Position numbers and translations under genes: made by a program | Source: Crocinitomicaceae bacterium | GTDB taxonomy: Bacteria > Bacteroidota > Bacteroidia > Flavobacteriales_D > Crocinitomicaceae | Direction: 5' to 3' | Assembly (NCBI GenBank): GCA_024639405.1 | Contig: JAHEIL010000017.1 | Location: 1-64,000, forward strand | DNA length: 64,000 nt | The notes under the pieces: model-generated | Database searches by the model: none | Told to the model about the DNA's origin: nothing | Seen by the model: only the letters and a program-made list of their open reading frames with translations | Shown: piece by piece, positions 1 to 64,000 of the stretch | How positions within the stretch are numbered: the stretch's first letter is position 1 | Layout: each line of letters begins with the position of its first letter

Positions 1-19
1 ACAATTCCTATTTTCATTT

Positions 20-1912
20 TTATTTATTTTCGTTCAACGCCTCGTAAATAACACGTTGTATTTCTGTTCGAATGTTCAAATCTCTAATTTTCCAATTGTC
101 TTGACTTGGACAAACACGATTGGATAAAAACACATAATTAATCTCATGTTTTGGATCTGCCCAAACCAAAGTACCTGTAAAACCACTGTGCCCGTAACTT
201 TCTTGCGAAGCCAATTCATGACACGTTCCACCACCACTTGCTTTCGGACGATCAAAACCAGCACCTCTTCTATTTCCTTGAAACTGTTGTTTTGTATAAT
301 TAGCAACAACAGCTGAAGAAAGGTATTGTTCATTACCATACATCCCTTTATTTAAAAACAATTGCATCAAAGAAGCTAAATCTGTTGCATTGGAAAAAAC
401 TCCAGCATGACCTCCTACTCCACCAAGCATTGCTGCTCCTGGATCATGCACGTAACCATGTACCAATTGTTTACGGAAAACTTGATCATTTTCTGTTGGA
501 ATAATTTTTGTTTTAGCAAAATAATTTAATGGTTGGTATCGCATTGATCTTAATCCCATTGGCAAATACAACGCATTCATTAAATAATCTTGGAAATTTT
601 GAGCAGATTGTTTTTCAATGATTTTTTTAATGAAATAATACCCTAAATCTGAATATTCATATTTTTTAGGTCCTAAAGTACTAGCTAATATTTGATGATA
701 AATTGTATCAGCATAGCTGTCTTTTATGTATAAATTATGTGCTACTTGGGTTTCATAACCTGGCTTTTTAAGTGTAGAATAAAGATGAGACTTCCATTCG
801 CCATTTTGCATCGTTCTTTTGTAAAAAGGAATCCAAGCTGTTAGACCTGATTGATGCGCCATCATATCTTTTATTAATATTGAGTGAAAAGAAGTGTTTT
901 TTGTCAATTCCGGCAAATAATCGCCCAGGTTATTATTCAAGGAAAATTTTCCTTCAGATTCTAATTTCATAATACCAACGGTAGATCCCGCGATTTTAGA
1001 AACCGAAGCAATGTCGTAAACATCAGAATTTTCAACCACTTTTTCACTTTCATAAGTTGGTCGACCAAAAGCTTTTCTATAAATGATTTTTCCTTTGTAA
1101 GCGACAACAATTTGACAACCTGGGAAAGCGCCTTTAGCTATTGAAGCAGTAACGATCGAATCTATACGGTTAAATTTAGATGATGATATCCCAAATTCTT
1201 CCGGTTGACTAAATTTCAAACGTCCGGATGATTCAATTAAAATCCCTGCATTTTTAGGATATTTATCGTTGATGGAAAACGGCAATTTACCAGAAGCTGG
1301 AATGGCTCCAAAAATCAATTGAGCTATTCGATCTTGCGCATAGAGTGTGTTTTCATATCCAACAATAATTGTATTCATTTTTTCAAAACTCGGTTCGTTT
1401 ACGATCTCCATTGGATTGCCAAAAATCACACCTATTAATTGTTTATTACTGGGTAATTCAACCAGAAAATCTTTTAAGCGAATTTTATTGAAGGGGGCTT
1501 CTGCATGTTCATGAAAAGCTGTAATAATGACATCGTATTGATTTATCTCTGCTGGAAACTTTTGAATTGCTTCTTCTAATGTTTCAAAATAAAAACGATC
1601 TACATCAGCAAATAATTCTAAAGCATCCGTAAAATATCCAGTATTTGTTCCAATAGAAATTCTTGCAATCTTTTGATTTAATTTACGTAATGGAAAATTA
1701 ACTGAAGTATTTTTAAGTACTGTAATTTTTTGTTCTATGCTTTCAAATGCATTCCAATCTATTTGGTTAAAACTAACTTTGTTGTCAGTGTTAAGTTCAT
1801 TTATCGTTCTCTTTAATGGTGCATTCACTTGACTTTTTAATGCGAAAATCACAGGAGTAATTACTACAATTAGACCAAAAACAACGATCGAAACAATTCT
1901 TTTAGATTTCAT
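20..1912 (-). CDS. Class C beta-lactamase-family serine hydrolase fused to a GH3 C-terminal-like domain
   Basis: The 630-residue protein has an N-terminal membrane anchor or signal segment (about residues 5-25). Residues about 75-225 resemble the C-terminal domain of glycoside hydrolase family 3, ending in GAIPASGKLPFSIN. A penicillin-binding/beta-lactamase-fold hydrolase follows (about 235-625) with the nucleophile motif SVSK at 303-306, YSD at 420-422 and HSG at 575-577. Related Bacteroidota proteins usually carry a full GH3 TIM barrel in front and reach nearly 1000 residues; here that barrel is absent. Likely periplasmic and acting on peptidoglycan or a related amide or ester; the substrate is unknown. 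It is divergent from mutL. Confidence 0.85.
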   Translation of the reverse strand: MKSKRIVSIVVFGLIVVITPVIFALKSQVNAPLKRTINELNTDNKVSFNQIDWNAFESIEQKITVLKNTSVNFPLRKLNQKIARISIGTNTGYFTDALELFADVDRFYFETLEEAIQKFPAEINQYDVIITAFHEHAEAPFNKIRLKDFLVELPSNKQLIGVIFGNPMEIVNEPSFEKMNTIIVGYENTLYAQDRIAQLIFGAIPASGKLPFSINDKYPKNAGILIESSGRLKFSQPEEFGISSSKFNRIDSIVTASIAKGAFPGCQIVVAYKGKIIYRKAFGRPTYESEKVVENSDVYDIASVSKIAGSTVGIMKLESEGKFSLNNNLGDYLPELTKNTSFHSILIKDMMAHQSGLTAWIPFYKRTMQNGEWKSHLYSTLKKPGYETQVAHNLYIKDSYADTIYHQILASTLGPKKYEYSDLGYYFIKKIIEKQSAQNFQDYLMNALYLPMGLRSMRYQPLNYFAKTKIIPTENDQVFRKQLVHGYVHDPGAAMLGGVGGHAGVFSNATDLASLMQLFLNKGMYGNEQYLSSAVVANYTKQQFQGNRRGAGFDRPKASGGGTCHELASQESYGHSGFTGTLVWADPKHEINYVFLSNRVCPSQDNWKIRDLNIRTEIQRVIYEALNENK

Positions 1913-2042
1913 CTTACGAAATTAATGCTTCGTATTGAAAAAGCACTTGAAATTTCATTTTTTTTAGATTGAAACTGTTAAAAATAGTCAATTAAACAGC
2001 AATCAATTCTTAGAATCTATAGTATAAACGGAAGAAAAAAGT

Positions 2043-2050
2043 TACTTTTG
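2043..2050 (+). promoter_or_regulatory. Bacteroidota-type -7 box for the mutL operon
   Basis: TACTTTTG matches the TAnnTTTG -7 element and lies 29 bases before the mutL start codon. No convincing -33 box was seen. Confidence 0.6.
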
Positions 2051-2079
2051 TTCATTGTCAAAAAATCAGAAAACAAACA

Positions 2080-3909
2080 ATGAGTGACTTAATTCAGCTT
2101 TTGCCCGATCATATTGCCAATCAAATTGCTGCTGGAGAAGTAATTCAACGTCCTGCATCAGTCGTAAAAGAATTGATTGAAAATGCTATTGATGCTGGAG
2201 CTGACACCATTCAATTATTGGTAAAAGATGCTGGAAAAACATTGATTCAGATTAGTGATAATGGGAAAGGAATGTCTAAAAACGATGCAATTCGCTGTTT
2301 TGAGCGACATGCAACAAGTAAACTAAAAACGGCTGATGATTTATTTGCTTTAACTACAAAAGGATTTAGAGGAGAAGCGTTGGCTTCGATCGCTGCTATT
2401 GCACACATTTCCTTAAAAACTAAACAGCACGATCAAGAATTAGGAACGATTGTTGAAATTGAAGGAAGTAAAATCACCAAGAATGAAGATACAGTATGCG
2501 CCAATGGCACGACTTTTTCAGTGAAAAACTTGTTTTACAATGTACCAGCTCGTCGTAATTTCTTAAAGTCAGACACGGTAGAATTGAATCATATTTCAGA
2601 TGAATTTGTGCGCATTGCATTGGCTCATCCATCGATAACATTTATTTTCATTCACAATGAACAAGAAGTTTATCACTTGAGAGCTTCCAATCAACGCAAG
2701 AGAATTGTTGACATTGTTGGTATGAAAATCAATGATAAATTAGTTCCGATTGAAGAAGAAACAGAAATCGTAACGATAAATGGATTTGTTGGGAAACCTG
2801 AATACGCTAAAAAAACGCGTGGCGAGCAATTTCTGTTTGTGAATGATCGATTTTTCAAAGATACATTCTTTCATCATGCGATTTCAAAAGCATTTGATGG
2901 CTTAATTCAACCCAAACATTTTCCTAGTTATTTTTTATATTTAACGATTGACCCGAAAAAAATTGACGTAAATGTTCACCCTACAAAAACTGAAATAAAA
3001 TTCGAAGAAGACCGCTTAATTTATGCAATTATTCTAAGTAGCATTCGTCAAGCACTAGGCAAATACAACATTGCACCAACCCTAGATTTTGATCGAGAAA
3101 ACAGTTTCGATTTGCCGCACACTATGCGCAATCAACCCATTGTTGAACCAGTGATTAAAGTTGATACGAATTACAATCCTTTCAACACCAATAAAACTAG
3201 CTCTGGTAGTTCATCTACTAATTTCACTAAGGCAATTCATTCTGAAGGTTTTGGCTCAAATGAAGTCACACCAGAAGATTGGCAAAATTTTTATCAAATT
3301 GAAGAAGAACAACCTCAGCCCGCTCTTCAAGAAATAGCATTTGAACAGTCTGTTGAAACTGAAAAATCATTCATTAACCAAGGGAAATATTTATTCACCC
3401 CTTGTAAATCAGGACTTTTAGTGGTTGATTTGCAACGTGCTGTAGAACGCATCGTGTACGATGAAATGATGGCTGAATTTGTTTCAAGTCCAATCGTTTC
3501 TCAACAATTGCTCTTTCCAATTGAACGTGAGTTTTCTAAAAATGAAAGTGCCATTTGGATCGAAAATAAAACCATGTTAGAACGTTTAGGGTTTCAATCT
3601 ATCATTGAGAATCAAACATTACAATTGAATGCTGTACCTGCCATTCTACAAGAAGAATCAATTCAAACTTGCATTGATTTAATCCTTGAGAACATTTCAT
3701 TCAAAGAAATTGAAAAAGGTGACATTGCCCATTTTTTAATCGTTTCAATTGCTCAAGCAGCTGGAAGAAAGAAAAGTAAAACTAATTCAGCACAAGAAAA
3801 TGAGCAATTAATAGAACAATTGTTTCAATGTTCAGATCATGCATATACTCCAACCGGAAAAAAAATAGTACAAACACTTACATTTGAAGAAATCGCTTTA
3901 AAATTTTAA
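2080..3909 (+). CDS. mutL: DNA mismatch repair protein MutL
   Basis: MutL couples mismatch recognition by MutS to strand removal. The N-terminal GHKL ATPase motifs are intact: ELIENAIDAGA at 31-41, DNGKGM at 60-65 and GFRGEA at 95-100, followed by the transducer domain to about residue 330. After a Ser/Asn/Gln-rich linker, the C-terminal dimerisation domain runs to 609. The endonuclease motif DQHA(x)2E(x)4E reads DLQRAVERIVYDE (D450 to E462), so the usual Gln and His are lost. The later metal-site region reads CSDHAYTPTGKK from C584. Length is normal for the family. First gene of a tight operon, with 3 bases to the next gene. Confidence 0.96.
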   Translation: MSDLIQLLPDHIANQIAAGEVIQRPASVVKELIENAIDAGADTIQLLVKDAGKTLIQISDNGKGMSKNDAIRCFERHATSKLKTADDLFALTTKGFRGEALASIAAIAHISLKTKQHDQELGTIVEIEGSKITKNEDTVCANGTTFSVKNLFYNVPARRNFLKSDTVELNHISDEFVRIALAHPSITFIFIHNEQEVYHLRASNQRKRIVDIVGMKINDKLVPIEEETEIVTINGFVGKPEYAKKTRGEQFLFVNDRFFKDTFFHHAISKAFDGLIQPKHFPSYFLYLTIDPKKIDVNVHPTKTEIKFEEDRLIYAIILSSIRQALGKYNIAPTLDFDRENSFDLPHTMRNQPIVEPVIKVDTNYNPFNTNKTSSGSSSTNFTKAIHSEGFGSNEVTPEDWQNFYQIEEEQPQPALQEIAFEQSVETEKSFINQGKYLFTPCKSGLLVVDLQRAVERIVYDEMMAEFVSSPIVSQQLLFPIEREFSKNESAIWIENKTMLERLGFQSIIENQTLQLNAVPAILQEESIQTCIDLILENISFKEIEKGDIAHFLIVSIAQAAGRKKSKTNSAQENEQLIEQLFQCSDHAYTPTGKKIVQTLTFEEIALKF

Positions 3910-3912
3910 ACT

Positions 3913-4689
3913 ATGTTTTCATTTTTAAATAATATACCACAAGTAACCAAGAATATATTAATTCTAAATGTGTTATTTTTTATTTTGAAATATTTCTTTC
4001 AATCGAAAGGAATTGACCTTGATGCTTTGTTAGGAGCTCATTACATTAATTCACCTTTGTTTCAACCTTACCAAGTTGTAACTCATTTTTTCATGCATGC
4101 AGATATTATGCATATTTTCTTTAATATGTGGCTTTTTGTAATGTTAGGTGGATTTTTAGAACGACTTTGGGGTCCAAAACGCTTTTTCATTTTTTACATT
4201 GCTTCTGCTTTAGGTGCTTTTGCTTTATATAATTTCATCGGATTTTTTCAAATTTATGAGCTTAAAAGTCAATTATCTTCAGTTATTGACATTGATTATG
4301 TTAATCATATTTTAAGAAATAGCTCAAGCGCAGATGTAATTAATGAATTGAATGGTTATGTGCGAACTTTACAAATAGAACCAAGTTCATTCCAACAATT
4401 TGAAGAATACATTAGTCTAAGTTTAACCCCAATGATTGGCGCATCAGGTGCTGTTTTTGGTGTGATGGCAGCATTTGCAATACTCTTTCCAAATACAGAA
4501 TTCATGTTGTACTTTGCTATACCTGTTAAAGCAAAATATTTAGTAAGTGCATACTTTGTATTTGAATTGTACCAAAGTTTCAACGCACCAGGCGACAATG
4601 TTGCTCACTTAGCCCATGTTGGCGGCGCAATTGTTGGAGCGATTTTAATTTTAATCTGGCGTAAAAACGACAAGAAAAACTTTTATTAA
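3913..4689 (+). CDS. Rhomboid family intramembrane serine protease (first of a pair)
   Basis: Polytopic membrane protease of 258 residues. The catalytic serine is S178 in GASG and the catalytic histidine is H235 in AHLAHVGG. The loop/TM2 signature HIFFNMW near residue 67 supports the assignment. A hydrophilic insert of about 60 residues (about 115-172) sits before the GASG helix and is longer than in minimal rhomboids. The substrate is unknown. It lies 3 bases after mutL, and its stop codon overlaps the start of the next rhomboid by one base (TAATG). Confidence 0.92.
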   Translation: MFSFLNNIPQVTKNILILNVLFFILKYFFQSKGIDLDALLGAHYINSPLFQPYQVVTHFFMHADIMHIFFNMWLFVMLGGFLERLWGPKRFFIFYIASALGAFALYNFIGFFQIYELKSQLSSVIDIDYVNHILRNSSSADVINELNGYVRTLQIEPSSFQQFEEYISLSLTPMIGASGAVFGVMAAFAILFPNTEFMLYFAIPVKAKYLVSAYFVFELYQSFNAPGDNVAHLAHVGGAIVGAILILIWRKNDKKNFY

Positions 4690-5585
4690 TGCCAAGTGAA
4701 CGTACTTTTCTTGAACAACTTATCTACCAATGGAAACATGGTGGAATGATAATGAAATTGCTGTTTATCAATAGTATAATTTTTATCGTTATTCAACTTA
4801 TCAGCGTTTTTGGTCGACTAATGGGGATTGATGCACAGAATTCAGTAAATGATCTTTTAATTTCCATTTTTGGAATGGAAACATCCTTCAACTCGTTCTT
4901 GCAACATCCTTGGGGTATTTTCACCAGTATCTTTGCTCATTTCACATTGTTTCATTTTATTTCAAACATGCTTTTCCTCTATTTTGCTGGGAAACTTTTT
5001 GAATCAATTTTTGAAGGCAAATACGTCTTCTTCACCTATCTTTTTGGCGGAATTTTTGGTGGGTTAGTAGAATTGATTGCTCATGCTGGCTTTCCATCTT
5101 TAAAAAATGAAGCAGTAATTATTGTTGGAAGTTCAGGTTCAATCATGGCGTTGTTTGCAACCTTGGCGTTTTACAGACCTAATTTAACGATAAGTGTTTT
5201 TGGAATTTTCAATACTCGCTTAATCTTTATTGCGGCAGCATTTATTCTATCCGATTTAATTTCTTTGGGATTAAATGACGGAACAGCTCATTTTGCGCAC
5301 ATTGGCGGTGTAATATTTGGTGCTTTAAGTGTTGTTTCAATGGCATCATTTTTTAAATTCTATGATCGTTTAACAACTTTTACTATCTTTCAGAAGAAAA
5401 CTCATTTAAAAGTTAAAAAAGGAACACGAACAAGTGCGTTTAAAACAGATGAAGAATACAACCTTGAAAAAAAATTAAGACAAGAAAAAACAGATGCGAT
5501 TTTAGATAAAATTGCAAAATCAGGCTACGAATCACTTTCAAAAACTGAAAAAGAGTTTCTTTTTAACCAAAGTAAAAATGGGTAA
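4689..5585 (+). CDS. Rhomboid family intramembrane serine protease (second of a pair)
   Basis: 298 residues with several membrane segments. The catalytic serine is S149 in GSSG and the histidine is H204 in AHFAHIGG. The N-terminus starts with a cytosolic helix. A charged Lys/Glu-rich tail of about 70 residues (about 230-298) lies on the cytoplasmic side and is not part of the protease core. The start codon overlaps the preceding stop by one base, and the last eight bases overlap the next gene, so translational coupling is likely. Both members of the pair keep their catalytic dyads. Confidence 0.92.
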   Translation: MPSERTFLEQLIYQWKHGGMIMKLLFINSIIFIVIQLISVFGRLMGIDAQNSVNDLLISIFGMETSFNSFLQHPWGIFTSIFAHFTLFHFISNMLFLYFAGKLFESIFEGKYVFFTYLFGGIFGGLVELIAHAGFPSLKNEAVIIVGSSGSIMALFATLAFYRPNLTISVFGIFNTRLIFIAAAFILSDLISLGLNDGTAHFAHIGGVIFGALSVVSMASFFKFYDRLTTFTIFQKKTHLKVKKGTRTSAFKTDEEYNLEKKLRQEKTDAILDKIAKSGYESLSKTEKEFLFNQSKNG

Positions 5586-6711
5586 CATCGTTTCAAAAAT
5601 AGTACGTTTTTCAACCTTACTCAAGGTGATTACCATCTGTTGCTTGGTTGGTTTACTATTTTCGTACTTAGCCCCGTTTGTTCATCCTAATACGTTGAAA
5701 ATCATTCCATTTTTTGGTTTGTCCTACCCTGTTTTCTTATTACTTTCTCTGATCGCTCTAGTTTTTTGGGCTTTTATGAAATCTAGAATGGCGCTTTTAA
5801 TCATTGGTGTGCTTTTGATAGGTGGTAAATTACATTTTCGAATTTTTGCATTTGGTTCCAACCAAGATACATTACCTGCAAAAGAGAAATTATTGCATGT
5901 CATGAGTTACAATGTACGTTTATTTGATTTATATACAGCTGACGAAAACAACATTTATGAAAAAAGGAATTTAATATTTGATTACATCAAAAATGAAGAC
6001 CCTGACATTATCTGTTTTCAAGAATTTTACCACCAAGATAAACCAACAAAATTCAAAACACGCGATACACTAATTGATATTTTAGCCATAAAAGATTACC
6101 ATGAACGATTTGCACATAAATTAAAAGGTAGACAAAACTTTGGTGTTTCTATATTATCTAAATATCCTTTAATTGCAAAAGGAGACGTCATGTTTTCAAC
6201 GCAAGGCGATCAAGATTTTAATTACTGTATTTTTGTTGATTTGGTCAAAAACCAAGATACATTTAGAATCTACAATGTTCACCTACAATCTATACGATTA
6301 AAACAAGAAGATTATTCGCTCTTTAAAGATGGTGCAGCTTCTATTGAAAAAAAATCAATGGTCCGCCTATTGATTGATAAATTGCGTATTGCTTATCCTA
6401 AAAGAGCTGAACAAGCGAGAGCAGTCATAGATCATGTTCAAACATCTCCGTATCCTACTATAGTTTGTGGTGATTTTAATGACACACCGATGTCTTATGC
6501 TTACAATCAATTCGATAAATTATTAATCGATGCGTTTAGAGAAAGTGGATTTGGTATTGGCACAACTTATATTGGAAAAGTTCCTGCAGGAAGAATCGAT
6601 TACATCTTCCATACACCAAATTTATTTTCGACAGAATTTAAAATTCAAAAAGAAAAATTAAGCGATCACAGAGCTATTTCTTGTAAACTATTTAAAGATA
6701 CACTTCAATAA
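5578..6711 (+). CDS. Membrane-anchored endonuclease/exonuclease/phosphatase (EEP) family protein
   Basis: 377 residues. The ATG at 5578 is chosen over an upstream in-frame start at 5512 that would lie inside the rhomboid gene. Three membrane helices fill about residues 10-105. The EEP fold follows, with MSYNVRLFD, the metal-binding glutamate in DIICFQEF, GDFNDTP, RIDYIFHT and the C-terminal SDHRAI. All these metal and catalytic residues are present, so it should be an active metal-dependent phosphodiesterase or phosphatase whose active domain probably faces the periplasm. Whether it cuts nucleic acid, phospholipid or another ester cannot be told. Co-transcribed with mutL and the rhomboids by spacing. 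Confidence 0.88.
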   Translation: MGNIVSKIVRFSTLLKVITICCLVGLLFSYLAPFVHPNTLKIIPFFGLSYPVFLLLSLIALVFWAFMKSRMALLIIGVLLIGGKLHFRIFAFGSNQDTLPAKEKLLHVMSYNVRLFDLYTADENNIYEKRNLIFDYIKNEDPDIICFQEFYHQDKPTKFKTRDTLIDILAIKDYHERFAHKLKGRQNFGVSILSKYPLIAKGDVMFSTQGDQDFNYCIFVDLVKNQDTFRIYNVHLQSIRLKQEDYSLFKDGAASIEKKSMVRLLIDKLRIAYPKRAEQARAVIDHVQTSPYPTIVCGDFNDTPMSYAYNQFDKLLIDAFRESGFGIGTTYIGKVPAGRIDYIFHTPNLFSTEFKIQKEKLSDHRAISCKLFKDTLQ

Positions 6712-6712
6712 T

Positions 6713-7330
6713 ATGTTAGTAGAAATCAACCCAACAAACATTGACATTCGATTGATTCAACAAGCAGTTGATGTTCTTAAAAGTGGTGGTGTCATCATAT
6801 TTCCAACAGATACTGTTTACAGTATGGGGTGTGATTTATACAACAAAAAAGGATTGAATGAATTAGCAAAACTGAAAAACATCAAATTAAACAAAGCTAA
6901 TTTCTCCATTATTTGTTCAGATTTAAGTCATTTATCTGAATACGTAAAACAACTTGATCGTTCAGTTTTTAAATTATTAAAACAATCCTTACCAGGTCCA
7001 TTTACGTTTATTTTGAATGCAACCAATGAAATTCCTCGTTTGTTTGATACCAATCGAAAAGAAATTGGAATTCGAATTCCAAATAATGCAATAGTTCTTG
7101 AAATTGTGAAATTATTAGGAAATCCAATTGCTACAACTTCTTTGCACAATGACGAAGATACCATTGCAGATTATTTTGCGGATCCTTACATGATATATGA
7201 ACGTTTTGACGACGATGTTCCTTTTATTATTGATGGCGGATATGGACAATTAGAAGCATCGACAATCGTAGACTGCACCAATGGAAGTCCAGAAATTATC
7301 CGTCAAGGAATTGGAAAAATAATCCTATGA
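6713..7330 (+). CDS. tsaC: L-threonylcarbamoyladenylate synthase (TsaC/Sua5/YrdC family)
   Basis: 205 residues. The family makes threonylcarbamoyl-AMP from threonine, bicarbonate and ATP for the t6A modification of ANN-decoding tRNAs. The N-terminus contains GGVIIFPTDTVYSMGCD, the hallmark of the YrdC fold. The middle has the LPGPFTFIL and IGIRIPNN motifs and the end STIVDC. It is the short YrdC-only form without the C-terminal Sua5 domain. It begins one base after the EEP stop and overlaps the following gene by four bases (ATGA). Confidence 0.88.
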   Translation: MLVEINPTNIDIRLIQQAVDVLKSGGVIIFPTDTVYSMGCDLYNKKGLNELAKLKNIKLNKANFSIICSDLSHLSEYVKQLDRSVFKLLKQSLPGPFTFILNATNEIPRLFDTNRKEIGIRIPNNAIVLEIVKLLGNPIATTSLHNDEDTIADYFADPYMIYERFDDDVPFIIDGGYGQLEASTIVDCTNGSPEIIRQGIGKIIL

Positions 7331-7902
7331 TTTTAATTTTAGATTGCGGAAGTAGTAAAACACCCTTCATCGAATCAATGGTCGATGAGTTTTGTGATTT
7401 TACAACTGTTCCTCTATTAGATTTTAACGAAACAAGCCTTTCTAATGTAAATGGCGTTATTATTTCAGGTGCGCCGTTGTTAATTACCGAGCAAGACATA
7501 ACGCCATATTTAGCAAAATTAAAGTGGTTAAAAACAATACACAAGCCAACATTGGGCATTTGTTTTGGACATCAATTAATTGGAATAACCTTTGGTGCAT
7601 TTGGCCAAAAAATGAAAGAGGACAGAGATTTACAAGTAATTGAATCCTTTGAAGATTCACTTCTTTTGGATAAACTACCAACCGAATTTGAAATGATAGA
7701 AGATCACTGCGAAACGATTTCTATTCCTCAACATTTTAAACTAGTAGCATCTTCAGATGCCTGTGTAAATGAAGTAATGGAACATGAAACACTTCCGATT
7801 TACGGTGTTCAATTTCATCCAGAAGTTTCCGGGAATTATGGACGAATAATTTTTGATAATTTTATAAAAATTGCCTCAAATCAATCAAGTGTTGATGAAT
7901 AA
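7327..7902 (+). CDS. Class I glutamine amidotransferase, GMP-synthase-subunit-like
   Basis: 191 residues forming a single GATase1 domain. The nucleophile is C79 in GICFGHQ, and the partners H164 and E166 lie in GVQFHPEVS. It resembles the glutaminase half of GMP synthase but no synthetase half is adjacent, so it may act alone (for example in gamma-glutamyl hydrolysis) or with a distant partner. ATGA overlap with tsaC suggests coupled translation, but the functional link is unknown. No terminator was found behind it. Confidence 0.82.
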   Translation: MILILDCGSSKTPFIESMVDEFCDFTTVPLLDFNETSLSNVNGVIISGAPLLITEQDITPYLAKLKWLKTIHKPTLGICFGHQLIGITFGAFGQKMKEDRDLQVIESFEDSLLLDKLPTEFEMIEDHCETISIPQHFKLVASSDACVNEVMEHETLPIYGVQFHPEVSGNYGRIIFDNFIKIASNQSSVDE

Positions 7903-7980
7903 GTGTTATTCAACATATATTGTTAATAGTTTTCAAACAAACTCTTTCTTATCCTAAAATAAAAAGTTGATCTTAGCACT

Positions 7981-9408
7981 ATGGTATTAAGTAGATTTTG
8001 GCTCGTTATTTTTATATCCTCTATCATATTCGTGGTAGCAGGTTTGTTTACTTCATCGAATTATTCGTTGGATTTTATGTTGAATGGAAAAAAAGACGAT
8101 CCAATTTTAGTTTCCGAAAAATATCTAAACGATATTCCTCCTGCAATTGTTAAACAGCTCAACAAATCACCCGAAAAAAGCTACGTTTCACCGTACACTG
8201 AAAAAACGTATGTTCAAAAAAACAAAACCGTTTTAATCTACAAAGGAACTCAAAAATCGGACGGTTTATTAGAAACAAGTAAAAACAGTTTATTTGATTT
8301 AATCTTGCCTTTAATCGCATATCTGGCTTTTTTTAGTGGAATCATGCAGTTGTTAATTGATTCTGGTGCTACTGAAAAACTAGCGAAACGCTTAAGTCCA
8401 TTCTTTGTTAGTGTATTTCCATCTGTTCCAAAAGGACATGATTCTATTTCTTACATGACTTTAAATTTTTCTGCCAATTTCTTGGGATTAGACTCGGCGG
8501 CAACACCTTTTGGCTTAAAAGCCATGCAAAGTTTACAAGAATTAAATCCCGATAAAAGTAAAGCAAGCGATGCACAAATTATGTTTATGTGTTTGCATGC
8601 TGCAGGACTTACGTTGATACCAACATCAATTATTGGATATCGTGCAGCACAAAACGCTACCAATCCAGCTGATGTAATGCTACCTTGTATTATCACTTCT
8701 TTTATAGGAACAATTGCTGCATTTTTAATTGTAGGAATACGCCAAAAAATCAATTTCAAAAGCGCAACGCTTTTAGTAACGCTGATTTCCATCATCGCTG
8801 GAATTATTGGTTTATTATTGTATGTAAACAGTTTAGATTTAATTGGGAAAAACTTTTTTACTTCTAATTTTTCAAGTGTGCTTTTACTAGCAATCATTGG
8901 GTTCACCCTGCTTTTTGCTTTCAAAAATGAACGGAAATTCAAAGAGAAAGAAACTACTATTTTTGACGCTTTTGTCGTAGGTGCAAAAAGCGGAATCAGC
9001 ACGGGAGTTTCAATTTTTCCTTATGTTTTAGGGATGTTGGCCGCAATTTCATTGTTTCGCAATAGCGGACTTTTTGAAGTAATAAGCGGTTGGATTTCAA
9101 ATGGCTTCTACTATTTAGGCGTTACTAAAGAAATTACTGAATCTTTACCTGTAGCCATGTTGCGACCTTTTAGCTCAAGTGGATCTAGAGGATTTATGAT
9201 TGATGCCATGCAAACCTTTGGGCCAGATTCCCTTTCAGGTCGTTTAAGTTGTATTTTCCAATGCAGCGCAGAAACAACATTTTATGTCATCGCTGTTTAC
9301 TTTGGAGCAATTAATGTAAAAAACACGCGTTATGCATTAAGTACGATGTTATTGGTTGACTTAATCTGTGTGATTACAGCCATTTTCGTTGCTCTTTGGT
9401 TCTTTTAA
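7981..9408 (+). CDS. Nucleoside-recognition (Gate) domain membrane protein, SpmA-SpmB fusion
   Basis: 475 residues with about ten membrane helices. The first half matches SpmA: GLDSAATPFGLKAM and the LHAAGLTLIPTS segment. The second half matches SpmB: GVSIFPYVLGMLAAI, LRPFSSSGSRG and FQCSAETTFYV. In Bacillus the two halves are separate spore-maturation proteins; in non-sporulating Bacteroidota the fused form is common and its function is not established. A periplasmic stretch of about 70 residues with many lysines follows the first helix. An upstream promoter probably lies in the 78-base gap. Confidence 0.85.
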   Translation: MVLSRFWLVIFISSIIFVVAGLFTSSNYSLDFMLNGKKDDPILVSEKYLNDIPPAIVKQLNKSPEKSYVSPYTEKTYVQKNKTVLIYKGTQKSDGLLETSKNSLFDLILPLIAYLAFFSGIMQLLIDSGATEKLAKRLSPFFVSVFPSVPKGHDSISYMTLNFSANFLGLDSAATPFGLKAMQSLQELNPDKSKASDAQIMFMCLHAAGLTLIPTSIIGYRAAQNATNPADVMLPCIITSFIGTIAAFLIVGIRQKINFKSATLLVTLISIIAGIIGLLLYVNSLDLIGKNFFTSNFSSVLLLAIIGFTLLFAFKNERKFKEKETTIFDAFVVGAKSGISTGVSIFPYVLGMLAAISLFRNSGLFEVISGWISNGFYYLGVTKEITESLPVAMLRPFSSSGSRGFMIDAMQTFGPDSLSGRLSCIFQCSAETTFYVIAVYFGAINVKNTRYALSTMLLVDLICVITAIFVALWFF

Positions 9409-9418
9409 TTAATAGCAT

Positions 9419-9895
9419 ATGTTTTCATTTTTTAAAAAAAATAGTCAAAACACACCTAAGCCAATTGAAAGTATTCCTTCAAAACCATTAAACTATCATC
9501 CTAAAGTCATTTTAGCGTGGGCAAAAGCGATTGAAGGTGATACCACATTTATCAAATGGTTGGATGATAATAATTTTATTGAATTAGCCATGTCGGCCTA
9601 TGCCATTCATTTAAAAGATGATGCGCGACAATGGTTGATCAACAATGGATTTCCACATCTAATGGCGATGATCAATGCTGCGGAAGGTAACGTTCAAGCC
9701 CAAAAATGGTTACTCAACTACAACTATGAAATTCTCTATCACATTGCTTTAGCTGTTGAAGAAGATGAAGAAAGTTGGAAATGGTTGAAAATCAATTCAA
9801 CACAAGATATATTCATACTTGCATCTAGTATTCGAAACGTAAAAAACAAAATAGAAGAAAACCACAACGATGTTCATTCGTTTGGGAAAGACTAA
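9419..9895 (+). CDS. Small protein of helical Trp-Leu repeats, function unknown
   Basis: 158 residues, no signal peptide or membrane segment. From about residue 30 it is built of four repeats of about 32 residues, each centred on a W-L pair: FIKWLDD, ARQWLIN, AQKWLLN and SWKWLKI, followed by a helix rich in Ala and Ile. This looks like a short alpha-solenoid suited to protein binding. It begins 10 bases after the SpmA-SpmB gene and ends 3 bases from the convergent TamL-like gene. No known family is recognised. Confidence 0.7.
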   Translation: MFSFFKKNSQNTPKPIESIPSKPLNYHPKVILAWAKAIEGDTTFIKWLDDNNFIELAMSAYAIHLKDDARQWLINNGFPHLMAMINAAEGNVQAQKWLLNYNYEILYHIALAVEEDEESWKWLKINSTQDIFILASSIRNVKNKIEENHNDVHSFGKD

Positions 9896-9898
9896 GAA

Positions 9899-12559
9899 CT
9901 AGAACGGATATCCTATACCGAAATGAAAATTTGGAATGTAAGGATATGGGACTAATGTCGAATAATCATCTCCATAAACTGCTTTACTTTCAGCGTTAAA
10001 TTTAGTTTTTGGCTGGAAAATCCACTTTTCACCATCTGGTAACGCAGGATTTGTTATTGGCATTCCTATATCAAATCGAACAATGAAAAAATCAAAATCA
10101 AGGCGCACACCTAAACCAACAGAAACGGCTATTTCCTTGTACCAATTTGAGGTGAATTGACCTCCGATACGATTAATGTCTTCTTGAAAAGTCCACACAT
10201 TTCCTGCATCAATAAATGCTGCAGATTTAATAATTTTACCAAAAGAAAAACGGTATTCAATCGAACCACCAAAACGAATGTCTCCAATTTGAGTTGCGGT
10301 TCTGTTGGAATCTAAGTAATATTTATATGCCCCAGGACCTAAAGAGCGTGAGCGCCATCCCCGATTATCATTGGCACCACCACCAAAAAAACTATAATCG
10401 TAAGGTATTGAAGTTGTTGTATTGCCATAAGGCTTACCTGCACCAAGCTGAATACGAGCATGCAAACTTTTAGACTTACCTAAAGGTTTTGAACAAATTA
10501 ACTCGTTATCTAAACGTATAAATTGTGAATATGCAACACCAAAAACTGCACGCTGACCATTTTTCAATGTATCTTGACTTGAAGAGAATAGTGATAGTAA
10601 ATTTCCTGAAGGATCGAATGAAGTGTTAAAATAAAGCAAAAAATTAGATTTTTTATTTAAACGATTTTTATTGTTGTATTCATACGTGAACTTCCAATCT
10701 TGCCATACAAATTGATTACTGTAGGCATTCTTTAAAAACAAATCATTCAACAAATCTAATTTACTTTGAAAAGCTGGTTGATTAGATATCTGAACATATT
10801 TCACAACAGAAAGAGCTGGAATACTTGTTTGAAAAACATGAGTTCTTCCAACAAAAAACTTCCAGAAATAATTAACTTGAAAAATTTGACGTCTAAAATC
10901 TGCTCGTTCTTGATAATTATAAGCCGTTGAAATAATCGTTTGAGGTCGAATCTTTTTCGAAAACTGAGTGATTCCAAAAGGAAAAAGATGAGGGATTTCT
11001 AATTTTATACTTGGTCCAATTTCAAATGTATTAAAACTCCGTGCTGCTTTTTGAATTAATTGTCCATCCAACTCTGCAAAAACTGGTGGCTGCGACTCAA
11101 AACCGCCCCCAAATGAAAATGTCATTTTCTCAGCACCTTTAAACATATTTTTATTGGTGAAATTAATGGATGATGATAGCGCTAAATAACTGTTAGAATT
11201 GGTGAAACGTGGTGAGAAACTCCAAACTTTTTGTTTACTTTGAATAAGGTAATAATGAACATCAATCGAATTGGTTTCAGTATTTTCAACGAGTATGGGT
11301 TTTACCATTTGGAAGACACCTAATTGAATTAATCGAGCATACGTTTTCTCCAAATCCGATTCATTATATATGCTAGTTGCTTCTAAATTGTTTTGGAGTT
11401 CTAAAATTGCAGGATTTAATGTTATTGTTCCATTGAATAAAAAAACCGCTTCTCTTTTCGGATCAACAAGACTTGAATGTTCCAATTTTAATTTTTGATA
11501 CACTATAGTGTCAAGTGTTGGGACAAATTGTTTGTTAACTAAAGTCAAACCCAATTTTTGAAGTTCTTTTGAAAAATTTCCTTTATAATTTAAGGTATCA
11601 GCTAAATGAAAATAAACTTTATTTATAGAAGTTAAAGCATGTTTTATCGTTCGAATTGAATCGTTATTACTTTGAATTACCCTATCGTTTATTTGTATAG
11701 TTAATTGCACACTCTTTTTAAACGAATTAGTGTCTGCAATAAAATGAATTATTGAACTGTTAAATCCATAAACTCCGTTGTTTCTCATAAATTTTGACAA
11801 TTCCTCTCGATGAGAAGATAATACATCTTTATCAAATCGACTGTTCAATATGGAATTCATGTTTCTAATAGATAAATAGTCAGAAACTAAAGATTTAATT
11901 AATTTGTTTTCAGACTGGTATAGAACTGAATCAATAACATAAGGCTTGCCTGTTTGAATGATATAATTAACTTTAGTTGTTTTTTTATTGTATTTAACTT
12001 TTCCTAAAATAGATGCATCATAATAGCCTTTATTCTTAAAATAAATCTGAAATTGTGAAATCGTTTTTTGAAATAAGCTACTATCAAAATAGACAGGTTT
12101 TTCGCCAATTTTGTATTTCAACCATTCTCTTAAAAATCTTCTAGAAGTCAACGTGTCTTTTAAAATTGCTTTTCGTTCTGTATAAAATACCTGATGCTTT
12201 GCTTGTGCTTTGGCAATCCTTTTAGAATTAATTCTTGCTACTTTTTCTTTTCGCTTATTGTTTTTTTCTTTAGTTTTTATATTTATTTCAATACGCCTTT
12301 CTGCAACTTTACTGGAATCTATTAACAAATAAATTGACATTCTAACAGGAAATCCTAAAAATTTTGAATTTGGTTTTTGTTTGATATAAGATTCTAGTTG
12401 ACTTTGATCAATGTGATCACCTTCAATCGTAATCGTATTTTTTTTAAGTAAATATTTTTTAGACGATTCTATCGTTGAGACCGATTTACAACTTGAAATC
12501 AGAAAAATAGAAATTAAAAGAAAATATGTAAGTTTGAACACTTTTTGAATCTTTAACAT
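9899..12559 (-). CDS. tamL: TamL-like Omp85-family outer membrane lipoprotein
   Basis: 886 residues from the chosen ATG at 12559; an upstream in-frame start at 12595 would put 12 residues before a good lipoprotein signal and overlap the divergent gene. The signal ends in the lipobox ISSC (Cys about 24), so the N-terminus should be lipidated. POTRA-like repeats occupy about residues 130-440 and the Omp85 barrel the rest, including FGGGANDNRGWRSRSLGPG and a final Phe. A lipidated TamA relative (TamL) is characteristic of Bacteroidota, where it works with TamB in outer membrane assembly or lipid transport. No tamB is adjacent. A basic Lys/Arg-rich segment at about 90-120 is unusual. Confidence 0.83.
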   Translation of the reverse strand: MLKIQKVFKLTYFLLISIFLISSCKSVSTIESSKKYLLKKNTITIEGDHIDQSQLESYIKQKPNSKFLGFPVRMSIYLLIDSSKVAERRIEINIKTKEKNNKRKEKVARINSKRIAKAQAKHQVFYTERKAILKDTLTSRRFLREWLKYKIGEKPVYFDSSLFQKTISQFQIYFKNKGYYDASILGKVKYNKKTTKVNYIIQTGKPYVIDSVLYQSENKLIKSLVSDYLSIRNMNSILNSRFDKDVLSSHREELSKFMRNNGVYGFNSSIIHFIADTNSFKKSVQLTIQINDRVIQSNNDSIRTIKHALTSINKVYFHLADTLNYKGNFSKELQKLGLTLVNKQFVPTLDTIVYQKLKLEHSSLVDPKREAVFLFNGTITLNPAILELQNNLEATSIYNESDLEKTYARLIQLGVFQMVKPILVENTETNSIDVHYYLIQSKQKVWSFSPRFTNSNSYLALSSSINFTNKNMFKGAEKMTFSFGGGFESQPPVFAELDGQLIQKAARSFNTFEIGPSIKLEIPHLFPFGITQFSKKIRPQTIISTAYNYQERADFRRQIFQVNYFWKFFVGRTHVFQTSIPALSVVKYVQISNQPAFQSKLDLLNDLFLKNAYSNQFVWQDWKFTYEYNNKNRLNKKSNFLLYFNTSFDPSGNLLSLFSSSQDTLKNGQRAVFGVAYSQFIRLDNELICSKPLGKSKSLHARIQLGAGKPYGNTTTSIPYDYSFFGGGANDNRGWRSRSLGPGAYKYYLDSNRTATQIGDIRFGGSIEYRFSFGKIIKSAAFIDAGNVWTFQEDINRIGGQFTSNWYKEIAVSVGLGVRLDFDFFIVRFDIGMPITNPALPDGEKWIFQPKTKFNAESKAVYGDDYSTLVPYPYIPNFHFGIGYPF

Positions 12560-12588
12560 CGTAAAAATACGAATAAATAAAAATACAC

Positions 12589-13320
12589 GTGTCAAACCTT
12601 TCTAAAAATAAAGTTAAATGGATTCGGTCTTTGTCTTTGAAAAAGAATAGAGATGAATTAGGATTATACATTGTAGAAGGTGAAAAAATGTGTCTTGAGT
12701 TGATTCAAAACTATGCTGATCAAGTTGTTTTATTGGCACATACATCTGCTTTTAATTGCGAATTAACATCTGCTGAAACCATACTTATTTCGACTAAAGA
12801 ACTTGAACAAATTTCATTATTGAAGACACCAAACAACGTGTTAGCGATTGTTAAAAAACCCATAAACAAAGTTGGATTGGCTTCTCCTGATGAACTAATC
12901 ATCGCATTAGATGGTATTCAAGATCCAGGTAACCTCGGAACAATTATGAGAATTGCTGATTGGTTTGGTATCAAAAAAATTATTTGCTCTATCGAAACAG
13001 TTGATTGTTTTAATCCAAAAGTTGTGCAAGCTACCATGGGTGCGATTTTTAGAGTAAATTGCCAATACACAGATTTATTTGCTTACTTGTCAAAATCAAA
13101 AAGCCCAAAATATGGTGCAGATTTAGAAGGTGAAAATTTATTTGAACAATCTAAATTAACACCTGGAATTATTGTGATGGGTAACGAAGGAAATGGATTA
13201 TCAGATGAAATTCGATCAATTATTCAACATAAATTATTTATTCCGAAATTTGGCAATGCTGAATCATTAAATGTTTCTGTTGCTACAGGGATAATTGTTT
13301 CATCTTTTTTTAAAAAATAA
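12589..13320 (+). CDS. SpoU/TrmH-family RNA 2'-O-methyltransferase
   Basis: 243 residues with a GTG start; no in-frame ATG exists near the expected N-terminus, and the sequence LSKNKVKWIRSLSLKKNRDE just after it is typical of the family's substrate-binding domain. SPOUT motifs: DPGNLGTIMRIADWFG (motif 1), VMGNEGNGLS (motif 2) and NAESLNVSVATGI (motif 3), which form the knotted SAM site. The target is probably rRNA or tRNA ribose, but it cannot be named. It is divergent from the TamL-like gene with only 29 bases between starts. Confidence 0.88.
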   Translation: MSNLSKNKVKWIRSLSLKKNRDELGLYIVEGEKMCLELIQNYADQVVLLAHTSAFNCELTSAETILISTKELEQISLLKTPNNVLAIVKKPINKVGLASPDELIIALDGIQDPGNLGTIMRIADWFGIKKIICSIETVDCFNPKVVQATMGAIFRVNCQYTDLFAYLSKSKSPKYGADLEGENLFEQSKLTPGIIVMGNEGNGLSDEIRSIIQHKLFIPKFGNAESLNVSVATGIIVSSFFKK

Positions 13321-13367
13321 ATGCAACTATTTAATTAATAATTAGTCTATAGTTCTAACATTTATAC

Positions 13368-13375
13368 TATTTTTG
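13368..13375 (+). promoter_or_regulatory. Bacteroidota-type -7 box
   Basis: TATTTTTG fits TAnnTTTG and lies 21 bases before the start of the small secreted protein gene at 13397. Confidence 0.5.
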
Positions 13376-13396
13376 AAAACAAACTACAATTTAGGT

Positions 13397-13843
13397 ATGA
13401 TAAATTATAAAAAAATCAAAAACGTTCTTTTCGTTTTATCATTGATAATTTCTGTGCATTCATTTGCTCAACAGAAACTTAAAACTTCAGAAAACTGGAG
13501 TTTGATAAAAGAACAAAATGGTATTAATTTCTATTCTCGCTTGTGTGAATGTGATATGATTGAAGGCCAAAAAAAATTGGTTTATTCATTTTTAAAAATC
13601 GAAAATACAACAAATCAAGCTCTCTCAATTTCGTTTGATCATGTGTTAGCTTTTAAAGAAGGATGCGATGGATGCGTTCCAAATCCGGAATGTGCCGTTT
13701 CTGTTAATATTCCAGCTAATGCTGCTTTGGAAGCAGATTGCAATATAAACGGACACGTTTTATCAAGAATTGTAGCGAACCCTAACCTTTTAGGAGGTTG
13801 GTCATTTGAAAAAACTTTAATCAAAAACTTACAAATTAAATAA
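13397..13843 (+). CDS. Small cysteine-containing secreted protein, function unknown
   Basis: 148 residues from the ATG at 13397; a TTG 24 bases upstream is in frame but would precede the signal peptide and lies in the -7 box. Signal peptide about 1-25 ending SVHSFAQ. The mature protein has seven cysteines: LCEC, the CDGC plus C cluster near residues 90-97, and a later DC. The Cys pattern suggests disulfides or a metal site. No family is recognised. It ends one base before the gene for a T9SS type B protein, so the two are probably co-expressed. Confidence 0.72.
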   Translation: MINYKKIKNVLFVLSLIISVHSFAQQKLKTSENWSLIKEQNGINFYSRLCECDMIEGQKKLVYSFLKIENTTNQALSISFDHVLAFKEGCDGCVPNPECAVSVNIPANAALEADCNINGHVLSRIVANPNLLGGWSFEKTLIKNLQIK

Positions 13844-13844
13844 G

Positions 13845-15788
13845 ATGAAAAAATTAAGTTTAGTTATTTTACTTGTCGTTTTTGGTAAAATTTCACATGC
13901 TCAAAATGTCTATTGTAGTGTAACTGTTTTTCCCGATGACACGACAGTTTGTATTGGTGACACGGTTTATATTCAATCAGTTTCAAACTTAGTAAACGGT
14001 GGACAATCATTTAGTTTTAACAATGGTCAAATGCCTACAGGCTGGACAGCTACTGGTGGAACAAATTTCAGCACACCTTGTGGTCAAAACTTAACTGGAA
14101 CCCCCTATTATTGGGCGCAAACAGCCGGTGTAACACCTCAAATTGTAACTGCTGCTTATGATGTAAGTTGTGGTGGATATATACTTTTTGATATGCGCTT
14201 TTCTATTCAAGGCCAACCAAGCCCATGCGAAGGTCCTGATGAGGCTGACGAAGGAATATCATTACAATATTCTACTAATGGAACTACATGGAATAATATT
14301 ATTTACTATTCTCCTGGAGGTTACACATTGCCTCAAAACCCAATGACTTCAACTGTTGTAACTCCTGCAGGAGGTATTACTCCTTACACATCTTGGAATT
14401 CATTTACAGTTCCAATTCCTGTTGCTGCACAATCAACAACTACAAAATTTAGATGGGTACAATTAGCATCTAGTGGTTCAACAAACGATAATTGGGGATT
14501 GGATAATATTGTTATAAATTCAACTGGTGTACCATGCGGAGCAACTACTGATGTGATGTGGAATCAAAACCCATTATTGAATCAAGATAATTTTTACTTT
14601 GTTGCTCAACAAGATACGCAATTTGTTTGTTATGTTTATGATACAACTGGCGTTTACCATTGTCAATCTGCAGCTGTAAATATTCATGTTCATCCAGATG
14701 CAATGACTTATAATTTGGTTGATACGGCATTTTCACAGTGTCCTACATTTGCTCCAACTGTTAGTGTAACGAATATTGGTGGTTCTATTGCACCATATAC
14801 ATACAATTGGTCAACAAATAGCACTACAAATACAACAACATTACCAACTAGTGGCTTAGAACATGATACATTAACTTATTATGTCACCATAAACGATTGG
14901 TGTAATTATGAACGTATAGATAGTGTTGTCTTAATTGTAAATAAAACACTGAATATTGACACTATATATTCTGGACCTGCAACATGTGAGCCAATTGGTT
15001 ATGCATCAGCAAATGTAGTTGGACAAAATGTTACCCCTTTGCATGGTGTTTATTATACTTGGACAAATGCATCAAATACAGCTGGGCCTACTGCTTCTGT
15101 TTGGTCAGACATTCCATCTGGATGGTATTACATTTCTGTCGAAGATGCCGTATGTACGGATGAAGACAGTGTGTTTATTGACATGCTTAATCCACCAACT
15201 GCTGATTTTACAGCATCAGTCACAACAGGATGTAGTCCTTTAACTGTTAATTTTACAAACAACAGTCAAAACACTAGTACATATGAATGGGATTTTGGAA
15301 ATGGAACAGTTTTAAATGTAAATGATACTACTGCACAAAATCAAACCTTTGATCAATCTTCACAAGTACAGTTAGTTGCCTTTGCTTCTCCTTTGTGTTC
15401 AGACACGATGATTTTAAATATTAACATTGCGGCTTGTGGATGTACAAACCCTGAAGCCACTAATTACAATCCAAATGCAGTAATTGATGATGGAAGTTGT
15501 ATATTACCTTTTCCAACTATTGAACCAGCAAATGTATTTACTCCAAATGGAGACGGATCAAACGATTTATTTTTCTTAACGGCTACAAATCACAAAAATT
15601 TAGAATTGTTTATTACAAATAGATGGGGTCACCTAATGTTTGAAGGTTCTGGATTAAATCCAACATGGAATGGAAATAACCAAAGTGGAAAACCAGCAAA
15701 TGAAGGAGTTTACTTTTATAAATATATTATAACAGGAGTTGACGATACAAAATTAGAAGGAGAAGGATTCTTACAATTAACAAGATAA
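13845..15788 (+). CDS. T9SS type B (CHU_C) secreted multidomain protein with PKD domain
   Basis: 647 residues. Signal peptide about 1-19. An N-terminal Reelin/MAM-like jelly roll (about 45-225, typical SLQYSTNGTTWN) is followed by Ig-like segments, a PKD-like domain (about 450-525, STYEWDFGNGT), the short motif TNPEATNYNPNAVIDDGSC (about 529-547), and a C-terminal CHU_C domain of about 90 residues (ANVFTPNGDGSNDLF, NRWGHLMFEG, FYKY). CHU_C is a T9SS sorting signal, so the protein is expected at the cell surface or in the medium, possibly as an adhesin. A strong terminator follows. Confidence 0.85.
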   Translation: MKKLSLVILLVVFGKISHAQNVYCSVTVFPDDTTVCIGDTVYIQSVSNLVNGGQSFSFNNGQMPTGWTATGGTNFSTPCGQNLTGTPYYWAQTAGVTPQIVTAAYDVSCGGYILFDMRFSIQGQPSPCEGPDEADEGISLQYSTNGTTWNNIIYYSPGGYTLPQNPMTSTVVTPAGGITPYTSWNSFTVPIPVAAQSTTTKFRWVQLASSGSTNDNWGLDNIVINSTGVPCGATTDVMWNQNPLLNQDNFYFVAQQDTQFVCYVYDTTGVYHCQSAAVNIHVHPDAMTYNLVDTAFSQCPTFAPTVSVTNIGGSIAPYTYNWSTNSTTNTTTLPTSGLEHDTLTYYVTINDWCNYERIDSVVLIVNKTLNIDTIYSGPATCEPIGYASANVVGQNVTPLHGVYYTWTNASNTAGPTASVWSDIPSGWYYISVEDAVCTDEDSVFIDMLNPPTADFTASVTTGCSPLTVNFTNNSQNTSTYEWDFGNGTVLNVNDTTAQNQTFDQSSQVQLVAFASPLCSDTMILNINIAACGCTNPEATNYNPNAVIDDGSCILPFPTIEPANVFTPNGDGSNDLFFLTATNHKNLELFITNRWGHLMFEGSGLNPTWNGNNQSGKPANEGVYFYKYIITGVDDTKLEGEGFLQLTR

Positions 15789-15805
15789 TTAAACCATATT
15801 TTATT

Positions 15806-15836
15806 AAATAGGCACTTCAAAAGTGCCTATTTTTTT
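15806..15836 (+). terminator. Rho-independent terminator after the T9SS type B gene
   Basis: A stem of at least 10 bp (ATAGGCACTT / AAGTGCCTAT) with a 3-base loop, 15808-15830, followed by a T run. Confidence 0.9.
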
Positions 15837-15874
15837 ATCCTATTATTTCTAAATTTACCATTTAAAAAATATAA

Positions 15875-16561
15875 ATGCATCAAAACGAATTAAAAATTCT
15901 TAAAGAATTTTACAACATAATCACCCCTAGTAAGCAAGAATTATTTGATAAGATTGCAGCTGAAAGAACGAACTATTTGACTGTTGTATTAGAAAATGTA
16001 TTTCAAGAACACAATGCCTCTGCTGTATTGCGCTCATGTGATTGTTTTGGTATTCAAGAATTAAATGTAATTGAAAAAGATAACCAATATAAAGTTCAAC
16101 GTGATATCGCTAGAGGCGCAGGAAGATGGGTGGATTTATATAATTTTGATAAAGGTGAAAATCCATCGATAGATTGCATTAAAAAACTCAAAGAAAAAGG
16201 CTATAAAATTGTAGCTACAACACCACACACAAAAGATGTCACAATAAATGAACTAGATTTGACACAACCAATGGCATTGGTTTTTGGTACTGAAGGAGAA
16301 GGGATATCTAAAGAAATAATTGCTGAAGCTGATGAATTTGTAAAAATTCCGATGTATGGTTTTACAGAAAGTTTTAATATTTCAGTTTCTGTTGCCATCA
16401 CTTTAAATGTTTTAAGAAATCGATTAGAGGAAAGTACTATAAACTGGAAATTAAGTCCGGAAGAACAGACTGCTTTAAAAATTAAATGGTCTAAAAAAAT
16501 ATTACGTGCAGGAAATGAATTAGAAGTCGCCTTTAGAGAACGTTTATTTCAAAAAGATTAA
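15875..16561 (+). CDS. trmH: tRNA (guanosine-2'-O)-methyltransferase, TrmH type
   Basis: 228 residues. SPOUT motif 1 is HNASAVLRSCDCFGIQE, motif 2 LVFGTEGEGIS and motif 3 MYGFTESFNISVSVAITL, with a basic C-terminal extension of about 50 residues (KIKWSKKILR). This matches TrmH, which methylates the ribose of G18 in the tRNA D-loop, more closely than the RlmB/TsnR branch. Placed alone between a terminator and the THX gene. Confidence 0.86.
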   Translation: MHQNELKILKEFYNIITPSKQELFDKIAAERTNYLTVVLENVFQEHNASAVLRSCDCFGIQELNVIEKDNQYKVQRDIARGAGRWVDLYNFDKGENPSIDCIKKLKEKGYKIVATTPHTKDVTINELDLTQPMALVFGTEGEGISKEIIAEADEFVKIPMYGFTESFNISVSVAITLNVLRNRLEESTINWKLSPEEQTALKIKWSKKILRAGNELEVAFRERLFQKD

Positions 16562-16569
16562 TATCTTTG
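16562..16569 (+). promoter_or_regulatory. Bacteroidota-type -7 box for the THX gene
   Basis: TATCTTTG followed by CAC is a textbook TAnnTTTG element. It begins at the trmH stop and lies 36 bases before the THX start. Confidence 0.75.
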
Positions 16570-16605
16570 CACACGATTACTACTATTACAGATAAAATAT
16601 ATATT

Positions 16606-16854
16606 ATGGGAAGAGGAGATAAAAAAACAGCAAAAGGAAAAAGAGCCATGGGTTCTTACGGAAATAGCCGTAAAAAAAATGTAGCAACTGTTGTTGCACC
16701 AAAAGCAAAAAAAACAGTTAAAGCAAAAGAAACTGTAGCTACTGAGAAAAAAGTTGCAGCTAAAAAACCTGCTGTGAAAAAAGAAGCAGCAGTTAAAGTA
16801 GTCGCTGAAAAGAAACCAGCAGCAAAAAAAGCAACAAAGAAAACGGAAGAATAA
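16606..16854 (+). CDS. 30S ribosomal protein THX with a long Lys/Ala-rich tail
   Basis: 82 residues from the ATG at 16606, chosen because MGRGDKKTAKGKR is the expected THX N-terminus; an upstream in-frame ATG (16567) overlaps the promoter. The first ~25 residues, through MGSYGNSRKK, match THX, the small peptide bound in the head of the 30S subunit. The remaining ~57 residues are a low-complexity Lys/Ala/Val/Glu/Pro tail with KKPA- and AAKK-type repeats, like histone H1 or bacterial HctB-like tails. Classical THX is about 25-35 residues, so most of this protein is extension. Followed by a strong terminator. Confidence 0.83.
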   Translation: MGRGDKKTAKGKRAMGSYGNSRKKNVATVVAPKAKKTVKAKETVATEKKVAAKKPAVKKEAAVKVVAEKKPAAKKATKKTEE

Positions 16855-16863
16855 ATAGTCCTT

Positions 16864-16891
16864 AAGCTGTCAAAATTGACAGCTTTTTTTT
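16864..16891 (+). terminator. Rho-independent terminator after the THX gene
   Basis: AAGCTGTC paired with GACAGCTT around an AAAATT loop, then a run of eight T. Confidence 0.9.
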
Positions 16892-16998
16892 GTTCATTAC
16901 TTTTTAATTAAATTTTAAAAATTAAACGAGTTAAGTTTACATTTTTAACGAAATTTGAAGCAAGCATTTTCAACATTTAAATAAAATATCATCTGATT

Positions 16999-18066
16999 AT
17001 GAAACATAATTTTGGCGCAGGACCTTGCATTCTTCCTCAAGAGGTTTTTAAACAAGCTGCAGGTGCAGTTCTTGACTTTAATGGATTATCTATTTTAGAA
17101 GTTTCTCATAGACACAAAGATTTTGTTGCTGTGATGGACGAAGCGATAGATTTAGTTAAAAAAGCTTTAAATGTACCTGATGGTTATTCTGTTGCATTTG
17201 TTCAAGGTGGAGCTACATTAGGCTTTACAATTGCTGCGTTAAACATGATGCGTGACACAAAAAAAGCAGCATACATCAATACAGGGACTTGGGCGTCTGG
17301 AGCAATCAAAGAAGCAAAAAAAGTTGGTGTTGATTGTCAAGTTATTGCTAGTTCTGAAGATAAAAACTTCTCATATATTCCGAAAAATTTTGATATTCCA
17401 ACGGATGTTGATTATTTACATTTCACTTCAAACAATACTATTTATGGAACACAATTCAAAGAATTCCCTAAATCGACTTTGCCTTTAGTTTGTGATATGT
17501 CATCTGATATCTTCTCAAAAGAAATCAATGTGGCTGATTTTGATTTAATTTATGCAGGTGCTCAAAAAAATCTTGGACCAGCCGGTGCAACATTATACAT
17601 AGTTAAAGACAGTGCGTTAGGAAAATCAACTTCTCCTTTTATGCCTACTTACTTGGATTTGAAACAACATGTTGAAAAAGAATCGATGTTGAATACACCT
17701 CCTGTTTTCTCTGTTTATGTAGCACTATTAAATTTAAGAGATTTAATTGCAAATGGTGGTGTAAAAGCAATGGAAGCAAAAAACAATGCGAAAGCAGCAT
17801 TATTGTATGACGAAATTGATGCAAACCCTTTGTTCAATGGTACAGTTGCAAAAGAAGATCGCTCTAATATGAATGTAACATTTACATTAACAAATGAATC
17901 ACTTCAAAGTTCTTTTGACGATGCTTGGAAAGCAGCAGGAATTGTTGGATTACCTGGACATCGTTCTACAGGTGGATACAGAGCTTCTATGTACAACGCA
18001 TTGCCTATTGAAAGCGTTCAAGTATTAGTAGATGTAATGAAAGAATTTGCACGTAAAAACGGATAA
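16999..18066 (+). CDS. serC: Phosphoserine aminotransferase
   Basis: 355 residues, the family length. It converts 3-phosphohydroxypyruvate and glutamate to phosphoserine and 2-oxoglutarate using PLP. Recognisable from the start MKHNFGAGPCILP, FVQGGATLGF, the PLP-lysine region YAGAQKNLGPAG and the end LPGHRSTGGYRASMYNALP. It is followed 14 bases later by serA and the pair ends at a terminator, so they form a serine-biosynthesis operon. No serB (phosphoserine phosphatase) is in the window. Confidence 0.95.
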   Translation: MKHNFGAGPCILPQEVFKQAAGAVLDFNGLSILEVSHRHKDFVAVMDEAIDLVKKALNVPDGYSVAFVQGGATLGFTIAALNMMRDTKKAAYINTGTWASGAIKEAKKVGVDCQVIASSEDKNFSYIPKNFDIPTDVDYLHFTSNNTIYGTQFKEFPKSTLPLVCDMSSDIFSKEINVADFDLIYAGAQKNLGPAGATLYIVKDSALGKSTSPFMPTYLDLKQHVEKESMLNTPPVFSVYVALLNLRDLIANGGVKAMEAKNNAKAALLYDEIDANPLFNGTVAKEDRSNMNVTFTLTNESLQSSFDDAWKAAGIVGLPGHRSTGGYRASMYNALPIESVQVLVDVMKEFARKNG

Positions 18067-18080
18067 AAGGTACATTAAAA

Positions 18081-19037
18081 ATGAAAATTTTAGCAAACGA
18101 CGGAATTTCCTCAGTAGGAAAACAACAATTAGAAAACGCAGGATTCACAGTTATTACTGATAAAGTTGATCAAGCTGATTTAGCAAAAGAAGTGAATGAG
18201 CAAGGAATTGAAATGATTTTAGTTCGAAGCGCTACAACAGTTCGCAAAGAAGTCATTGATGCATGCCCACAACTGAAATTAATTGGTCGCGGTGGAGTTG
18301 GTATGGATAACATTGATGTTGAATATGCTCGTTCTAAAGGAATTCAAGTGATCAATACTCCTGCTTCTTCCTCTCAATCAGTTGCAGAATTGGTAATGGG
18401 ACATTTATTTGCAATTTCTAGATCATTAAATGATTCTTACAAAAACATGGAGCATGGAGATTTTTCAGCGTTGAAAAAGAAATATGCCAAAGGTGTTGAA
18501 TTACGTGGAAAAACATTAGGAATCATTGGTTTTGGTAGAATTGGTCAAAGTTTAGCTAGTTATGCTTTAGGATGTGGAATGAATGTTATTGCTGTTGATA
18601 GAACAAATCAACCAGTTAATATCAAATTAGATTTAGGAAACAAGCTAACAATTACAACTGAAATTACACCTATAAATAATTTATCTGAAGTTATCGGTTC
18701 ATTGGATTACATTTCTATCCACGTCCCAAAACAAGCTGATGGTTCAGCTGTTATCGGAAAAACCGAATTTGAAGCGATGAAAAAAGGCGTTCGAATTGTA
18801 AATGCTGCGCGTGGTGGTGTTATTAATGAAGATGATTTATTAGTTGCTATTGCTGATGGCACAGTTGCAAGTTGTGCATTGGATGTATTTGAAAACGAAC
18901 CTAATCCTAGAAAAGAATTACTTTCAAATGAAAAAATTGCTTGTACACCTCATGTTGGTGCTGCAACTTTAGAAGCGCAAGATCGCATAGGCGAAGAATT
19001 AGCATCTTTAATTATTGAAGCATTTGGTAAAAAATAA
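18081..19037 (+). CDS. serA: D-3-phosphoglycerate dehydrogenase, short form
   Basis: 318 residues. It oxidises 3-phosphoglycerate to 3-phosphohydroxypyruvate, the first step of serine synthesis. Features: GRGGVGMDNID, the Rossmann motif LGIIGFGRIGQ, the arginine region NAARGGVINE, the acidic partner in LDVFENEP and the catalytic histidine in CTPHVGAAT. The C-terminal ACT or intervening regulatory domains of longer SerA proteins are absent, so serine feedback through ACT is not expected. Operon with serC. Confidence 0.92.
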   Translation: MKILANDGISSVGKQQLENAGFTVITDKVDQADLAKEVNEQGIEMILVRSATTVRKEVIDACPQLKLIGRGGVGMDNIDVEYARSKGIQVINTPASSSQSVAELVMGHLFAISRSLNDSYKNMEHGDFSALKKKYAKGVELRGKTLGIIGFGRIGQSLASYALGCGMNVIAVDRTNQPVNIKLDLGNKLTITTEITPINNLSEVIGSLDYISIHVPKQADGSAVIGKTEFEAMKKGVRIVNAARGGVINEDDLLVAIADGTVASCALDVFENEPNPRKELLSNEKIACTPHVGAATLEAQDRIGEELASLIIEAFGKK

Positions 19038-19062
19038 TTCATTATATTTACCTATGAATGTT

Positions 19063-19090
19063 AAGGGATATGTTTTTCATATCCCTTTTT
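19063..19090 (+). terminator. Rho-independent terminator after serC-serA
   Basis: AAGGGATATG / CATATCCCTT with a five-T loop, then a T run. Confidence 0.88.
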
Positions 19091-19101
19091 AATATACTGA
19101 A

Positions 19102-20337
19102 ATGAGTAAAATTTCACCTTTCAAAGCATTAAGACCCGTTCGCGACAAAGTTCATTTAGTTGCAACGCGCCCGTATTATTCGTATAAAAAAAATGTTTTA
19201 ACAGCTAAGCTAGAGGATAATCCTTTTACTTTTCTTCGTATCATCAATCCTGAATTTGGAAGCACAATTCAAACAAAAGGGAATACACCTGAACGATTTG
19301 CATTGGTAAAAGAAAAATATGCTGAATTTATTGACGAAGGAATTTTAATCAAAGACGCAAGTCCTCATATTTACATTTACCGTCAAACAAAAAACGGACA
19401 CGAATTCACCGGTATTATTGCCGGAGCAAGTGTTGAGGAATACCATTTAGATTTAATTAAAAAACACGAGGCAACGTTGACTTCAAGAGAAGCAATGTTT
19501 ACAAATTATTTAGATGTTGTTGGTTACAATGCTGAACCAGTGCTACTCTCCTACCCACACGATGTTCATATTGAACAATTGATTATAGAAGCAACTGCAG
19601 ATCGTCCCGAATATGAATTCACAACGACAGATCGCATTAAGCATGAAGTTTGGGTGTTACCAGAAGCTCAAACATTTAAAATCATACAAGCCTTTGAGTC
19701 AATTGAAGCAGTGTATATCGCCGACGGTCATCATCGCTCCGCTTCATCAGCAGGATTAAAAAAACACAGACAAGTAAAAGGAACCGATGGTTTTCCAAAT
19801 GAAGACTTTTTCTTAGCCTATTTTATTGATGAAACGAAATTGAAAATATTAGAATTCAATCGTTTGGTTGATACCTTAAACAATTTAACTGAAGATGAAT
19901 TTTTAACGCAACTTAGTAAATCGTTTTCTGTTTCAACATTAAACCAAGCACAAAAACCATACAATGAGCACGAATTTACTATGTGTTTGAATGGCAAATG
20001 GTTTCAATTAATCGCAAATCCAGAACTTATCGACCCAAATCACCCTGTGAAATGCTTAGATGCAGAAATATTGACAACAACTATTCTTTCGCCTATTTTA
20101 GGAATCGATGATTTAAAAACCAATGAGCACATTGAATTCATAAGTGGAGCAGAATCGATTGAAACGTTTGAAAATAAAATTACTTCAGGTAAATTTAAAG
20201 TAGGATTTGTATTGTTTCCAGCTACCATTGAACAAGTTAAAAAAGTTGCAGACAATCAATTGATTATGCCACCAAAATCGACTTGGGTTGAACCTAAAAT
20301 GCGCAGTGGATTAACTATTTATAAAATCAACGAATGA
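19102..20337 (+). CDS. DUF1015 family protein
   Basis: 411 residues, full length for the family. Start MSKISPFKALRPVRDKV and the conserved YIADGHHRSAS segment (ADGHHR at 207-212) identify DUF1015. The D-G-H-H-R motif resembles that of the ParB/sulfiredoxin fold used by SerK-type serine kinases, which together with the adjacent serC-serA operon hints at phosphoserine metabolism; this is inference. It starts 65 bases after serA, behind a terminator, and overlaps yggS by four bases (ATGA). Confidence 0.85.
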   Translation: MSKISPFKALRPVRDKVHLVATRPYYSYKKNVLTAKLEDNPFTFLRIINPEFGSTIQTKGNTPERFALVKEKYAEFIDEGILIKDASPHIYIYRQTKNGHEFTGIIAGASVEEYHLDLIKKHEATLTSREAMFTNYLDVVGYNAEPVLLSYPHDVHIEQLIIEATADRPEYEFTTTDRIKHEVWVLPEAQTFKIIQAFESIEAVYIADGHHRSASSAGLKKHRQVKGTDGFPNEDFFLAYFIDETKLKILEFNRLVDTLNNLTEDEFLTQLSKSFSVSTLNQAQKPYNEHEFTMCLNGKWFQLIANPELIDPNHPVKCLDAEILTTTILSPILGIDDLKTNEHIEFISGAESIETFENKITSGKFKVGFVLFPATIEQVKKVADNQLIMPPKSTWVEPKMRSGLTIYKINE

Positions 20338-20987
20338 TTTCAGAACAATTACAGCAAATCAAATCCTCTTTACCAGAAAAAGTTACTTTAGTTGCTGTTT
20401 CGAAAACAAAACCCGTAGAAGATTTATTAGAAGCATACAACACTGGTCAACGCATATTTGGTGAAAATAAAGTGCAAGAAATGTGTGATAAACACGATTT
20501 ACTTCCCAAAGATATTGAATGGCACTTCATTGGTCATCTACAAACTAATAAAGTTAAATACATCGCTCCATTTGTCGCATTAATTCATGGTGTTGACAGT
20601 TTAAAACTACTGCAAGAAATCAACAAACAAGGCGAGAAAATAAAACGCGTGATTCCAGTATTGTTGCAATTTTACATTGCGAAAGAAGAAACAAAATTTG
20701 GACTTAGCTTAGCGGAAGCGATTGAAGTCTTGGAATCAAAAGATGCTTTTCACTATTGTGAAATTAGAGGAATCATGGGTATGGCTTCATTTACAGAGAA
20801 TGAAGATCAAGTGAAAGCTGAGTTTGCACAATTAAAATCTCATTTTGACCTTATTAAATCAACTTATTTTAAAAACGATGCGTTCTTTTCTATCGTATCG
20901 ATGGGAATGAGCGGCGATTATAAATTAGCCATTGAAGAAGGAAGTACGATGGTTCGTATTGGTAGTTCTATATTTGGTTCACGATGA
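20334..20987 (+). CDS. YggS/PLPBP family pyridoxal-phosphate homeostasis protein
   Basis: 217 residues. A PLP-binding TIM-barrel protein of the alanine racemase N-terminal fold with no racemase activity, involved in vitamin B6 and amino-acid balance. The PLP lysine is in LVAVSKTKP (about residue 24); FGENKVQE, WHFIGHLQTNK and the C-terminal SMGMSGDYKLAIEEGSTMVRIG phosphate-binding segment are all present. Overlaps both neighbours by four bases (ATGA at each junction). Confidence 0.93.
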   Translation: MISEQLQQIKSSLPEKVTLVAVSKTKPVEDLLEAYNTGQRIFGENKVQEMCDKHDLLPKDIEWHFIGHLQTNKVKYIAPFVALIHGVDSLKLLQEINKQGEKIKRVIPVLLQFYIAKEETKFGLSLAEAIEVLESKDAFHYCEIRGIMGMASFTENEDQVKAEFAQLKSHFDLIKSTYFKNDAFFSIVSMGMSGDYKLAIEEGSTMVRIGSSIFGSR

Positions 20988-21589
20988 AAATCATCACATT
21001 CTTCTTGTTTTGCTTTTTCCTTGAAGATGGAAACGCTCAATCATACAAAGATAGTTTGCAAGCTTTACGTATTGTGTATTCAGGAGAATTACTCGATACT
21101 TCTGTAAAAGTTCTTAACCAAGAAGAAATAAATGCCCTAATTGGATTGAAATTCTTTGACATTGACTCATCTTATCGAATAGTAGGACGCTTTAAGAAAA
21201 AGGTAGGGAGAAAATTTGAAATGCCTACTTCCACAGATCGTAAACCTATTTATCGCGCTTATGGAACAGTAGAATTCGAACTTCAAGGACAATTGTTTTC
21301 CTTAACAATTTATCAAAATTGCTCTTTAATTAAACAAAAAGAGTATAAAAACTACTTGTTTTTACCTTTGAGAGATGTTACAAGCGGACAAGAATCATAC
21401 GGTGGTGGAAGATACTTAGATTTAAGCATCCCGGAAAACAACACAATAATACTGGATTTCAATCGTTTATACAATCCTTATTGTGTCTATTCTCATCGTT
21501 ACTCATGTCCGATTCCACCTAAAGAAAATTACATCAGTTTACCAATTAATGCTGGAGAAAAAGTACCAATTGGACACACCAATCATTAA
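20984..21589 (+). CDS. DUF1684 family exported protein
   Basis: 201 residues with a short signal peptide (about 1-18, ending DGNAQ). The middle and end match DUF1684: YLDLSIPENNTIILDFNR, YNPYCVYSHRYSCPIPP and INAGEK. The family function is unknown. The conserved Cys-containing YNPYC and YSCPIPP segments are intact. Translationally coupled to yggS (ATGA) and 10 bases before the AMP nucleosidase gene. Confidence 0.8.
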   Translation: MKIITFFLFCFFLEDGNAQSYKDSLQALRIVYSGELLDTSVKVLNQEEINALIGLKFFDIDSSYRIVGRFKKKVGRKFEMPTSTDRKPIYRAYGTVEFELQGQLFSLTIYQNCSLIKQKEYKNYLFLPLRDVTSGQESYGGGRYLDLSIPENNTIILDFNRLYNPYCVYSHRYSCPIPPKENYISLPINAGEKVPIGHTNH

Positions 21590-21599
21590 TTTTTAACGT

Positions 21600-22370
21600 A
21601 TGAAAACTAAAAAAGAAATTGTCGATAATTGGTTACCTCGCTACACAGGTGAACAATTAGAAAATTTTGGCGAATATATTTTATTGTGTAATTTTCATAA
21701 TTACATTGAGAAATTTGCTGCAATGCATGAAGTTGAAATCATTGGCAAAGGAAAACCAATGCAATGTGCTACAGCAAATGGAATTACCATGATTAACTTT
21801 GGGATGGGAAGTGCTTCCGCTGCAACGTGCATGGATTTACTTTCAGCTATTCAACCAAAAGCTGTTTTATTTTTAGGAAAATGTGGCGGATTAAAACGAA
21901 AAAATCAAGTTGGCGATTTAGTTCTCCCAATTGCAGCCATTCGTGGAGAAGGTACTAGCAATGATTATTTCCCTCCTGAAGTACCAGCGTTGCCAGCATT
22001 TGCTTTACAAAAAGCAATTTCAACAACCATTCGTGACTTCAATGAAGATTATTGGACTGGAACAGTTTATACCACCAATCGACGCGTTTGGGAGCACGAT
22101 GAAAAATTCAAAGTTTATTTACAAACCATACGAGCAATGGCTATTGACATGGAAACAGCAACTATTTTTAGCGTTGGTTTTGCAAATAACATTCCAACTG
22201 GAGCATTGCTTCTTGTTTCTGATCAACCTATGGTTCCTGAAGGAGTGAAAACAGATAAAAGTGATTCATTGGTGACAACAACATTTGTTGACAACCATTT
22301 GGCCATTGGAATTGCCTCCTTAAAACAACTCATTAACAATGGTAATACCGTTAAACATTTAAGATTTTAA
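21600..22370 (+). CDS. amn: AMP nucleosidase, short form
   Basis: 256 residues of the purine nucleoside phosphorylase fold. It splits AMP into adenine and ribose 5-phosphate. Seen: FGMGSASAATCMDLL, the phosphate/ribose region LGKCGGLKRKNQVGD, and AIDMETATIFSVG with the base/ribose-binding Met-Glu-Thr. Enterobacterial Amn is nearly twice as long because of an N-terminal regulatory domain absent here. It may also handle nucleotides salvaged by the extracellular nuclease operon at 49.6-57.1 kb, which is inference. Confidence 0.88.
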   Translation: MKTKKEIVDNWLPRYTGEQLENFGEYILLCNFHNYIEKFAAMHEVEIIGKGKPMQCATANGITMINFGMGSASAATCMDLLSAIQPKAVLFLGKCGGLKRKNQVGDLVLPIAAIRGEGTSNDYFPPEVPALPAFALQKAISTTIRDFNEDYWTGTVYTTNRRVWEHDEKFKVYLQTIRAMAIDMETATIFSVGFANNIPTGALLLVSDQPMVPEGVKTDKSDSLVTTTFVDNHLAIGIASLKQLINNGNTVKHLRF

Positions 22371-22446
22371 CATTCGTTATAGAATTACAAATAACAAATT
22401 GACTATTTTAGCGTTAGAAAAAAAGTAATTTAAAAAAATTAATCAT

Positions 22447-22854
22447 ATGAAAATCAAAGCAATTTTAATAGCTGGACTTGTAAGTGCATTAACAATTACA
22501 ACTGTTTCAGCGCAAGAAAAAGAAAAGAGAACTCCTCAAGAAAGAGCAACCATGTTAACAGAACGAATGGATAAAGCGTTAGTTTTAACAGCGGATCAAA
22601 AAGCGAAAATCTCTGAATTAAATTTGGGCGTTGCACTTAAAAATGAAAGAATCAGAAAAGATGCAACCTTAACTAAAGACAAAAAGAAAGAAGCTCTAGA
22701 GGCAAATAAAGCTACTAGAGATATGAATTTAAAAATGATTTTAACTCCTGAGCAATATGCCAAAGTTCAAAAAATGGAAGCAAAAATGCATGATCGTCGT
22801 GAAGAACGAAAAGGTGAGAAAAAAGAACATGAACAACCAGAAGAATTAAAATAA
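22447..22854 (+). CDS. Small exported Spy/LTxxQ-like protein
   Basis: 135 residues. Signal peptide about 1-22 ending TVSAQ. The mature part is helical and highly charged with two LT-x-x-Q-like motifs, LTADQKAKI and LTPEQYAKV, as in Spy/CpxP-like periplasmic chaperones and DUF4890-type proteins. A Lys/Glu-rich tail (RREERKGEKKEHEQ) ends it. A role in envelope stress or metal buffering is possible but not shown. Closed by a strong terminator. Confidence 0.78.
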   Translation: MKIKAILIAGLVSALTITTVSAQEKEKRTPQERATMLTERMDKALVLTADQKAKISELNLGVALKNERIRKDATLTKDKKKEALEANKATRDMNLKMILTPEQYAKVQKMEAKMHDRREERKGEKKEHEQPEELK

Positions 22855-22868
22855 TTAAACTAATATAA

Positions 22869-22902
22869 AAAATCCCCAGCTTGTTAGTTGGGGATTTTTT
22901 TT
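22869..22902 (+). terminator. Rho-independent terminator after the Spy-like gene
   Basis: AAAATCCCCA / TGGGGATTTT with a 10-base loop followed by a T run. Confidence 0.9.
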
Positions 22903-22905
22903 GAC

Positions 22906-22936
22906 AAAAAAAAGGCTATCCTCACAGATAGCCTTT
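22906..22936 (-). terminator. Rho-independent terminator for aconitase
   Basis: On the minus strand AAGGCTATC pairs with GATAGCCTT across TGTGAG, followed by a T run, 20 bases after the aconitase stop. Confidence 0.88.
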
Positions 22937-22955
22937 TCAATTATTTGTAAACTTC

Positions 22956-25220
22956 TTAGTTTTCCATTAATTTGATTAAGTTCAATGCTGAACCTGCTTT
23001 GAACCATTCAATTTGAGAATCGTTGTACGTATGATTCAATAAGATGATTTCTTTTGAACCTGAAGCATGAACAATTTCTAATGACAATGGTTTACCTGGA
23101 GCAAAACTTTCTAAATCAATAAAATTAAAGGTATCATTTTCTAAAATTTTATCGTAATCAGCTTCATTTGCAAACGTCAAGCCTAACATCCCTTGTTTTT
23201 TCAAGTTTGTTTCGTGGATACGTGCAAATGATTTCACGATAACAGCACGAACTCCTAAATGACGTGGCTCCATCGCTGCGTGCTCACGTGAAGACCCTTC
23301 TCCGTAATTGTGATCTCCAACAACGATTGAAGGAACACCAGCCGCTTTATAAGCACGTTGAACTGCAGGAACTTCTCCTACTTCACCAGTCAATTGATTT
23401 ACAACAGCATTTGCTTTTCCATTGAATGCATTCTCAGCACCAATTAGCATGTTATTAGAAATATTATCTAAATGTCCTCGGTATTTCAACCATGGTCCAG
23501 CCATAGAAATATGATCCGTTGTACATTTACCTTTCGCTTTGATCAATAATTTTGCGTCGGTGATGTTTTTACCATCCCAGATTGGGAAGTTTTCCAACAA
23601 TTGTAAACGTGAAGAATCTGGTGCAACAGCAATTACAACTCCGCTACCGTCTTCAGCTGGAGCTTGGTAACCAGCATCTTCAACATCAAAACCTCTTTTT
23701 GGTAACTCATCGCCTTTAGGTGGCATCAATTTCACTTGTTCCCCTTTGTCGTTTGTTAAATAATCAGTCAAAGGATTAAACCCTAAATCCCCTGCAATTG
23801 CTAAAGCAGCAACCATTTCAGGAGAAGTTACAAAGGCGTGTGTATTTGGATTACCATCCGCACGTTTCGAGAAATTTCTATTAAACGAGTGAACGATTGT
23901 ATTTTTTTCTTGTTTGTCAGCTCCTTCACGATCCCATTGACCGATACAAGGTCCACAAGCATTCGTAAACACTTTCGTTCCCATTTTTTCAAACGTTGCG
24001 ATGATACCATCGCGTTCGATTGTGTAACGAACTTGTTCAGAACCTGGGTTGATTCCAAATTCAGCTTTCGGAGTAATTCCATGCGCAACAGCTTGTTCAA
24101 CAATAGAGGCAGCTCTTGACATATCTTCATACGATGAATTTGTACAAGATCCAATCAATCCCCATTCTACTTTCATTGGCCAGCCATTTTCTTCCGCATC
24201 CGCTTTCATTTTAGAAACAGGCGTACCTCTGTCTGGTGTAAAAGGACCATTAATATGTGGTTCTAATTCAGATAAATTAATTTCAATAACTTCATCAAAG
24301 TAAGCTGAAGGATTTGCATAAACTTCAGCATCACCTGTTAAATGTTCAGCAATTTGATCAGCTGCATCTACTACTTCTTGACGACCTGTAGCAGCCAAAT
24401 ATCTTCTCATTGAATCATCGTAACCAAATGTAGAGGTTGTTGCACCAATTTCAGCTCCCATGTTACAAATAGTTCCTTTTCCAGTTGCAGAAAGAGAAAT
24501 TGCACCTTCACCGAAGTATTCAACAATTGCACCAGTTCCACCTTTTACAGTAAGAATATCAGCAACTTTTAAGATAACATCTTTTGCAGAAGTCCAACCA
24601 TTTAAATGTCCAGTTAATTTTACACCAATCAACTTAGGGAATTTCAATTCCCAAGCCATTCCAGCCATTACATCAACAGCATCAGCACCACCAACACCTA
24701 TTGCAACCATTCCTAGACCACCAGCATTCACTGTATGTGAATCTGTTCCAATCATCATTCCACCTGGGAAAGCATAATTTTCAAGTACAACTTGGTGAAT
24801 AATTCCAGCACCTGGTTTCCAAAATCCAATTCCGTATTTATTTGAAATTGAAGACAAGAAATTAAATACTTCATTGTTTTGATTTAATGACGCTTGTAAA
24901 TCTTTACTAGCACCCAATTTAGCTTGGATTAAGTGATCCGCGTGAACAGTTGAAGGTACAGCAACTTTTTTCTTTCCAGCTTGCATGAATTGCAACAAAG
25001 CCATTTGAGCAGTTGCATCTTGCATTGCTACACGGTCTGGTGCAAAATCCACGTATGACTTTCCACGTTCGAAAGCAGTTTGTGCATTACCATCCCATAA
25101 ATGAGCATATAGAATTTTTTCTGAAAGCGTTAAAGGTTTGCCTACCACTTTACGCGCTGCTTCGATGCGTTCTGGGAATTTAGCATACACCTTTTTGATC
25201 ATGTCTAAATCGAAAACCAT
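22956..25220 (-). CDS. acn: Aconitate hydratase, mitochondrial-type
   Basis: 754 residues. It isomerises citrate and isocitrate in the TCA cycle using a [4Fe-4S] cluster. Cluster cysteines are in [11 protein letters not shown] and [11 protein letters not shown]. The substrate and hinge region [14 protein letters not shown], and the C-terminal swivel domain with [19 protein letters not shown], are complete. The start [19 protein letters not shown] matches the mitochondrial-type branch common in Bacteroidota. Monocistronic, with its own promoter and terminator. Citrate synthase is in the same window (59.9 kb). Confidence 0.96.
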
Positions 25221-25260
25221 AGTGTAATATTGAAATTATTGTATTTTTTTAATTCGGTTA

Positions 25261-25268
25261 CAAATTTA
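25261..25268 (-). promoter_or_regulatory. Bacteroidota-type -7 box for aconitase
   Basis: On the minus strand TAAATTTG fits TAnnTTTG, 40 bases before the aconitase start codon. Confidence 0.55.
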
Positions 25269-25372
25269 AGTAATTAATTGTGAAAATTTTTCAAAAAAAG
25301 CGCTAATTTGATATAGTAAGTTGATTGTTAATCAATAAATTCAAATAAAATCGTTCAAACGAAAAAAAAAAC

Positions 25373-25402
25373 TTGCTAATTCAGAAGAAAATAGTACCTT
25401 TG
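25373..25402 (+). promoter_or_regulatory. Promoter of the rpsF-rpsR-rplI operon
   Basis: A TTG at 25373-25375 and the -7 box TACCTTTG at 25395-25402 are 19 bases apart, close to the Bacteroidota consensus spacing. The box is 35 bases before rpsF. Confidence 0.75.
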
Positions 25403-25437
25403 CACCCTTAAATATTTATTAATTAAACAATTCAAGT

Positions 25438-25803
25438 ATGAATTCTTACGAAACTGTTTTCATTTTAACTCCCGTTTTGTCTGATGATCAGGCAAAGGAA
25501 GCAGTGCAGAAATTCGAAGGCGAAATCACGTCATTGGGTGGAAAAGTTAAGCACTCTGAGAACTGGGGATTACGTAAATTAGCGTACCCTATCCAAAAAA
25601 AATCAACAGGATTTTATTTCCTAATTGACTTTGACGCAGAAGGTAGCGTTGTAGCTGGTTTAGAATTAATGATGAAACGCGACGAGCGTGTTATGCGATT
25701 CTTAACAGTGAAAATGGAAAAAGATCACCAAGCTTATGCTGAAAAACGCAGAGCTAAAATGGGTGAAAAGAAAGTAACTCCTGCTCCGACAGTAGAAGCT
25801 TAA
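25438..25803 (+). CDS. rpsF: 30S ribosomal protein S6
   Basis: 121 residues. Begins [18 protein letters not shown] and contains the S6 signature [19 protein letters not shown] short charged tail (about residues 100-121) extends beyond the core. First gene of the conserved rpsF-rpsR-rplI operon; ssb or priB, inserted here in many Proteobacteria, is missing. Confidence 0.97.
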
Positions 25804-25828
25804 TCATTAACTTTTAAATCTTAAAAAA

Positions 25829-26092
25829 ATGTCACAAAACGATATTCGCTATTTGACTCCGATTAACATCGAAATCAGAAAAGATAAGTATTGCCGTTTC
25901 AAAAAGAGCGGAATTAAATTCATCGATTATAAAGATGCCAATTTCCTTTTGAAATTAATCAACGAACAAGGTAAAATTCTTCCTCGCCGTATTACAGGTA
26001 CATCTGCTAAATACCAAAAGAAAGTAAACAAAGCTATCAAACGTGCTCGTCACATTGCTATCTTGCCTTACGTAGCTGATATGTTGAAATAA
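25829..26092 (+). CDS. rpsR: 30S ribosomal protein S18
   Basis: 87 residues. Contains the S18 core [20 protein letters not shown] followed by [17 protein letters not shown]18 binds next to S6 on the 30S platform. The N-terminus carries [12 protein letters not shown] with a single cysteine instead of the Zn-binding set found in some lineages. An A-rich leader precedes it instead of a Shine-Dalgarno sequence. Confidence 0.97.
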
Positions 26093-26123
26093 GTCGATTG
26101 TTTAACAGGAAAAATTTAAAAAA

Positions 26124-26570
26124 ATGGAAGTAATTCTTAAGAAAAACGTAGACAAATTAGGATACGCGAATGAGGTGGTTACGGTAAAACCTGGTTACGG
26201 TCGTAACTTCTTAATCCCTCAAGGATATGGTATTTTAGCAACAGCTTCTGCAAAGAAAGCGCATGCTGAAATCATGAAACAAAAAGCACATAAAGAAACA
26301 AAGATGTTGGCTGAAGCACAAGAAATTGCTGCTAAATTAGAAGCTGTAACAGTTACTATCTCTACGAAAGCTGGAGAAAACGGTAAAATCTTTGGTTCAG
26401 TAAATACAGTTCAATTGTCTGAGGCTTTGAAAAAAGTTGGTTTTGATATTGATCGTAAATCATTAAAAATTAAAGACGAGCCAATTAAAGAAGTTGGTAC
26501 GTTCGAAGCTGAAGCTAACCTTCACAAAGGTGTTAAACCAGTTTTCAAATTTGAAGTTATTGGAGAATAA
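26124..26570 (+). CDS. rplI: 50S ribosomal protein L9
   Basis: 148 residues. The N-terminal domain MEVILKKNVDKLGYANEVV and VKPGYGRNFLIPQGYG is typical. The long connecting helix and C-terminal domain (GENGKIFGSVN) are complete. Last gene of the operon, followed by a terminator. Confidence 0.97.
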   Translation: MEVILKKNVDKLGYANEVVTVKPGYGRNFLIPQGYGILATASAKKAHAEIMKQKAHKETKMLAEAQEIAAKLEAVTVTISTKAGENGKIFGSVNTVQLSEALKKVGFDIDRKSLKIKDEPIKEVGTFEAEANLHKGVKPVFKFEVIGE

Positions 26571-26589
26571 TCATTCTTCTTACTTTATA

Positions 26590-26621
26590 AAAGTCTCGGC
26601 AATTGTCGAGACTTTTTTTTT
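26590..26621 (+). terminator. Rho-independent terminator of the ribosomal operon
   Basis: AAAGTCTCG / CGAGACTTT with an 8-base loop and a run of T. Confidence 0.9.
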
Positions 26622-26667
26622 GATAAAACATTCCCTTAGATTCAACTTTTATACCGAAATTTAAAAC

Positions 26668-27756
26668 ATGTTTGCAAAACACTTTCTTTTTTTATGTCTA
26701 TTTGTACTCATTGCTTGTTCTCCAAAGAAAAAAGCAACATCAACGAGTTCGCATTTAAAGTATGCAAAGAATATTAAAATTGAAACTGAAATTAACGGTT
26801 CTAAAATCGAACTCATAAATCCTAAAACAAACAGTGTTTCTTATTTCTTTTTAGGAAAAACAAAACCAAGTAATTTAGAGAAGCGGTATACTTTTATTCA
26901 AGTTCCTGTCAAGCGAATCATCACATTAAGTGGAACTGATATTGGTATGCTATCAAAATTAGCTGCAGAAAACAACATTGTTGGCGTAGCTAATGAAACA
27001 TATATTTACAACAAAAAAGTAAAACAAAACTGTAAACTTGGTCGAACTATAAGTTTTGGAGATTTCGCAACATTATCGTACGAAAAAATCATCCAATCAA
27101 AGGCTAATTGTATCATTTTCAGTGGTTTTGAAAATGAATTCCCCCATCAAAAACAACTCAAAAAAGCGAATATTTTTTGCCTTCCTAATTATGACTGGAA
27201 AGAAATTCATCCATTAGGTAAAGCAGAATGGATTCGCCTATTTGGACTATTACTTGGAAAAGAGGAACAAGCAAACACTTACTTCAGATCGTGTGAAAGT
27301 GCTTATTTAAACTTAAAAAAGAAAGCGCAGAAATTGACTTTATCCAAACAAGTGTTTGTTGGAAATCTTATTGGAGATACTTGGTTTACTCCTGCAGGAA
27401 AAAATTATTTAGCACAATTATTAAACGATGCTAAAGCAAATTACACGTATAAAAACACAAATGGCACTGAAAGTTTAGCTTTAAGTTTTGAAAAAATAAT
27501 GCGTGACAATCAAAACGCTGAATTCTGGCTAAATCCCGGCACAACTTCTCAACGTTCGTTATTAACACGAAACCCAAAAGTTGCTTACTTTAAAGCTTAT
27601 AAAAAGAACCAAGTCTATTGTTATTCCAAAAATCAAAACTATTTTTGGGAAATGAGCGCAATTGAACCCCATTTAGTTTTATCTGATTTGATTCGCATTT
27701 TGCACCCAACTCAAGTATCGAACAAATCACTTCATTATTACACCCAAATTCATTGA
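26668..27756 (+). CDS. ABC transporter substrate-binding lipoprotein (metal-chelate/cobalamin type)
   Basis: 362 residues. Lipoprotein signal with lipobox LIAC (Cys 17). The class III periplasmic binding fold is shown by VKRIITLSGTDIGMLSKLAAENNIVGVAN in two shorter parts, KANCIIFSGF and the C-terminal NQNYFWEMSAIEPHLVLSDL. It delivers iron-siderophore, heme or cobalamin to the permease encoded next. Ligand specificity cannot be read from the sequence. Overlaps the permease start (TTGA). Confidence 0.85.
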   Translation: MFAKHFLFLCLFVLIACSPKKKATSTSSHLKYAKNIKIETEINGSKIELINPKTNSVSYFFLGKTKPSNLEKRYTFIQVPVKRIITLSGTDIGMLSKLAAENNIVGVANETYIYNKKVKQNCKLGRTISFGDFATLSYEKIIQSKANCIIFSGFENEFPHQKQLKKANIFCLPNYDWKEIHPLGKAEWIRLFGLLLGKEEQANTYFRSCESAYLNLKKKAQKLTLSKQVFVGNLIGDTWFTPAGKNYLAQLLNDAKANYTYKNTNGTESLALSFEKIMRDNQNAEFWLNPGTTSQRSLLTRNPKVAYFKAYKKNQVYCYSKNQNYFWEMSAIEPHLVLSDLIRILHPTQVSNKSLHYYTQIH

Positions 27757-28745
27757 AAAATAGAACGGTCATTCTCCCAATTGCTTTGTGCTTTTTACTT
27801 ATCGTATTGAGTGTTTTTCATTTGACGACAGGTGATTTAAACTTCAGTTTTTCAACATTCTACAATTCAATTTTTAACTACAATTCTGCTAATTCAACTG
27901 AATTAATCATTCATGAATTTAGAATACCTCGTTTGTTAATTGCCATGATTGCTGGAAGTGGTTTGGCAGTTTCAGGAATGTTAATGCAAACCTTGTTCAA
28001 CAACCCACTTGCAGGTCCATATGTTCTTGGAATAAATACTGGTTCTAGCTTATTTGTAGCTTGTTCATTTATGACTGGAATTCCATTTTTAACCCATGAC
28101 TTTAGCATTATTACAAGTGCTTTACTTGGAGCTTTTATTTTTGGACTCATTATAATTAGTTTTTCATCTTTTGTTCGTTCACACATTTCATTATTACTAA
28201 TTGGATTAATGCTTGGAAGTTTTACAAGTTCCATCATTTCTATTTTACAGACAAACAGTTCATCGGAAGAATTAAAATCTTTTACACTTTGGACAATGGG
28301 TTCACTTCAATCAGTTTCTTTCGATCAATTACCGTTAATTTTATTGGTGTTTTTTACTGGACTTTTTCTTTCTTTATTTTTAATAAAGCCATTAAACACC
28401 TTGGTATTAGGCTCTCAAGCATCCAGATTATTGGGGATTAATCTAAAAACCTTTCGTTTGGCTTGTATTGGCATAACAGCTTTATTAACGGGTTTGGTAA
28501 CCGCTTTCTGTGGACCTATTGCATTTGTTGGATTAGCTGTTCCCAATAGTACACGACTACTTTTCAAAACGCAGTCGCATGGGATTTTATTGATTGGCAA
28601 CAGTTTGATTGGTGCATGTTTTCTAGTTTGTTCAGATGTATTAATAGAACTATTTGAACCTTATTTTCACTTGCCAATCAATGTTTTCACTTCCATTATA
28701 GGCGCACCAATAGTCATTTACATTTTAATAAAACGATTGAAATGA
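27753..28745 (+). CDS. FecCD/BtuC-family ABC transporter permease
   Basis: 330 residues with about ten membrane helices. The TTG at 27753 is chosen because it overlaps the upstream stop as TTGA and restores the first helix; the next in-frame ATG would remove the first membrane helix. Family motifs: RIPRLLIAMIAGSGLAVSG, MQTLFNNPLAGPYVLGINTG and, for the ATPase contact, GLAVPNSTRLLF. Works as a homodimer with the binding protein and ATPase of the same operon. Confidence 0.9.
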   Translation: MKNRTVILPIALCFLLIVLSVFHLTTGDLNFSFSTFYNSIFNYNSANSTELIIHEFRIPRLLIAMIAGSGLAVSGMLMQTLFNNPLAGPYVLGINTGSSLFVACSFMTGIPFLTHDFSIITSALLGAFIFGLIIISFSSFVRSHISLLLIGLMLGSFTSSIISILQTNSSSEELKSFTLWTMGSLQSVSFDQLPLILLVFFTGLFLSLFLIKPLNTLVLGSQASRLLGINLKTFRLACIGITALLTGLVTAFCGPIAFVGLAVPNSTRLLFKTQSHGILLIGNSLIGACFLVCSDVLIELFEPYFHLPINVFTSIIGAPIVIYILIKRLK

Positions 28746-29452
28746 TTCACTTAAAAAATTGCACGATTGGCTATTCATCTCCTTTGTTTTCTATTGATGA
28801 TATTCTACTGAAAAAAGGATCAATTTATGCTTTAATCGGTTCAAATGGTGCAGGAAAATCAACTTTATTCTCAACATTAACGAACCAATTATCAACACTC
28901 AGTGGAACAATAACAATTGCATCTCAACCTTTACAATCATACAAGTTGAAGGAAATCGCAAAAAAAGTTTCATTTGTTCAATCAAAAACGGATTACCCAG
29001 ATTTCTTAACAGTTGAAGCATATCTTGCACTTGGAAGAACGCCATACACCAATACGTTTGGTCGTTTAGCGAAAGAAGATCATGAAATAATTAAACATAT
29101 TATTAAGCGTTTAAAAATTGAAGAATTTTTACCAAAATTCATGCACAAACTAAGTGATGGTGAACGACAAATAATGGCAATTGCAAGTGCATTAATTCAA
29201 GAAACTCCCGTTCTATTATTAGATGAGCCTACTGCATTTTTAGACTATGGCAATCGCATGAAGATCATTAAATTTTTAAAAGAAATTGCTGTAACAGAAG
29301 AAAAATGCATTTTGTTTTCCTCCCATGATTTAGAATTGTGTTTAGAAGAAATTAATCAATTTTTATACATTGATCAAGCTGAAAAGAAACTGATATTAGC
29401 GAACGATTTAACAAAAGAAGCACTTTTAGAAAGAGCATTTAATCTATATTAA
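28742..29452 (+). CDS. ABC transporter ATP-binding protein (FecE/BtuD type)
   Basis: 236 residues. Walker A GSNGAGKST, signature LSDGERQ (SDGER in place of the usual SGGER), Walker B VLLLDEPTAFLD and the switch His in LFSSHDLE. Overlaps the permease gene by four bases (ATGA), completing a binding protein-permease-ATPase importer. No TonB-dependent receptor is in this operon. The 3' end overlaps the convergent Hpt gene by 14 bases. Confidence 0.93.
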   Translation: MIHLKNCTIGYSSPLFSIDDILLKKGSIYALIGSNGAGKSTLFSTLTNQLSTLSGTITIASQPLQSYKLKEIAKKVSFVQSKTDYPDFLTVEAYLALGRTPYTNTFGRLAKEDHEIIKHIIKRLKIEEFLPKFMHKLSDGERQIMAIASALIQETPVLLLDEPTAFLDYGNRMKIIKFLKEIAVTEEKCILFSSHDLELCLEEINQFLYIDQAEKKLILANDLTKEALLERAFNLY

Positions 29453-29783
29453 AGCGATTTTTTAGAAGCAAAAGAACTGAATTAACAATTCCTGAAAATA
29501 CAGCTAATTTTTGAGCTATTTCAGAAAAATCAACTCCTTCATTTAAACTTTCATTTTCAAGAATACGCACTAATTCTTTCGCTTCTTTTATTTCAAATAA
29601 ATCAATCGAAGGTTTTAATTGATGTGCATAAAACTTTACTTTTATACCATCTTTTGAAGTAACACCCTTGTTCAATTCAAGTAAACAAGATGTTGCATTG
29701 TCAATAAAAAGTTCAACAATAGATTGGATAAAATCTTGATCACCATTTGATATTGCTTCAATTTGTTCTAATGAATATGACAT
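29439..29783 (-). CDS. Hpt domain histidine phosphotransfer protein
   Basis: 114 residues, a single four-helix Hpt domain. The phosphorylated histidine is H54 in FYAHQLKPSIDLF. It would shuttle phosphate from the REC domain of the hybrid kinase to a response regulator. It starts 2 bases after the hybrid kinase stop and is the last gene of a three-gene operon. The receiver partner is inferred to be the NtrC-type regulator encoded first in the same operon. Confidence 0.88.
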   Translation of the reverse strand: MSYSLEQIEAISNGDQDFIQSIVELFIDNATSCLLELNKGVTSKDGIKVKFYAHQLKPSIDLFEIKEAKELVRILENESLNEGVDFSEIAQKLAVFSGIVNSVLLLLKNRFNID

Positions 29784-29785
29784 GT

Positions 29786-31810
29786 TTAAAACAGTTGTTT
29801 TTTAATTTTATTAAACAAATCTTCACGTTTAAATGGTTTAGACAAATGATCGTTCATTCCAACTTCTTTGTATTTCATCTCATCAGAAACAGAAGCATTT
29901 GCGGTGAGTGCAATAATTGGGATACTTGATTGCATATTATTTCTAATTTCAATTGTTGCTGAAACCCCATCCATTATTGGCATTTGAATATCCATTAATA
30001 TCAAATCAAATGTAGTTTGTTTTAATTTATCAAGCACTTCTTGCCCATTTTCAGCTAACTCATACTGAATTGATTCCTTATCTAAAATTGCTTTTATAAG
30101 CATTTGATTCAATTGATTGTCTTCTGCAATTAATATATTAATATTATCGAACATACTTGTTTCTTGCTTTAAAATTGGTTGATTATTTTTTTCCTTTTTT
30201 ATTTTTTGTTTAAACTTCAACTCAAAACTAAAGGTAGAACCTTTGTGTTTTTCACTTTCTACTTTCAAAGTCCCACCGAGCGATTCAATGATTCCTTTTG
30301 ATATTGGCAACCCAAGACCAGTACCACCATATTTTCTTGAAACTGAGGAATCTTCCTGTTTAAACGTTTGAAAAACAAGTGACAAACTTTCTTTTGCAAT
30401 ACCAATCCCAGTATCTTCAACTTCAAATTTAAGCAATTGATATGATTTTTCACTCTCAATTAACTTACATTTTACACGAACCATTCCTTTTTCAGTGAAT
30501 TTTATCGCATTATTGATTAAGTTGACCAATACTTGATTAATCTTATGTCGGTCGCCCATTAATCTTGGAAAAATCATAGGATCAATCTCGAAGTCAAACT
30601 GCAAGCCTTTTTCTTCTGATAATGGTAAAAAACTTAATTTTAAATGATCGAAAAAGTGGTTAAAATCAATTTCTACGAACTCAATTTCAACTTTATTTGC
30701 TTCAATTTTTGAATAATCTAAAATTGAATTAATAATCGATAATAAATTCTCTGAGGATTGTCGAATTGCCTTTAAATAGTTATGTTGTTTTTCTGATAAT
30801 TTTGTATCTAATAATAAATCTGACATTCCAATAATCACATTCATTGGTGTCCGTATTTCGTGACTCATATTTGCTAGAAATAATTCTTTTGATTTAACAG
30901 ATGTATGAGCCTTCTCAGTCGCTTCAATTAATTTGGCCTCCATCTTTTTTCGTTCCGAAATATCAACATGAATCCCAACAGATCCAATCACAACATTTTG
31001 TTCATTATAGATTGGTGCACCGCTTATTATAACCCATTTAACATCTCCAGTTTTCGTTTTTATTTTTGTTTCATAAACACTTGTTTGACCATCTTTTCTT
31101 AATTCATTTTGAACATCAAAATTTGAATTATCTTCTTTGTGAACAATTAATATACGGGCATTATTTCCTAACAATTCTTCTTCAGAATAACCAACTAATT
31201 CACAAAATGCTGGATAAACCTTGGTTATATTCTCTTCTAAGTCAACTTCTAACAACCCGAATTTTAAATCCTCAATTATGCGGCGATATTTTTCTTCAAT
31301 TCGATTTTCATTATTTCGAATAAGCAAATCGCGCTCTTTAATTAAATCCTTAACAAATCCATTCATTTCTTTTTGAACTTGACTTGTTGAATTTAAAATT
31401 TTTACTGCATCGATTATAGAATCATGAATTGGAAAATCTTCTTCTGAAAGATGATGCTTTGACAACGAAAATTGATCAGTTACAAGAGGCGTTCCGACAA
31501 AAAGTAATTCTTTTTCATTTTCAACAAGCAAAAATTGACCTCTTAGAATTAATTGTTCTTTCGATTTAATGGACTCAATTACCACCAAACCACCTATTAA
31601 TAATTTGAAATCTTCAAATGTACTTTCCGTGAACTTTTCAGAAATTATACATTTAAAATTTTGCGCAAATGGTTGATTTAAACATTTTCCATGTACTTTC
31701 AATAATGAATTCCCTTGTTCAATGATTACCATATTCGAATTGAACCGAAGATAAAACGGAGAAAATACATTCAAATAGTTACTTTCAAAAGTAATTGTTG
31801 TTGGTTTCAT
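29786..31810 (-). CDS. Hybrid histidine kinase: HNOBA-like, PAS, HisKA, HATPase, REC
   Basis: 674 residues with no membrane segment, so cytosolic. Residues about 10-135 resemble the HNOBA (H-NOX-associated) PAS-like domain: SPFYLRFNSNMVI, LRGQFLLVENEKELLFVGTP and the segment FPIHDS. A coiled coil (about 140-175) leads to a PAS domain (about 175-287, ending DISERKK). HisKA has H317 in MSHEIRTPMN; HATPase has NLINNAIKF, DTGIGI and GGTGLGLPIS. The REC domain (about 558-674) has the phosphoacceptor D607 in LILMDIQMP. Second gene of the operon, 44 bases after the regulator. Confidence 0.93.
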   Translation of the reverse strand: MKPTTITFESNYLNVFSPFYLRFNSNMVIIEQGNSLLKVHGKCLNQPFAQNFKCIISEKFTESTFEDFKLLIGGLVVIESIKSKEQLILRGQFLLVENEKELLFVGTPLVTDQFSLSKHHLSEEDFPIHDSIIDAVKILNSTSQVQKEMNGFVKDLIKERDLLIRNNENRIEEKYRRIIEDLKFGLLEVDLEENITKVYPAFCELVGYSEEELLGNNARILIVHKEDNSNFDVQNELRKDGQTSVYETKIKTKTGDVKWVIISGAPIYNEQNVVIGSVGIHVDISERKKMEAKLIEATEKAHTSVKSKELFLANMSHEIRTPMNVIIGMSDLLLDTKLSEKQHNYLKAIRQSSENLLSIINSILDYSKIEANKVEIEFVEIDFNHFFDHLKLSFLPLSEEKGLQFDFEIDPMIFPRLMGDRHKINQVLVNLINNAIKFTEKGMVRVKCKLIESEKSYQLLKFEVEDTGIGIAKESLSLVFQTFKQEDSSVSRKYGGTGLGLPISKGIIESLGGTLKVESEKHKGSTFSFELKFKQKIKKEKNNQPILKQETSMFDNINILIAEDNQLNQMLIKAILDKESIQYELAENGQEVLDKLKQTTFDLILMDIQMPIMDGVSATIEIRNNMQSSIPIIALTANASVSDEMKYKEVGMNDHLSKPFKREDLFNKIKKQLF

Positions 31811-31854
31811 GCTAAATTATTGTAATTAAAGGTCACAATTAAACCTATAAAATA

Positions 31855-33198
31855 TTAAATTTTACCTTCCTTCATCATTCTATAAATAGTTGATTTTCCT
31901 ACATCTAATTTATCAGCAACTTTTAAAACATTGTTGTTATAGCGTTGTAAGTACCATTTAATAATGCGGGTATTGTATTCTTCTAAAGTCAATTCTTCTT
32001 GTAAAAAATCCTCTACCATGTGACGGTGATTAAATTGAATATCGTCTGCTTGAATTTGATTGCCTTCACTCATTACTACGGCAATTTCAGCGATTGACTT
32101 CAATTCTCTGACATTTCCAGGATAATTGTATTTCATCAATTTATCTAAAGCAGCTGAAGAAAAATCTTTTTTAGGTATTCCATTTTCTTTACAGAATTCT
32201 ACTGCAAACGTTTTTGCTAATAATATAATATCGTTGTCTCTTTCGCGCAATGTTGGTAAATCAATGCGTAATCCCATTAAACGATAGTATAAATCTTCTC
32301 TAAAATTCCCGGCTTTAACTTCATCTAATAGATCTCGATGCGTTGCAATAATTATTCGAACATCAATTGGAATTAATTTATTTGATCCCAAACGACATAC
32401 TTCACGTTCTTGCAACACACGCAATAATTTCGCTTGCATATTGAGATCCATTTCTCCGATTTCATCTAAAAAAAGTGTTCCAGTATTGGCTTCTTCAAAC
32501 TTTCCAGGTTTGGCTGAATCTGCGCCTGTAAAAGCACCTTTTTCGTAACCAAACAATTCACTTTCAATCAATTCTTTAGGAATTGCAGCAACATTTATTG
32601 CAACAAGCGGCTTTTTAAAACGATCAGAATTAAAATGAATGGCTTTGGCTACTACTTCTTTTCCTGTTCCTGTTTGACCATATACAGAAACTGTAATATT
32701 CGTTTTTGTTGTTTTCTCTAATAAAGTAAAAACACGTTGCATAGGCGCGCTTGAACCTTTAATGTATTTTTGAAAATTATACTTTGTTGAAATCTCGCTA
32801 CTTAATAGTTCAACTTCATTTTGTAAGGTACTCTTCTCATTTGCTTGGTGTACAATATGCCATAATTTATCCATGGCTGTATTGTCCTTGATGATATAAT
32901 CATAAGCACCTGCTTTCAACATTTCCAATGCTATATTCACATCTTCCTGAGCTGACAAAACAACAACTGGAATAGATGGATAATCTTTTCTGATTTTTTT
33001 CAACAATTCTAAACCTGAAATATCTGGCAAAGTATGATCTAATGTAATTACAGAAGGTCGTTCATCAATTTTCTTTAAAAAAGATTTTCCGTCGTGAAAT
33101 ACGTCCACTTCAAATTCTGGATCAAGGCTAAGTTTGTGACGCAACATGCGGGAATACAAGGCATCATCTTCTACTACGAATATTTTGGTTTTTCCCAT
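31855..33198 (-). CDS. Sigma-54-dependent response regulator, NtrC family
   Basis: 447 residues: REC domain (about 5-120, phosphoacceptor D54 in LDHTLPDISG), AAA+ domain (about 146-375) with Walker A GQTGTGKE at 174-181, the sigma-54 contact loop GAFTGA at 221-226 and Walker B LFLDEIGE at 242-249, and a C-terminal Fis-type helix-turn-helix (VADKLDVGKSTIYRMMKEGK). All motifs needed to activate sigma-54 RNA polymerase are present. First gene of the operon. A palindromic site lies just upstream of its start. Confidence 0.95.
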   Translation of the reverse strand: MGKTKIFVVEDDALYSRMLRHKLSLDPEFEVDVFHDGKSFLKKIDERPSVITLDHTLPDISGLELLKKIRKDYPSIPVVVLSAQEDVNIALEMLKAGAYDYIIKDNTAMDKLWHIVHQANEKSTLQNEVELLSSEISTKYNFQKYIKGSSAPMQRVFTLLEKTTKTNITVSVYGQTGTGKEVVAKAIHFNSDRFKKPLVAINVAAIPKELIESELFGYEKGAFTGADSAKPGKFEEANTGTLFLDEIGEMDLNMQAKLLRVLQEREVCRLGSNKLIPIDVRIIIATHRDLLDEVKAGNFREDLYYRLMGLRIDLPTLRERDNDIILLAKTFAVEFCKENGIPKKDFSSAALDKLMKYNYPGNVRELKSIAEIAVVMSEGNQIQADDIQFNHRHMVEDFLQEELTLEEYNTRIIKWYLQRYNNNVLKVADKLDVGKSTIYRMMKEGKI

Positions 33199-33479
33199 AT
33201 TAGGTAATTTTGTCCTAAAATAGGAATTTTTATTGATATGGCAATATTTATTAAAAAATATACTTTAAACACATTTTTTAACCAATCTACTCAAACTTAT
33301 TTTTTTTTATCTACAAACTAAAAATCTAGCTAAAGATTCTACTTAATTTGAATCAACAAAAAAAGTACTTATTGAAAAGTGAAAAAGGATTATTGATCTC
33401 TTGAAATTAATTATTCGGCAACAATACTAAAGATTATTTTATCTAGAATTGTATCTCAAAAATAATAAAAAAAAAACCT
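33199..33479. promoter_or_regulatory. 281-base divergent intergenic region between the phosphorelay and the surface-protein locus
   Basis: AT-rich. It contains the inverted repeat TCCTA-AAA-TAGGA at 33213-33225, 15 bases in front of the regulator gene, with a TATTTTAG -7-like box within it on the minus strand. No clean TAnnTTTG box or sigma-54 GG-N10-GC element was found on reading either strand. Confidence 0.4.
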
Positions 33480-33959
33480 TTGAAAACTTTACAACTGCTA
33501 TTTATAGTATTTTCATTTAATTCATTTGGACAACAAATCCACCATCAAACGAATGCTGCACAAGGCACGATTGTTTCGGTACCTTCTGTCGGTTTAATCA
33601 AACAAACGATTGGGCAACAAAGTGTGATTGGTAATTATGTTGGAGACAACATTTTTGTTGGTCAAGGTTTCTTGCAAGGGAATTTTACAAAAAATGCGAT
33701 TTCAACTACTTCGATTGAGGTATTAACCTACCCTAACCCATTTGTTTCAACTCTTAACTTTCAATTTTCAGCTGCTATAACAACACCTATTGATATTAAG
33801 TTGTATGATGTGGTTGGTAGAGTTGTTTACACTACTAAAACAAGCATTGAGAACAAACTGTTAAGCATCGATAATCTTGCTCTACCAATTGGTTCTTACA
33901 TCATTTCTTTAAAAGCTCTAAATTTAAATTACACCACCTCTTTAATTAAATCAAAATGA
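33480..33959 (+). CDS. Small secreted protein with T9SS type A sorting domain
   Basis: 159 residues from a TTG start; no ATG lies before the mature region and the TTG gives a normal signal peptide (MKTLQLLFIVFSFNSFGQQ). A short N-terminal region (HQTNAAQGTIV, KQTIGQQSVIGN, VGQGFLQG) is typical of small Flavobacteriales surface proteins. Residues about 85-159 are a T9SS type A C-terminal domain (LTYPNPFVSTLNF, KLYDVVGRVV). The mature part is little more than the sorting domain, so it may act as an adaptor or surface anchor. Overlaps the next gene (ATGA). Confidence 0.78.
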   Translation: MKTLQLLFIVFSFNSFGQQIHHQTNAAQGTIVSVPSVGLIKQTIGQQSVIGNYVGDNIFVGQGFLQGNFTKNAISTTSIEVLTYPNPFVSTLNFQFSAAITTPIDIKLYDVVGRVVYTTKTSIENKLLSIDNLALPIGSYIISLKALNLNYTTSLIKSK

Positions 33960-34561
33960 GAAAAATAGTACTTTTTGTATTCTTTAGCACACTTCTTTTG
34001 AGTTCTAACGCTCAAAATGCTTATTTATTAACTGGAAGTAATTTCTCCACCTATCACTTCAATAGTCCAATGACGACGCCCTTGGAAAGTGGAACAGGTA
34101 ATTTCTACGAAATCGGTTACAGCATGCAACTTAAACCGAAGAATTTATTCTACAATGTTGGAATCAATGTAAATGAATACAATGCTTATGCTCATTCAAC
34201 TGCTAATAACTACGAATGGAATACCAAATACTTAGGCATTCAAAATGCATTGGAATACCGCATAGCTTTGGGTGAACAGTTGAGCTTGAATGTGCAAGCT
34301 GGAATCAATATTTCATCCATTGTTTATGGTAGACAACAAATCAATGGTGTGTATTATAATTTAATGAAACAAGATGAATTTTCATATGTCAACATTGATC
34401 CATATGCTCGTCTTCAATTAGCTTATAAAATCGGTGATCTTGGCTGCATGAGTGTTGGATATGGTTTTTGTAAAAGCTTTTTTTGGATGAACAATACCTC
34501 TGAAAAACTATCAATCACTACCAATCAACTTGTTTTTGGCATTCATCTTAACATCAATTAA
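33956..34561 (+). CDS. Small outer membrane beta-barrel protein
   Basis: 201 residues. Signal peptide about 1-19 ending SSNAQ. The rest alternates polar and hydrophobic residues in about eight strands with aromatic girdles (YEIGYSMQLKPKNLFYNVG, YARLQLAYKIG, LVFGIHLNIN). This resembles OmpA/OmpW-like porin-family barrels of Bacteroidota. It could be an anchor or partner for the neighbouring surface proteins. Coupled to the gene before and 17 bases before the fibre gene. Confidence 0.72.
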   Translation: MRKIVLFVFFSTLLLSSNAQNAYLLTGSNFSTYHFNSPMTTPLESGTGNFYEIGYSMQLKPKNLFYNVGINVNEYNAYAHSTANNYEWNTKYLGIQNALEYRIALGEQLSLNVQAGINISSIVYGRQQINGVYYNLMKQDEFSYVNIDPYARLQLAYKIGDLGCMSVGYGFCKSFFWMNNTSEKLSITTNQLVFGIHLNIN

Positions 34562-34578
34562 TTTTTAAAGTTCTTTTT

Positions 34579-37500
34579 ATGAAAAAGTTAAGTTTTCTGT
34601 TTTTCTTATTTGTTTCAGCTCAATTATTTGCGCAAACCAAAGGAATCACCTATCAAGCAATTATTTACAATCCTTCAGGGGAAGTGATTCCTGGTGTAAA
34701 TAACACAACAGCTCCTATGGCTAGCAAAAACATCTGTTTGCAATTTTCTATTCTTGATGCAGCATCTCAACTCGAATACCAAGAAACGTTCACCACTTCA
34801 ACCGATGAGTTTGGAATGGTAAACCTGGTCATTGGAAATGGTGTGCAAGTTGGTGGTTCTGCTGCAAATTTTGATGCCATTACATGGAGTGCTGATCAAA
34901 AATCGTTAAAAGTAGCATTGGATGTTACGGGACAATGTTCTGGTTTTGTTGCTATTAGCACTCAAAAATTGGAATACGTTCCTTACGCGTTTCATGCTAA
35001 CTCAGCTGAAAATGTTTCAGGTATTATTCCAATTGAAAATGGAGGAACAAATGCATCCACTGTTTTGGGTGCTATAACCAATTTGGGATTAGAAAACGTT
35101 GATAACACAAGTGATTTAAACAAACCAATTAGTATTGCTACACAAACTGGGTTGGATCTAAAAGAAAACACTGCTAATAAATCAACTACAACAACTTTAG
35201 GTACAAGTGATGTCTTGTTCCCTACTCAAAATGCAGTGAAAACTTACGTTGATGCAAGTGCGAATACTTTAAATACAGCCATCAACAACGAAGCAACCAT
35301 TAGAGCTGCTGCGGATGCTACCTTAACTACCAACTTAGCAACAGAAGTTACCAATCGAATTAATGGTGATGCTACCTTAACTACGAATTTAGCAACTGAG
35401 GTTACCAATCGTACAAATGCGGATGCTACCTTAACTACTAACTTAGCAACAGAAGTCACCAATCGAATTAATGGTGATGCTACCTTAATTACGAATTTAG
35501 CAACTGAGGTTACCAATCGTACAAATGCGGATGCTACTTTAACTACTAACTTAGCAACTGAGGTAACCAACCGAACCAATGCGGATTTACTAAAAGAAAA
35601 TACGGCTAACAAATCAACTGTAACAACTTTAGGTACAAGTAATGTCTTGTTCCCAACGCAAAATGCAGTAAAAATATATGTTGATGGAAACATCACAACC
35701 GTTACGGCTGCCAACACAGCTTTACAAGCAACTGTAACGGCGAATGCTGCAGCTGCAACTGCAGCTAATACAGCTACACAAGCAAACGTTACTGCACTTC
35801 AAAATACGGTAACAACCAATGCAACAAATACAACAACTTCGTTAGCATTGAAAGAAAACGCTGCGAACAAATCAACGACTGTTACTTTAGGTACAAGTGA
35901 TGTTTTGTTCCCAACGCAAAATGCAGTGAAAACATATGTTGATGGAAACATCTCTACTGCTAACATAACAAACACTGCAGCTATCGCAGCAGTTCAAGCT
36001 GATGTAGACGCGAATGAAACAGCTGCAATTGCAGCTAACACAGCTACACAAGCAAACGTTACTGCACTTCAAAATACAGTTACAACCAACGCTACGAATA
36101 CAACAACTTCATTAGCATTGAAAGAAAACGCTGCGAACAAATCAACGACTGTAACTTTAGGTACAAGTGATGTGCTTTTCCCAACGCAAAATGCGGTCAA
36201 AACATATGTTGATGGAAACATCTCTACTGCTAACTTAACAAACACTGCAGCTATCGCAGCAGTTCAAGCTGATGTAGACGCGAATGAAACAGCTGCGAGT
36301 GCTGCTAACACAGCTACACAAGCAAATGTTACTGCACTACAAAATACGGTAACGACCAATGCAACAAACACAACAGCTTCGTTAGCATTGAAAGAAAACG
36401 CTGCTAATAAATCGACTACCGTTACTTTAGGTACAAGTGATGTTTTGTTCCCTACTCAAAATGCAGTGAAAACATATGTTGACGGAAATATCTCTACTGC
36501 TAACTCAGCAAACACTGCAGCTATCGCAGCAGTTCAAGCTGATGTAGACGCGAATGAAACAGCTGCGAGTGCTGCTAACATAGCAACACAAGCAAATGTT
36601 ACTGCACTTCAAAATACGGTAACGACCAATGCAACAAATACAACAACTTCATTAGCATTAAAAGAAAACGCTGCTAATAAATCAACGACTGTAACTTTAG
36701 GAACAAGTGATGTCTTGTTCCCAACGCAAAATGCAGTAAAAACATATGTTGATAATCAAGTTTCAAATGTTACAGCTACCAACCTTTCTGGTATTGTTGC
36801 AATTGCAAATGGTGGAACAGGTTCTGCAACTCAAAATTTTGTGGACTTAACAACGAATCAAACTATTGGAGGAACAAAGACATTTAGTTCACCAATAACA
36901 GTTCAAAGTAACACCTTGAAAGGAAACGGTTCAGGATCTTTCAGAAATGTTGGATTAGGATTAAATGTTTTTAATGCTACTTTAACTGGAACATGGAACA
37001 CTGCTATGGGAGCTTATTCAATGGAAAGATTAACTTCAGGTTCAAATAACACTGGAATTGGTAATGAAACAATGAGTTTTATAACAACCACATCCAACAA
37101 TACAGGAATTGGAAACAGATCGCTTATGAATACAACAGGTTCAAACAATACTTCTTTGGGAAGTAATGCTGCTGTTCAATTAACTACAGGAGACAATAAC
37201 TTATTTCTAGGAAATTCTTCAGGTACACAAATTGCAAACAACTCCAACTTAACAAGTTTGTCTAATAGTGTCTTAATTGGAGCTGGTGCTAGAACTGCAG
37301 CAAATGCTGAAACGAATGAAATTGTTATTGGATATAATGCTGTAGGAAATGGTTCAAATACCATTCAATTAGGAAATGCTTCAATAACAAATGTTAACAC
37401 AAAAGGATCTATAACAGCAAATGCAGAAATAAGTTCAGAAATAACTTCAAATATTACAATTAACAATGCAAATGCAGAACAATACAAAGCAAAAGTATTA

Positions 37501-37734
37501 ATCTGTAATCCAACGAGTCAAATCACCATTACATTTAGCAACGATTTGCCTACTGGATTTAATTGTATGGTTTTACAGAAAAGTGCAGATGCAAACAAAA
37601 TCGTATTTGCAGGAGGAGCTGGAGTTACATTAAAAAACAGAAATAACTATACTGCAACTGCAGGAAATTACGCCATCGCAACGATTGTGAATATTGGTGG
37701 TGGAATCATTGTCACTGCAGGTGATATGCAATAA
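34579..37734 (+). CDS. Large repetitive fibre-like surface protein
   Basis: 1051 residues. Signal peptide about 1-19. N-terminal domain (about 20-140) of a kind common on Bacteroidota exoproteins (GITYQAIIYNPSGEVIPG). It is followed by a phage-tail-fibre-like segment (IPIENGGTNAS, GLENVDNTSDLNKPIS). Five 18-residue repeats (DATLTTNLATEVTNRTNA type) and then 90-residue repeats (LKENAANKSTTVTLGTSDVL...) follow, predicted coiled-coil/fibre regions. Residues about 800-930 have YadA-head-like turns (SGSNNTGIGNETM, GSNNTSLGSNA). The C-terminus is a small beta domain. No T9SS sorting domain is visible, so its export route is open. A trimeric adhesin or fibre is inferred. Confidence 0.8.
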   Translation: MKKLSFLFFLFVSAQLFAQTKGITYQAIIYNPSGEVIPGVNNTTAPMASKNICLQFSILDAASQLEYQETFTTSTDEFGMVNLVIGNGVQVGGSAANFDAITWSADQKSLKVALDVTGQCSGFVAISTQKLEYVPYAFHANSAENVSGIIPIENGGTNASTVLGAITNLGLENVDNTSDLNKPISIATQTGLDLKENTANKSTTTTLGTSDVLFPTQNAVKTYVDASANTLNTAINNEATIRAAADATLTTNLATEVTNRINGDATLTTNLATEVTNRTNADATLTTNLATEVTNRINGDATLITNLATEVTNRTNADATLTTNLATEVTNRTNADLLKENTANKSTVTTLGTSNVLFPTQNAVKIYVDGNITTVTAANTALQATVTANAAAATAANTATQANVTALQNTVTTNATNTTTSLALKENAANKSTTVTLGTSDVLFPTQNAVKTYVDGNISTANITNTAAIAAVQADVDANETAAIAANTATQANVTALQNTVTTNATNTTTSLALKENAANKSTTVTLGTSDVLFPTQNAVKTYVDGNISTANLTNTAAIAAVQADVDANETAASAANTATQANVTALQNTVTTNATNTTASLALKENAANKSTTVTLGTSDVLFPTQNAVKTYVDGNISTANSANTAAIAAVQADVDANETAASAANIATQANVTALQNTVTTNATNTTTSLALKENAANKSTTVTLGTSDVLFPTQNAVKTYVDNQVSNVTATNLSGIVAIANGGTGSATQNFVDLTTNQTIGGTKTFSSPITVQSNTLKGNGSGSFRNVGLGLNVFNATLTGTWNTAMGAYSMERLTSGSNNTGIGNETMSFITTTSNNTGIGNRSLMNTTGSNNTSLGSNAAVQLTTGDNNLFLGNSSGTQIANNSNLTSLSNSVLIGAGARTAANAETNEIVIGYNAVGNGSNTIQLGNASITNVNTKGSITANAEISSEITSNITINNANAEQYKAKVLICNPTSQITITFSNDLPTGFNCMVLQKSADANKIVFAGGAGVTLKNRNNYTATAGNYAIATIVNIGGGIIVTAGDMQ
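35314..35583 (+). repeat. Five 54-bp tandem repeats in the fibre gene
   Basis: Exact 54-bp period encoding 18 residues of the DATLTTNLATEVTNR(T/I)N(A/G) type. Two variants (RING and RTNA) alternate in the first four copies, pointing to duplication of a 108-bp pair. Confidence 0.92.
35848..36750 (+). repeat. 270-bp tandem repeats in the fibre gene
   Basis: Units begin at 35848, 36118, 36388 and 36658 (exact 270-bp period, 90 residues); the fourth is partial. The copies are nearly identical in protein, with differences mostly synonymous. Two older, diverged copies of the LKENTANKST block lie at about 35158 and 35590. Confidence 0.93.
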
Positions 37735-37771
37735 AAATAAATCTATAAAAATTTTATATAAATCAAAACAA

Positions 37772-39229
37772 ATGAAAAAAATAGCAATTTACTTAATGGT
37801 TAGTTTTGCAATAAGTTCAGTCTCACTTGCAAACAATTTAATTCTTGGAACACCAACTATAAGTGGCAGTACACTTACTTTTACTATCAAATGGGACAAT
37901 AGCTGGAAAGTCACCGATGGACCTGCCAATTGGGATGCAGTTTGGATTTTTGTTAAAAGACAAACATGTGTGGCAGGAACAGTTAATCCATGGATTCATG
38001 CAACATTAGACGCAAGTGGTCAATCGGTTACTGGTTCAGAACTACAAGTTGACAACGTAACAGATAATGCAGGGGTTTTTGTAAGAAGATCTACCAATGG
38101 AATTGGTAACATTACTCAAGCAACAGTTACATTAACATTAGCAAGTGCAATTGGTGGTGACAACATTCGTGTTTTTGGTATGGAAATGGTAAATGTTCCA
38201 ACAGGTGATTTCTATATTGGAGACGGTGGTTACTCACAATCTGGTAATACTGTTTTTGGTAACTCAACTAATCAACCAGTTCAAATCACCAGTGCGACAA
38301 CAAGTTTAACTAAAGCACAGTACGGTAACCAAAATCAATATGGATCTTCTGTTACATTACCAAGTACCTATCCTTTTGGTTATAATCGTTTTTACTGTAT
38401 GAAATATGAGATCACGAGCGCGCAATATTTAGGTTTTCTAAATTCTCTCACTTATGATCAACAATTGCATAAACAACAAGACATGAACTGGAATACTACG
38501 CCTCCAACTTCCGCAGCTGGTACAGTATTTTTTAATTACGCGAACGTCAAAATTAAAATTAAAACACCAGGTATTTCTACAACCAGTTTGACACCTGCAG
38601 TATATGCATGCGACGCAAATAACAACGGAGTTTATGATGAAGATTGTGATGGATTAGGTTTTCCTATTCCATTAAGACAAGAACATTGGTTAACCTATTT
38701 GGAGTGGGCAGCCTTAAGACCAATGACAGAATTTGAATACGAAAAAGCATGTAGAGGTCCTTTAATTCCGGTACTTGGCGAAAAAGCTTGGGGTACAGAA
38801 GATATTGCTCAATTTCAATACATAAGCACTACATATGGATGTTCTTCAGAAACTCAAACTTATTTTGCCTTAGGATTATGTAATTATCAAACAGGTAGAA
38901 TGCATAGAGCTGGTAGCGCTGCGAGTTCAATAACAGATAGAGTTCATGCTGGTGCAACTTATTATGGAATTCTTGACATGACTGGAAGTACATATGAACG
39001 CTGTGTAGGTGGATGGAATTATGATTATTCAACTTATACAACTGCAAATGGTGATGGGAATATCAACAGTAATGGATCATGCGGCATGACAATATGGAAC
39101 AATATGCAATATATGAATAGAGGAGGTTCTGCACAAAATGGTCAATCTATTCAAGTTTCTGTAAGAAATTACAATAATGATCCTGGATATGGAAATATCA
39201 ATGCAGGCAGGGGTGTAAGATCTTTTTAA
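37772..39229 (+). CDS. Secreted SUMF1/formylglycine-generating-enzyme-like protein
   Basis: 486 residues from the ATG at 37772, chosen for the signal peptide MKKIAIYLMVSFAISSVSLA; an upstream in-frame start overlaps the fibre gene. An N-terminal beta domain of about 130 residues precedes the SUMF1-like fold (about 145-486): MVNVPTGDFYIGDGG, YCMKYEITSAQYLGFLN, LRPMTEFEYEKACRGP, GILDMTGSTYERCVGGW and the end NAGRGVRSF. The paired active-site cysteines of true formylglycine-generating enzymes are not evident, so a structural or binding role (C-type-lectin-like fold) is more likely than catalysis. No sorting domain is visible. Confidence 0.8.
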   Translation: MKKIAIYLMVSFAISSVSLANNLILGTPTISGSTLTFTIKWDNSWKVTDGPANWDAVWIFVKRQTCVAGTVNPWIHATLDASGQSVTGSELQVDNVTDNAGVFVRRSTNGIGNITQATVTLTLASAIGGDNIRVFGMEMVNVPTGDFYIGDGGYSQSGNTVFGNSTNQPVQITSATTSLTKAQYGNQNQYGSSVTLPSTYPFGYNRFYCMKYEITSAQYLGFLNSLTYDQQLHKQQDMNWNTTPPTSAAGTVFFNYANVKIKIKTPGISTTSLTPAVYACDANNNGVYDEDCDGLGFPIPLRQEHWLTYLEWAALRPMTEFEYEKACRGPLIPVLGEKAWGTEDIAQFQYISTTYGCSSETQTYFALGLCNYQTGRMHRAGSAASSITDRVHAGATYYGILDMTGSTYERCVGGWNYDYSTYTTANGDGNINSNGSCGMTIWNNMQYMNRGGSAQNGQSIQVSVRNYNNDPGYGNINAGRGVRSF

Positions 39230-39239
39230 TCTTAAAAAC

Positions 39240-39830
39240 GTGATAAAAAAAATCGTATACATATCAATTTTATGTTCATTGTTTTTGAACAATTCATACA
39301 GTCAAATTGTACTTACTTCGATGCGTGGAATATTTAATGCAAAAAAAGTATCTACTATGTTCTCTGGTGGACTTGGCTATGGAGAAGCGCAACAAACTTT
39401 AATACAAAATGTTTGTCAACCATTGGTTGTAGTAGATATTTTTTATGGTGGACTTGGTTATGGTAATCAACAGCAAAACATAACTCAAAACACTTGTACA
39501 CCGCAGCCTGTAGTAGATATTTTTTATGGTGGACTTGGCTATGGTAATCAACAGCAATATATCATTCAAAGCGATTGTATGCCTCAATCAGTAGTTGATA
39601 TCTTCTATGGTGGATTAGGAAATGGCGTTCAACAACAAAACATTTCTCAAAGTGTTTGTGCATCTCAAGTGATTATAGATATTTTCTATGGAGGATTAGG
39701 AAATGGTCTTGATCAACAAACCATTATACAGAGTGCATGCACTTCTCCTCCAATTCAATCAATATTTTATGGAGGAAATGGCTATGGCAGTCAAGAAAAG
39801 ATTGTGATACAAACCGTATGTACCTATTAA
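39240..39830 (+). CDS. Secreted protein of six 27-residue GGLGYG/Cys repeats
   Basis: 196 residues with a GTG start and a signal peptide (about 1-21, ending NNSYSQ). From residue 41 the protein is almost only six copies of a 27-residue unit, FYGGLGYGNQQQNITQNTC followed by about eight variable residues ending VVDI. Each unit has one cysteine at a fixed place, paired glycines and a Q-rich stretch. No known family is recognised. The regular glycine and glutamine spacing suggests a beta-solenoid or amyloid-like fibre, but that is inference. Last gene of the surface locus, closed by a terminator. Confidence 0.78.
   Translation: MIKKIVYISILCSLFLNNSYSQIVLTSMRGIFNAKKVSTMFSGGLGYGEAQQTLIQNVCQPLVVVDIFYGGLGYGNQQQNITQNTCTPQPVVDIFYGGLGYGNQQQYIIQSDCMPQSVVDIFYGGLGNGVQQQNISQSVCASQVIIDIFYGGLGNGLDQQTIIQSACTSPPIQSIFYGGNGYGSQEKIVIQTVCTY
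39360..39827 (+). repeat. Six 81-bp tandem repeats
   Basis: Codons for F-Y/S-G-G begin at 39360, 39441, 39522, 39603, 39684 and 39765, an exact 81-bp period. Copies two and three are the most alike in DNA, so the array has expanded recently. Confidence 0.95.
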
Positions 39831-39832
39831 TT

Positions 39833-39864
39833 AAAAGTCCAACATTACTGTTGGACTTTTTTTT
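39833..39864 (+). terminator. Rho-independent terminator after the surface locus
   Basis: AAAAGTCCAAC / GTTGGACTTTT with an ATTACT loop and a T run. It is only 8 bases from the convergent comM stop and may serve both. Confidence 0.9.
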
Positions 39865-39871
39865 AATCAAC

Positions 39872-41410
39872 TTAGCCAGCCCAACCTTCCTTATCCAAAC
39901 TTCGAAACTGTATGGCTTCTGCAATATCTTGGGGTCTAATTTTCTCTGAATTCTCAATATCTGCTATGGTACGTGCTACTTTTAATATCCGGTCATAAGC
40001 CCTAGCAGATAGCCCCATTCGATCCATGGCATTTTTAAGCATCTCATTGCTATCTGCATCAATTTTACAGTAATTTTTTATGTCGTTTTGAGACATTTGT
40101 GCATTGCAATGAACGCCACTACTCACTCCAAAGCGACTTTGTTGCAATTTTCTGGTCTGCTCTACCCTCTTTCTGATTTCACGACTCCCTTCGGCAGCTT
40201 CGTCCTGCGTTAATTCATCAAACGAAACAGGCGTTACTTCGACATGTAAATCAATTCGATCCAACAAAGGTCCTGAAATTTTATTCAAATAACGTTGTAC
40301 AATTCCAGGTCCACAGACGCATTCTTTCTCTGGATGATTATAATATCCACACGGACACGGATTCATGGCAGCTATGAGCATAAAACCAGCCGGATAATCT
40401 ACTGAGAACTTTGCCCTAGAAATTGTCACGCAACGATCTTCTAAAGGTTGGCGCATCACTTCCAATACGGTTCGTTTGTATTCTGGCAATTCATCTAAGA
40501 ACAAAACACCATTATGTGCCAAAGAAATTTCACCAGGTTGAGGATAACCTCCTCCACCTACAAGTGCCACATCCGAAATGGTATGGTGTGGCTTTCTGAA
40601 AGGCCGTTGCGTAATAAGTCCTTTTTCATTTTTAATTTTACCTGCAACACTATGAATCTTTGTTGTTTCCAACGCTTCCTCTAAGCTCATTGGAGGCAAA
40701 ATAGTTGGTAATCGCTTTGCTAACATAGATTTTCCAGCGCCTGGAGGACCGATTAGAATGACATTGTGTCCTCCAGCAGCAGCGATTTCAAAAGCTCTTT
40801 TGATATTCAATTGACCTTTTACATCTCTGAAATCTACTTCGATTTCATCCACCATGCGCTCAAATTCTTGTTCAATATTGACTGAAAATGGTTGAATCGC
40901 TAAATCACCATTCAAAAATTGAACTACTTCCATTAAAGTTGAGGCACCTATTATTTCAATTCCACTGACAACTGCTGCCTCTTGCGCATTTTGAACAGGA
41001 ACAATTACGCCTTTATAACCTTCTTTCTTAGCTTGCAATGCAATGGGTAATATTCCTTTTAATGGATTTAGATTGCCATCTAAGGACAATTCTCCGATTA
41101 AAATATAATTACTTAGTCGATCTGGTTGAACAAGATTATTAACCGCTAAAATGCCAATTGCAATGGGTAAATCAAAATAGGAACCCTCTTTCCGAATATC
41201 AGCAGGTGCCATGTTGATTGTGATTTCCTTTCCAGGATACGCTAAATTGTTGTTTTTAAAAGCTGCCTTGATGCGTTGTTGACTTTCTTTCACAGCACTA
41301 TCTGGTAATCCAACTAAAAAAAAGCCGATTCCAATTCCTAAATTAACTTCAATGGTGATGGTCGTTGCATCTATTCCAAAAACGGTACTACTAAAGGTTT
41401 TTACTAACAT
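39872..41410 (-). CDS. comM: YifB/ComM family AAA+ ATPase (Mg-chelatase-like)
   Basis: 512 residues: N-terminal Lon-protease-like fold (SAVKESQQRIKAAF, ITINMAPADIRKEGS), AAA+ domain with Walker A GPPGAGKS and Walker B VLFLDELPEY, a cysteine cluster (NPCPCGYYNHPEKECVCG) and the C-terminal helical domain (LSARAYDRILKVARTIADIE). ComM homologues act as a hexameric branch-migration helicase in natural transformation; many non-competent species keep the gene. Length and motifs are complete. Confidence 0.92.
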   Translation of the reverse strand: MLVKTFSSTVFGIDATTITIEVNLGIGIGFFLVGLPDSAVKESQQRIKAAFKNNNLAYPGKEITINMAPADIRKEGSYFDLPIAIGILAVNNLVQPDRLSNYILIGELSLDGNLNPLKGILPIALQAKKEGYKGVIVPVQNAQEAAVVSGIEIIGASTLMEVVQFLNGDLAIQPFSVNIEQEFERMVDEIEVDFRDVKGQLNIKRAFEIAAAGGHNVILIGPPGAGKSMLAKRLPTILPPMSLEEALETTKIHSVAGKIKNEKGLITQRPFRKPHHTISDVALVGGGGYPQPGEISLAHNGVLFLDELPEYKRTVLEVMRQPLEDRCVTISRAKFSVDYPAGFMLIAAMNPCPCGYYNHPEKECVCGPGIVQRYLNKISGPLLDRIDLHVEVTPVSFDELTQDEAAEGSREIRKRVEQTRKLQQSRFGVSSGVHCNAQMSQNDIKNYCKIDADSNEMLKNAMDRMGLSARAYDRILKVARTIADIENSEKIRPQDIAEAIQFRSLDKEGWAG

Positions 41411-41483
41411 AATGGTTTCATGATTTTATGAATTCTAGTATTAAGTTAGCAAAATAGTTGAATCTTTACAAACTTTTAGAAAC

Positions 41484-41512
41484 AAAAAAACCGATGTCAT
41501 AAGACATCGGTT
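41484..41512 (-). terminator. Rho-independent terminator of rpmH
   Basis: On the minus strand AACCGATGTC / GACATCGGTT with a 4-base loop, then a T run, 24 bases after the rpmH stop. Confidence 0.9.
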
Positions 41513-41535
41513 ATACTATCGTTTCAAACGTTTAT

Positions 41536-41694
41536 TTAACGTTTGTGCATTGGCTCATCTGATACAGTAAGTCTTTTTCTTCCTTTACGACGACGTGCAG
41601 CTAATACGCGACGTCCGTTCTTAGTAGCCATACGGCTTCTGAAACCGTGCTTGTTTCTTCTCTTTCTTACTGATGGTTGAAACGTTCTTTTCAT
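41536..41694 (-). CDS. rpmH: 50S ribosomal protein L34
   Basis: 52 residues. Translates as [18 protein letters not shown], then [20 protein letters not shown] and [14 protein letters not shown]: the L34 core with a short C-terminal extension. It has its own promoter and terminator. In many bacteria rpmH sits beside rnpA and dnaA; here it stands alone between comM and an ABC exporter gene. Confidence 0.97.
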
Positions 41695-41736
41695 GATCTG
41701 TTATATTATGCTTTTTTATCTCAAAAATTCGGAATG

Positions 41737-41766
41737 CAAAGATAGTTTAATTTTCAAAAAAACAAA
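41737..41766 (-). promoter_or_regulatory. Promoter of rpmH
   Basis: On the minus strand, -33 TTTG (41763-41766) and -7 TATCTTTG (41737-41744) are separated by 18 bases. The -7 box is 42 bases before the start codon. Confidence 0.75.
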
Positions 41767-41816
41767 CTCTTTTAAATAAAATTTCTAAAAAAGAATCATT
41801 TACAGTGAAAGACCAC

Positions 41817-41824
41817 TACTTTTG
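41817..41824 (+). promoter_or_regulatory. Bacteroidota-type -7 box for the ABC exporter
   Basis: TACTTTTG fits TAnnTTTG and lies 18 bases before the ATG at 41843, so the leader would be short. Confidence 0.6.
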
Positions 41825-41842
41825 TAGTACAAATATAACAAA

Positions 41843-43651
41843 ATGGCACGACGCAACAAAGAAGAAAAAATCAAAGTTACTAAGGAGAGCATTCAAAAAG
41901 CGAAAGGTATTTTTACTTACTTACGTCCATACCGTTTTCAATTTTTAATTGGCTGGATATTTTTAGCACTTTCAACCTCTGCAGGTTTGGTTTTTCCTTT
42001 TTTAATGGGGCAATTATTGGGTAGCGGATCAGCAAAACCTAAAAACCTAGAAGAATCCGTTCGTTTAATCGATTTAAACAATGTAAATACCATTGCAATT
42101 TTATTGTTCATTTTGTTTGGTGTACAATCGCTATTTTCGTATTTCAGAGTTGTTATCTTCACGAACGTTACTGAAAATGCATTAAGAGATATGCGTAAAT
42201 CAGCTTTCAACAAGTTGATTTATATGCCAATGGACTTTTTTAACCAAAACAAAGTAGGCGAATTAACCAGTCGCTTGTCATCTGATATTGTTCAAATTCA
42301 AGAGACTCTAAAAACAACCATTTCAGAATTCTTCAGACAAATCATTATGATTGTAGGTGGAATAACATTTCTATTTTTCTTATCATGGAAACTTGCGTTA
42401 ATCATGCTTGGAACAGTACCTGTAATGGCAATTATAGCGGTGTTTTTTGGTCGTTTTATTCGAAATCTTTCTAAAAAAGCACAAGATCAAGCAGCGACTT
42501 CAAATTCAATTATTGAAGAAGCGTTAACTGGGATTAGCAACGTGAAATCTTTCACAAACGAAGGGTTTGTTCTCACAAAATACATGAAAGCGATTGAAGA
42601 AATCAGAACGCTCAACATCAAAAGCGGTGTTTGGAGAGGTTTGTTTATTTCGTTCATTATTTTTTGTTTGTTTGGAGCGATTGTATTTATCGTATGGCAA
42701 GGCTTATTAATGACTCAGGGGCCAAATCCACAATTATCCGCACAATCCTTCTATTCATTTATCATGTTCACCATTATGATGGGGGCGTCTATTGGCTCAC
42801 TTCCTGATTTGTATGCAAGTATTCAAAAATCAATTGGAGCAACAGAAAACTTGATGAATATTATCAATTCTCCAAGTGAAAAAGAAACATTAACTGGAAG
42901 TGAAAAACCTGAAATAAATGGAGAAATTTCGTTTGAACATGTAGAATTTAGTTATCCGCAACGTAGCGATATCAAAGTATTGAACGACATTTCTTTTAAA
43001 GCAAAAGTTAATGATACTATTGCTTTAGTTGGAACATCAGGATCAGGGAAATCGACTATTTCATCTTTATTATTGAATTACTACACCATAACAAGTGGCA
43101 CTATTCAATTCAACGGAACGCCAATTGAAAAAATTGACACGCATTATTTACGAAGTAAAATGGCGATCGTTCCGCAAGAAGTGATCCTTTTTGGTGGTTC
43201 TATTCGAGAAAACATTGCTTTCGGGAATCCAGATTCAGATGAAGCAGCGATTATAGCAGCAGCGAAACAAGCCAATGCCTGGGAATTCATTACAAGTTTC
43301 CCTGAAGGACTTGAAACTGAAGTTGGTGATCGTGGTATTCAGCTTTCTGGCGGACAAAAACAACGCATTGCGATTGCAAGAGCTATTATTAAAAATCCAA
43401 GTATATTAATCTTAGATGAAGCAACTTCCGCTCTCGATTCAGAATCAGAAAAATTGGTGCAAGACGCATTGGATAAATTAATGGTTGGCAGAACATCCAT
43501 CGTTATTGCACATCGCTTGTCGACAATTAAAAACGCAAATCAAATTTTAGTGATACAACAAGGAGAGATTGCAGAGCACGGTACACACGATGAATTAATC
43601 GCTTTAAACGGACATTATTCGAAATTGGTAGAATTACAAGGTATGGAATAA
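41843..43651 (+). CDS. ABC transporter, fused permease and ATPase (MsbA/multidrug exporter type)
   Basis: 602 residues. Six-helix exporter domain (about 25-335) with the coupling-helix region VTENALRDMRKSAFNKLIYM, followed by the ATPase: Walker A GTSGSGKST, signature LSGGQKQRIAIARA, Walker B ILILDEATSALD and H-loop IVIAHRLST. A homodimeric half-transporter exporting lipids or drugs; the substrate is not deducible. Monocistronic. Confidence 0.92.
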   Translation: MARRNKEEKIKVTKESIQKAKGIFTYLRPYRFQFLIGWIFLALSTSAGLVFPFLMGQLLGSGSAKPKNLEESVRLIDLNNVNTIAILLFILFGVQSLFSYFRVVIFTNVTENALRDMRKSAFNKLIYMPMDFFNQNKVGELTSRLSSDIVQIQETLKTTISEFFRQIIMIVGGITFLFFLSWKLALIMLGTVPVMAIIAVFFGRFIRNLSKKAQDQAATSNSIIEEALTGISNVKSFTNEGFVLTKYMKAIEEIRTLNIKSGVWRGLFISFIIFCLFGAIVFIVWQGLLMTQGPNPQLSAQSFYSFIMFTIMMGASIGSLPDLYASIQKSIGATENLMNIINSPSEKETLTGSEKPEINGEISFEHVEFSYPQRSDIKVLNDISFKAKVNDTIALVGTSGSGKSTISSLLLNYYTITSGTIQFNGTPIEKIDTHYLRSKMAIVPQEVILFGGSIRENIAFGNPDSDEAAIIAAAKQANAWEFITSFPEGLETEVGDRGIQLSGGQKQRIAIARAIIKNPSILILDEATSALDSESEKLVQDALDKLMVGRTSIVIAHRLSTIKNANQILVIQQGEIAEHGTHDELIALNGHYSKLVELQGME

Positions 43652-43927
43652 AAGGTTTTTATATTCATTTTACATCAAATTTTATTTCATCCAACATTCT
43701 TAAAGTATCGAATGAATTATTTTAGTTAAAATAATGAGCATTCTTAATAATTAGTGCACTATCTGTACCCCATTAATTGAATAAATAGTAAAAAATGATT
43801 ATTTTGATGTGATTACATAACAAAAGAACAATTTTTTTTAAATTATTAGCTATAAATCTAACTTTTTAGTTCTTTATTAATTTATTTTAACTATTTTTAA
43901 TCTGTTTTTAACATTATCATTAAAACT
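43652..43927. other. 276-base intergenic region before the HYR-repeat gene
   Basis: AT-rich, without an open reading frame, hairpin terminator or clean TAnnTTTG box. It presumably holds the promoter of the large gene that follows (a TATTTTTA near 43893 is the closest -7 match). Confidence 0.4.
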
Positions 43928-46900
43928 ATGAAACCACTTTACCTTTTAATTTTTCTCCTGTTTTTACAGGTTAAAAATTTTGCACAACTTCCTGTTTTCA
44001 CCCTAAACACAACTGTTGTTCCTGCAAGTTGTCCAAATAATGGTGAAATATCATTTTCTGTAACAAATACCGCTGTTGGTGCAACAGTAATTTATCAAGT
44101 TTATGAACTTCCATCCAATACCTTATTAAGTAGTAATTCTACTTCAACATCTATTAATTCATTGCCTCCAGGAAACTATAGTGTTGTTGCTACCCAAAAT
44201 CTAGGAGCGCAAAGCAATAGTCAATCCGCTACTGTTACAGTAAATTCAACCTACATACCGCTTGTTTATGGAATAACTACAACTCAAAATGTTATTTGTG
44301 GATATGATGGCGTTATAAACACTTCAATAACAACAGGAATGCCCAATTATACCTATGAATTATTTGCCGGAAGTATTTCAGGCTCCATAGTTGCTCCATT
44401 ACAAAGCTCACCAACGTTTACAAATCTTACAAATGGTACATACATAATAAGAACATTTGACGCGTGTGGAAATGCATTTCCCAGTTTACCTGTAAACGTT
44501 GGAATTAATCCTCAAAACATAAATAATTTATATAATCAAATTAATTATTCATCCGTCAGCTGTGATTCAATTGACGTCAATCTATACTTAAACGGTACAA
44601 GCAATTCATTTCCAGCCACCTCAACATTGAGCTATACTGATGGAACGCTGCATACTATTACAGGAAATGCAGATGGCACATTTCCTACACAAACTGTTGC
44701 AATTGCAAATTTTCCCATCACCTTTACATCCATTTCTACGGATGCTTGTGGAAATGTTGATAATTTTCAAACTATTGCAACATTAAATACTAGTCAAGAA
44801 AACAGTCATAAAACCAAAGCATTGTGTGAACAATTTTATTATTCATTTGTACCAAACAATTTCTTTTCCAATTCAGGCTACACAATAAATTTCACCAATT
44901 CACCACTTGGTTTCAACCCTTTGACATACAATGCGAATCATCCGGGGGTTTTTAATGGTTCAGCAAATTATGGTGGACCTACAAATCCTTTACCAGAAGG
45001 AACATATACAGCTGTCTTAACTAATTCTTGCGGTTTGAGTTACACGTTGAATTTTACAACTTTCAAAGAAATTGATTCAAGTTTAAACAGTAGTGTTAGT
45101 TATAATAATTGCGGACAATCCATCTTATCAGTTTATAGAAATGATTTATATTTTGATTCTGTTTACCTCATACAAGCTCCAAATACTTTTACTCAAACTC
45201 TACCCTTCGACATTACATCCTCATTAAATTCAAATAATAGTCTGGTATCTATAGTTTTAGACCCAGGTTTTTATAAGTTTAAATTCATCGATTCATGTGG
45301 AATTACTCGATTTTTTGAAATTAATCTGTTAGCGCCAACTTTAGAAGTATCCTTTTCTCAGCTTCCAGGTTGTCAAATTGGATATGGAAGTTGTATTTTT
45401 TTTATGAATTGGATAGGAACTGGATTAACTTCAACAAGTGGGATTCAAAATTGTTGGATTACAAGCGCTCCTAGTGGGTATGGAAACACCTTGCCACATG
45501 ATCTCTCAAGCACCATCAATACAGGAAGCAACTATTATCATATCGGAAATTTGATACCAGGAAATTATACATTTAGCTTTAAAAATGCGTGTGGTGATTC
45601 GATTTCTAAAACTGTTATAATTGATGATTTTACTTTTACTACGACCAATTTTGAATACACTATTAATTGCAATTATATCAATTTACGATTTAATGTTTCA
45701 ACAAATAACCCAAGTGGAAGTTTTGAAATACAACGAAACATTAATGGTGTTTGGACATTCATAACTTCTATTACTGGAAGCAATATATGGCACAATTACC
45801 TTGCATTTGCAGAAGGAGATTATAGAATCATTTATTATAACACAGCTTATTCATCAAATAATTTAGCCGGTTTTGCCAATCGCTACGAAACATGTGTTCC
45901 AAATTGGAGTATTCCGTTCTCAATTGATTATCCAGATCCTGAAATTGAAGCAATCAATTCTTGGAATTGTGGTTTAGATAATTACAATGCTTATGTAACA
46001 GCAACTGGGGCAGGACCAATAACGTATAAAATCTTGAAATATAATGGCGCTCCCTTTTTAGTCAACAATGGAAACAATCCACTTTTCACAAATTTATCTG
46101 AAGGTCTCTATTTGTTTCAAATCATTGATGTTTGTGGAAACATTAGAACGCGCTATATGGAAATTCGTTTCATTAACAATTACATTTTTCCTGACTCTAT
46201 TTGTGATAATCAAAATGGATCGTTATCAATTTATGGATTTAGTGCTCTTAATACTATTTTAGGTTTCAAATGGTGGAAAGGATCTGATCCAAGTACGATT
46301 TTATCAACAACAACTTCACTAAACTTTACTCCATATAATAACAGCATTCATCAAGGTGAATATTTTGTACAAATCTATTCTATTTCAAATCCTGCTCTTT
46401 GTCCAGATACAGTTTCTTACATATTAAATACAGCAATCATACCATCTGCAGGCTTAGATTCATCTGCTCAAATCTGTAATGACAATACAATTATTGATTT
46501 AAGTCAATTTTTATCAACCAATGCTACAAGCGGAGGTTATTGGTCTGATACGGTTAATAATTTGACTTTTTATGGAAATCAATTGGATCTTTCAACTACT
46601 CCAAATGATACCATTCATGTCTTATATATTGTTGAAGGAGCGTGTAATTTTAAAGATACAGCCGTTTTTACGTTTAATGTCATCCAACTTGACAGTGTTC
46701 AAGTAATTCATTGCCCTTCTGATACAATAATTTATGGTTGTCCTCAAATCGTAGATTGGAATACCCCTATTTTCTTTACAAGTTGTTCAACGCTTAACGC
46801 ACTTTCCAATTTCAATGAAAATGATTTCTTTCCTCAAGATACAACGCTTGTAAATTATACGTGTAACGGTCCATTAGGCGATATAAAAACATGTAATTTT

Positions 46901-49597
46901 AATGTAATCATTTTAGATACTATTTCACCTATTGTAACTTGTCCAAATGACACAACAATTATAAGTAATGGTTCAACTTGTGGGAAGCTTTATACTTGGA
47001 CAGCACCAACATTTTCTGACAATTGTGATACAAATCCAATACTTACACTTTCAAGTTTACCCAGTGGTTTACAAAATGGATCTACATTTCCAATTGGCAC
47101 TTCTACACTAACATATACTGTAATAGATGCTTCTGGTAATTCAACACAATGTTCATTTATCGTAACTGTAATTGACACTACTAATCCTGTAATTAGCGCA
47201 TGCCCAAGTGATACGAATCTGAACAATTTAATTGGAATGTGTTCTGCAAACTATACATGGATTCCTCCTCAATTTAATGATAATTGCGACGATAGTTTAA
47301 CTGTTTGGTACGAAAGCTCACCAACAGCTGGACTAACCAATGGTAGTGCATTTCCATTTGGAAAAACTGTAATAACTTATTTTGTACAAGATAATTATGG
47401 AAATATTGATTCTTGCATATTTGAAATAAACGTTGTTGATAATGAAAGTCCACAAATAATAAATTGTGGACTAGATACACTACTTTCAAATGATCTTGGA
47501 ATTTGTGGAAAAGTATATACTTGGATTACGCCAACTTTTACAGATAATTGCGACAATGCACCAACTATAATTTTAACAAGTTGGCCTACAATTGGACTTC
47601 AAAATGGAGATACACTTCCTGTTGGCACAACTTATTTCAAGTACTTTGTAACAGATGAATATGGAAATTCAGATTCTTGTATGTTTGAAATCACCGTTCA
47701 AGACAATGAAGCACCATCATTTTTAAACTGTGCATCAGACACTACTATCAATAACAATATAGATATTTGTTCCGCTATTTTCAATTGGAATTCACCTTTA
47801 ATTCTGGATAATTGTGATGGCAGTCCTTCATTAAGCTTTCAAACTTTTCCAACGACAAATTTAATTTCAGGAGATCTATTTCCGTTAGGTCAAACAACAA
47901 TTCAGTACACGGCAATAGACTCCATAGGAAATGAATCAACATGTAGTTTTGTTGTAAATGTTATTGATGTACAAGATCCAGTTATTTTTAATTGTCCTAC
48001 AGACACTATTTTATCGAATGAAGCCACAATTTGTGGAGCGCATGTTACTTGGATCACTCCTACTTTTTCAGATAATTGTGATACAAATTTAACCATCACT
48101 TTATCAAGTTCACCAACTGCGGGATTACAAAATGGTGCTATTTTTCCAGTTGGAATTACCACAATGAACTACCTAATTGTCGATAATTTTGGTAATCAAG
48201 TAAACTGCTCATTTACAATTGAAATACTAGATAATGAATTTCCTGTTATTCAAAATATACCCACACAAATTTTAAATTTTTGTGACGGTGACAATGTAGA
48301 TTGGGCAACTATTTTAGCTTCCGATAACTGCTCAATCGAAACTTTTGATTACAAAACTTCTCCTACCCCAAATTTACTTGAGGGAACTCCATTTCCAATT
48401 GGAAACACAACTGTTACATACACTGCAATTGATCAAGCTGGAAACACAACAATTGACAGTTTTTTTGTACACGTTGAACCGCTATTAGTAGCTAAAGTAA
48501 GCGGAAAACATAAAGCATGTAAAGATGATGTTGTTTCGCTACCCATCACATTTTCATGTATCAATGGATTAGCTCCATATGAATTTATCTATTCAATTAA
48601 TGGTGGTCCGAATTTAAGTGTCATTTCTCCAAATTCAAATACAATTACAATTTTTCATCCAACTTCGATTTCTGACACCTTTAATTATCAGTTAATTAAT
48701 GTGATTGAAAGTTCTGGGAATTATTGTCCGCCTATTTTACTGGATTCAGGACAAGTAATTATATATCCATTGCCAGTTGCAACGATTATTGGCGATACGA
48801 TTGTTTGTCAATACTCTGAACCTTCAAAAATAATATTCACTGGTTCCAATGCAACACCAAATTATAGCTTTAATTATACAATAAATGGCGGTTTGAATTA
48901 TATCGTTCAAACCTTAAACAATAATGACAATTTATCAATTGAGACCATAACTTCTGAAATTGGAAATTTTGTTTATACATTAAATTTAGTAACTGAAAGT
49001 GCCAACAATTGTAAACAACAACAAGCTCAATCAATAATTATTGCCGTTAAAGCTTCACCTAGTGCTTCATTTTATTGCGCTCCTTCTTTCATAAAAGAAA
49101 CAGAAAATGTAGTCCATTTAGTAAATGAAAGTCAAGGCGAAACATCTTATCTTTGGGACTTTGATGATGGAACATATTCTTCCTCAATTTATTCTCCCTA
49201 TCATCAATTTTCTGTTGACAGTATAAATGGATATGAAGTAAAATTGACCGTGGTAAACGAATTCAATTGTGTTGATACAGCTATTAGATTTATCAATATC
49301 AAACCTGACCCATTGATTTATGTTCCCAATTCATTCACACCTGACGGTTCAAATTTGAACGATGTCTTTATCCCAAAAATGTCTAATGGAATCGATGAGA
49401 AAAATTATTCGTTCACAATTTTTAATAGATGGGGAGAAATAATTTTTGAAACGAACATCACAACTGAAGGCTGGAACGGTAAAACAAAAAACAATGAGTT
49501 AGTTCAAGATGGAGTTTATACTTGGGCGATCAAATACGCTGTTTTTGACAGTTCTAAAGTAATTGAAATGAATGGACATGTAAATTTAATGCGATAA
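43928..49597 (+). CDS. Giant HYR-repeat cell-surface protein with T9SS type B (CHU_C) domain
   Basis: 1889 residues. Signal peptide about 1-19 (LLFLQVKNFAQ). Residues about 20-920 are a series of Ig-like and SprB-like segments with regularly spaced cysteines. Residues about 1000-1515 hold six HYR modules (about 88 residues each; core TCPNDT, TWTAPTFSDNCD, FPIGTSTLTYTVIDASGN, CSF). Two further beta domains and a PKD-like domain (SYLWDFDDGTYSS, about 1735-1795) lead to the CHU_C sorting domain (VPNSFTPDGSNLNDVF, FNRWGEIIFE, NGHVNLMR). A secreted adhesin or gliding-related filament is inferred. The nearest neighbour on its 3' side is convergent. Confidence 0.87.
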   Translation: MKPLYLLIFLLFLQVKNFAQLPVFTLNTTVVPASCPNNGEISFSVTNTAVGATVIYQVYELPSNTLLSSNSTSTSINSLPPGNYSVVATQNLGAQSNSQSATVTVNSTYIPLVYGITTTQNVICGYDGVINTSITTGMPNYTYELFAGSISGSIVAPLQSSPTFTNLTNGTYIIRTFDACGNAFPSLPVNVGINPQNINNLYNQINYSSVSCDSIDVNLYLNGTSNSFPATSTLSYTDGTLHTITGNADGTFPTQTVAIANFPITFTSISTDACGNVDNFQTIATLNTSQENSHKTKALCEQFYYSFVPNNFFSNSGYTINFTNSPLGFNPLTYNANHPGVFNGSANYGGPTNPLPEGTYTAVLTNSCGLSYTLNFTTFKEIDSSLNSSVSYNNCGQSILSVYRNDLYFDSVYLIQAPNTFTQTLPFDITSSLNSNNSLVSIVLDPGFYKFKFIDSCGITRFFEINLLAPTLEVSFSQLPGCQIGYGSCIFFMNWIGTGLTSTSGIQNCWITSAPSGYGNTLPHDLSSTINTGSNYYHIGNLIPGNYTFSFKNACGDSISKTVIIDDFTFTTTNFEYTINCNYINLRFNVSTNNPSGSFEIQRNINGVWTFITSITGSNIWHNYLAFAEGDYRIIYYNTAYSSNNLAGFANRYETCVPNWSIPFSIDYPDPEIEAINSWNCGLDNYNAYVTATGAGPITYKILKYNGAPFLVNNGNNPLFTNLSEGLYLFQIIDVCGNIRTRYMEIRFINNYIFPDSICDNQNGSLSIYGFSALNTILGFKWWKGSDPSTILSTTTSLNFTPYNNSIHQGEYFVQIYSISNPALCPDTVSYILNTAIIPSAGLDSSAQICNDNTIIDLSQFLSTNATSGGYWSDTVNNLTFYGNQLDLSTTPNDTIHVLYIVEGACNFKDTAVFTFNVIQLDSVQVIHCPSDTIIYGCPQIVDWNTPIFFTSCSTLNALSNFNENDFFPQDTTLVNYTCNGPLGDIKTCNFNVIILDTISPIVTCPNDTTIISNGSTCGKLYTWTAPTFSDNCDTNPILTLSSLPSGLQNGSTFPIGTSTLTYTVIDASGNSTQCSFIVTVIDTTNPVISACPSDTNLNNLIGMCSANYTWIPPQFNDNCDDSLTVWYESSPTAGLTNGSAFPFGKTVITYFVQDNYGNIDSCIFEINVVDNESPQIINCGLDTLLSNDLGICGKVYTWITPTFTDNCDNAPTIILTSWPTIGLQNGDTLPVGTTYFKYFVTDEYGNSDSCMFEITVQDNEAPSFLNCASDTTINNNIDICSAIFNWNSPLILDNCDGSPSLSFQTFPTTNLISGDLFPLGQTTIQYTAIDSIGNESTCSFVVNVIDVQDPVIFNCPTDTILSNEATICGAHVTWITPTFSDNCDTNLTITLSSSPTAGLQNGAIFPVGITTMNYLIVDNFGNQVNCSFTIEILDNEFPVIQNIPTQILNFCDGDNVDWATILASDNCSIETFDYKTSPTPNLLEGTPFPIGNTTVTYTAIDQAGNTTIDSFFVHVEPLLVAKVSGKHKACKDDVVSLPITFSCINGLAPYEFIYSINGGPNLSVISPNSNTITIFHPTSISDTFNYQLINVIESSGNYCPPILLDSGQVIIYPLPVATIIGDTIVCQYSEPSKIIFTGSNATPNYSFNYTINGGLNYIVQTLNNNDNLSIETITSEIGNFVYTLNLVTESANNCKQQQAQSIIIAVKASPSASFYCAPSFIKETENVVHLVNESQGETSYLWDFDDGTYSSSIYSPYHQFSVDSINGYEVKLTVVNEFNCVDTAIRFINIKPDPLIYVPNSFTPDGSNLNDVFIPKMSNGIDEKNYSFTIFNRWGEIIFETNITTEGWNGKTKNNELVQDGVYTWAIKYAVFDSSKVIEMNGHVNLMR
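46940..48480 (+). repeat. HYR module tandem repeats (264-bp period)
   Basis: The C-x-x-D-T position recurs at 46940, 47201, 47465, 47729 and 47993, and degenerately near 48257: 88-residue modules. Divergence between copies is much larger than in the fibre gene, so these are old duplications. Confidence 0.88.
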
Positions 49598-49643
49598 AAT
49601 ATAGCAGCAGAACTTAACAAATATTAATTAATCGAATCAAAAA

Positions 49644-50558
49644 TCAACTAACGCTAATGCTCTCTTGTTTTTTAAACAGTGACTTTTCAGAACTGATTTC
49701 AATGTCAATTCGCCCTAAATGCAATCCGCCCCAGCCTACTTGATTGATTAAAACTGGCTTTCCTTCCGAATTATTTAATTCAATTGGTTTTTCCATAAAA
49801 GTATGGGTATGACCACCTAAAATGATGTCAATATTGCTTGTTTGAGCTGCTAAAACACGATCTGAAACCTTATCTGTTTGGTATTCAAAACCTAGATGTG
49901 ACAAACAAATTACAACATCACATCCTTCTTTCTTAAGTATTGCTGCAACTTCATTGGCAACTTTAATTGGATTCAAATAAATCGTTTGTTCAAATTTAGA
50001 AGCAGGAACTAATCCTTCTAATTCGATTCCAATTCCAAAAACTCCAATTGAATGCTTGCCTTTTTTGAAGATGGTATAAGGCTTGGTTTTATCTTTCAAA
50101 ACTGTTTTAGAAAAATCATAATTAGCACATAAAAAAGGAAATTGTGCATGTTCACTTGCCATAAAAAACCCTTCTAAACCTGCGTCAAAATCATGATTCC
50201 CCATAGTAGCGGCATCGTAGCCTAATTCTGACATTAATTTCATTTCCAACGTACCTTTGTACTTATTGAAATAAGGTGTTCCTTGAAAAATATCTCCCGC
50301 ATCTAACAATATGACATGTTCCTCTTGTTGTCGAATGGCTTTGATTACTTCAAATCGTTTTGAAACGCCTCCCATATTTGGAAATTTACTATGATTATCA
50401 GGTAAAGGCTCAATGTTGGAATGCGTATCATTTGTATGTAAAATTGTTACTTTCGTCTTCTTTTGTTGGGTAAAAATTGTTTTACCAAATAAATTTCCAG
50501 CAAAAAACAACCCACTGGAAACCATTGCACTCTTTTTAACAAATGATCTTCTTTTCAT
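49644..50558 (-). CDS. Tat-exported 5'-nucleotidase N-terminal (metallophosphatase) domain protein
   Basis: 304 residues. A Tat signal (KRRSFVKKS, twin Arg at 3-4, hydrophobic stretch to about 25) implies folding with metals before export. The calcineurin-like phosphoesterase motifs are complete: HTNDTH at 41-46, DAGDIFQGTPY, MGNHDFD, SHLG and LGGHTHT. The usual C-terminal substrate-binding domain of UshA-type 5'-nucleotidases is missing here and is encoded by the preceding gene of the operon, 46 bases upstream. Together they should hydrolyse nucleoside 5'-monophosphates to nucleosides and phosphate in the periplasm. Confidence 0.9.
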   Translation of the reverse strand: MKRRSFVKKSAMVSSGLFFAGNLFGKTIFTQQKKTKVTILHTNDTHSNIEPLPDNHSKFPNMGGVSKRFEVIKAIRQQEEHVILLDAGDIFQGTPYFNKYKGTLEMKLMSELGYDAATMGNHDFDAGLEGFFMASEHAQFPFLCANYDFSKTVLKDKTKPYTIFKKGKHSIGVFGIGIELEGLVPASKFEQTIYLNPIKVANEVAAILKKEGCDVVICLSHLGFEYQTDKVSDRVLAAQTSNIDIILGGHTHTFMEKPIELNNSEGKPVLINQVGWGGLHLGRIDIEISSEKSLFKKQESISVS

Positions 50559-50604
50559 AAGTTTGAAATTAACTATAATATATGAACTTGGGTTGATTAT
50601 TCTA

Positions 50605-51309
50605 TTAAAATGTCACGCGAGATGTTGAGTCAACAACTAACAAACCTTGTCTCTTTACTTCTTCTATCAATGCTGAACGTAACAATTTGTAGGTGAATTT
50701 TACCTCGATTTTTTGTTGAAAAAAATCCATTTTATCCCCCCCATTCATCAAATAATCTGATGTGATCACCCAAAAGAATTTTGTTTGAGAATTGAATCCA
50801 TTTAGTTGTAATTTTCCTTGAACAAGGTTTGCGTTTGCAAGCGGTTCCCCACCAGTCTTAGTCAAGTACGATTCAATTGAATTGATCGAACTTATAGGAA
50901 GTTTCACCCAAACAAGTTCATTATCAAAAGGCATGACCTTAAAAACATCACCTACTGTAATTGATCCTTTATTAAAACTAGATCTAATTCCACCGACATT
51001 AAACAAACACATTACTGGATCAGTTAAACGAACATTATATGTTTGATTCACAAAAATTGCGTCCGCAAACCAATTGTTCATCGTTCCTTTTGGACGGGCA
51101 GTCATAAAATTTATAGGTGAAGTGCCAATAACAACATTCATTTCTTTTGCCAACGAATCTTTATAAGGCTTAACGATACTATCAATGGATGAATTTGATG
51201 GAAAAGTCGCATCTAATTTAACAATAGAAGGTTTTAAAATCACTTCTGTAACAGAAGAGCAGGCCAAAAGACCTGCTCCAATGCAAATAACTATAAAAGT
51301 TTTAATCAT
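50605..51309 (-). CDS. 5'-nucleotidase C-terminal domain lipoprotein
   Basis: 234 residues. Lipoprotein signal with lipobox LLAC (Cys 17). The remainder matches the 5_nucleotid_C domain that binds the nucleoside: NWFADAIF, FNVGGIRSSFNKGSITVGD and the PFDNELVWVKL segment. It has no catalytic metal site and needs the separate metallophosphatase encoded downstream. Being lipidated while its partner is Tat-exported and soluble, it may tether the enzyme to a membrane. Its start codon overlaps the endonuclease stop by one base. Confidence 0.87.
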   Translation of the reverse strand: MIKTFIVICIGAGLLACSSVTEVILKPSIVKLDATFPSNSSIDSIVKPYKDSLAKEMNVVIGTSPINFMTARPKGTMNNWFADAIFVNQTYNVRLTDPVMCLFNVGGIRSSFNKGSITVGDVFKVMPFDNELVWVKLPISSINSIESYLTKTGGEPLANANLVQGKLQLNGFNSQTKFFWVITSDYLMNGGDKMDFFQQKIEVKFTYKLLRSALIEEVKRQGLLVVDSTSRVTF

Positions 51310-53450
51310 TATTCAATCACAATTGATTTTTGAGCTACACCATAAGGTGTTGTTGTTTTTACAATATATGTTCCTGCTTTTAAAGTAGAACTATTCACTT
51401 TCGCTAAGACAACATTTTTAACATCAGAAGCTAAGACAACACGACCTTGAATGTCAATTATTTCATATGCTGAAATTGTAGTACCATCCACGTGTAAATT
51501 CAATTCGTTTTTTGCAGGATTTGGATATACAATAAAGTTAGAAGTCAATAGTTCATCAACAGAAGCTTGACAAGCCAATGCATCATAGGTCATGTTTGAG
51601 AAATTGATGTAACAAACAAAATCTACGCTATCCACAAAAGGATTTCTATTTCCTTGTAATGAATCAATGTAATCATTTCGTGAAATCTCCCAATTACTTG
51701 GTAAATCGTTAAAATGCCATTGTTTTAAAATTGCTTGGTTTTGAGCAGTTGGTAATGCCCAAGAATTTCCACTTACGGTTGTATAACAAACAGTTTCATA
51801 CATCATAGCTCTAGCAGCATCTCCTTTGTGTTCATCTCTTGGTTCAAAAACGGTGTTTCCATTGGCATCTTGACCAAATTTACAACCTAAATATGATTGT
51901 GTAACTGTTACAACCTTTCCTAATGGGTAATTACTTCTCAATGCATTTACCTCATCTTGATTTGTTGGGAACAAATGGTGGTAATCATTGTACTCAGGCA
52001 AAGATTGAGCAGGATTAGTCGGCATCCAAGAATGACAATATGTATGTTCTCTTGAATAACCTGTTGCAGTGAAATCAAATGGTTCAGAATAAATTTTATT
52101 TTCACCTGAATACACACACGTTACAACACGACGGTTCAAGGTTGTATCTCTTGCTGCAAATCCTTTGATCATAAAGTTTCCGTAATTACTATAAAACTGC
52201 ATGGTATGTGGATTTACCAAATTGTGTAAATCTGTTAAAAACGTTGAACTAGATGTGTTAATTCCTGCATATTCATTTGCAGGTTGCATTGTTGCAGGAG
52301 TTGTAACAGCACCAAAAAGCGGATTTGTCGTCAAATAATTGATATTTGAACCAACACCATTGTATGAAAAGATTAAAAAATGATACGCAGTAGATGCAAC
52401 GATATTGTTCGGAACAAAACTAGTTGAATTAGCAGCATAAACTACTTGAGCATCTCCAATAACATCTCCTCTTTCATAAACGGTTCCATCAACTGGTGAA
52501 GCAGTAATTGCCGATCCTTTTTTACGCAATACAATGTATCCTCCAACATTTGCAGCAGGTGTAAAAGAACCCATTACACGGTACGTTTTATTCATGGTAA
52601 ATGTTAAAGCAGTTGGTTGAGTAGTTGGTTCAGTAGCAAAATTCCCACCAATACCATTTAAATTAACAACATAAGAAGCTTCATCAGCATCATTACTAGC
52701 AATTGTCAAGACAGCTGATCTTGTACCTGCTGCACTAGGTGTGAAATTCACAATTAAATTTCCAGTAGCATTCGCTGCAACTGAAGATGGGAAAGAAGCT
52801 ACAGAAAAATCGGCTGCATTTGTTCCTGAAATTGTTGCAGATGTTATGTTTAATGCATTTCCAGTTCCTAAATTTTCAACTGTAAATGTTGTAGGTGTCA
52901 TTGTTGCAACAGGAGAAGTCAAAGTAAAAGTTCCTCCGTTTAAAACGGTTGTTGCACCTTGTTTTACATTGATTTCTTGAGCTGGTGTGGCTGCTCCTAC
53001 TGCAATTGCTACATCATCTAAACCAACATTTCCAGAAACTTTAGTCGTATAAATGAAACGAATAAAACGAGTTGCAGGCAACGGAACATCTGTAAATTGT
53101 GTGTAGGTTCCAGTTGGCAACGTTGTAAACGCATGTAAGGTTGTCCATGTTGTTCCAAACTCAGATTCTTCCACTGTGAACGTGCCGCCGTTAAAACTAT
53201 TCCCTGTGATATAATAAGTTAAATTACCAGGATTACTTGCAAAATTTATTATTAAATTATCACCAGTTGAATCGAATTTTTTAGCAGGTGGTGTATTACC
53301 TGATGCGGTATACAATAAAGACTCAGATTCTGTCCAACCGATTGGTAATGTTGGTGTAGTAAAACTCCAACTAGTTGGTAAAACAGCTTGTGAAAAACCT
53401 GTAAAACTAATCAGTAAGACTAGTAGAGAAATGTAATTCATTCTTTTCAT
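51309..53450 (-). CDS. Secreted endonuclease I with choice-of-anchor domain and T9SS type A sorting domain
   Basis: 713 residues. Signal peptide about 1-20 (SFTGFSQA). A jelly-roll-like N-terminal region, then an ASH/choice-of-anchor D domain at about 157-268 and a fibronectin-like spacer to about 375. The endonuclease I domain (EndA/NucM/Vvn type, about 395-625) has REHTYCHSWMP at 467-477, the catalytic and metal region DYHHLFPTNQDEVN at 489-502 and RNDYIDSLQGNRNPFVD at 591-607. Residues about 638-713 are a T9SS type A sorting domain (VYPNPAKNELNL, IDIQGRVVL). The enzyme should cut DNA or RNA outside the cell. Confidence 0.92.
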   Translation of the reverse strand: MKRMNYISLLVLLISFTGFSQAVLPTSWSFTTPTLPIGWTESESLLYTASGNTPPAKKFDSTGDNLIINFASNPGNLTYYITGNSFNGGTFTVEESEFGTTWTTLHAFTTLPTGTYTQFTDVPLPATRFIRFIYTTKVSGNVGLDDVAIAVGAATPAQEINVKQGATTVLNGGTFTLTSPVATMTPTTFTVENLGTGNALNITSATISGTNAADFSVASFPSSVAANATGNLIVNFTPSAAGTRSAVLTIASNDADEASYVVNLNGIGGNFATEPTTQPTALTFTMNKTYRVMGSFTPAANVGGYIVLRKKGSAITASPVDGTVYERGDVIGDAQVVYAANSTSFVPNNIVASTAYHFLIFSYNGVGSNINYLTTNPLFGAVTTPATMQPANEYAGINTSSSTFLTDLHNLVNPHTMQFYSNYGNFMIKGFAARDTTLNRRVVTCVYSGENKIYSEPFDFTATGYSREHTYCHSWMPTNPAQSLPEYNDYHHLFPTNQDEVNALRSNYPLGKVVTVTQSYLGCKFGQDANGNTVFEPRDEHKGDAARAMMYETVCYTTVSGNSWALPTAQNQAILKQWHFNDLPSNWEISRNDYIDSLQGNRNPFVDSVDFVCYINFSNMTYDALACQASVDELLTSNFIVYPNPAKNELNLHVDGTTISAYEIIDIQGRVVLASDVKNVVLAKVNSSTLKAGTYIVKTTTPYGVAQKSIVIE

Positions 53451-53467
53451 TTTTTTTATTTATTTAA

Positions 53468-56200
53468 TTAAAACCCAATTTTCAATCCCACGTTAAATCT
53501 TCTGCCCATTCCAACAAATACATTTGCTGTTGTTGCGTCAAATCCTGGACCATTTTGTGCATCTGTAATATACACTTCATTCAAAACATTCATTATACCT
53601 CCTGAAAGTGTAGCAAAATATTTTTTAAAGAATTTTATTTCATAACCAAAATTGAAATCTAACAAACCATAACTTGGCATCATCCAAGATTCTCGATCTT
53701 TGTTAGCACCAACTAATTCAACAGGGTCAAAATTGGCATAATTTTTATCAAAGTAAGTATAACGCAATTTCACGTACAAATCTTTTTTAATTTCATATCT
53801 TACACTAGCACCCAATTGAATTTGAGCTGCATCACCAACATGCACATCTTTCGCACTGAAATCGACTTGGGCAACAATGTTATTGTCTTGATCAATAATG
53901 GTTACAATATTTCCAGATGTTGTTCTCCAATCTGCAATTGAAGCTAGTCCCTCAAAGTCAATTTTAGGAGTGATTTTATAAATAAAATCCAACTCAATCC
54001 CTTTATGTAAAGCATCTAATCCATTGATGTTATAAGAATCTCCATCTAAAGTAGTATAGGTAAATTGAGGTGGTTTATTTTTCCAAATGGTATAATACAC
54101 ATTTACATTGGATGAGAATCGTTTACTTTTATAACCATAACCTAATTCAATAGAGGAAACTTTTTGATTTTGAATTTCTAAAAATGCTCTGTTTGCAATA
54201 TCAAAAACAGTATTCATTTTTGGAGCTATGTTCAGGTATCCAATATTAAAAAATACATTGTGATTTTTATTGATGTTGTAATTTGCACCTCCTTTTATTG
54301 TAGCACCCGTAAACCATTTTTCATCAGTTGTTGCAGCTCTTGCTTCAGCAGAATTAATGGTGTATTTTGTTCCATTTAATAGCATCGTATCACCGTATCC
54401 AACAGCTTGTGCATAAACTACACCATCTATTACTAAATCTTTTTTCTTGAAATAATCAATTCGTTGGTAACCAGTTGAATTAACAGATGCTGTAACAAAC
54501 GAACTCCACTTGTCTTTTTTGAATTCAACTTGACCAAAAATGCCTCCCCATTTCACCGTAGCATCATTGTAATATGCAATTTTATCACCTACTCTTTTCA
54601 TTGAATTAGAAGTGTTTCCTAAAGTTGGTGTCTGTTGATTTTCGTTGGTATTATCAATTGCATAATCACCTCCCATTAAATCGTATACACTTTGGTAATG
54701 CGAACCTCTATAATAACGCGCATCTACTCCAAACATGGACGTCCAATTTGTATTAATCTTATAATTCAAAGTTGATAATATTCCATACCATTTATGGTCA
54801 TTGTTTGAAGCTCTTAAATAATTACTTGACACATGTTCTGTTGTGCTATACAAACTTGAATAAGTCGTAGAATTATAATCATACACTGTTTGTAATTTCA
54901 ATAAACCATTGGTTGTGTCATAATCACTTAAAGGTGTTTTTAAACCAGTTCCACCGCCAGAACCAATAGACATATACAATACCGTTGTTAAGTTAAGGCG
55001 AGTAGATGGATTATAAGAATGTGTTAAATTGAATTGTGGTTTGTGGAAAAAGTTAACTTTTTCATTAAAAATTTCACCATTAATAATTCCAGAATTTGGA
55101 TTGTAACGGATTCCTCTAGCGCCGATTGTTGGAGTTGTATATTTAGAATTACTCACTTGAGACAATGAATCTAAGGATTCTTGGTAATTAATTCCTGCTT
55201 TTTCCGCTAAACCTTTATCGATAACTGCAATTGGTAAACGCGTTGTACGTTGTCCATGCGATTGAGGAGCACCATTTACCCCTAAACTAAATAAATGCTT
55301 TTTGTATTTTTTCTGAACTTTAATAAAATAAGACCAAGCATCGTCAAATGTAGCATCTGCATAACTTGTACCCCACTTTTTAGCTCCTGCAACAGTTACT
55401 CCCCAATTACCTTTCAATAAACCTGTATTGTAACTAATTGCAGTTTTAAACAATCCATAATCATTTATTTCTTGTTTGAAAGTAGCTCCCATTTTAGCAT
55501 CAATGCCTTTAGTAACAACGTTCATTGTACCTCCAACAGAAACAACAGAAAGTTTGGAAGCTCCTAAACCACGTTGCACTTGCATGTAACGCGTAATGTC
55601 ACTTAATCCATCCCAGTTACTCCAATAAACCTGTCCATTTTCCATGTCATTTACTGGAACACCATCTACCAAAACAGCAATGTTACGTTGGTCGAATCCT
55701 CGAATAGAAACACGCGCATCGCCTGCTCCACCACCTTGTTCTGTTGCATAAGCACCGGGGGTAGAATTTAAAATCATGGGTAAATCGCGTGTTCCTAAAT
55801 CTTCTGTAATTTGTTTAGCAGTCAATTTTGAAAAAGCAATCGGTGTTTCACGGGTTTTTGCAGCATCTGCTTTAACTATCACTTCATCGATACCTTTCAC
55901 ATACTTTGCTAGAGTTATATCATATTTCAATGACGTATTTCCTACTTTAAGATTAAAAATCAAGGTATCAAAACCAATACTTGTTACTTTAAAAGAATGT
56001 GTTTTGGATGCTTCAACTTGCAATTGAAATTTACCATCTAAATCAGATTTCACAATCAATGTGTTATCGCAAACAATACGAGCATCGTAAATTATTTCAT
56101 CCGTTTCTAAATCAGAAATTGTTCCACTAATTGTGACTTTAGTCTGATTAAACGCAAAAAATGAAATAAATAAAGTTAAAAAGAGTATTGAAATTTTCAT
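53468..56200 (-). CDS. TonB-dependent outer membrane receptor
   Basis: 910 residues. Signal peptide about 1-18, a CarboxypepD_reg-like domain (about 20-105, KVTISGTISDLETDEIIYDA), a plug domain (about 115-230; VSIRGFDQRNIAVLVDGVPVND is split here as two motifs, RGFDQRNIAVLVDG and VPVNDMENGQVYWSNW) and the 22-strand barrel ending in GLKIGF. No SusD-like partner is adjacent, so it is not a typical glycan-utilisation pair. Within an operon of nuclease and nucleotidase genes, oligonucleotides, nucleotides, nucleosides or phosphate are the likely ligands (inference). Confidence 0.9.
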   Translation of the reverse strand: MKISILFLTLFISFFAFNQTKVTISGTISDLETDEIIYDARIVCDNTLIVKSDLDGKFQLQVEASKTHSFKVTSIGFDTLIFNLKVGNTSLKYDITLAKYVKGIDEVIVKADAAKTRETPIAFSKLTAKQITEDLGTRDLPMILNSTPGAYATEQGGGAGDARVSIRGFDQRNIAVLVDGVPVNDMENGQVYWSNWDGLSDITRYMQVQRGLGASKLSVVSVGGTMNVVTKGIDAKMGATFKQEINDYGLFKTAISYNTGLLKGNWGVTVAGAKKWGTSYADATFDDAWSYFIKVQKKYKKHLFSLGVNGAPQSHGQRTTRLPIAVIDKGLAEKAGINYQESLDSLSQVSNSKYTTPTIGARGIRYNPNSGIINGEIFNEKVNFFHKPQFNLTHSYNPSTRLNLTTVLYMSIGSGGGTGLKTPLSDYDTTNGLLKLQTVYDYNSTTYSSLYSTTEHVSSNYLRASNNDHKWYGILSTLNYKINTNWTSMFGVDARYYRGSHYQSVYDLMGGDYAIDNTNENQQTPTLGNTSNSMKRVGDKIAYYNDATVKWGGIFGQVEFKKDKWSSFVTASVNSTGYQRIDYFKKKDLVIDGVVYAQAVGYGDTMLLNGTKYTINSAEARAATTDEKWFTGATIKGGANYNINKNHNVFFNIGYLNIAPKMNTVFDIANRAFLEIQNQKVSSIELGYGYKSKRFSSNVNVYYTIWKNKPPQFTYTTLDGDSYNINGLDALHKGIELDFIYKITPKIDFEGLASIADWRTTSGNIVTIIDQDNNIVAQVDFSAKDVHVGDAAQIQLGASVRYEIKKDLYVKLRYTYFDKNYANFDPVELVGANKDRESWMMPSYGLLDFNFGYEIKFFKKYFATLSGGIMNVLNEVYITDAQNGPGFDATTANVFVGMGRRFNVGLKIGF

Positions 56201-56219
56201 ACAAGACTTTTTTCTTAAT

Positions 56220-57131
56220 TTATTGAATAACTAAATTTGATTGAGCTATTTCACTGTTTACAAAATAAATACGAACGGTATACATCCCTTTTTCAAAAGC
56301 AGCTGTTCCAATTTCAGTTGAGATAACAGATCCATTTTTTACTTCAGTAGCGATCACTTGACCTAAAACATTCAAAAGTTCAATTTTATCGATACCAATT
56401 GATGCTGAAACCATTGTTTTTCCATTTTGAGATGGATTTGGGTAAACTACAAATGATACTTTTGATGCTAATTCATCGATTCCTACAAAACAATCACAGG
56501 TATGTTGACCTAATTCTGTCCATGTATCTTTTGGCAATGAATCCCACTCTGTTGTTACAATAAACGGATCTGGATTTACAGTCACTCCTTTAACAACATT
56601 AGCTTTACGGATCAATGTTTGATCTTTGGTCCACCATGCACCTACTGAACCATCGTAAGGAAATTCATCACTCCATGATTGCGCAGTTGCGATTGATGCA
56701 TCACCTGATTTACCAAATAAATCAATCATTACACCGTTTTTAAACAAACCGATCGCATCGTTTCCATTCATGTATGTTGGAGCTGGATACGCACCGTCTA
56801 ATTGATCGGCTAAAGCTTGTAATGCTGGAGACGCAGCAGGTGAAGAACCTGTTCCAGTTGTTTGACCATTTACAATAACAAATGTTGAATAAGGAGCGAT
56901 TGAACCTGTTAAGTTTAAAACGCCTCCTGCTGTAGTATTGGAATTTCCATTTGAATATCGTTCAACTGTATATCCTGACAAATTTATTGTTGCTCCTGTT
57001 GGATTGTAAATTTCGATCGCTTTATCATTTCCTGTACCTTCTACATATTCTGAAATGAATAATTCAGAACAATCTTGTGCATATGTAGCACCAAAAACTA
57101 AAAAACTAAAATAAAGTAACGTTTTTTTCAT
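56220..57131 (-). CDS. Secreted lamin-tail-domain protein with T9SS type A sorting domain
   Basis: 303 residues. Signal peptide about 1-18 (VFGATYAQ). A lamin-tail domain (LTD, about 20-150) with the hallmark LFISEYVEGTGNDKAIEIYN and INLSGYTVERYSNG, and the conserved NGNDAIGLFKNG. A T9SS type A C-terminal domain follows (about 230-303; VYPNPSQNGKTMV, ELLNVLGQVI). LTDs are found in other extracellular nucleases of the ExeM type, and this one heads an operon with endonuclease I, so DNA binding at the surface is a reasonable guess. It has no catalytic domain of its own. Confidence 0.87.
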   Translation of the reverse strand: MKKTLLYFSFLVFGATYAQDCSELFISEYVEGTGNDKAIEIYNPTGATINLSGYTVERYSNGNSNTTAGGVLNLTGSIAPYSTFVIVNGQTTGTGSSPAASPALQALADQLDGAYPAPTYMNGNDAIGLFKNGVMIDLFGKSGDASIATAQSWSDEFPYDGSVGAWWTKDQTLIRKANVVKGVTVNPDPFIVTTEWDSLPKDTWTELGQHTCDCFVGIDELASKVSFVVYPNPSQNGKTMVSASIGIDKIELLNVLGQVIATEVKNGSVISTEIGTAAFEKGMYTVRIYFVNSEIAQSNLVIQ

Positions 57132-57531
57132 AACATATTGATTTTAAAAATTAAAAATGCAGTTGATTTTTGAAATGAAATTCACAAAAGAAAAAGAAAA
57201 ACAGTAAACAACAGGTTGAACCATAAGAAAAGTCCTATCCCTTAAATTACTGATACTTTGTGACATTATTTTTTCATCTCGCCGTGTTTATTTGTCTATG
57301 GTTTCAGACTATTTTAATAATAGCTTCAAGGAGAACATAGAAAAACTTGAAACAAATGTAATTAAATATTTATTGTGTGTCATTATTTAATTGTTAACAT
57401 TCAAACAATCATTTTAAACAATTTTGTTAATATTTTTTGATATTGTATTACTTTTAAGGCCTAAAATAAAGCTATTAGTTATTTGCATATTAATTCATTT
57501 TAAGAATAAAATACAAACAAAATTAGATCAC
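57132..57531. promoter_or_regulatory. 400-base divergent intergenic region between the nuclease operon and DPP IV
   Basis: AT-rich and without a credible open reading frame. It must contain the promoters of both directions. A TACTTTTA near 57447 is a near match to the -7 consensus on the plus strand; no match was found for the minus strand. The in-frame upstream start at 57424 for DPP IV is rejected because the signal peptide begins at 57532. Confidence 0.4.
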
Positions 57532-59706
57532 ATGAAAGTCGTATACATTTTTTTATTTTTATTTATCACCCTTTTTAATAAGGCGTTAAGTCAAGAAATT
57601 ACCGTTGAAAAAATTTGGAAAAAATATGAGTTTTACGCCAAAGGTGTTGATGGCTTTCGCTCAATGAATGATGGTAATCATTACTCTCAAATCACTGAAA
57701 TAAGTGGTAAACAATCCATCACGAAACACAGTATTATTGATGAAACAAGCAACATAGAAACTTTGCTTCCTGCTGAGAAATTAGTTTATAATAACCAAGC
57801 ACTAAAAATCAATGATTATGAACTCAATAATGACGAATCAAAAGTGTTGTTAATGACTCAAAAAGCGGCAATTTACAGACGAAGTTTTACTGCTGTTTAT
57901 TACCTGTATGATTTAAAATCTGGAAAATTAGAAGCATTAGATGAAAAACATTCCCCTCAATCTTTAGCGGAATATTCTCCTGATGGATCAAAAGTTGCAT
58001 ATATCTATAAAAATGATCTTTATGTGAAGAACATTAAAAGTGGAGAAATAAGTAAAATGACTGAAGATGGAAAACGCAACAAAATAATTAATGGAACAAC
58101 TGACTGGGTTTATGAAGAAGAATTTTCTATCACGAAAGCATATTGTTGGTCACCTGACAGTAAATACATTGCTTTTTTGAAATTTGATGAAAAAGAAGTA
58201 CGTGAATTCAACATGGCTTATTACAAAGATTTATATCCTGAAAATTACACATATAAATATCCGAAAGCAGGAGAAGCAAATAGTAAAGTTTCTGCACACA
58301 TCATCGCAGTAAATTCTGGAAAAATCAACAAATTAGAATTGGGTGAATATGAATACATTCCAAGATTAAAATGGTCTAGCACAGCTAATCAACTGGTAAT
58401 TCAAACATTAAATAGACATCAAAACAACTTAAAATATCATTTAATAGATTTAACCACTAAAAAAATAAAACATTCTGTTTTCTTTGAAGAAAACGCTAAA
58501 ACATACGTAGAGATTGATGATAATTTATTGATATTAAAAGATGGTAAAACTATACTAAGAACAAGTGAAATGGATGGATTCAACCACATTTATCAATTAA
58601 CATTTGATGGGAAATCTACACAAATCACAAAAGGAAATTGGGATGTTATTGAAAATTATGGTATCAATGAAGCAAACGCAACCATCTATTATTCTTCAGC
58701 TGAAAATGGTGCAATCAATAAAAGTTTGTACTCAATTGGATTAGATGGTTCATCAAAAAAATTAATCAGTAGTTCAACTGGAACAAATGATGCAGAATTT
58801 TCAACTGGGTTTAATTACTTCATCAAAACTTATTCAGATGCAAATACACCACCTGTTTATTCATTGTGTACAAGTAATGGCGAACAAGTGAAGTTATTAG
58901 AGAATAATGCAGCATTAATTGAAACATTAGCAACTTATAAACTTTCTAAGAAAGAATTCACTACATTTCATTCTGGAACAACTGAATTGAATGGTTCGAT
59001 TATCTATCCTCCAAATTTTGATGCAACAAAAAAATATCCTGTTTACATGACTGTTTATGGAGGTCCAGGACATAACGAAGTCTTAAATGCATGGGATGGA
59101 AACGATTACATGTACCACCAATTATTAGCTCAAAAAGGATATATTGTTGTTTCAGTTGATCCAAGAGGAACAATGTATAAAGGTGAAGCCTTTAAAAAAT
59201 CAACCTACTTACAACTTGGAAAATTAGAAACCGAAGATTTTATCAATGTAGCGAAAGAATTACAAACTAAGCCATACATTGATCCAACAAGAATAGGAAT
59301 TCAAGGATGGAGTTTTGGTGGATTTATGGCTTCCAATGCAATTTTTAAAGGTGCTGATGTATTTAAAATGGGTATTGCAGTTGCACCAGTCACACATTGG
59401 AAATATTACGACAACATCTACACAGAACGTTTTATGCGAACACCTCAAGAAAATCCTACAGGTTACAATGAAAATGCTCCAATTAACTTTGTCAACCAAT
59501 TAAAAGGAAAATTCTTTTTAATTCATGGAGCAGCTGATGACAATGTTCATTATCAGAATTCAATGGAATTAGTGAATGCTTTGGTGAAAGCAGACAAACA
59601 ATTTGATTTGTTTATTTACCCTAATAAAAACCATGGGATTTATGGCGGAAATACGCGAAACCATTTGTTTAACATGCTGTTAAATTACACTTTAAAGAAC
59701 CTATAA
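57532..59706 (+). CDS. S9 family prolyl peptidase (dipeptidyl peptidase IV)
   Basis: 724 residues from the ATG at 57532, which gives the signal peptide MKVVYIFLFLFITLFNKALS. Beta-propeller DPP IV N-terminal domain (about 70-460) with YSPDGSKVAY, WVYEEEFSITKAYCWSPD (contains the Glu-Glu pair that binds the substrate N-terminus). Alpha/beta-hydrolase domain with S594 in GWSFGG, Asp 669-670 in AADDNVHYQ and H701 in NKNHGIYGG. It removes X-Pro dipeptides in the periplasm. Full length, all catalytic residues present. Confidence 0.94.
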   Translation: MKVVYIFLFLFITLFNKALSQEITVEKIWKKYEFYAKGVDGFRSMNDGNHYSQITEISGKQSITKHSIIDETSNIETLLPAEKLVYNNQALKINDYELNNDESKVLLMTQKAAIYRRSFTAVYYLYDLKSGKLEALDEKHSPQSLAEYSPDGSKVAYIYKNDLYVKNIKSGEISKMTEDGKRNKIINGTTDWVYEEEFSITKAYCWSPDSKYIAFLKFDEKEVREFNMAYYKDLYPENYTYKYPKAGEANSKVSAHIIAVNSGKINKLELGEYEYIPRLKWSSTANQLVIQTLNRHQNNLKYHLIDLTTKKIKHSVFFEENAKTYVEIDDNLLILKDGKTILRTSEMDGFNHIYQLTFDGKSTQITKGNWDVIENYGINEANATIYYSSAENGAINKSLYSIGLDGSSKKLISSSTGTNDAEFSTGFNYFIKTYSDANTPPVYSLCTSNGEQVKLLENNAALIETLATYKLSKKEFTTFHSGTTELNGSIIYPPNFDATKKYPVYMTVYGGPGHNEVLNAWDGNDYMYHQLLAQKGYIVVSVDPRGTMYKGEAFKKSTYLQLGKLETEDFINVAKELQTKPYIDPTRIGIQGWSFGGFMASNAIFKGADVFKMGIAVAPVTHWKYYDNIYTERFMRTPQENPTGYNENAPINFVNQLKGKFFLIHGAADDNVHYQNSMELVNALVKADKQFDLFIYPNKNHGIYGGNTRNHLFNMLLNYTLKNL

Positions 59707-59806
59707 ATTCATAAAAAATTGCTTCCGTTTGAAACAATTTTAATTGGACTTAAAAAAAAATAAAAATAATCTATAAAAATTTTGAATTGATAAACAATTT
59801 CTTTCG

Positions 59807-59814
59807 TAATTTAG
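59807..59814 (+). promoter_or_regulatory. Probable -7 box for gltA
   Basis: TAATTTAG differs from TAnnTTTG at one position and lies 39 bases before the gltA start. Confidence 0.4.
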
Positions 59815-59853
59815 GCGGGAAAATTGATCATCTATAAATTTGTTTTAAACAAC

Positions 59854-61140
59854 ATGAGCGAAACAGCGAAAATTGAACTAGACGGAAAAACATACGAATT
59901 TCCAGTAGTTGTAGGTACAGAAAACGAAAAAGCAATTGACATTAGCAAACTTCGTGACACAACAGGTTATGTAACTTTAGACACAGGGTATAAAAATACT
60001 GGTGCTACTAAAAGTGCTATAACATTTTTAGATGGAGAACTTGGTATTCTTCATTACCGTGGTTACCCAATTGAGCAATTAGCTGAAAAAGCAACATTTA
60101 TTGAAGTTGCTTACTTGTTGATTTATGGTAAATTGCCAACACAATCAGAGTTAAATGATTTTTCAAATAGCATCACAAAACATACATTGGTGCACGAAGA
60201 CATGAAACAATTCTTTGAAGCATATCCTGCAAAAGCGCATCCAATGGGGGTATTGTCTTCAATGGTTTGTTCACTTTCTACCTTTTACCCAGAATCATTA
60301 GATCCTAACAGAAGTCCTGAAGCAAAAGATTTAACCATTCACAGATTATTGGCTAAATTACCGACATTGGCAGCTTGGTCATACAAAAATGCGATGCGTC
60401 ACCCATTCATGTACCCAAAAAATAATTTAGATTATTGCTCGAATTTCATGTACATGATGTTTGGAATGCCAACAGAAGATTACACTGTTGATCCAGTTAT
60501 TGTTGATGCATTAAACAAATTATTGATCTTACATGCTGATCACGAACAAAACTGTTCTACTTCAACTGTAAGAATCGTTGGATCATCACAAGCTAATTTG
60601 TACGCTACAATTTCTGCAGGAATCTCAGCTTTGTGGGGACCTTTGCACGGTGGAGCTAACCAAGCGGTAATTGAAATGTTGGAACAAATCCACAACGATG
60701 GTGGTGATGTTGATAAATGGGTCGCGAAAGCAAAAGACAAAGAAGATTCTTTCCGTTTGATGGGATTTGGTCATAGAGTATATAAAAACTTCGACCCACG
60801 CGCAACAATCATTAAAAAAGCATGTGATGATGTTTTGGAAAAATTAGGAATTAATGATCCAATGTTAGAAATCGCTAAAAAATTAGAAAAAGTAGCATTA
60901 GAAGACGATTACTTCAAAGCGAGAAATTTATATCCAAACGTTGATTTCTATTCTGGAATTATTTACAAGGCATTAAAAATTCCTACAGAAATGTTTACTG
61001 TAATGTTTGCAATTGGACGTTTACCAGGATGGATCGCACAATGGAAAGAAATGACAGAAAACAATGAACCGATTGGAAGACCTAGACAAATTTATACTGG
61101 TGAAACTCCACGTGATTATGTCGAGATTTCAAAACGATAA
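59854..61140 (+). CDS. gltA: Citrate synthase
   Basis: 428 residues from the ATG at 59854; an upstream TTG at 59824 in frame is not favoured because MSETAKIELDGKTYEFPV is the normal N-terminus. Catalytic histidines lie in HADHEQNCSTSTVR and GPLHGGANQAV, the adenine/CoA region in FGHRVYKNFDPRA and the catalytic aspartate in VDFYSGI. Type II (hexameric, Gram-negative type) by length and N-terminal beta domain. Condenses acetyl-CoA and oxaloacetate at the entry of the TCA cycle. Followed by a terminator. Confidence 0.96.
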   Translation: MSETAKIELDGKTYEFPVVVGTENEKAIDISKLRDTTGYVTLDTGYKNTGATKSAITFLDGELGILHYRGYPIEQLAEKATFIEVAYLLIYGKLPTQSELNDFSNSITKHTLVHEDMKQFFEAYPAKAHPMGVLSSMVCSLSTFYPESLDPNRSPEAKDLTIHRLLAKLPTLAAWSYKNAMRHPFMYPKNNLDYCSNFMYMMFGMPTEDYTVDPVIVDALNKLLILHADHEQNCSTSTVRIVGSSQANLYATISAGISALWGPLHGGANQAVIEMLEQIHNDGGDVDKWVAKAKDKEDSFRLMGFGHRVYKNFDPRATIIKKACDDVLEKLGINDPMLEIAKKLEKVALEDDYFKARNLYPNVDFYSGIIYKALKIPTEMFTVMFAIGRLPGWIAQWKEMTENNEPIGRPRQIYTGETPRDYVEISKR

Positions 61141-61153
61141 TTGAAATGAAATA

Positions 61154-61187
61154 AAAAAAAGCGGATGAAATCATCCGCTTTTTTTGT
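61154..61187 (+). terminator. Bidirectional terminator between gltA and the RNA methyltransferase gene
   Basis: AAGCGGATGA / TCATCCGCTT (61159-61180) with A-run and T-run flanks, so it can act on both convergent genes. Confidence 0.9.
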
Positions 61188-61205
61188 GTTTAAAATTAAA
61201 AGTAT

Positions 61206-62423
61206 TTATTCTTCTTCATCAGATAATTGAGAAGCATCAGTAATAGTATTTAATTTATGTAATTTCTTTGTTCCGTCGTAAATTGAGAACTTTCTAAAAC
61301 TACACTCTAATTCTCCATTGTATAATTTTATTTTACGATCAGGTCGCAAGCCTATGGATTTAAAACCAGGTTCAGATGCTGAAATAATCCAACAATCAAA
61401 TCCTTTCATTTCATTTTTCATCCAGTTTCCTATGCCTTCATAAAGCTCTTCGATGTTATCCCCCATTCGTTCGCCATAAGGTGGATTTGAAAGTACAACA
61501 CCTTTTTCTTCAGGACATTTTACTTCATCATATGAATGAACAGCTGTTTCAACAAAACGACCGATAGGCAATGAACGTAAATTTCTTCTTGTTTTTGTTA
61601 CCATTTCATCGCTAACATCAGATCCAATGATACGACAAGGCAAGGCTGTAATTCTTTTTTTGACAGCATTATCGTAGATGCTTTCCCATAATTCGGCATC
61701 GTAATTCGCGAAATTTTTAAACGCATAATGCTGACGTTCCATATTCGAAGGTATTCCAACAGCCAACATTGCAGCTTCAATTAACAAGGTACCAGAACCA
61801 CAAAAAGGGTCAATAAAAGTAGATGTACGATCCCAACCAGATAACCGTATTAATCCCGCAGCAACGACTTCATTCAACGGAGCCTCACCTGCCGATTGTC
61901 TATAACCTCTTTGAAACAAGGGTAAACCACTCGTGTTTAATGAAATTGTTACAGTTGAATTATTAATGTAAAGATCAATTACAACTTGAGGAGATTTTGT
62001 GTTAACGTCAGGTCGATTACCATCCAAATTTCTAAATGTATCGACAATTGCATCTTTTACCAATAAAAAAGGAAATTGTGAATGCTTGAAGAAATCTGAA
62101 AAAACAGCACCTTTAACAACAAATGATTTGTCTACAGAAAAATAGTTAGGCCATTTAATGTCCATGCATTTTTTATACAATTCATCTTCATGTCGAATCG
62201 TAAATTGCTTTAATTCTACTAAAATAGAAATGGCACATCGAATGTGAAGGTTTAAAAAGTAAACATCACGCCACGAACCTTTCACTTGAACAGCTCTGTT
62301 TAAAACAACGACTTCATCAAAACCTAATTCATTCAATTCTTCTGATAAAACTTGCTCTAATCCATAAAATGTTTTGAGTGTAATCGTCATTAATTGTTCT
62401 TTACTTTTTACTTCTTCTTTCAT
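61206..62423 (-). CDS. THUMP domain RNA N2-guanine methyltransferase (RlmL/YpsC type)
   Basis: 405 residues from the ATG at 62423; an upstream in-frame start (62465) lies across the palindrome and promoter of the divergent gene, and a later ATG at 62390 is also possible. THUMP/ferredoxin-like RNA-binding domain about 20-155, then a Rossmann methyltransferase: FIDPFCGSGTLLIEAAM (SAM site), IIGSDVSDEM and the catalytic SNPPYGERMGD. Homologues methylate 23S rRNA or tRNA guanine N2; the exact target cannot be told. An acidic tail (SDEEE) ends it. Confidence 0.88.
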   Translation of the reverse strand: MKEEVKSKEQLMTITLKTFYGLEQVLSEELNELGFDEVVVLNRAVQVKGSWRDVYFLNLHIRCAISILVELKQFTIRHEDELYKKCMDIKWPNYFSVDKSFVVKGAVFSDFFKHSQFPFLLVKDAIVDTFRNLDGNRPDVNTKSPQVVIDLYINNSTVTISLNTSGLPLFQRGYRQSAGEAPLNEVVAAGLIRLSGWDRTSTFIDPFCGSGTLLIEAAMLAVGIPSNMERQHYAFKNFANYDAELWESIYDNAVKKRITALPCRIIGSDVSDEMVTKTRRNLRSLPIGRFVETAVHSYDEVKCPEEKGVVLSNPPYGERMGDNIEELYEGIGNWMKNEMKGFDCWIISASEPGFKSIGLRPDRKIKLYNGELECSFRKFSIYDGTKKLHKLNTITDASQLSDEEE

Positions 62424-62452
62424 TTTTTTATCTTTCACGTGTGAAATACTCT

Positions 62453-62460
62453 TATTTTTG
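62453..62460 (+). promoter_or_regulatory. Bacteroidota-type -7 box for the patatin gene
   Basis: TATTTTTG fits TAnnTTTG, 15 bases before the TTG start of the patatin gene, giving an almost leaderless message. Confidence 0.5.
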
Positions 62461-62475
62461 TACAAAAGAACGAAT

Positions 62476-64000
62476 TTGAAATCAATTATTCAGTATATTC
62501 TTCTAATCTATTGCTTTTGCAGTTCAATTTCTTTTGGTCAACAAAAGATTGGAGTGGTATTAAGCGGTGGTGGTGCGGCAGGACTTGCTCATATTGGCGT
62601 ATTAAAAGCTTTAGAGGAAAAAGGAATTCCAATTGATTACATAACAGGAACTTCTGCTGGGGCATTAACAGGAGCAATGTATGCATCTGGCTATAGTCCT
62701 TCAGAAATTGAAGCATATGTTCTGAGTCCAGAATTTCAATTAATGACTAAAGGTAAATTAAATGCGAATCAACGTTTTTATTACAAAGAAGAAGAATCCA
62801 ATGCCAGTTTAGTTGACATTTCTTTTAATTTAGATACAAACTTATTAAAATCACTTCCGACCAATGTCATTAGGTCTTCTTTTTTAGATTTTGAAATGAT
62901 GCGTATTTTCTCTGCTACAAGTACATCTTACGGCAATGATTTCAATCAATTATTTGTGCCTTTTAGGTGTGTCGCATCGGATATTTCATCTAAAAAAAGC
63001 ATTGTCTTTTCCAATGGAAATTTAAATGAAGCTGTTCGTGCATCGATGACTTACCCTTTTTATTTTTCTCCAATTTCTATCAATGGGAAGTTATTATTTG
63101 ATGGCGGTTTGTACAATAATTTTCCTGCAAATGAAGTCTATTCTGAATTCTCTCCAGATTTTATAATTGGCAGCAACGTATCAGGAAATGCTTCTGCGCC
63201 TTCTGAAAATGACTTATTGAGTCAAGTGACCAACATGATGGTTTACAATTCAGAATACTCTATTCCGTGTGAATCTAGTATTTTAATTCAACCAAAAATT
63301 GAAATTGGAACGTTTGAATTTGAAAAAGTTAAAGATGCAATTAAAGCAGGTTACGATGCTACACTTATTTTAATTGACTCCATAAACAAGGAAATAGTTC
63401 GACATACAAGCATTGAAGAATTAACCGCAAAAAGAAAGTTATTTAAAGTAAAAATTTCAGCATTAAAAATCACGTCGATTACCAATAACCTTAATCGAAA
63501 AAAGGACATCAGTTATGCGAGACAATCAATGATTAGAGTTTCTAAAAATGAAGTGATTGATTTAAAAAAATTGGAACGACGCTATTTCAGATTAGATGCT
63601 ACTCCACAAATCGATTTTATCTACCCAACATTAACGTTAAAAAAAGACAGTACCTACAACCTAAACCTTGCCATTCGAAAAGCAAAAGATTTTAAATTAG
63701 AAATTGGCGGACATTTTTCATCCAGGGCAGTCAACACTGGCTTTATTGGTTTAACATACAAAAACCTAGGTAAAACAGCTTATTCAGCTCATGGGGAAGC
63801 CTATTTTGGGAAATTTTATGGCTCCGTAAAAACAAATTTTAACATAGAAATTCCATCTACATTTCCAGTTGCAGCATCAGCTTATTTTGTTCTAAATAGA
63901 TGGGATTATTTTAATAATTTCGCTTCTTTTTTTGAAGAAGTTAAACCATCTTTTTTAATTCAAAATGAGTTATATTATGGCGTAAACTTTAAAAACCCTA
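62476..64000 (+). CDS. Patatin-like phospholipase with POTRA and Omp85-type barrel (partial, cut by the window end)
   Basis: 508 residues are visible from a TTG start at 62476, which yields the signal peptide MKSIIQYILLIYCFCSSISFG; no ATG is available before the catalytic core. The patatin domain (about 24-320) has the oxyanion motif GGGAAG at 31-36, the nucleophile S60 in GTSAG and the Asp 209 of FDGGLYNNFP. Residues about 320-390 look POTRA-like (KVKISALKIT, KLERRYFRLDA). Barrel strands then begin (LEIGGHFSSRAVN) and continue past the window end. Architecture matches PlpD-type (type Vd) or Bacteroidota surface phospholipases. Confidence 0.88.
   Translation, partial: MKSIIQYILLIYCFCSSISFGQQKIGVVLSGGGAAGLAHIGVLKALEEKGIPIDYITGTSAGALTGAMYASGYSPSEIEAYVLSPEFQLMTKGKLNANQRFYYKEEESNASLVDISFNLDTNLLKSLPTNVIRSSFLDFEMMRIFSATSTSYGNDFNQLFVPFRCVASDISSKKSIVFSNGNLNEAVRASMTYPFYFSPISINGKLLFDGGLYNNFPANEVYSEFSPDFIIGSNVSGNASAPSENDLLSQVTNMMVYNSEYSIPCESSILIQPKIEIGTFEFEKVKDAIKAGYDATLILIDSINKEIVRHTSIEELTAKRKLFKVKISALKITSITNNLNRKKDISYARQSMIRVSKNEVIDLKKLERRYFRLDATPQIDFIYPTLTLKKDSTYNLNLAIRKAKDFKLEIGGHFSSRAVNTGFIGLTYKNLGKTAYSAHGEAYFGKFYGSVKTNFNIEIPSTFPVAASAYFVLNRWDYFNNFASFFEEVKPSFLIQNELYYGVNFKNP

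Follow-up and report, generated by a model that had tools for sequence, protein, structure and literature searches.

Five consecutive genes on the forward strand of the window (the whole 64,000-nucleotide stretch of Crocinitomicaceae DNA that we analyzed) are two widespread gene modules joined together. Module A consists of a mini-protein bearing a type A sorting domain of the type IX secretion system (T9SS), an OmpA-like eight-stranded β-barrel and a long fiber protein without a sorting domain. Module B is a protein of the FGE/SUMF1 fold followed by a GGxGxG-repeat protein. Judging by sequence, the operon probably makes a cell-surface adhesin fiber with an exchangeable tip, which the mini-protein and barrel would hold and at whose tip the FGE/repeat pair would dock. 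A search of the open literature turned up no published account of this gene set.

Anatomy of the locus

The five genes occupy positions 33480 to 39830, all on the + strand, with gaps of −4, 17, 37 and 10 bases, and are closed by a strong intrinsic terminator (39833 to 39860, +) composed of a 12-bp stem and a T run. A weaker terminator-like match of six pairs lies on the + strand inside the fiber gene, at 34928. A promoter scan was uninformative (18 sigma-70-like sites, where shuffled sequence would give 27.3); one match to what we take to be the Bacteroidetes-type promoter pattern sits at 33184. All five proteins begin with a hydrophobic export-type segment, and by our reading of the N termini four of the five would have Q as their first mature residue. 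A Q-rule for mature N termini in Bacteroidetes is set out in PMC5837995. The positions, spacing, export signals and single terminator given in a preliminary description of the locus were all confirmed, and its proposal of a single transcription unit is supported by the gene geometry.

Module A: mini-protein, barrel and fiber

Gene 1 (33480 to 33959, +; TTG start, 159 aa) encodes the mini-protein. It consists of an N-terminal domain of ~70 residues with an IGQ-S motif, aligned with that of orthologues, and then the sorting domain, matched by both Por_Secre_tail (PF18962; 37.8 bits, cut-off 27) and TIGR04183 (35.9 bits, cut-off 23), which makes this a T9SS type A protein, as first described. Gene 2 (33956 to 34561, +; 201 aa) is the barrel. 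Pfam yielded only a match to OMP_b-brl below the cut-off (18.1 bits of 28.7) and NCBIfam none, and neither collection places the protein among the PorP/SprF shuttles. Its AlphaFold model, built from 10 sequences (mean pLDDT 85.7), is a closed barrel of eight long strands whose best match in the Protein Data Bank (PDB) is OmpA (9fzc, E 9e-8); the small, anchor-type outer membrane barrel claimed earlier is thereby borne out. The barrel is rare: of 240 genomes of the family it was detected in 9, three times weakly, and of 26 within the genus in 2.

The fiber itself is the product of gene 3 (34579 to 37734, +; 1051 aa). It has a Sec signal, and no type A or B sorting domain was found (PF18962, PF13585 or TIGR04183, E<=1); the mini-protein/type A profile matched 0 of 70 fibers. 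Its N-terminal domain (34579 to 35103, +) is common to 156 of 200 family genomes and 194 of 315 class genomes. Next comes the shaft (residues ~194–760; 35160 to 36858, +), encoded by repeat arrays of 54, 108 and 270 bp (18, 36 and 90 residues) and made up of T, N and A to 56%. Across residues 341–720 the hydrophobic period is 3.6 residues (18/5); a helical shaft is less clear in its first part, residues 226–340, because the period there peaks at 2. Beyond the shaft lies a YadA-head-like stretch with NNTGIG-type turns (36976 to 37371, +, limits approximate). The window fiber had no match to YadA_head (PF05658) in Pfam at E<=1, the orthologous fiber L103 scored 29.3 bits (cut-off 25), and that of G084 fell below the cut-off. 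Matches of the fiber to AEP-TOTE, BOFC_N and Nbl1 were likewise below Pfam cut-offs and within the repeats, and we regard them as composition artefacts. The protein ends in a tip domain (37372 to 37731, +) whose identity to the three further tips of this type is 80–94%; between families, tips share 84–86% identity versus 43–45% for barrels and 38–45% for mini-proteins.

The earlier suggestion that the sorted protein and the fiber belong together gains support from gene order. Among 40 loci sampled in the family, the mini-protein gene is directly upstream of the fiber or its barrel in 34 and downstream in none (Fisher 2e-16). Beyond the family this linkage weakens: within flanks of 1.5 kb, a mini-protein accompanies the fiber in 10 of 28 further class loci, a barrel alone in 2, and neither of them in 16. 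The full order of mini-protein, barrel and fiber is found in the window, in G017, G084, G040, G160, G197 and L102, in Flavobacterium L103, L104 and L105, and in G455 (L217); G226, G062 and G035 have a diverged form of it.

Module B: FGE-fold and repeat proteins

Gene 4 (37772 to 39229, +; 485 aa) matches FGE-sulfatase (PF03781) at 26.7 bits, above the gathering score of 23.3, so the secreted SUMF1-fold assignment stands. The protein has an N-terminal domain (residues ~22–150; 37835 to 38221, +), and residues 1–150 are strongly constrained (dN 0.017). Sequence changes concentrate at the C terminus, where residues 455–478 of the FGE domain (39134 to 39205, +), a stretch with many N, Y, S and D residues, have a dN of 0.437 versus the congener. 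A structure model from three sequences was set aside (pLDDT 33.7), and fusolin, the sole PDB match in a sequence search (E 0.088), we take as chance. Gene 5 (39240 to 39830, +; GTG start, 196 aa) encodes six 27-residue IFYGGLGYG...C units with one Cys each, in agreement with the repeat protein first reported, and has no sorting domain. Elsewhere such proteins nearly always do: Por_Secre_tail is present in 20 of the 21 others scanned and in 0 of 4 from fiber operons (20 of 25 overall). This absence is what would be expected if the fiber replaces that anchor.

How the modules are joined

Module B is present in 74 of 395 class genomes, usually apart from fibers, just as the fiber core usually occurs without module B. 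All five genes occur together in four genomes: the source genome, two Flavobacterium metagenome-assembled genomes (MAGs) and a congener, in which the set spans a contig break. In Flavobacterium the gaps nearly equal those of the window, and this recurrence marks the order as more than chance. A lack of co-conservation outside the strain had been named beforehand as the finding that would count against a common locus; the two MAGs supply that co-conservation. The preliminary description was largely right about the make-up of the locus but missed that it is modular. Its placing of the lectin-like fold as the tip needs amending, for the fiber has a C-terminal tip domain of its own, and the FGE protein would come as an extra subunit.

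All four full-set genomes have the same fiber tip type. The FGE and repeat genes follow the fiber in 4 of 4 cases with this tip and in 0 of 6 complete fibers with other tips (Fisher 0.005), an association drawn from four genomes, of which two belong to one genus. Both tip kinds occur in G017, where the second unit has to be pieced together over a contig break. Elsewhere the core is joined to different tips and followed by different genes (LamG, β-helix), so that the tip and the gene after it look like an exchangeable cassette.

Weighing the alternatives

Could the two modules be mere operon neighbors, a fiber adhesin and a functionally unrelated secreted pair sharing a transcript? Their mostly separate lives speak for this, including 13 further family loci in which no fiber N-domain lies near module B. 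We nevertheless consider it rather unlikely, since module B keeps company with one tip type, even where a single genome holds both types, and since its repeat protein lacks the sorting domain precisely in fiber operons. Less likely again is an enzyme and its substrate, with the FGE-fold protein modifying cysteines of the GG repeats much as sulfatase and FGE are paired. The two genes are indeed linked across the class (an FGE gene is followed by a same-strand GG-motif gene in 20 of 29 loci, versus 7 of 216 control genes), gene 5 (P0005) and many partners have one Cys per repeat unit, and the gene 4 family matches FGE-sulfatase. Against this, no cysteine is invariant among 16 aligned FGE family proteins, and in partners L164, L177, L180 and L185 no Cys lies close to the GG motif. 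Measured by the two conserved catalytic cysteines, the gene 4 family is, on its alignment, not a catalytic FGE. PorK-type FGE folds without these two cysteines are judged non-enzymatic in PMC12421860.

The YadA-head-type turns, the coiled-coil-like repeats and the YadA_head matches of two relatives bring to mind a trimeric autotransporter or a domesticated phage tail fiber, and a conserved base domain, repeat shaft and exchangeable tip would work like those of phage fibers with modular tips. Either origin is very unlikely. YadA adhesins have a long repeat shaft too, and head turns that those of the fiber seem to resemble; unlike them, the fiber has its parts in a different order, ends in a soluble-looking tip with no match to the YadA anchor (Pfam, E<=1), and is accompanied by a barrel that is a separate, small eight-strand protein. 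As for phages, tblastn of the N-domain, shaft, tip and FGE protein against 50,697 phage records gave no match, the one weak PHROG match is to a family of unknown function, the proteins have cellular Sec signals, and the surrounding genes look like ordinary chromosomal ones with no phage genes nearby. A diversity-generating retroelement with the FGE domain as its hypervariable target is scarcely credible, for all that the FGE/C-type-lectin fold and its fast-changing C terminus would suit one: reverse transcriptase (PF00078) is absent from the source genome and G017 (it occurs in 4 of 14 FGE-gene genomes), and no template repeat was found in the window or genome (best other match 31.9 bits).

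A proposed fiber with an exchangeable tip

In the reading we prefer, that of a tip-bearing adhesin fiber, Sec would carry all five proteins into the periplasm. The type IX system would then export the mini-protein and hold it at the surface, as type A substrates behave. Gene linkage suggests that the fiber would attach through its conserved N-terminal domain to the mini-protein, and to the eight-strand barrel where there is one, and that the two together may export or anchor the fiber. An eight-strand barrel has no pore for export, a point against this route. The shaft would extend as a long rod, probably an oligomer, in an 18-residue register, carrying the YadA-head-like part and then the tip domain. 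On this tip the FGE-fold and GG-repeat proteins may dock as a complex whose lectin-type, rapidly changing face would meet a ligand. In each case display at the surface, binding and the partners in docking are predictions from the genes.

We also propose, tentatively, something broader: that many Bacteroidota have a split type IX fiber system, in which a dedicated mini-protein with the sorting signal, sometimes with an eight-strand barrel, exports and anchors a fiber that has none, and in which tip and next gene form an exchangeable cassette. In the lineage studied, an FGE/GG-repeat pair of the kind that otherwise stands free might have been captured as the tip complex, losing its own sorting domain. 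If true, this would name a common and apparently undescribed kind of surface fiber, given how widely its N-terminal domain is spread through the class. It would suggest why tiny, near-bare type IX sorting-signal proteins exist (as adaptors for partners without a signal), and would change the count of T9SS cargo, as a protein lacking the domain could be carried along by another that bears it. Tips that can be swapped would suggest that hosts, prey or particles are being recognized, and the FGE/GG-repeat pair found across the class could be tested as a binding module.

Relation to known systems

A close parallel is SprB–SprF, in which Bacteroidota pair a large surface adhesin (T9SS type B) with the gene for an outer membrane barrel (PorP/SprF) and export is tied to T9SS, as the genes lead us to propose here. 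The locus differs in that its fiber has no sorting domain, the type A signal being on a separate mini-protein, and in that its barrel is OmpA-like with eight strands, not PorP/SprF. For gene 4 the comparison is with PorK, GldK and GldJ, Bacteroidota proteins of the same fold in which the catalytic cysteines are likewise not conserved and the fold is reused for binding. Treponema TvpA, the FGE-fold target of a diversity-generating retroelement, is another such reuse. Unlike all of these, the protein of the locus is secreted, stands apart from any retroelement, and has its own conserved N-terminal domain and a GG-repeat partner.

Layout and parts of the operon

The fibre locus is real, conserved and modular. 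Its five genes, all on the + strand, encode a mini-protein with a T9SS type A sorting domain (33480-33959), a barrel (33956-34561), the fibre (34579-37734), an FGE protein (37772-39229) and a GG-repeat protein (39240-39830); the successive gaps are -4, 17, 37 and 10 bases, and one terminator with a 12-bp stem (39833-39860) closes the set. In coordinates, strand, gaps and single terminator this is what the preliminary description reported. The set is more modular than that description recognised: mini-protein, barrel and fibre form module A, FGE and repeat proteins module B.

The mini-protein (159 aa) has a mature part of a mere ~55-65 residues once the sorting domain is set aside. The barrel model, built from ten sequences, predicts an 8-strand fold (mean pLDDT 85.7), the closest PDB match being OmpA (E 9e-8). 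In the fibre, a conserved N-terminal domain is followed by a shaft with repeats of 18, 36 and 90 residues, then by a run of NNTGIG-type turns and finally by a C-terminal tip of 120 residues; domain-profile searches found no sorting domain in it. Gene 4 scores above the FGE-sulfatase cut-off, and gene 5 encodes six 27-residue units.

The genome spans 2.63 Mb in 52 contigs. On the operon's upstream side, 281 bases away, lies a divergent sigma-54-type response regulator gene (31855-33198), part of an adjoining group (29439-33198) with an HPt protein and a 674-aa hybrid histidine kinase. In the congener G017 only a 122-aa receiver is left of the kinase (L051, 7209-7577), and a gene of AraC type precedes the fibre operon.

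The fibre core across genomes

The barrel profile matches 9 of 240 family genomes, three of them weakly (G226, G062 and G035; E 1e-6 to 1e-5), and finds nine loci in a named collection of 84,980 species, five being genomes already found. Reading of neighbourhoods placed mini-protein, barrel and fibre in that order on one strand in the window, G017, G084, G040, G160 and G197. The order recurs in an uncultured Bacteroidetes (L102), Flavobacterium sp. UBA6195 (L103), Flavobacterium sp. Tobar2m-G16 (L104), the complete genome of Flavobacterium ammonificans GENT11 (L105) and G455 (L217), and holds in the three weak-barrel genomes too. Those three (L113-L115) have diverged fibre cores with a collagen-like shaft, and the G035 fibre carries DUF7151 repeats and a Gly-rich tip. 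The 4-base overlap of genes 1 and 2 is shared by the window, L103 and L104 and was seen in 9 of 17 measured three-gene loci. A divergent AraC-type gene (an HTH_18 match, tested on the G084 copy) lies upstream of the core in G017, the g22 genomes, L102, L103, L105 and L217; there is none upstream of the window operon.

The fibre N-terminal domain is far more widespread, occurring in 156 of 200 family genomes and, at class level, in 194 of 315 genomes and 107 of 163 genera. Among 40 family loci that we chose from the N-domain matches, the nearest same-strand upstream gene was the mini-protein at 24, mini-protein plus barrel at 9, a mini-protein ahead of two fibres at 1 and neither at 6; a mini-protein directly downstream was found at 0 of 40. 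For the 30 best class loci (the window and G040 among these) the figures were 4, 8, 0 and 16, with the barrel alone at 2. By these counts the link between mini-protein and fibre is strong within the family and looser beyond it, the class loci having been read with 1.5 kb flanks only. In most two-gene pairs 0-10 bases separate the genes, and the mini-protein profile, sorting domain included, matched none of 70 fibres.

The FGE module and its union with the fibre

Of 200 family genomes, 14 encode the FGE protein with its own N-terminal domain. At class level the count is at least 74 of 395 genomes and 52 of 197 genera, a lower bound as at most three candidates were scored per genome. In most cases the adjacent same-strand gene downstream carries a QYxGGxGDG-like motif directly past the signal peptide: a fixed pattern found it at 20 of 29 class FGE loci versus 7 of 216 control genes (Fisher 6e-17), and three further partners (L163, L182, L186) have variants judged by eye. 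A Pfam scan detected Por_Secre_tail in 20 of 25 GG-repeat partners: 20 of the 21 outside fibre operons and none of the four within them. In the fetched stretches of 13 family loci outside this genus pair (L036-L048), no fibre N-domain lies near the FGE gene. One of these FGE proteins (L036, 13230-15209) is enlarged in its variable C-terminal stretch by an insert of well over 100 residues; another FGE gene (L037, from G110) has one in-frame TAA beside an intact partner gene, possibly a pseudogene or an assembly error.

The complete five-gene order is found in the window, L103 and L104, and in G017 across a contig break. There a first unit reads mini-protein, barrel, fibre (2349 aa), LamG, LamG, after which the contig ends in 127 bases that match the opening of the G017 mini-protein gene at 100% identity; another contig opens inside a second fibre, followed by FGE and repeat proteins. 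The simplest reading would be two tandem units with different tips, the second visible from within its fibre onward.

One tip, 80-94% identical to the window copy, is common to all four fibres that an FGE gene follows. Six other complete fibres end differently (G084, L105, G035, G017 copy 1, G062 and G455), in G084 and L105 with a Lcl_C-like end below cut-off and in G035 with collagen and Gly-rich sequence, and none of the six is directly followed by an FGE gene. Compared with the two Flavobacterium loci, the window shows an identity of 84-86% in the tip, 55-77% in the FGE protein, 55-59% in the fibre N-domain, 40-60% in the repeat protein, 43-45% in the barrel and 38-45% in the mini-protein. 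This pattern is compatible with either transfer of the tip as a cassette or stronger constraint on it. Among 394 other class genomes the tip profile has one match, where the tip closes a differently built protein of 350 aa (G393).

How the parts might work together

Between the window and G017 the FGE gene has an overall dN of 0.088 and a saturated dS of 1.2; dN falls to 0.017 over residues 1-150 and reaches 0.437 over residues 455-478. This pattern, constrained in the N-terminal domain and fast at the C-terminal surface, would fit a protein that docks through the former and meets a ligand with the latter. Retroelement searches found no diversity-generating retroelement that accounts for the fast C-terminus. 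FGE folds that lack catalytic cysteines are described as docking hubs in Bacteroidota, namely PorK, GldK and GldJ (PMC12421860).

From the observed gene content, order, domain presence and absence, linkage and rate pattern, and a predicted barrel fold, we would propose that the mini-protein acts as an export or anchor adaptor for the fibre, perhaps assisted by the barrel; that the shaft forms an oligomeric rod; and that FGE and repeat proteins assemble as a complex at its tip, the entire assembly binding something. PorV is described as the carrier of type A substrates, which are then either released or attached to lipopolysaccharide; type B-domain adhesins are described as dependent on PorP/SprF shuttles (PMC10994853, PMC12618676). 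The locus would work like known T9SS-linked surface adhesins, but by the domain and sequence tests applied it falls outside the type B adhesins, the YadA proteins, the targets of diversity-generating retroelements and the catalytic FGEs. What is unusual is that sorting signal and fibre reside on separate proteins, and a more general kind, a split T9SS fibre system, is possible.

Further T9SS proteins, of both type A and type B, are encoded elsewhere in the window. Large HYR-domain and reelin-subrepeat proteins with CHU_C (type B) signals lie at 43928-49597 and 13845-15788. A compact set on the - strand (49644-57131) comprises Endonuclease I with a type A sorting domain, a lamin-tail protein with a sorting domain, a TonB-dependent receptor, a metallophosphoesterase and a 5'-nucleotidase C-domain, and looks like one for scavenging extracellular nucleic acid or phosphate.

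Follow-up and report, generated by a model that had tools for sequence, protein, structure and literature searches.

The window analysed here, a stretch of 64,000 nucleotides from a Crocinitomicaceae bacterium, carries five closely spaced genes on its minus strand. Read in their own direction, the first (56220..57131) encodes a protein of 303 residues with a signal peptide, a lamin tail domain (LTD) and a type A sorting tail of the type IX secretion system (T9SS). The second (53468..56200) encodes a TonB-dependent receptor of 910 residues composed of a CarboxypepD_reg domain, a plug and a barrel, and the third (51309..53450) a secreted endonuclease I (EndoI) of 713 residues, which joins a choice-of-anchor D region, the EndoI domain (residues 403-608) and another T9SS type A tail. 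They are followed by the gene of NucC (50605..51309), a lipoprotein of 234 residues with a partial 5'-nucleotidase C-terminal domain, and that of NucN (49644..50558), a protein of 304 residues with a Tat signal and a metallophosphatase or 5'-nucleotidase N-terminal domain. The gaps between the genes are 19, 17, -1 and 46 bases, and the five would be transcribed as one unit. A gene for a 1889-residue T9SS surface protein with six HYR stretches (43928-49597, plus strand) converges on the end of the operon.

All five reading frames had been called in the original prediction at these positions and with these gaps, and the domains and export signals that it proposed are borne out by matches in Pfam and NCBIfam, by a lipobox and by a twin-arginine start. 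The LTD protein matches the LTD and T9SS type A tail models, the tail above its cut-off; the receptor matches CarboxypepD_reg and Plug; and the EndoI protein matches Endonuclease_1, choice-of-anchor D and the T9SS tail, again above cut-off. Both the LTD and the EndoI proteins end in the C-terminal domain (TIGR04183/PF18962) by which T9SS type A cargo is recognised. The Endonuclease_1 match reaches 104.5 bits against a cut-off of 25, and the Vibrio Vvn/EndoI structures match the protein at residues 488-607, and the PDB chain 8glk_D, deposited as Endonuclease I, matches the T9SS tail. The motifs REH and EVNALRSN, candidates for the catalytic Glu-His and Asn residues, can be picked out by eye, and a loose pattern for them fits 67 of 98 homologues.

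The last two genes encode a split 5'-nucleotidase pair. NucC has the lipobox LLACSS, and its 5_nucleotid_C match covers only 77 of the 158 model positions in Pfam; of 49 homologues, only 18 retain the GG[IV]R motif. NucN begins with the twin-arginine sequence MKRRSFVKK, contains the Metallophos domain of Pfam and NCBIfam, and is matched by the structures of CD73 and UshA. Its metal-site motifs D-x-H, GNHDF and GGHTH are kept in nearly all homologues (46/47). Rather than lying in one chain as in UshA-type enzymes, the two domains are encoded by two genes with different export signals, the C-domain gene coming first, and this split arrangement is conserved in the family.

The predicted structure of the receptor (model m3aa962f5090a, pLDDT 83.7) is that of a classical TonB-dependent transporter, with PqqU/YncD as the nearest solved fold and Fiu also near. 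These nearest folds bind PQQ, siderophores or copper, and no solved relative has a nucleic-acid ligand. There is no SusC/RagA model among the Pfam and NCBIfam matches of the receptor, SusC homologues match it by sequence in the N-terminal region only, and the same two collections find no SusD family among the five operon proteins. The locus had been described as laid out like a glycan utilisation locus without SusD. The layout and the missing SusD both stand; since the receptor is nearest to the monomeric PqqU/YncD and not to SusC, the likeness is one of layout only. The model of the LTD protein (m0197eceb51c8, pLDDT 88.5) combines an Ig fold of the lamin type with a C-terminal T9SS domain that matches T9SS tails. 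We propose that this protein serves as a surface capture or scaffold protein and that the receptor imports oligonucleotides or nucleotides. The capture role is offered as a proposal only, since the LTD of Vibrio cholerae Xds is dispensable for both activity and localisation (PMC6746945).

The grouping of these genes goes beyond chance. The 2.63 Mb genome contains a single EndoI gene, eight LTD stretches distributed over five reading frames and 19 receptor plug domains, yet all three kinds adjoin here. The wider comparison that the original prediction called for, whether the gene order recurs in other Bacteroidota, was strongly positive both within the family and across the class. Of 200 family genomes, 195 contain a relative of the receptor, with identities of 65-92% in a few genera and of 40-46% in the majority; the nearest record bearing a name, whose receptor is 92% identical, comes from a Crocinitomicaceae metagenome-assembled genome. 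Sixty family loci were chosen by receptor similarity alone, disregarding their neighbours, and nearly all of the untruncated ones have the LTD, receptor, EndoI, NucC and NucN genes in the same order and on the same strand, an order that persists where the receptors share only about 42% identity. Where at least 4.5 kb of downstream sequence was available, NucC and NucN were both present in 46 of 47 loci. The association extends to the kind of EndoI gene: among the first 150 family EndoI matches listed, 65 of the 69 long-frame genes lie within 6.5 kb of the receptor, as against 1 of the 81 short-frame genes.

Outside the family, the receptor is matched at E-values up to 1e-40 in 111 of 295 genomes of the class. 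The core of LTD, receptor and EndoI genes recurs in many other families, mostly without NucC and NucN; the predicted set of five is therefore kept as such in the family, but the broad core has only three genes. Pooling 180 loci and dropping near-duplicates left 147 loci of the receptor subfamily. An LTD T9SS protein is encoded immediately before the receptor in 131 of the 135 non-redundant loci whose upstream sequence suffices, and a T9SS nuclease-type gene comes next downstream in 110 of the 117 with enough downstream sequence, 91 of these being EndoI and 19 PLD-type. None of five related receptors from outside the subfamily has an LTD or nuclease neighbour. The receptor belongs to a distinct subfamily of TonB-dependent receptors, whose class-wide core is LTD, receptor and nuclease, and the split 5'-nucleotidase pair is an addition at the level of the family.

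Several loci depart from this plan. The nuclease is absent at a few (L104, L117, L118, L201 and L202), and a small gene or a short gap stands between receptor and nuclease in L111, L115, L117, L118 and L121; in L117, L118 and L121 the small gene encodes about 145-150 residues with a lipoprotein-like start, and that of L117 has no Pfam match. In L094 the receptor and EndoI genes are separated (5623-6554, minus strand) by a gene for an AbiEii-type nucleotidyltransferase together with a small partner frame. Two loci of another family, L123 (4637-6239, minus strand) and L124 (4318-6082, minus strand), carry NucC and NucN directly beside the operon on the opposite strand. An apparent fusion of the LTD and receptor genes in L200 was rejected: the joined frame still contains the remains of a T9SS tail and, internally, an intact signal peptide, which indicates two genes merged by a frameshift.

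It is the slot of the third gene that says most about the substrate. In the 19 PLD-type loci this gene encodes a T9SS protein, which where scanned has two PLDc_2 domains and often a DUF5689 domain; L097, L105, L130 and L131 have all of these features together. The slot is PLD-type in many loci of marine Flavobacteriales, and in two further loci, L166 and L170, the PLD-type gene stands ahead of the LTD gene. In L178 and L190 the slot holds an EndoI protein of a different layout, the one in L178 carrying a weak second LTD. When the EndoI or PLD label was placed on the receptor tree (146 rows), 11 changes were counted, at least eight of them forced by well-supported branches, compared with 26 for shuffled labels; the nuclease was therefore swapped repeatedly while the LTD protein and the receptor stayed. 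The slot is shared by two unrelated folds that can both cleave phosphodiester bonds, and the EndoI family consists of nucleases. This repeated replacement is our main reason, and the strongest evidence, for taking nucleic acid as the most likely substrate on the basis of the sequences, and it supports the substrate that had been predicted. PLD-type domains are found also in phospholipases, which counts against the nucleic-acid reading.

We consider it probable that the operon serves nucleic-acid utilisation by cutting at the surface, import through the receptor and removal of phosphate in the periplasm. EndoI would leave the cell via the type IX secretion system and cut DNA, perhaps also RNA, on or close to the cell surface. 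The LTD protein, likewise exported by T9SS and encoded first, may keep the substrate or the enzyme beside the receptor, and the receptor, a TonB-dependent one, would actively import short oligonucleotides or nucleotides. In the periplasm, NucC and NucN as a split UshA-type pair would strip phosphate, leaving phosphate or nucleosides for the cell to use. A search of the genome confined to the CNT family found no CNT-type nucleoside transporter, which speaks against this reading, as do the partial domain and poorly kept motif of NucC, the loci that lack the nuclease and the ligands of the folds nearest to the receptor.

An unlikely alternative is that the operon clears extracellular DNA instead of feeding on it, for biofilm dispersal, surface detachment or defence against DNA traps, and that the receptor imports some unrelated ligand set free from the matrix, for instance a chelated metal or a cofactor. 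The nearness of the receptor fold to PqqU/YncD and to siderophore receptors would suit such a cargo, and Dns and Xds do govern biofilm and detachment in V. cholerae (PMC6746945). However, the receptor and the LTD protein are the most constant partners in these loci and dispersal needs neither, and the 5'-nucleotidase pair that one family has added, split and with periplasmic export signals, would be equally superfluous. Slightly less probable still is a general scavenging of phosphorus from phosphodiesters such as phospholipid head groups and teichoic or sugar-phosphate polymers, in which nucleic acid would be just one substrate of several. The operon would then be a SusD-less functional relative of the Flavobacterium PUS loci, in which outer-membrane transporters go together with periplasmic enzymes, both phosphodiesterases and phosphomonoesterases, and whose expression rises when phosphate is depleted (PMC8115612). 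The PLD-family domains that stand in for EndoI at some loci would fit, but EndoI is the commonest third gene (91/110), and the DUF5689 proteins appear from their sequence to have an OB-like segment. EndoI (His-Me finger) proteins are nucleases, and none is known with a lipid or sugar substrate, which also speaks against a general phosphodiester diet.

Nucleic-acid utilisation, as the preferred reading, has close precedents. PUL-like phosphorus loci and DNA-eating Bacteroidota have both been published, and what the operon adds is a variant of PUL-like nutrient loci. In Flavobacterium, PUL-like phosphate loci with SusCD-type transporters (PusCD; PUS I and II) resemble the operon in their organisation, in having an outer-membrane TonB-dependent transporter and periplasmic phosphatases, and in their organic phosphorus substrates (PMC8115612). 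The PUS loci, however, have SusCD-like pairs with a SusD lipoprotein, whereas the operon has no SusD and its receptor is not SusC-like; a T9SS nuclease and an LTD protein are its fixed partners instead. F. johnsoniae EndA1 and EndA2 (Fjoh_4721 and Fjoh_4723) are outer-membrane proteins that each unite an LTD with an EndoI domain and are induced when phosphate is depleted; they are listed as orphans with no receptor locus (PMC8115612); here the two domains are in separate proteins, encoded beside a receptor. Polysaccharide utilisation loci of the SusCD type likewise place a surface enzyme, an active outer-membrane transporter and periplasmic enzymes in one operon, but the present one is without SusD, the SusC signature and carbohydrate-active enzymes.

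The domain set of EndoI, LTD and 5'-nucleotidase is also shared with the Vibrio and Shewanella proteins Dns/EndA (EndoI), Xds/ExeM (LTD-OB-exonuclease), UshA and CpdB. In these bacteria the LTD lies inside the exonuclease and export is not known to go through T9SS, nor are their genes for DNA use known to be joined in one operon with a TonB-dependent receptor. Within the Bacteroidota, Lutibacter is reported to take carbon from extracellular DNA in sediment, and sediment Bacteroidota including Lutibacter to have extracellular nucleases and periplasmic nucleotidases, with no mention of TonB (PMC8289736). Our literature searches turned up no description of the operon or of its leader RNA, nor any experiment on the proteins concerned. 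By published accounts the Bacteroidota are among the major consumers of extracellular DNA, and in the literature found the crossing of the outer membrane by the pieces is unreported; a receptor subfamily tied to nucleases offers a direct, testable candidate for this step, and its gene can serve as a marker of DNA foraging in metagenomes.

The more unexpected part of the locus is the leader rather than the operon. A single promoter probably drives the five genes, and the transcript would open with a conserved stem-loop. The predicted sigma-A -7 box TACATTTG (57353..57360, minus strand) agrees with the TAnnTTTG consensus (PMC9723704), and a TAnnTTTG box occurs at a near-fixed distance before P1, the outer stem of the leader, in 56 of 61 loci but in only 6 of 163 control windows. 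With the box at its published position of -12 to -5 (PMC9723704), transcription is predicted to start at about 57348, roughly one base ahead of P1. Farther upstream than this predicted promoter lies the perfect palindrome TGTTAACA (57392..57399, minus strand), conserved in part of the family; it occurs in 21 of 58 family upstream regions against 1.1 expected and is possibly the site of a regulator.

The leader RNA element itself (57289..57347, minus strand; roughly 59 nt) lies ahead of the LTD gene, where the transcript is predicted to begin, and is made up of the P1 stem, the loop UUCUCCUUGA, a P2 hairpin, the loop GAAAC and the closing strand P1'. P2 is variable and the internal loop nearly fixed, with CCUACA in place of CCUUGA in other families. 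The outer stem covaries. In 46 sequences 80% of cells pair, whereas shuffles reach 59% and slid registers 39-48%; in 156 cells both sides have changed, as opposed to 51 in shuffles. Because the first candidates had been chosen partly for the stem, the test was repeated on 47 loci selected by the loop motif only, where 428 of 470 P1 cells (91%) are paired against 44-58% in other registers. The support for the fold comes from this covariation, as folding the single sequence at 57347-57289 gives nothing better than shuffles (z 0.0). The model of the element matches these positions at 65.9 bits (E 2.5e-11), the sequence being one of those from which it was built. Rfam 15 has no match at the gathering threshold, and permissive searches gave a best E-value of 2.2 or worse; the look-up thus yielded no Rfam or riboswitch family. 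The element might stabilise long mRNAs at their 5' end, bind a protein or act as a switch that responds to a ligand. Just past it, an alignment of eight close relatives shows a conserved possible three-codon frame, ATGAAAAAATAA (57266..57277, minus strand), within the conserved ATGAAAAAATAATG (57264-57277, minus strand).

The leader is not confined to this operon. A second copy in the same genome (C41:26725-26781, plus strand) precedes the gene of a SprB-repeat/CHU_C surface protein, and 68 of 120 family genomes have a match, often in two copies. We rejected the notion that the leader belongs only to nucleic-acid genes, since its second copies stand before genes of other secreted proteins, the one just named among them; the element marks exported proteins, not nucleic-acid use. 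The first model (R1) matched only 6 of 247 class genomes and was too narrow for all families, so a second (R2) was built; its variant is present in 33 of 291 class genomes, with up to seven copies per genome and tandem pairs in two. Strong matches mostly precede genes of exported proteins, and weak ones may be chance. If real in cells, the leader would be a new cis-acting RNA common to exported-protein genes in several families of Bacteroidota. A broader reading, which we put forward tentatively and hold rather less probable than its converse, is that the loci represent a widespread SusD-independent route of nucleic-acid import, with a dedicated receptor subfamily, interchangeable T9SS nucleases and an LTD surface partner, and with an undescribed element that opens the mRNA, as it does the mRNAs of other exported proteins, and controls expression or stability.

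Tandem copies of the leader, a few bases apart, stand before large secreted-protein genes in L286 (1429-1571) and L153 (1891-2032). In L328 (431-4314) and L334 the leader precedes a large exported protein with no Pfam match; in L328 this protein is followed by a DUF5689 lipoprotein (E 6.6e-40), and the locus is possibly another one devoted to nucleic acid.
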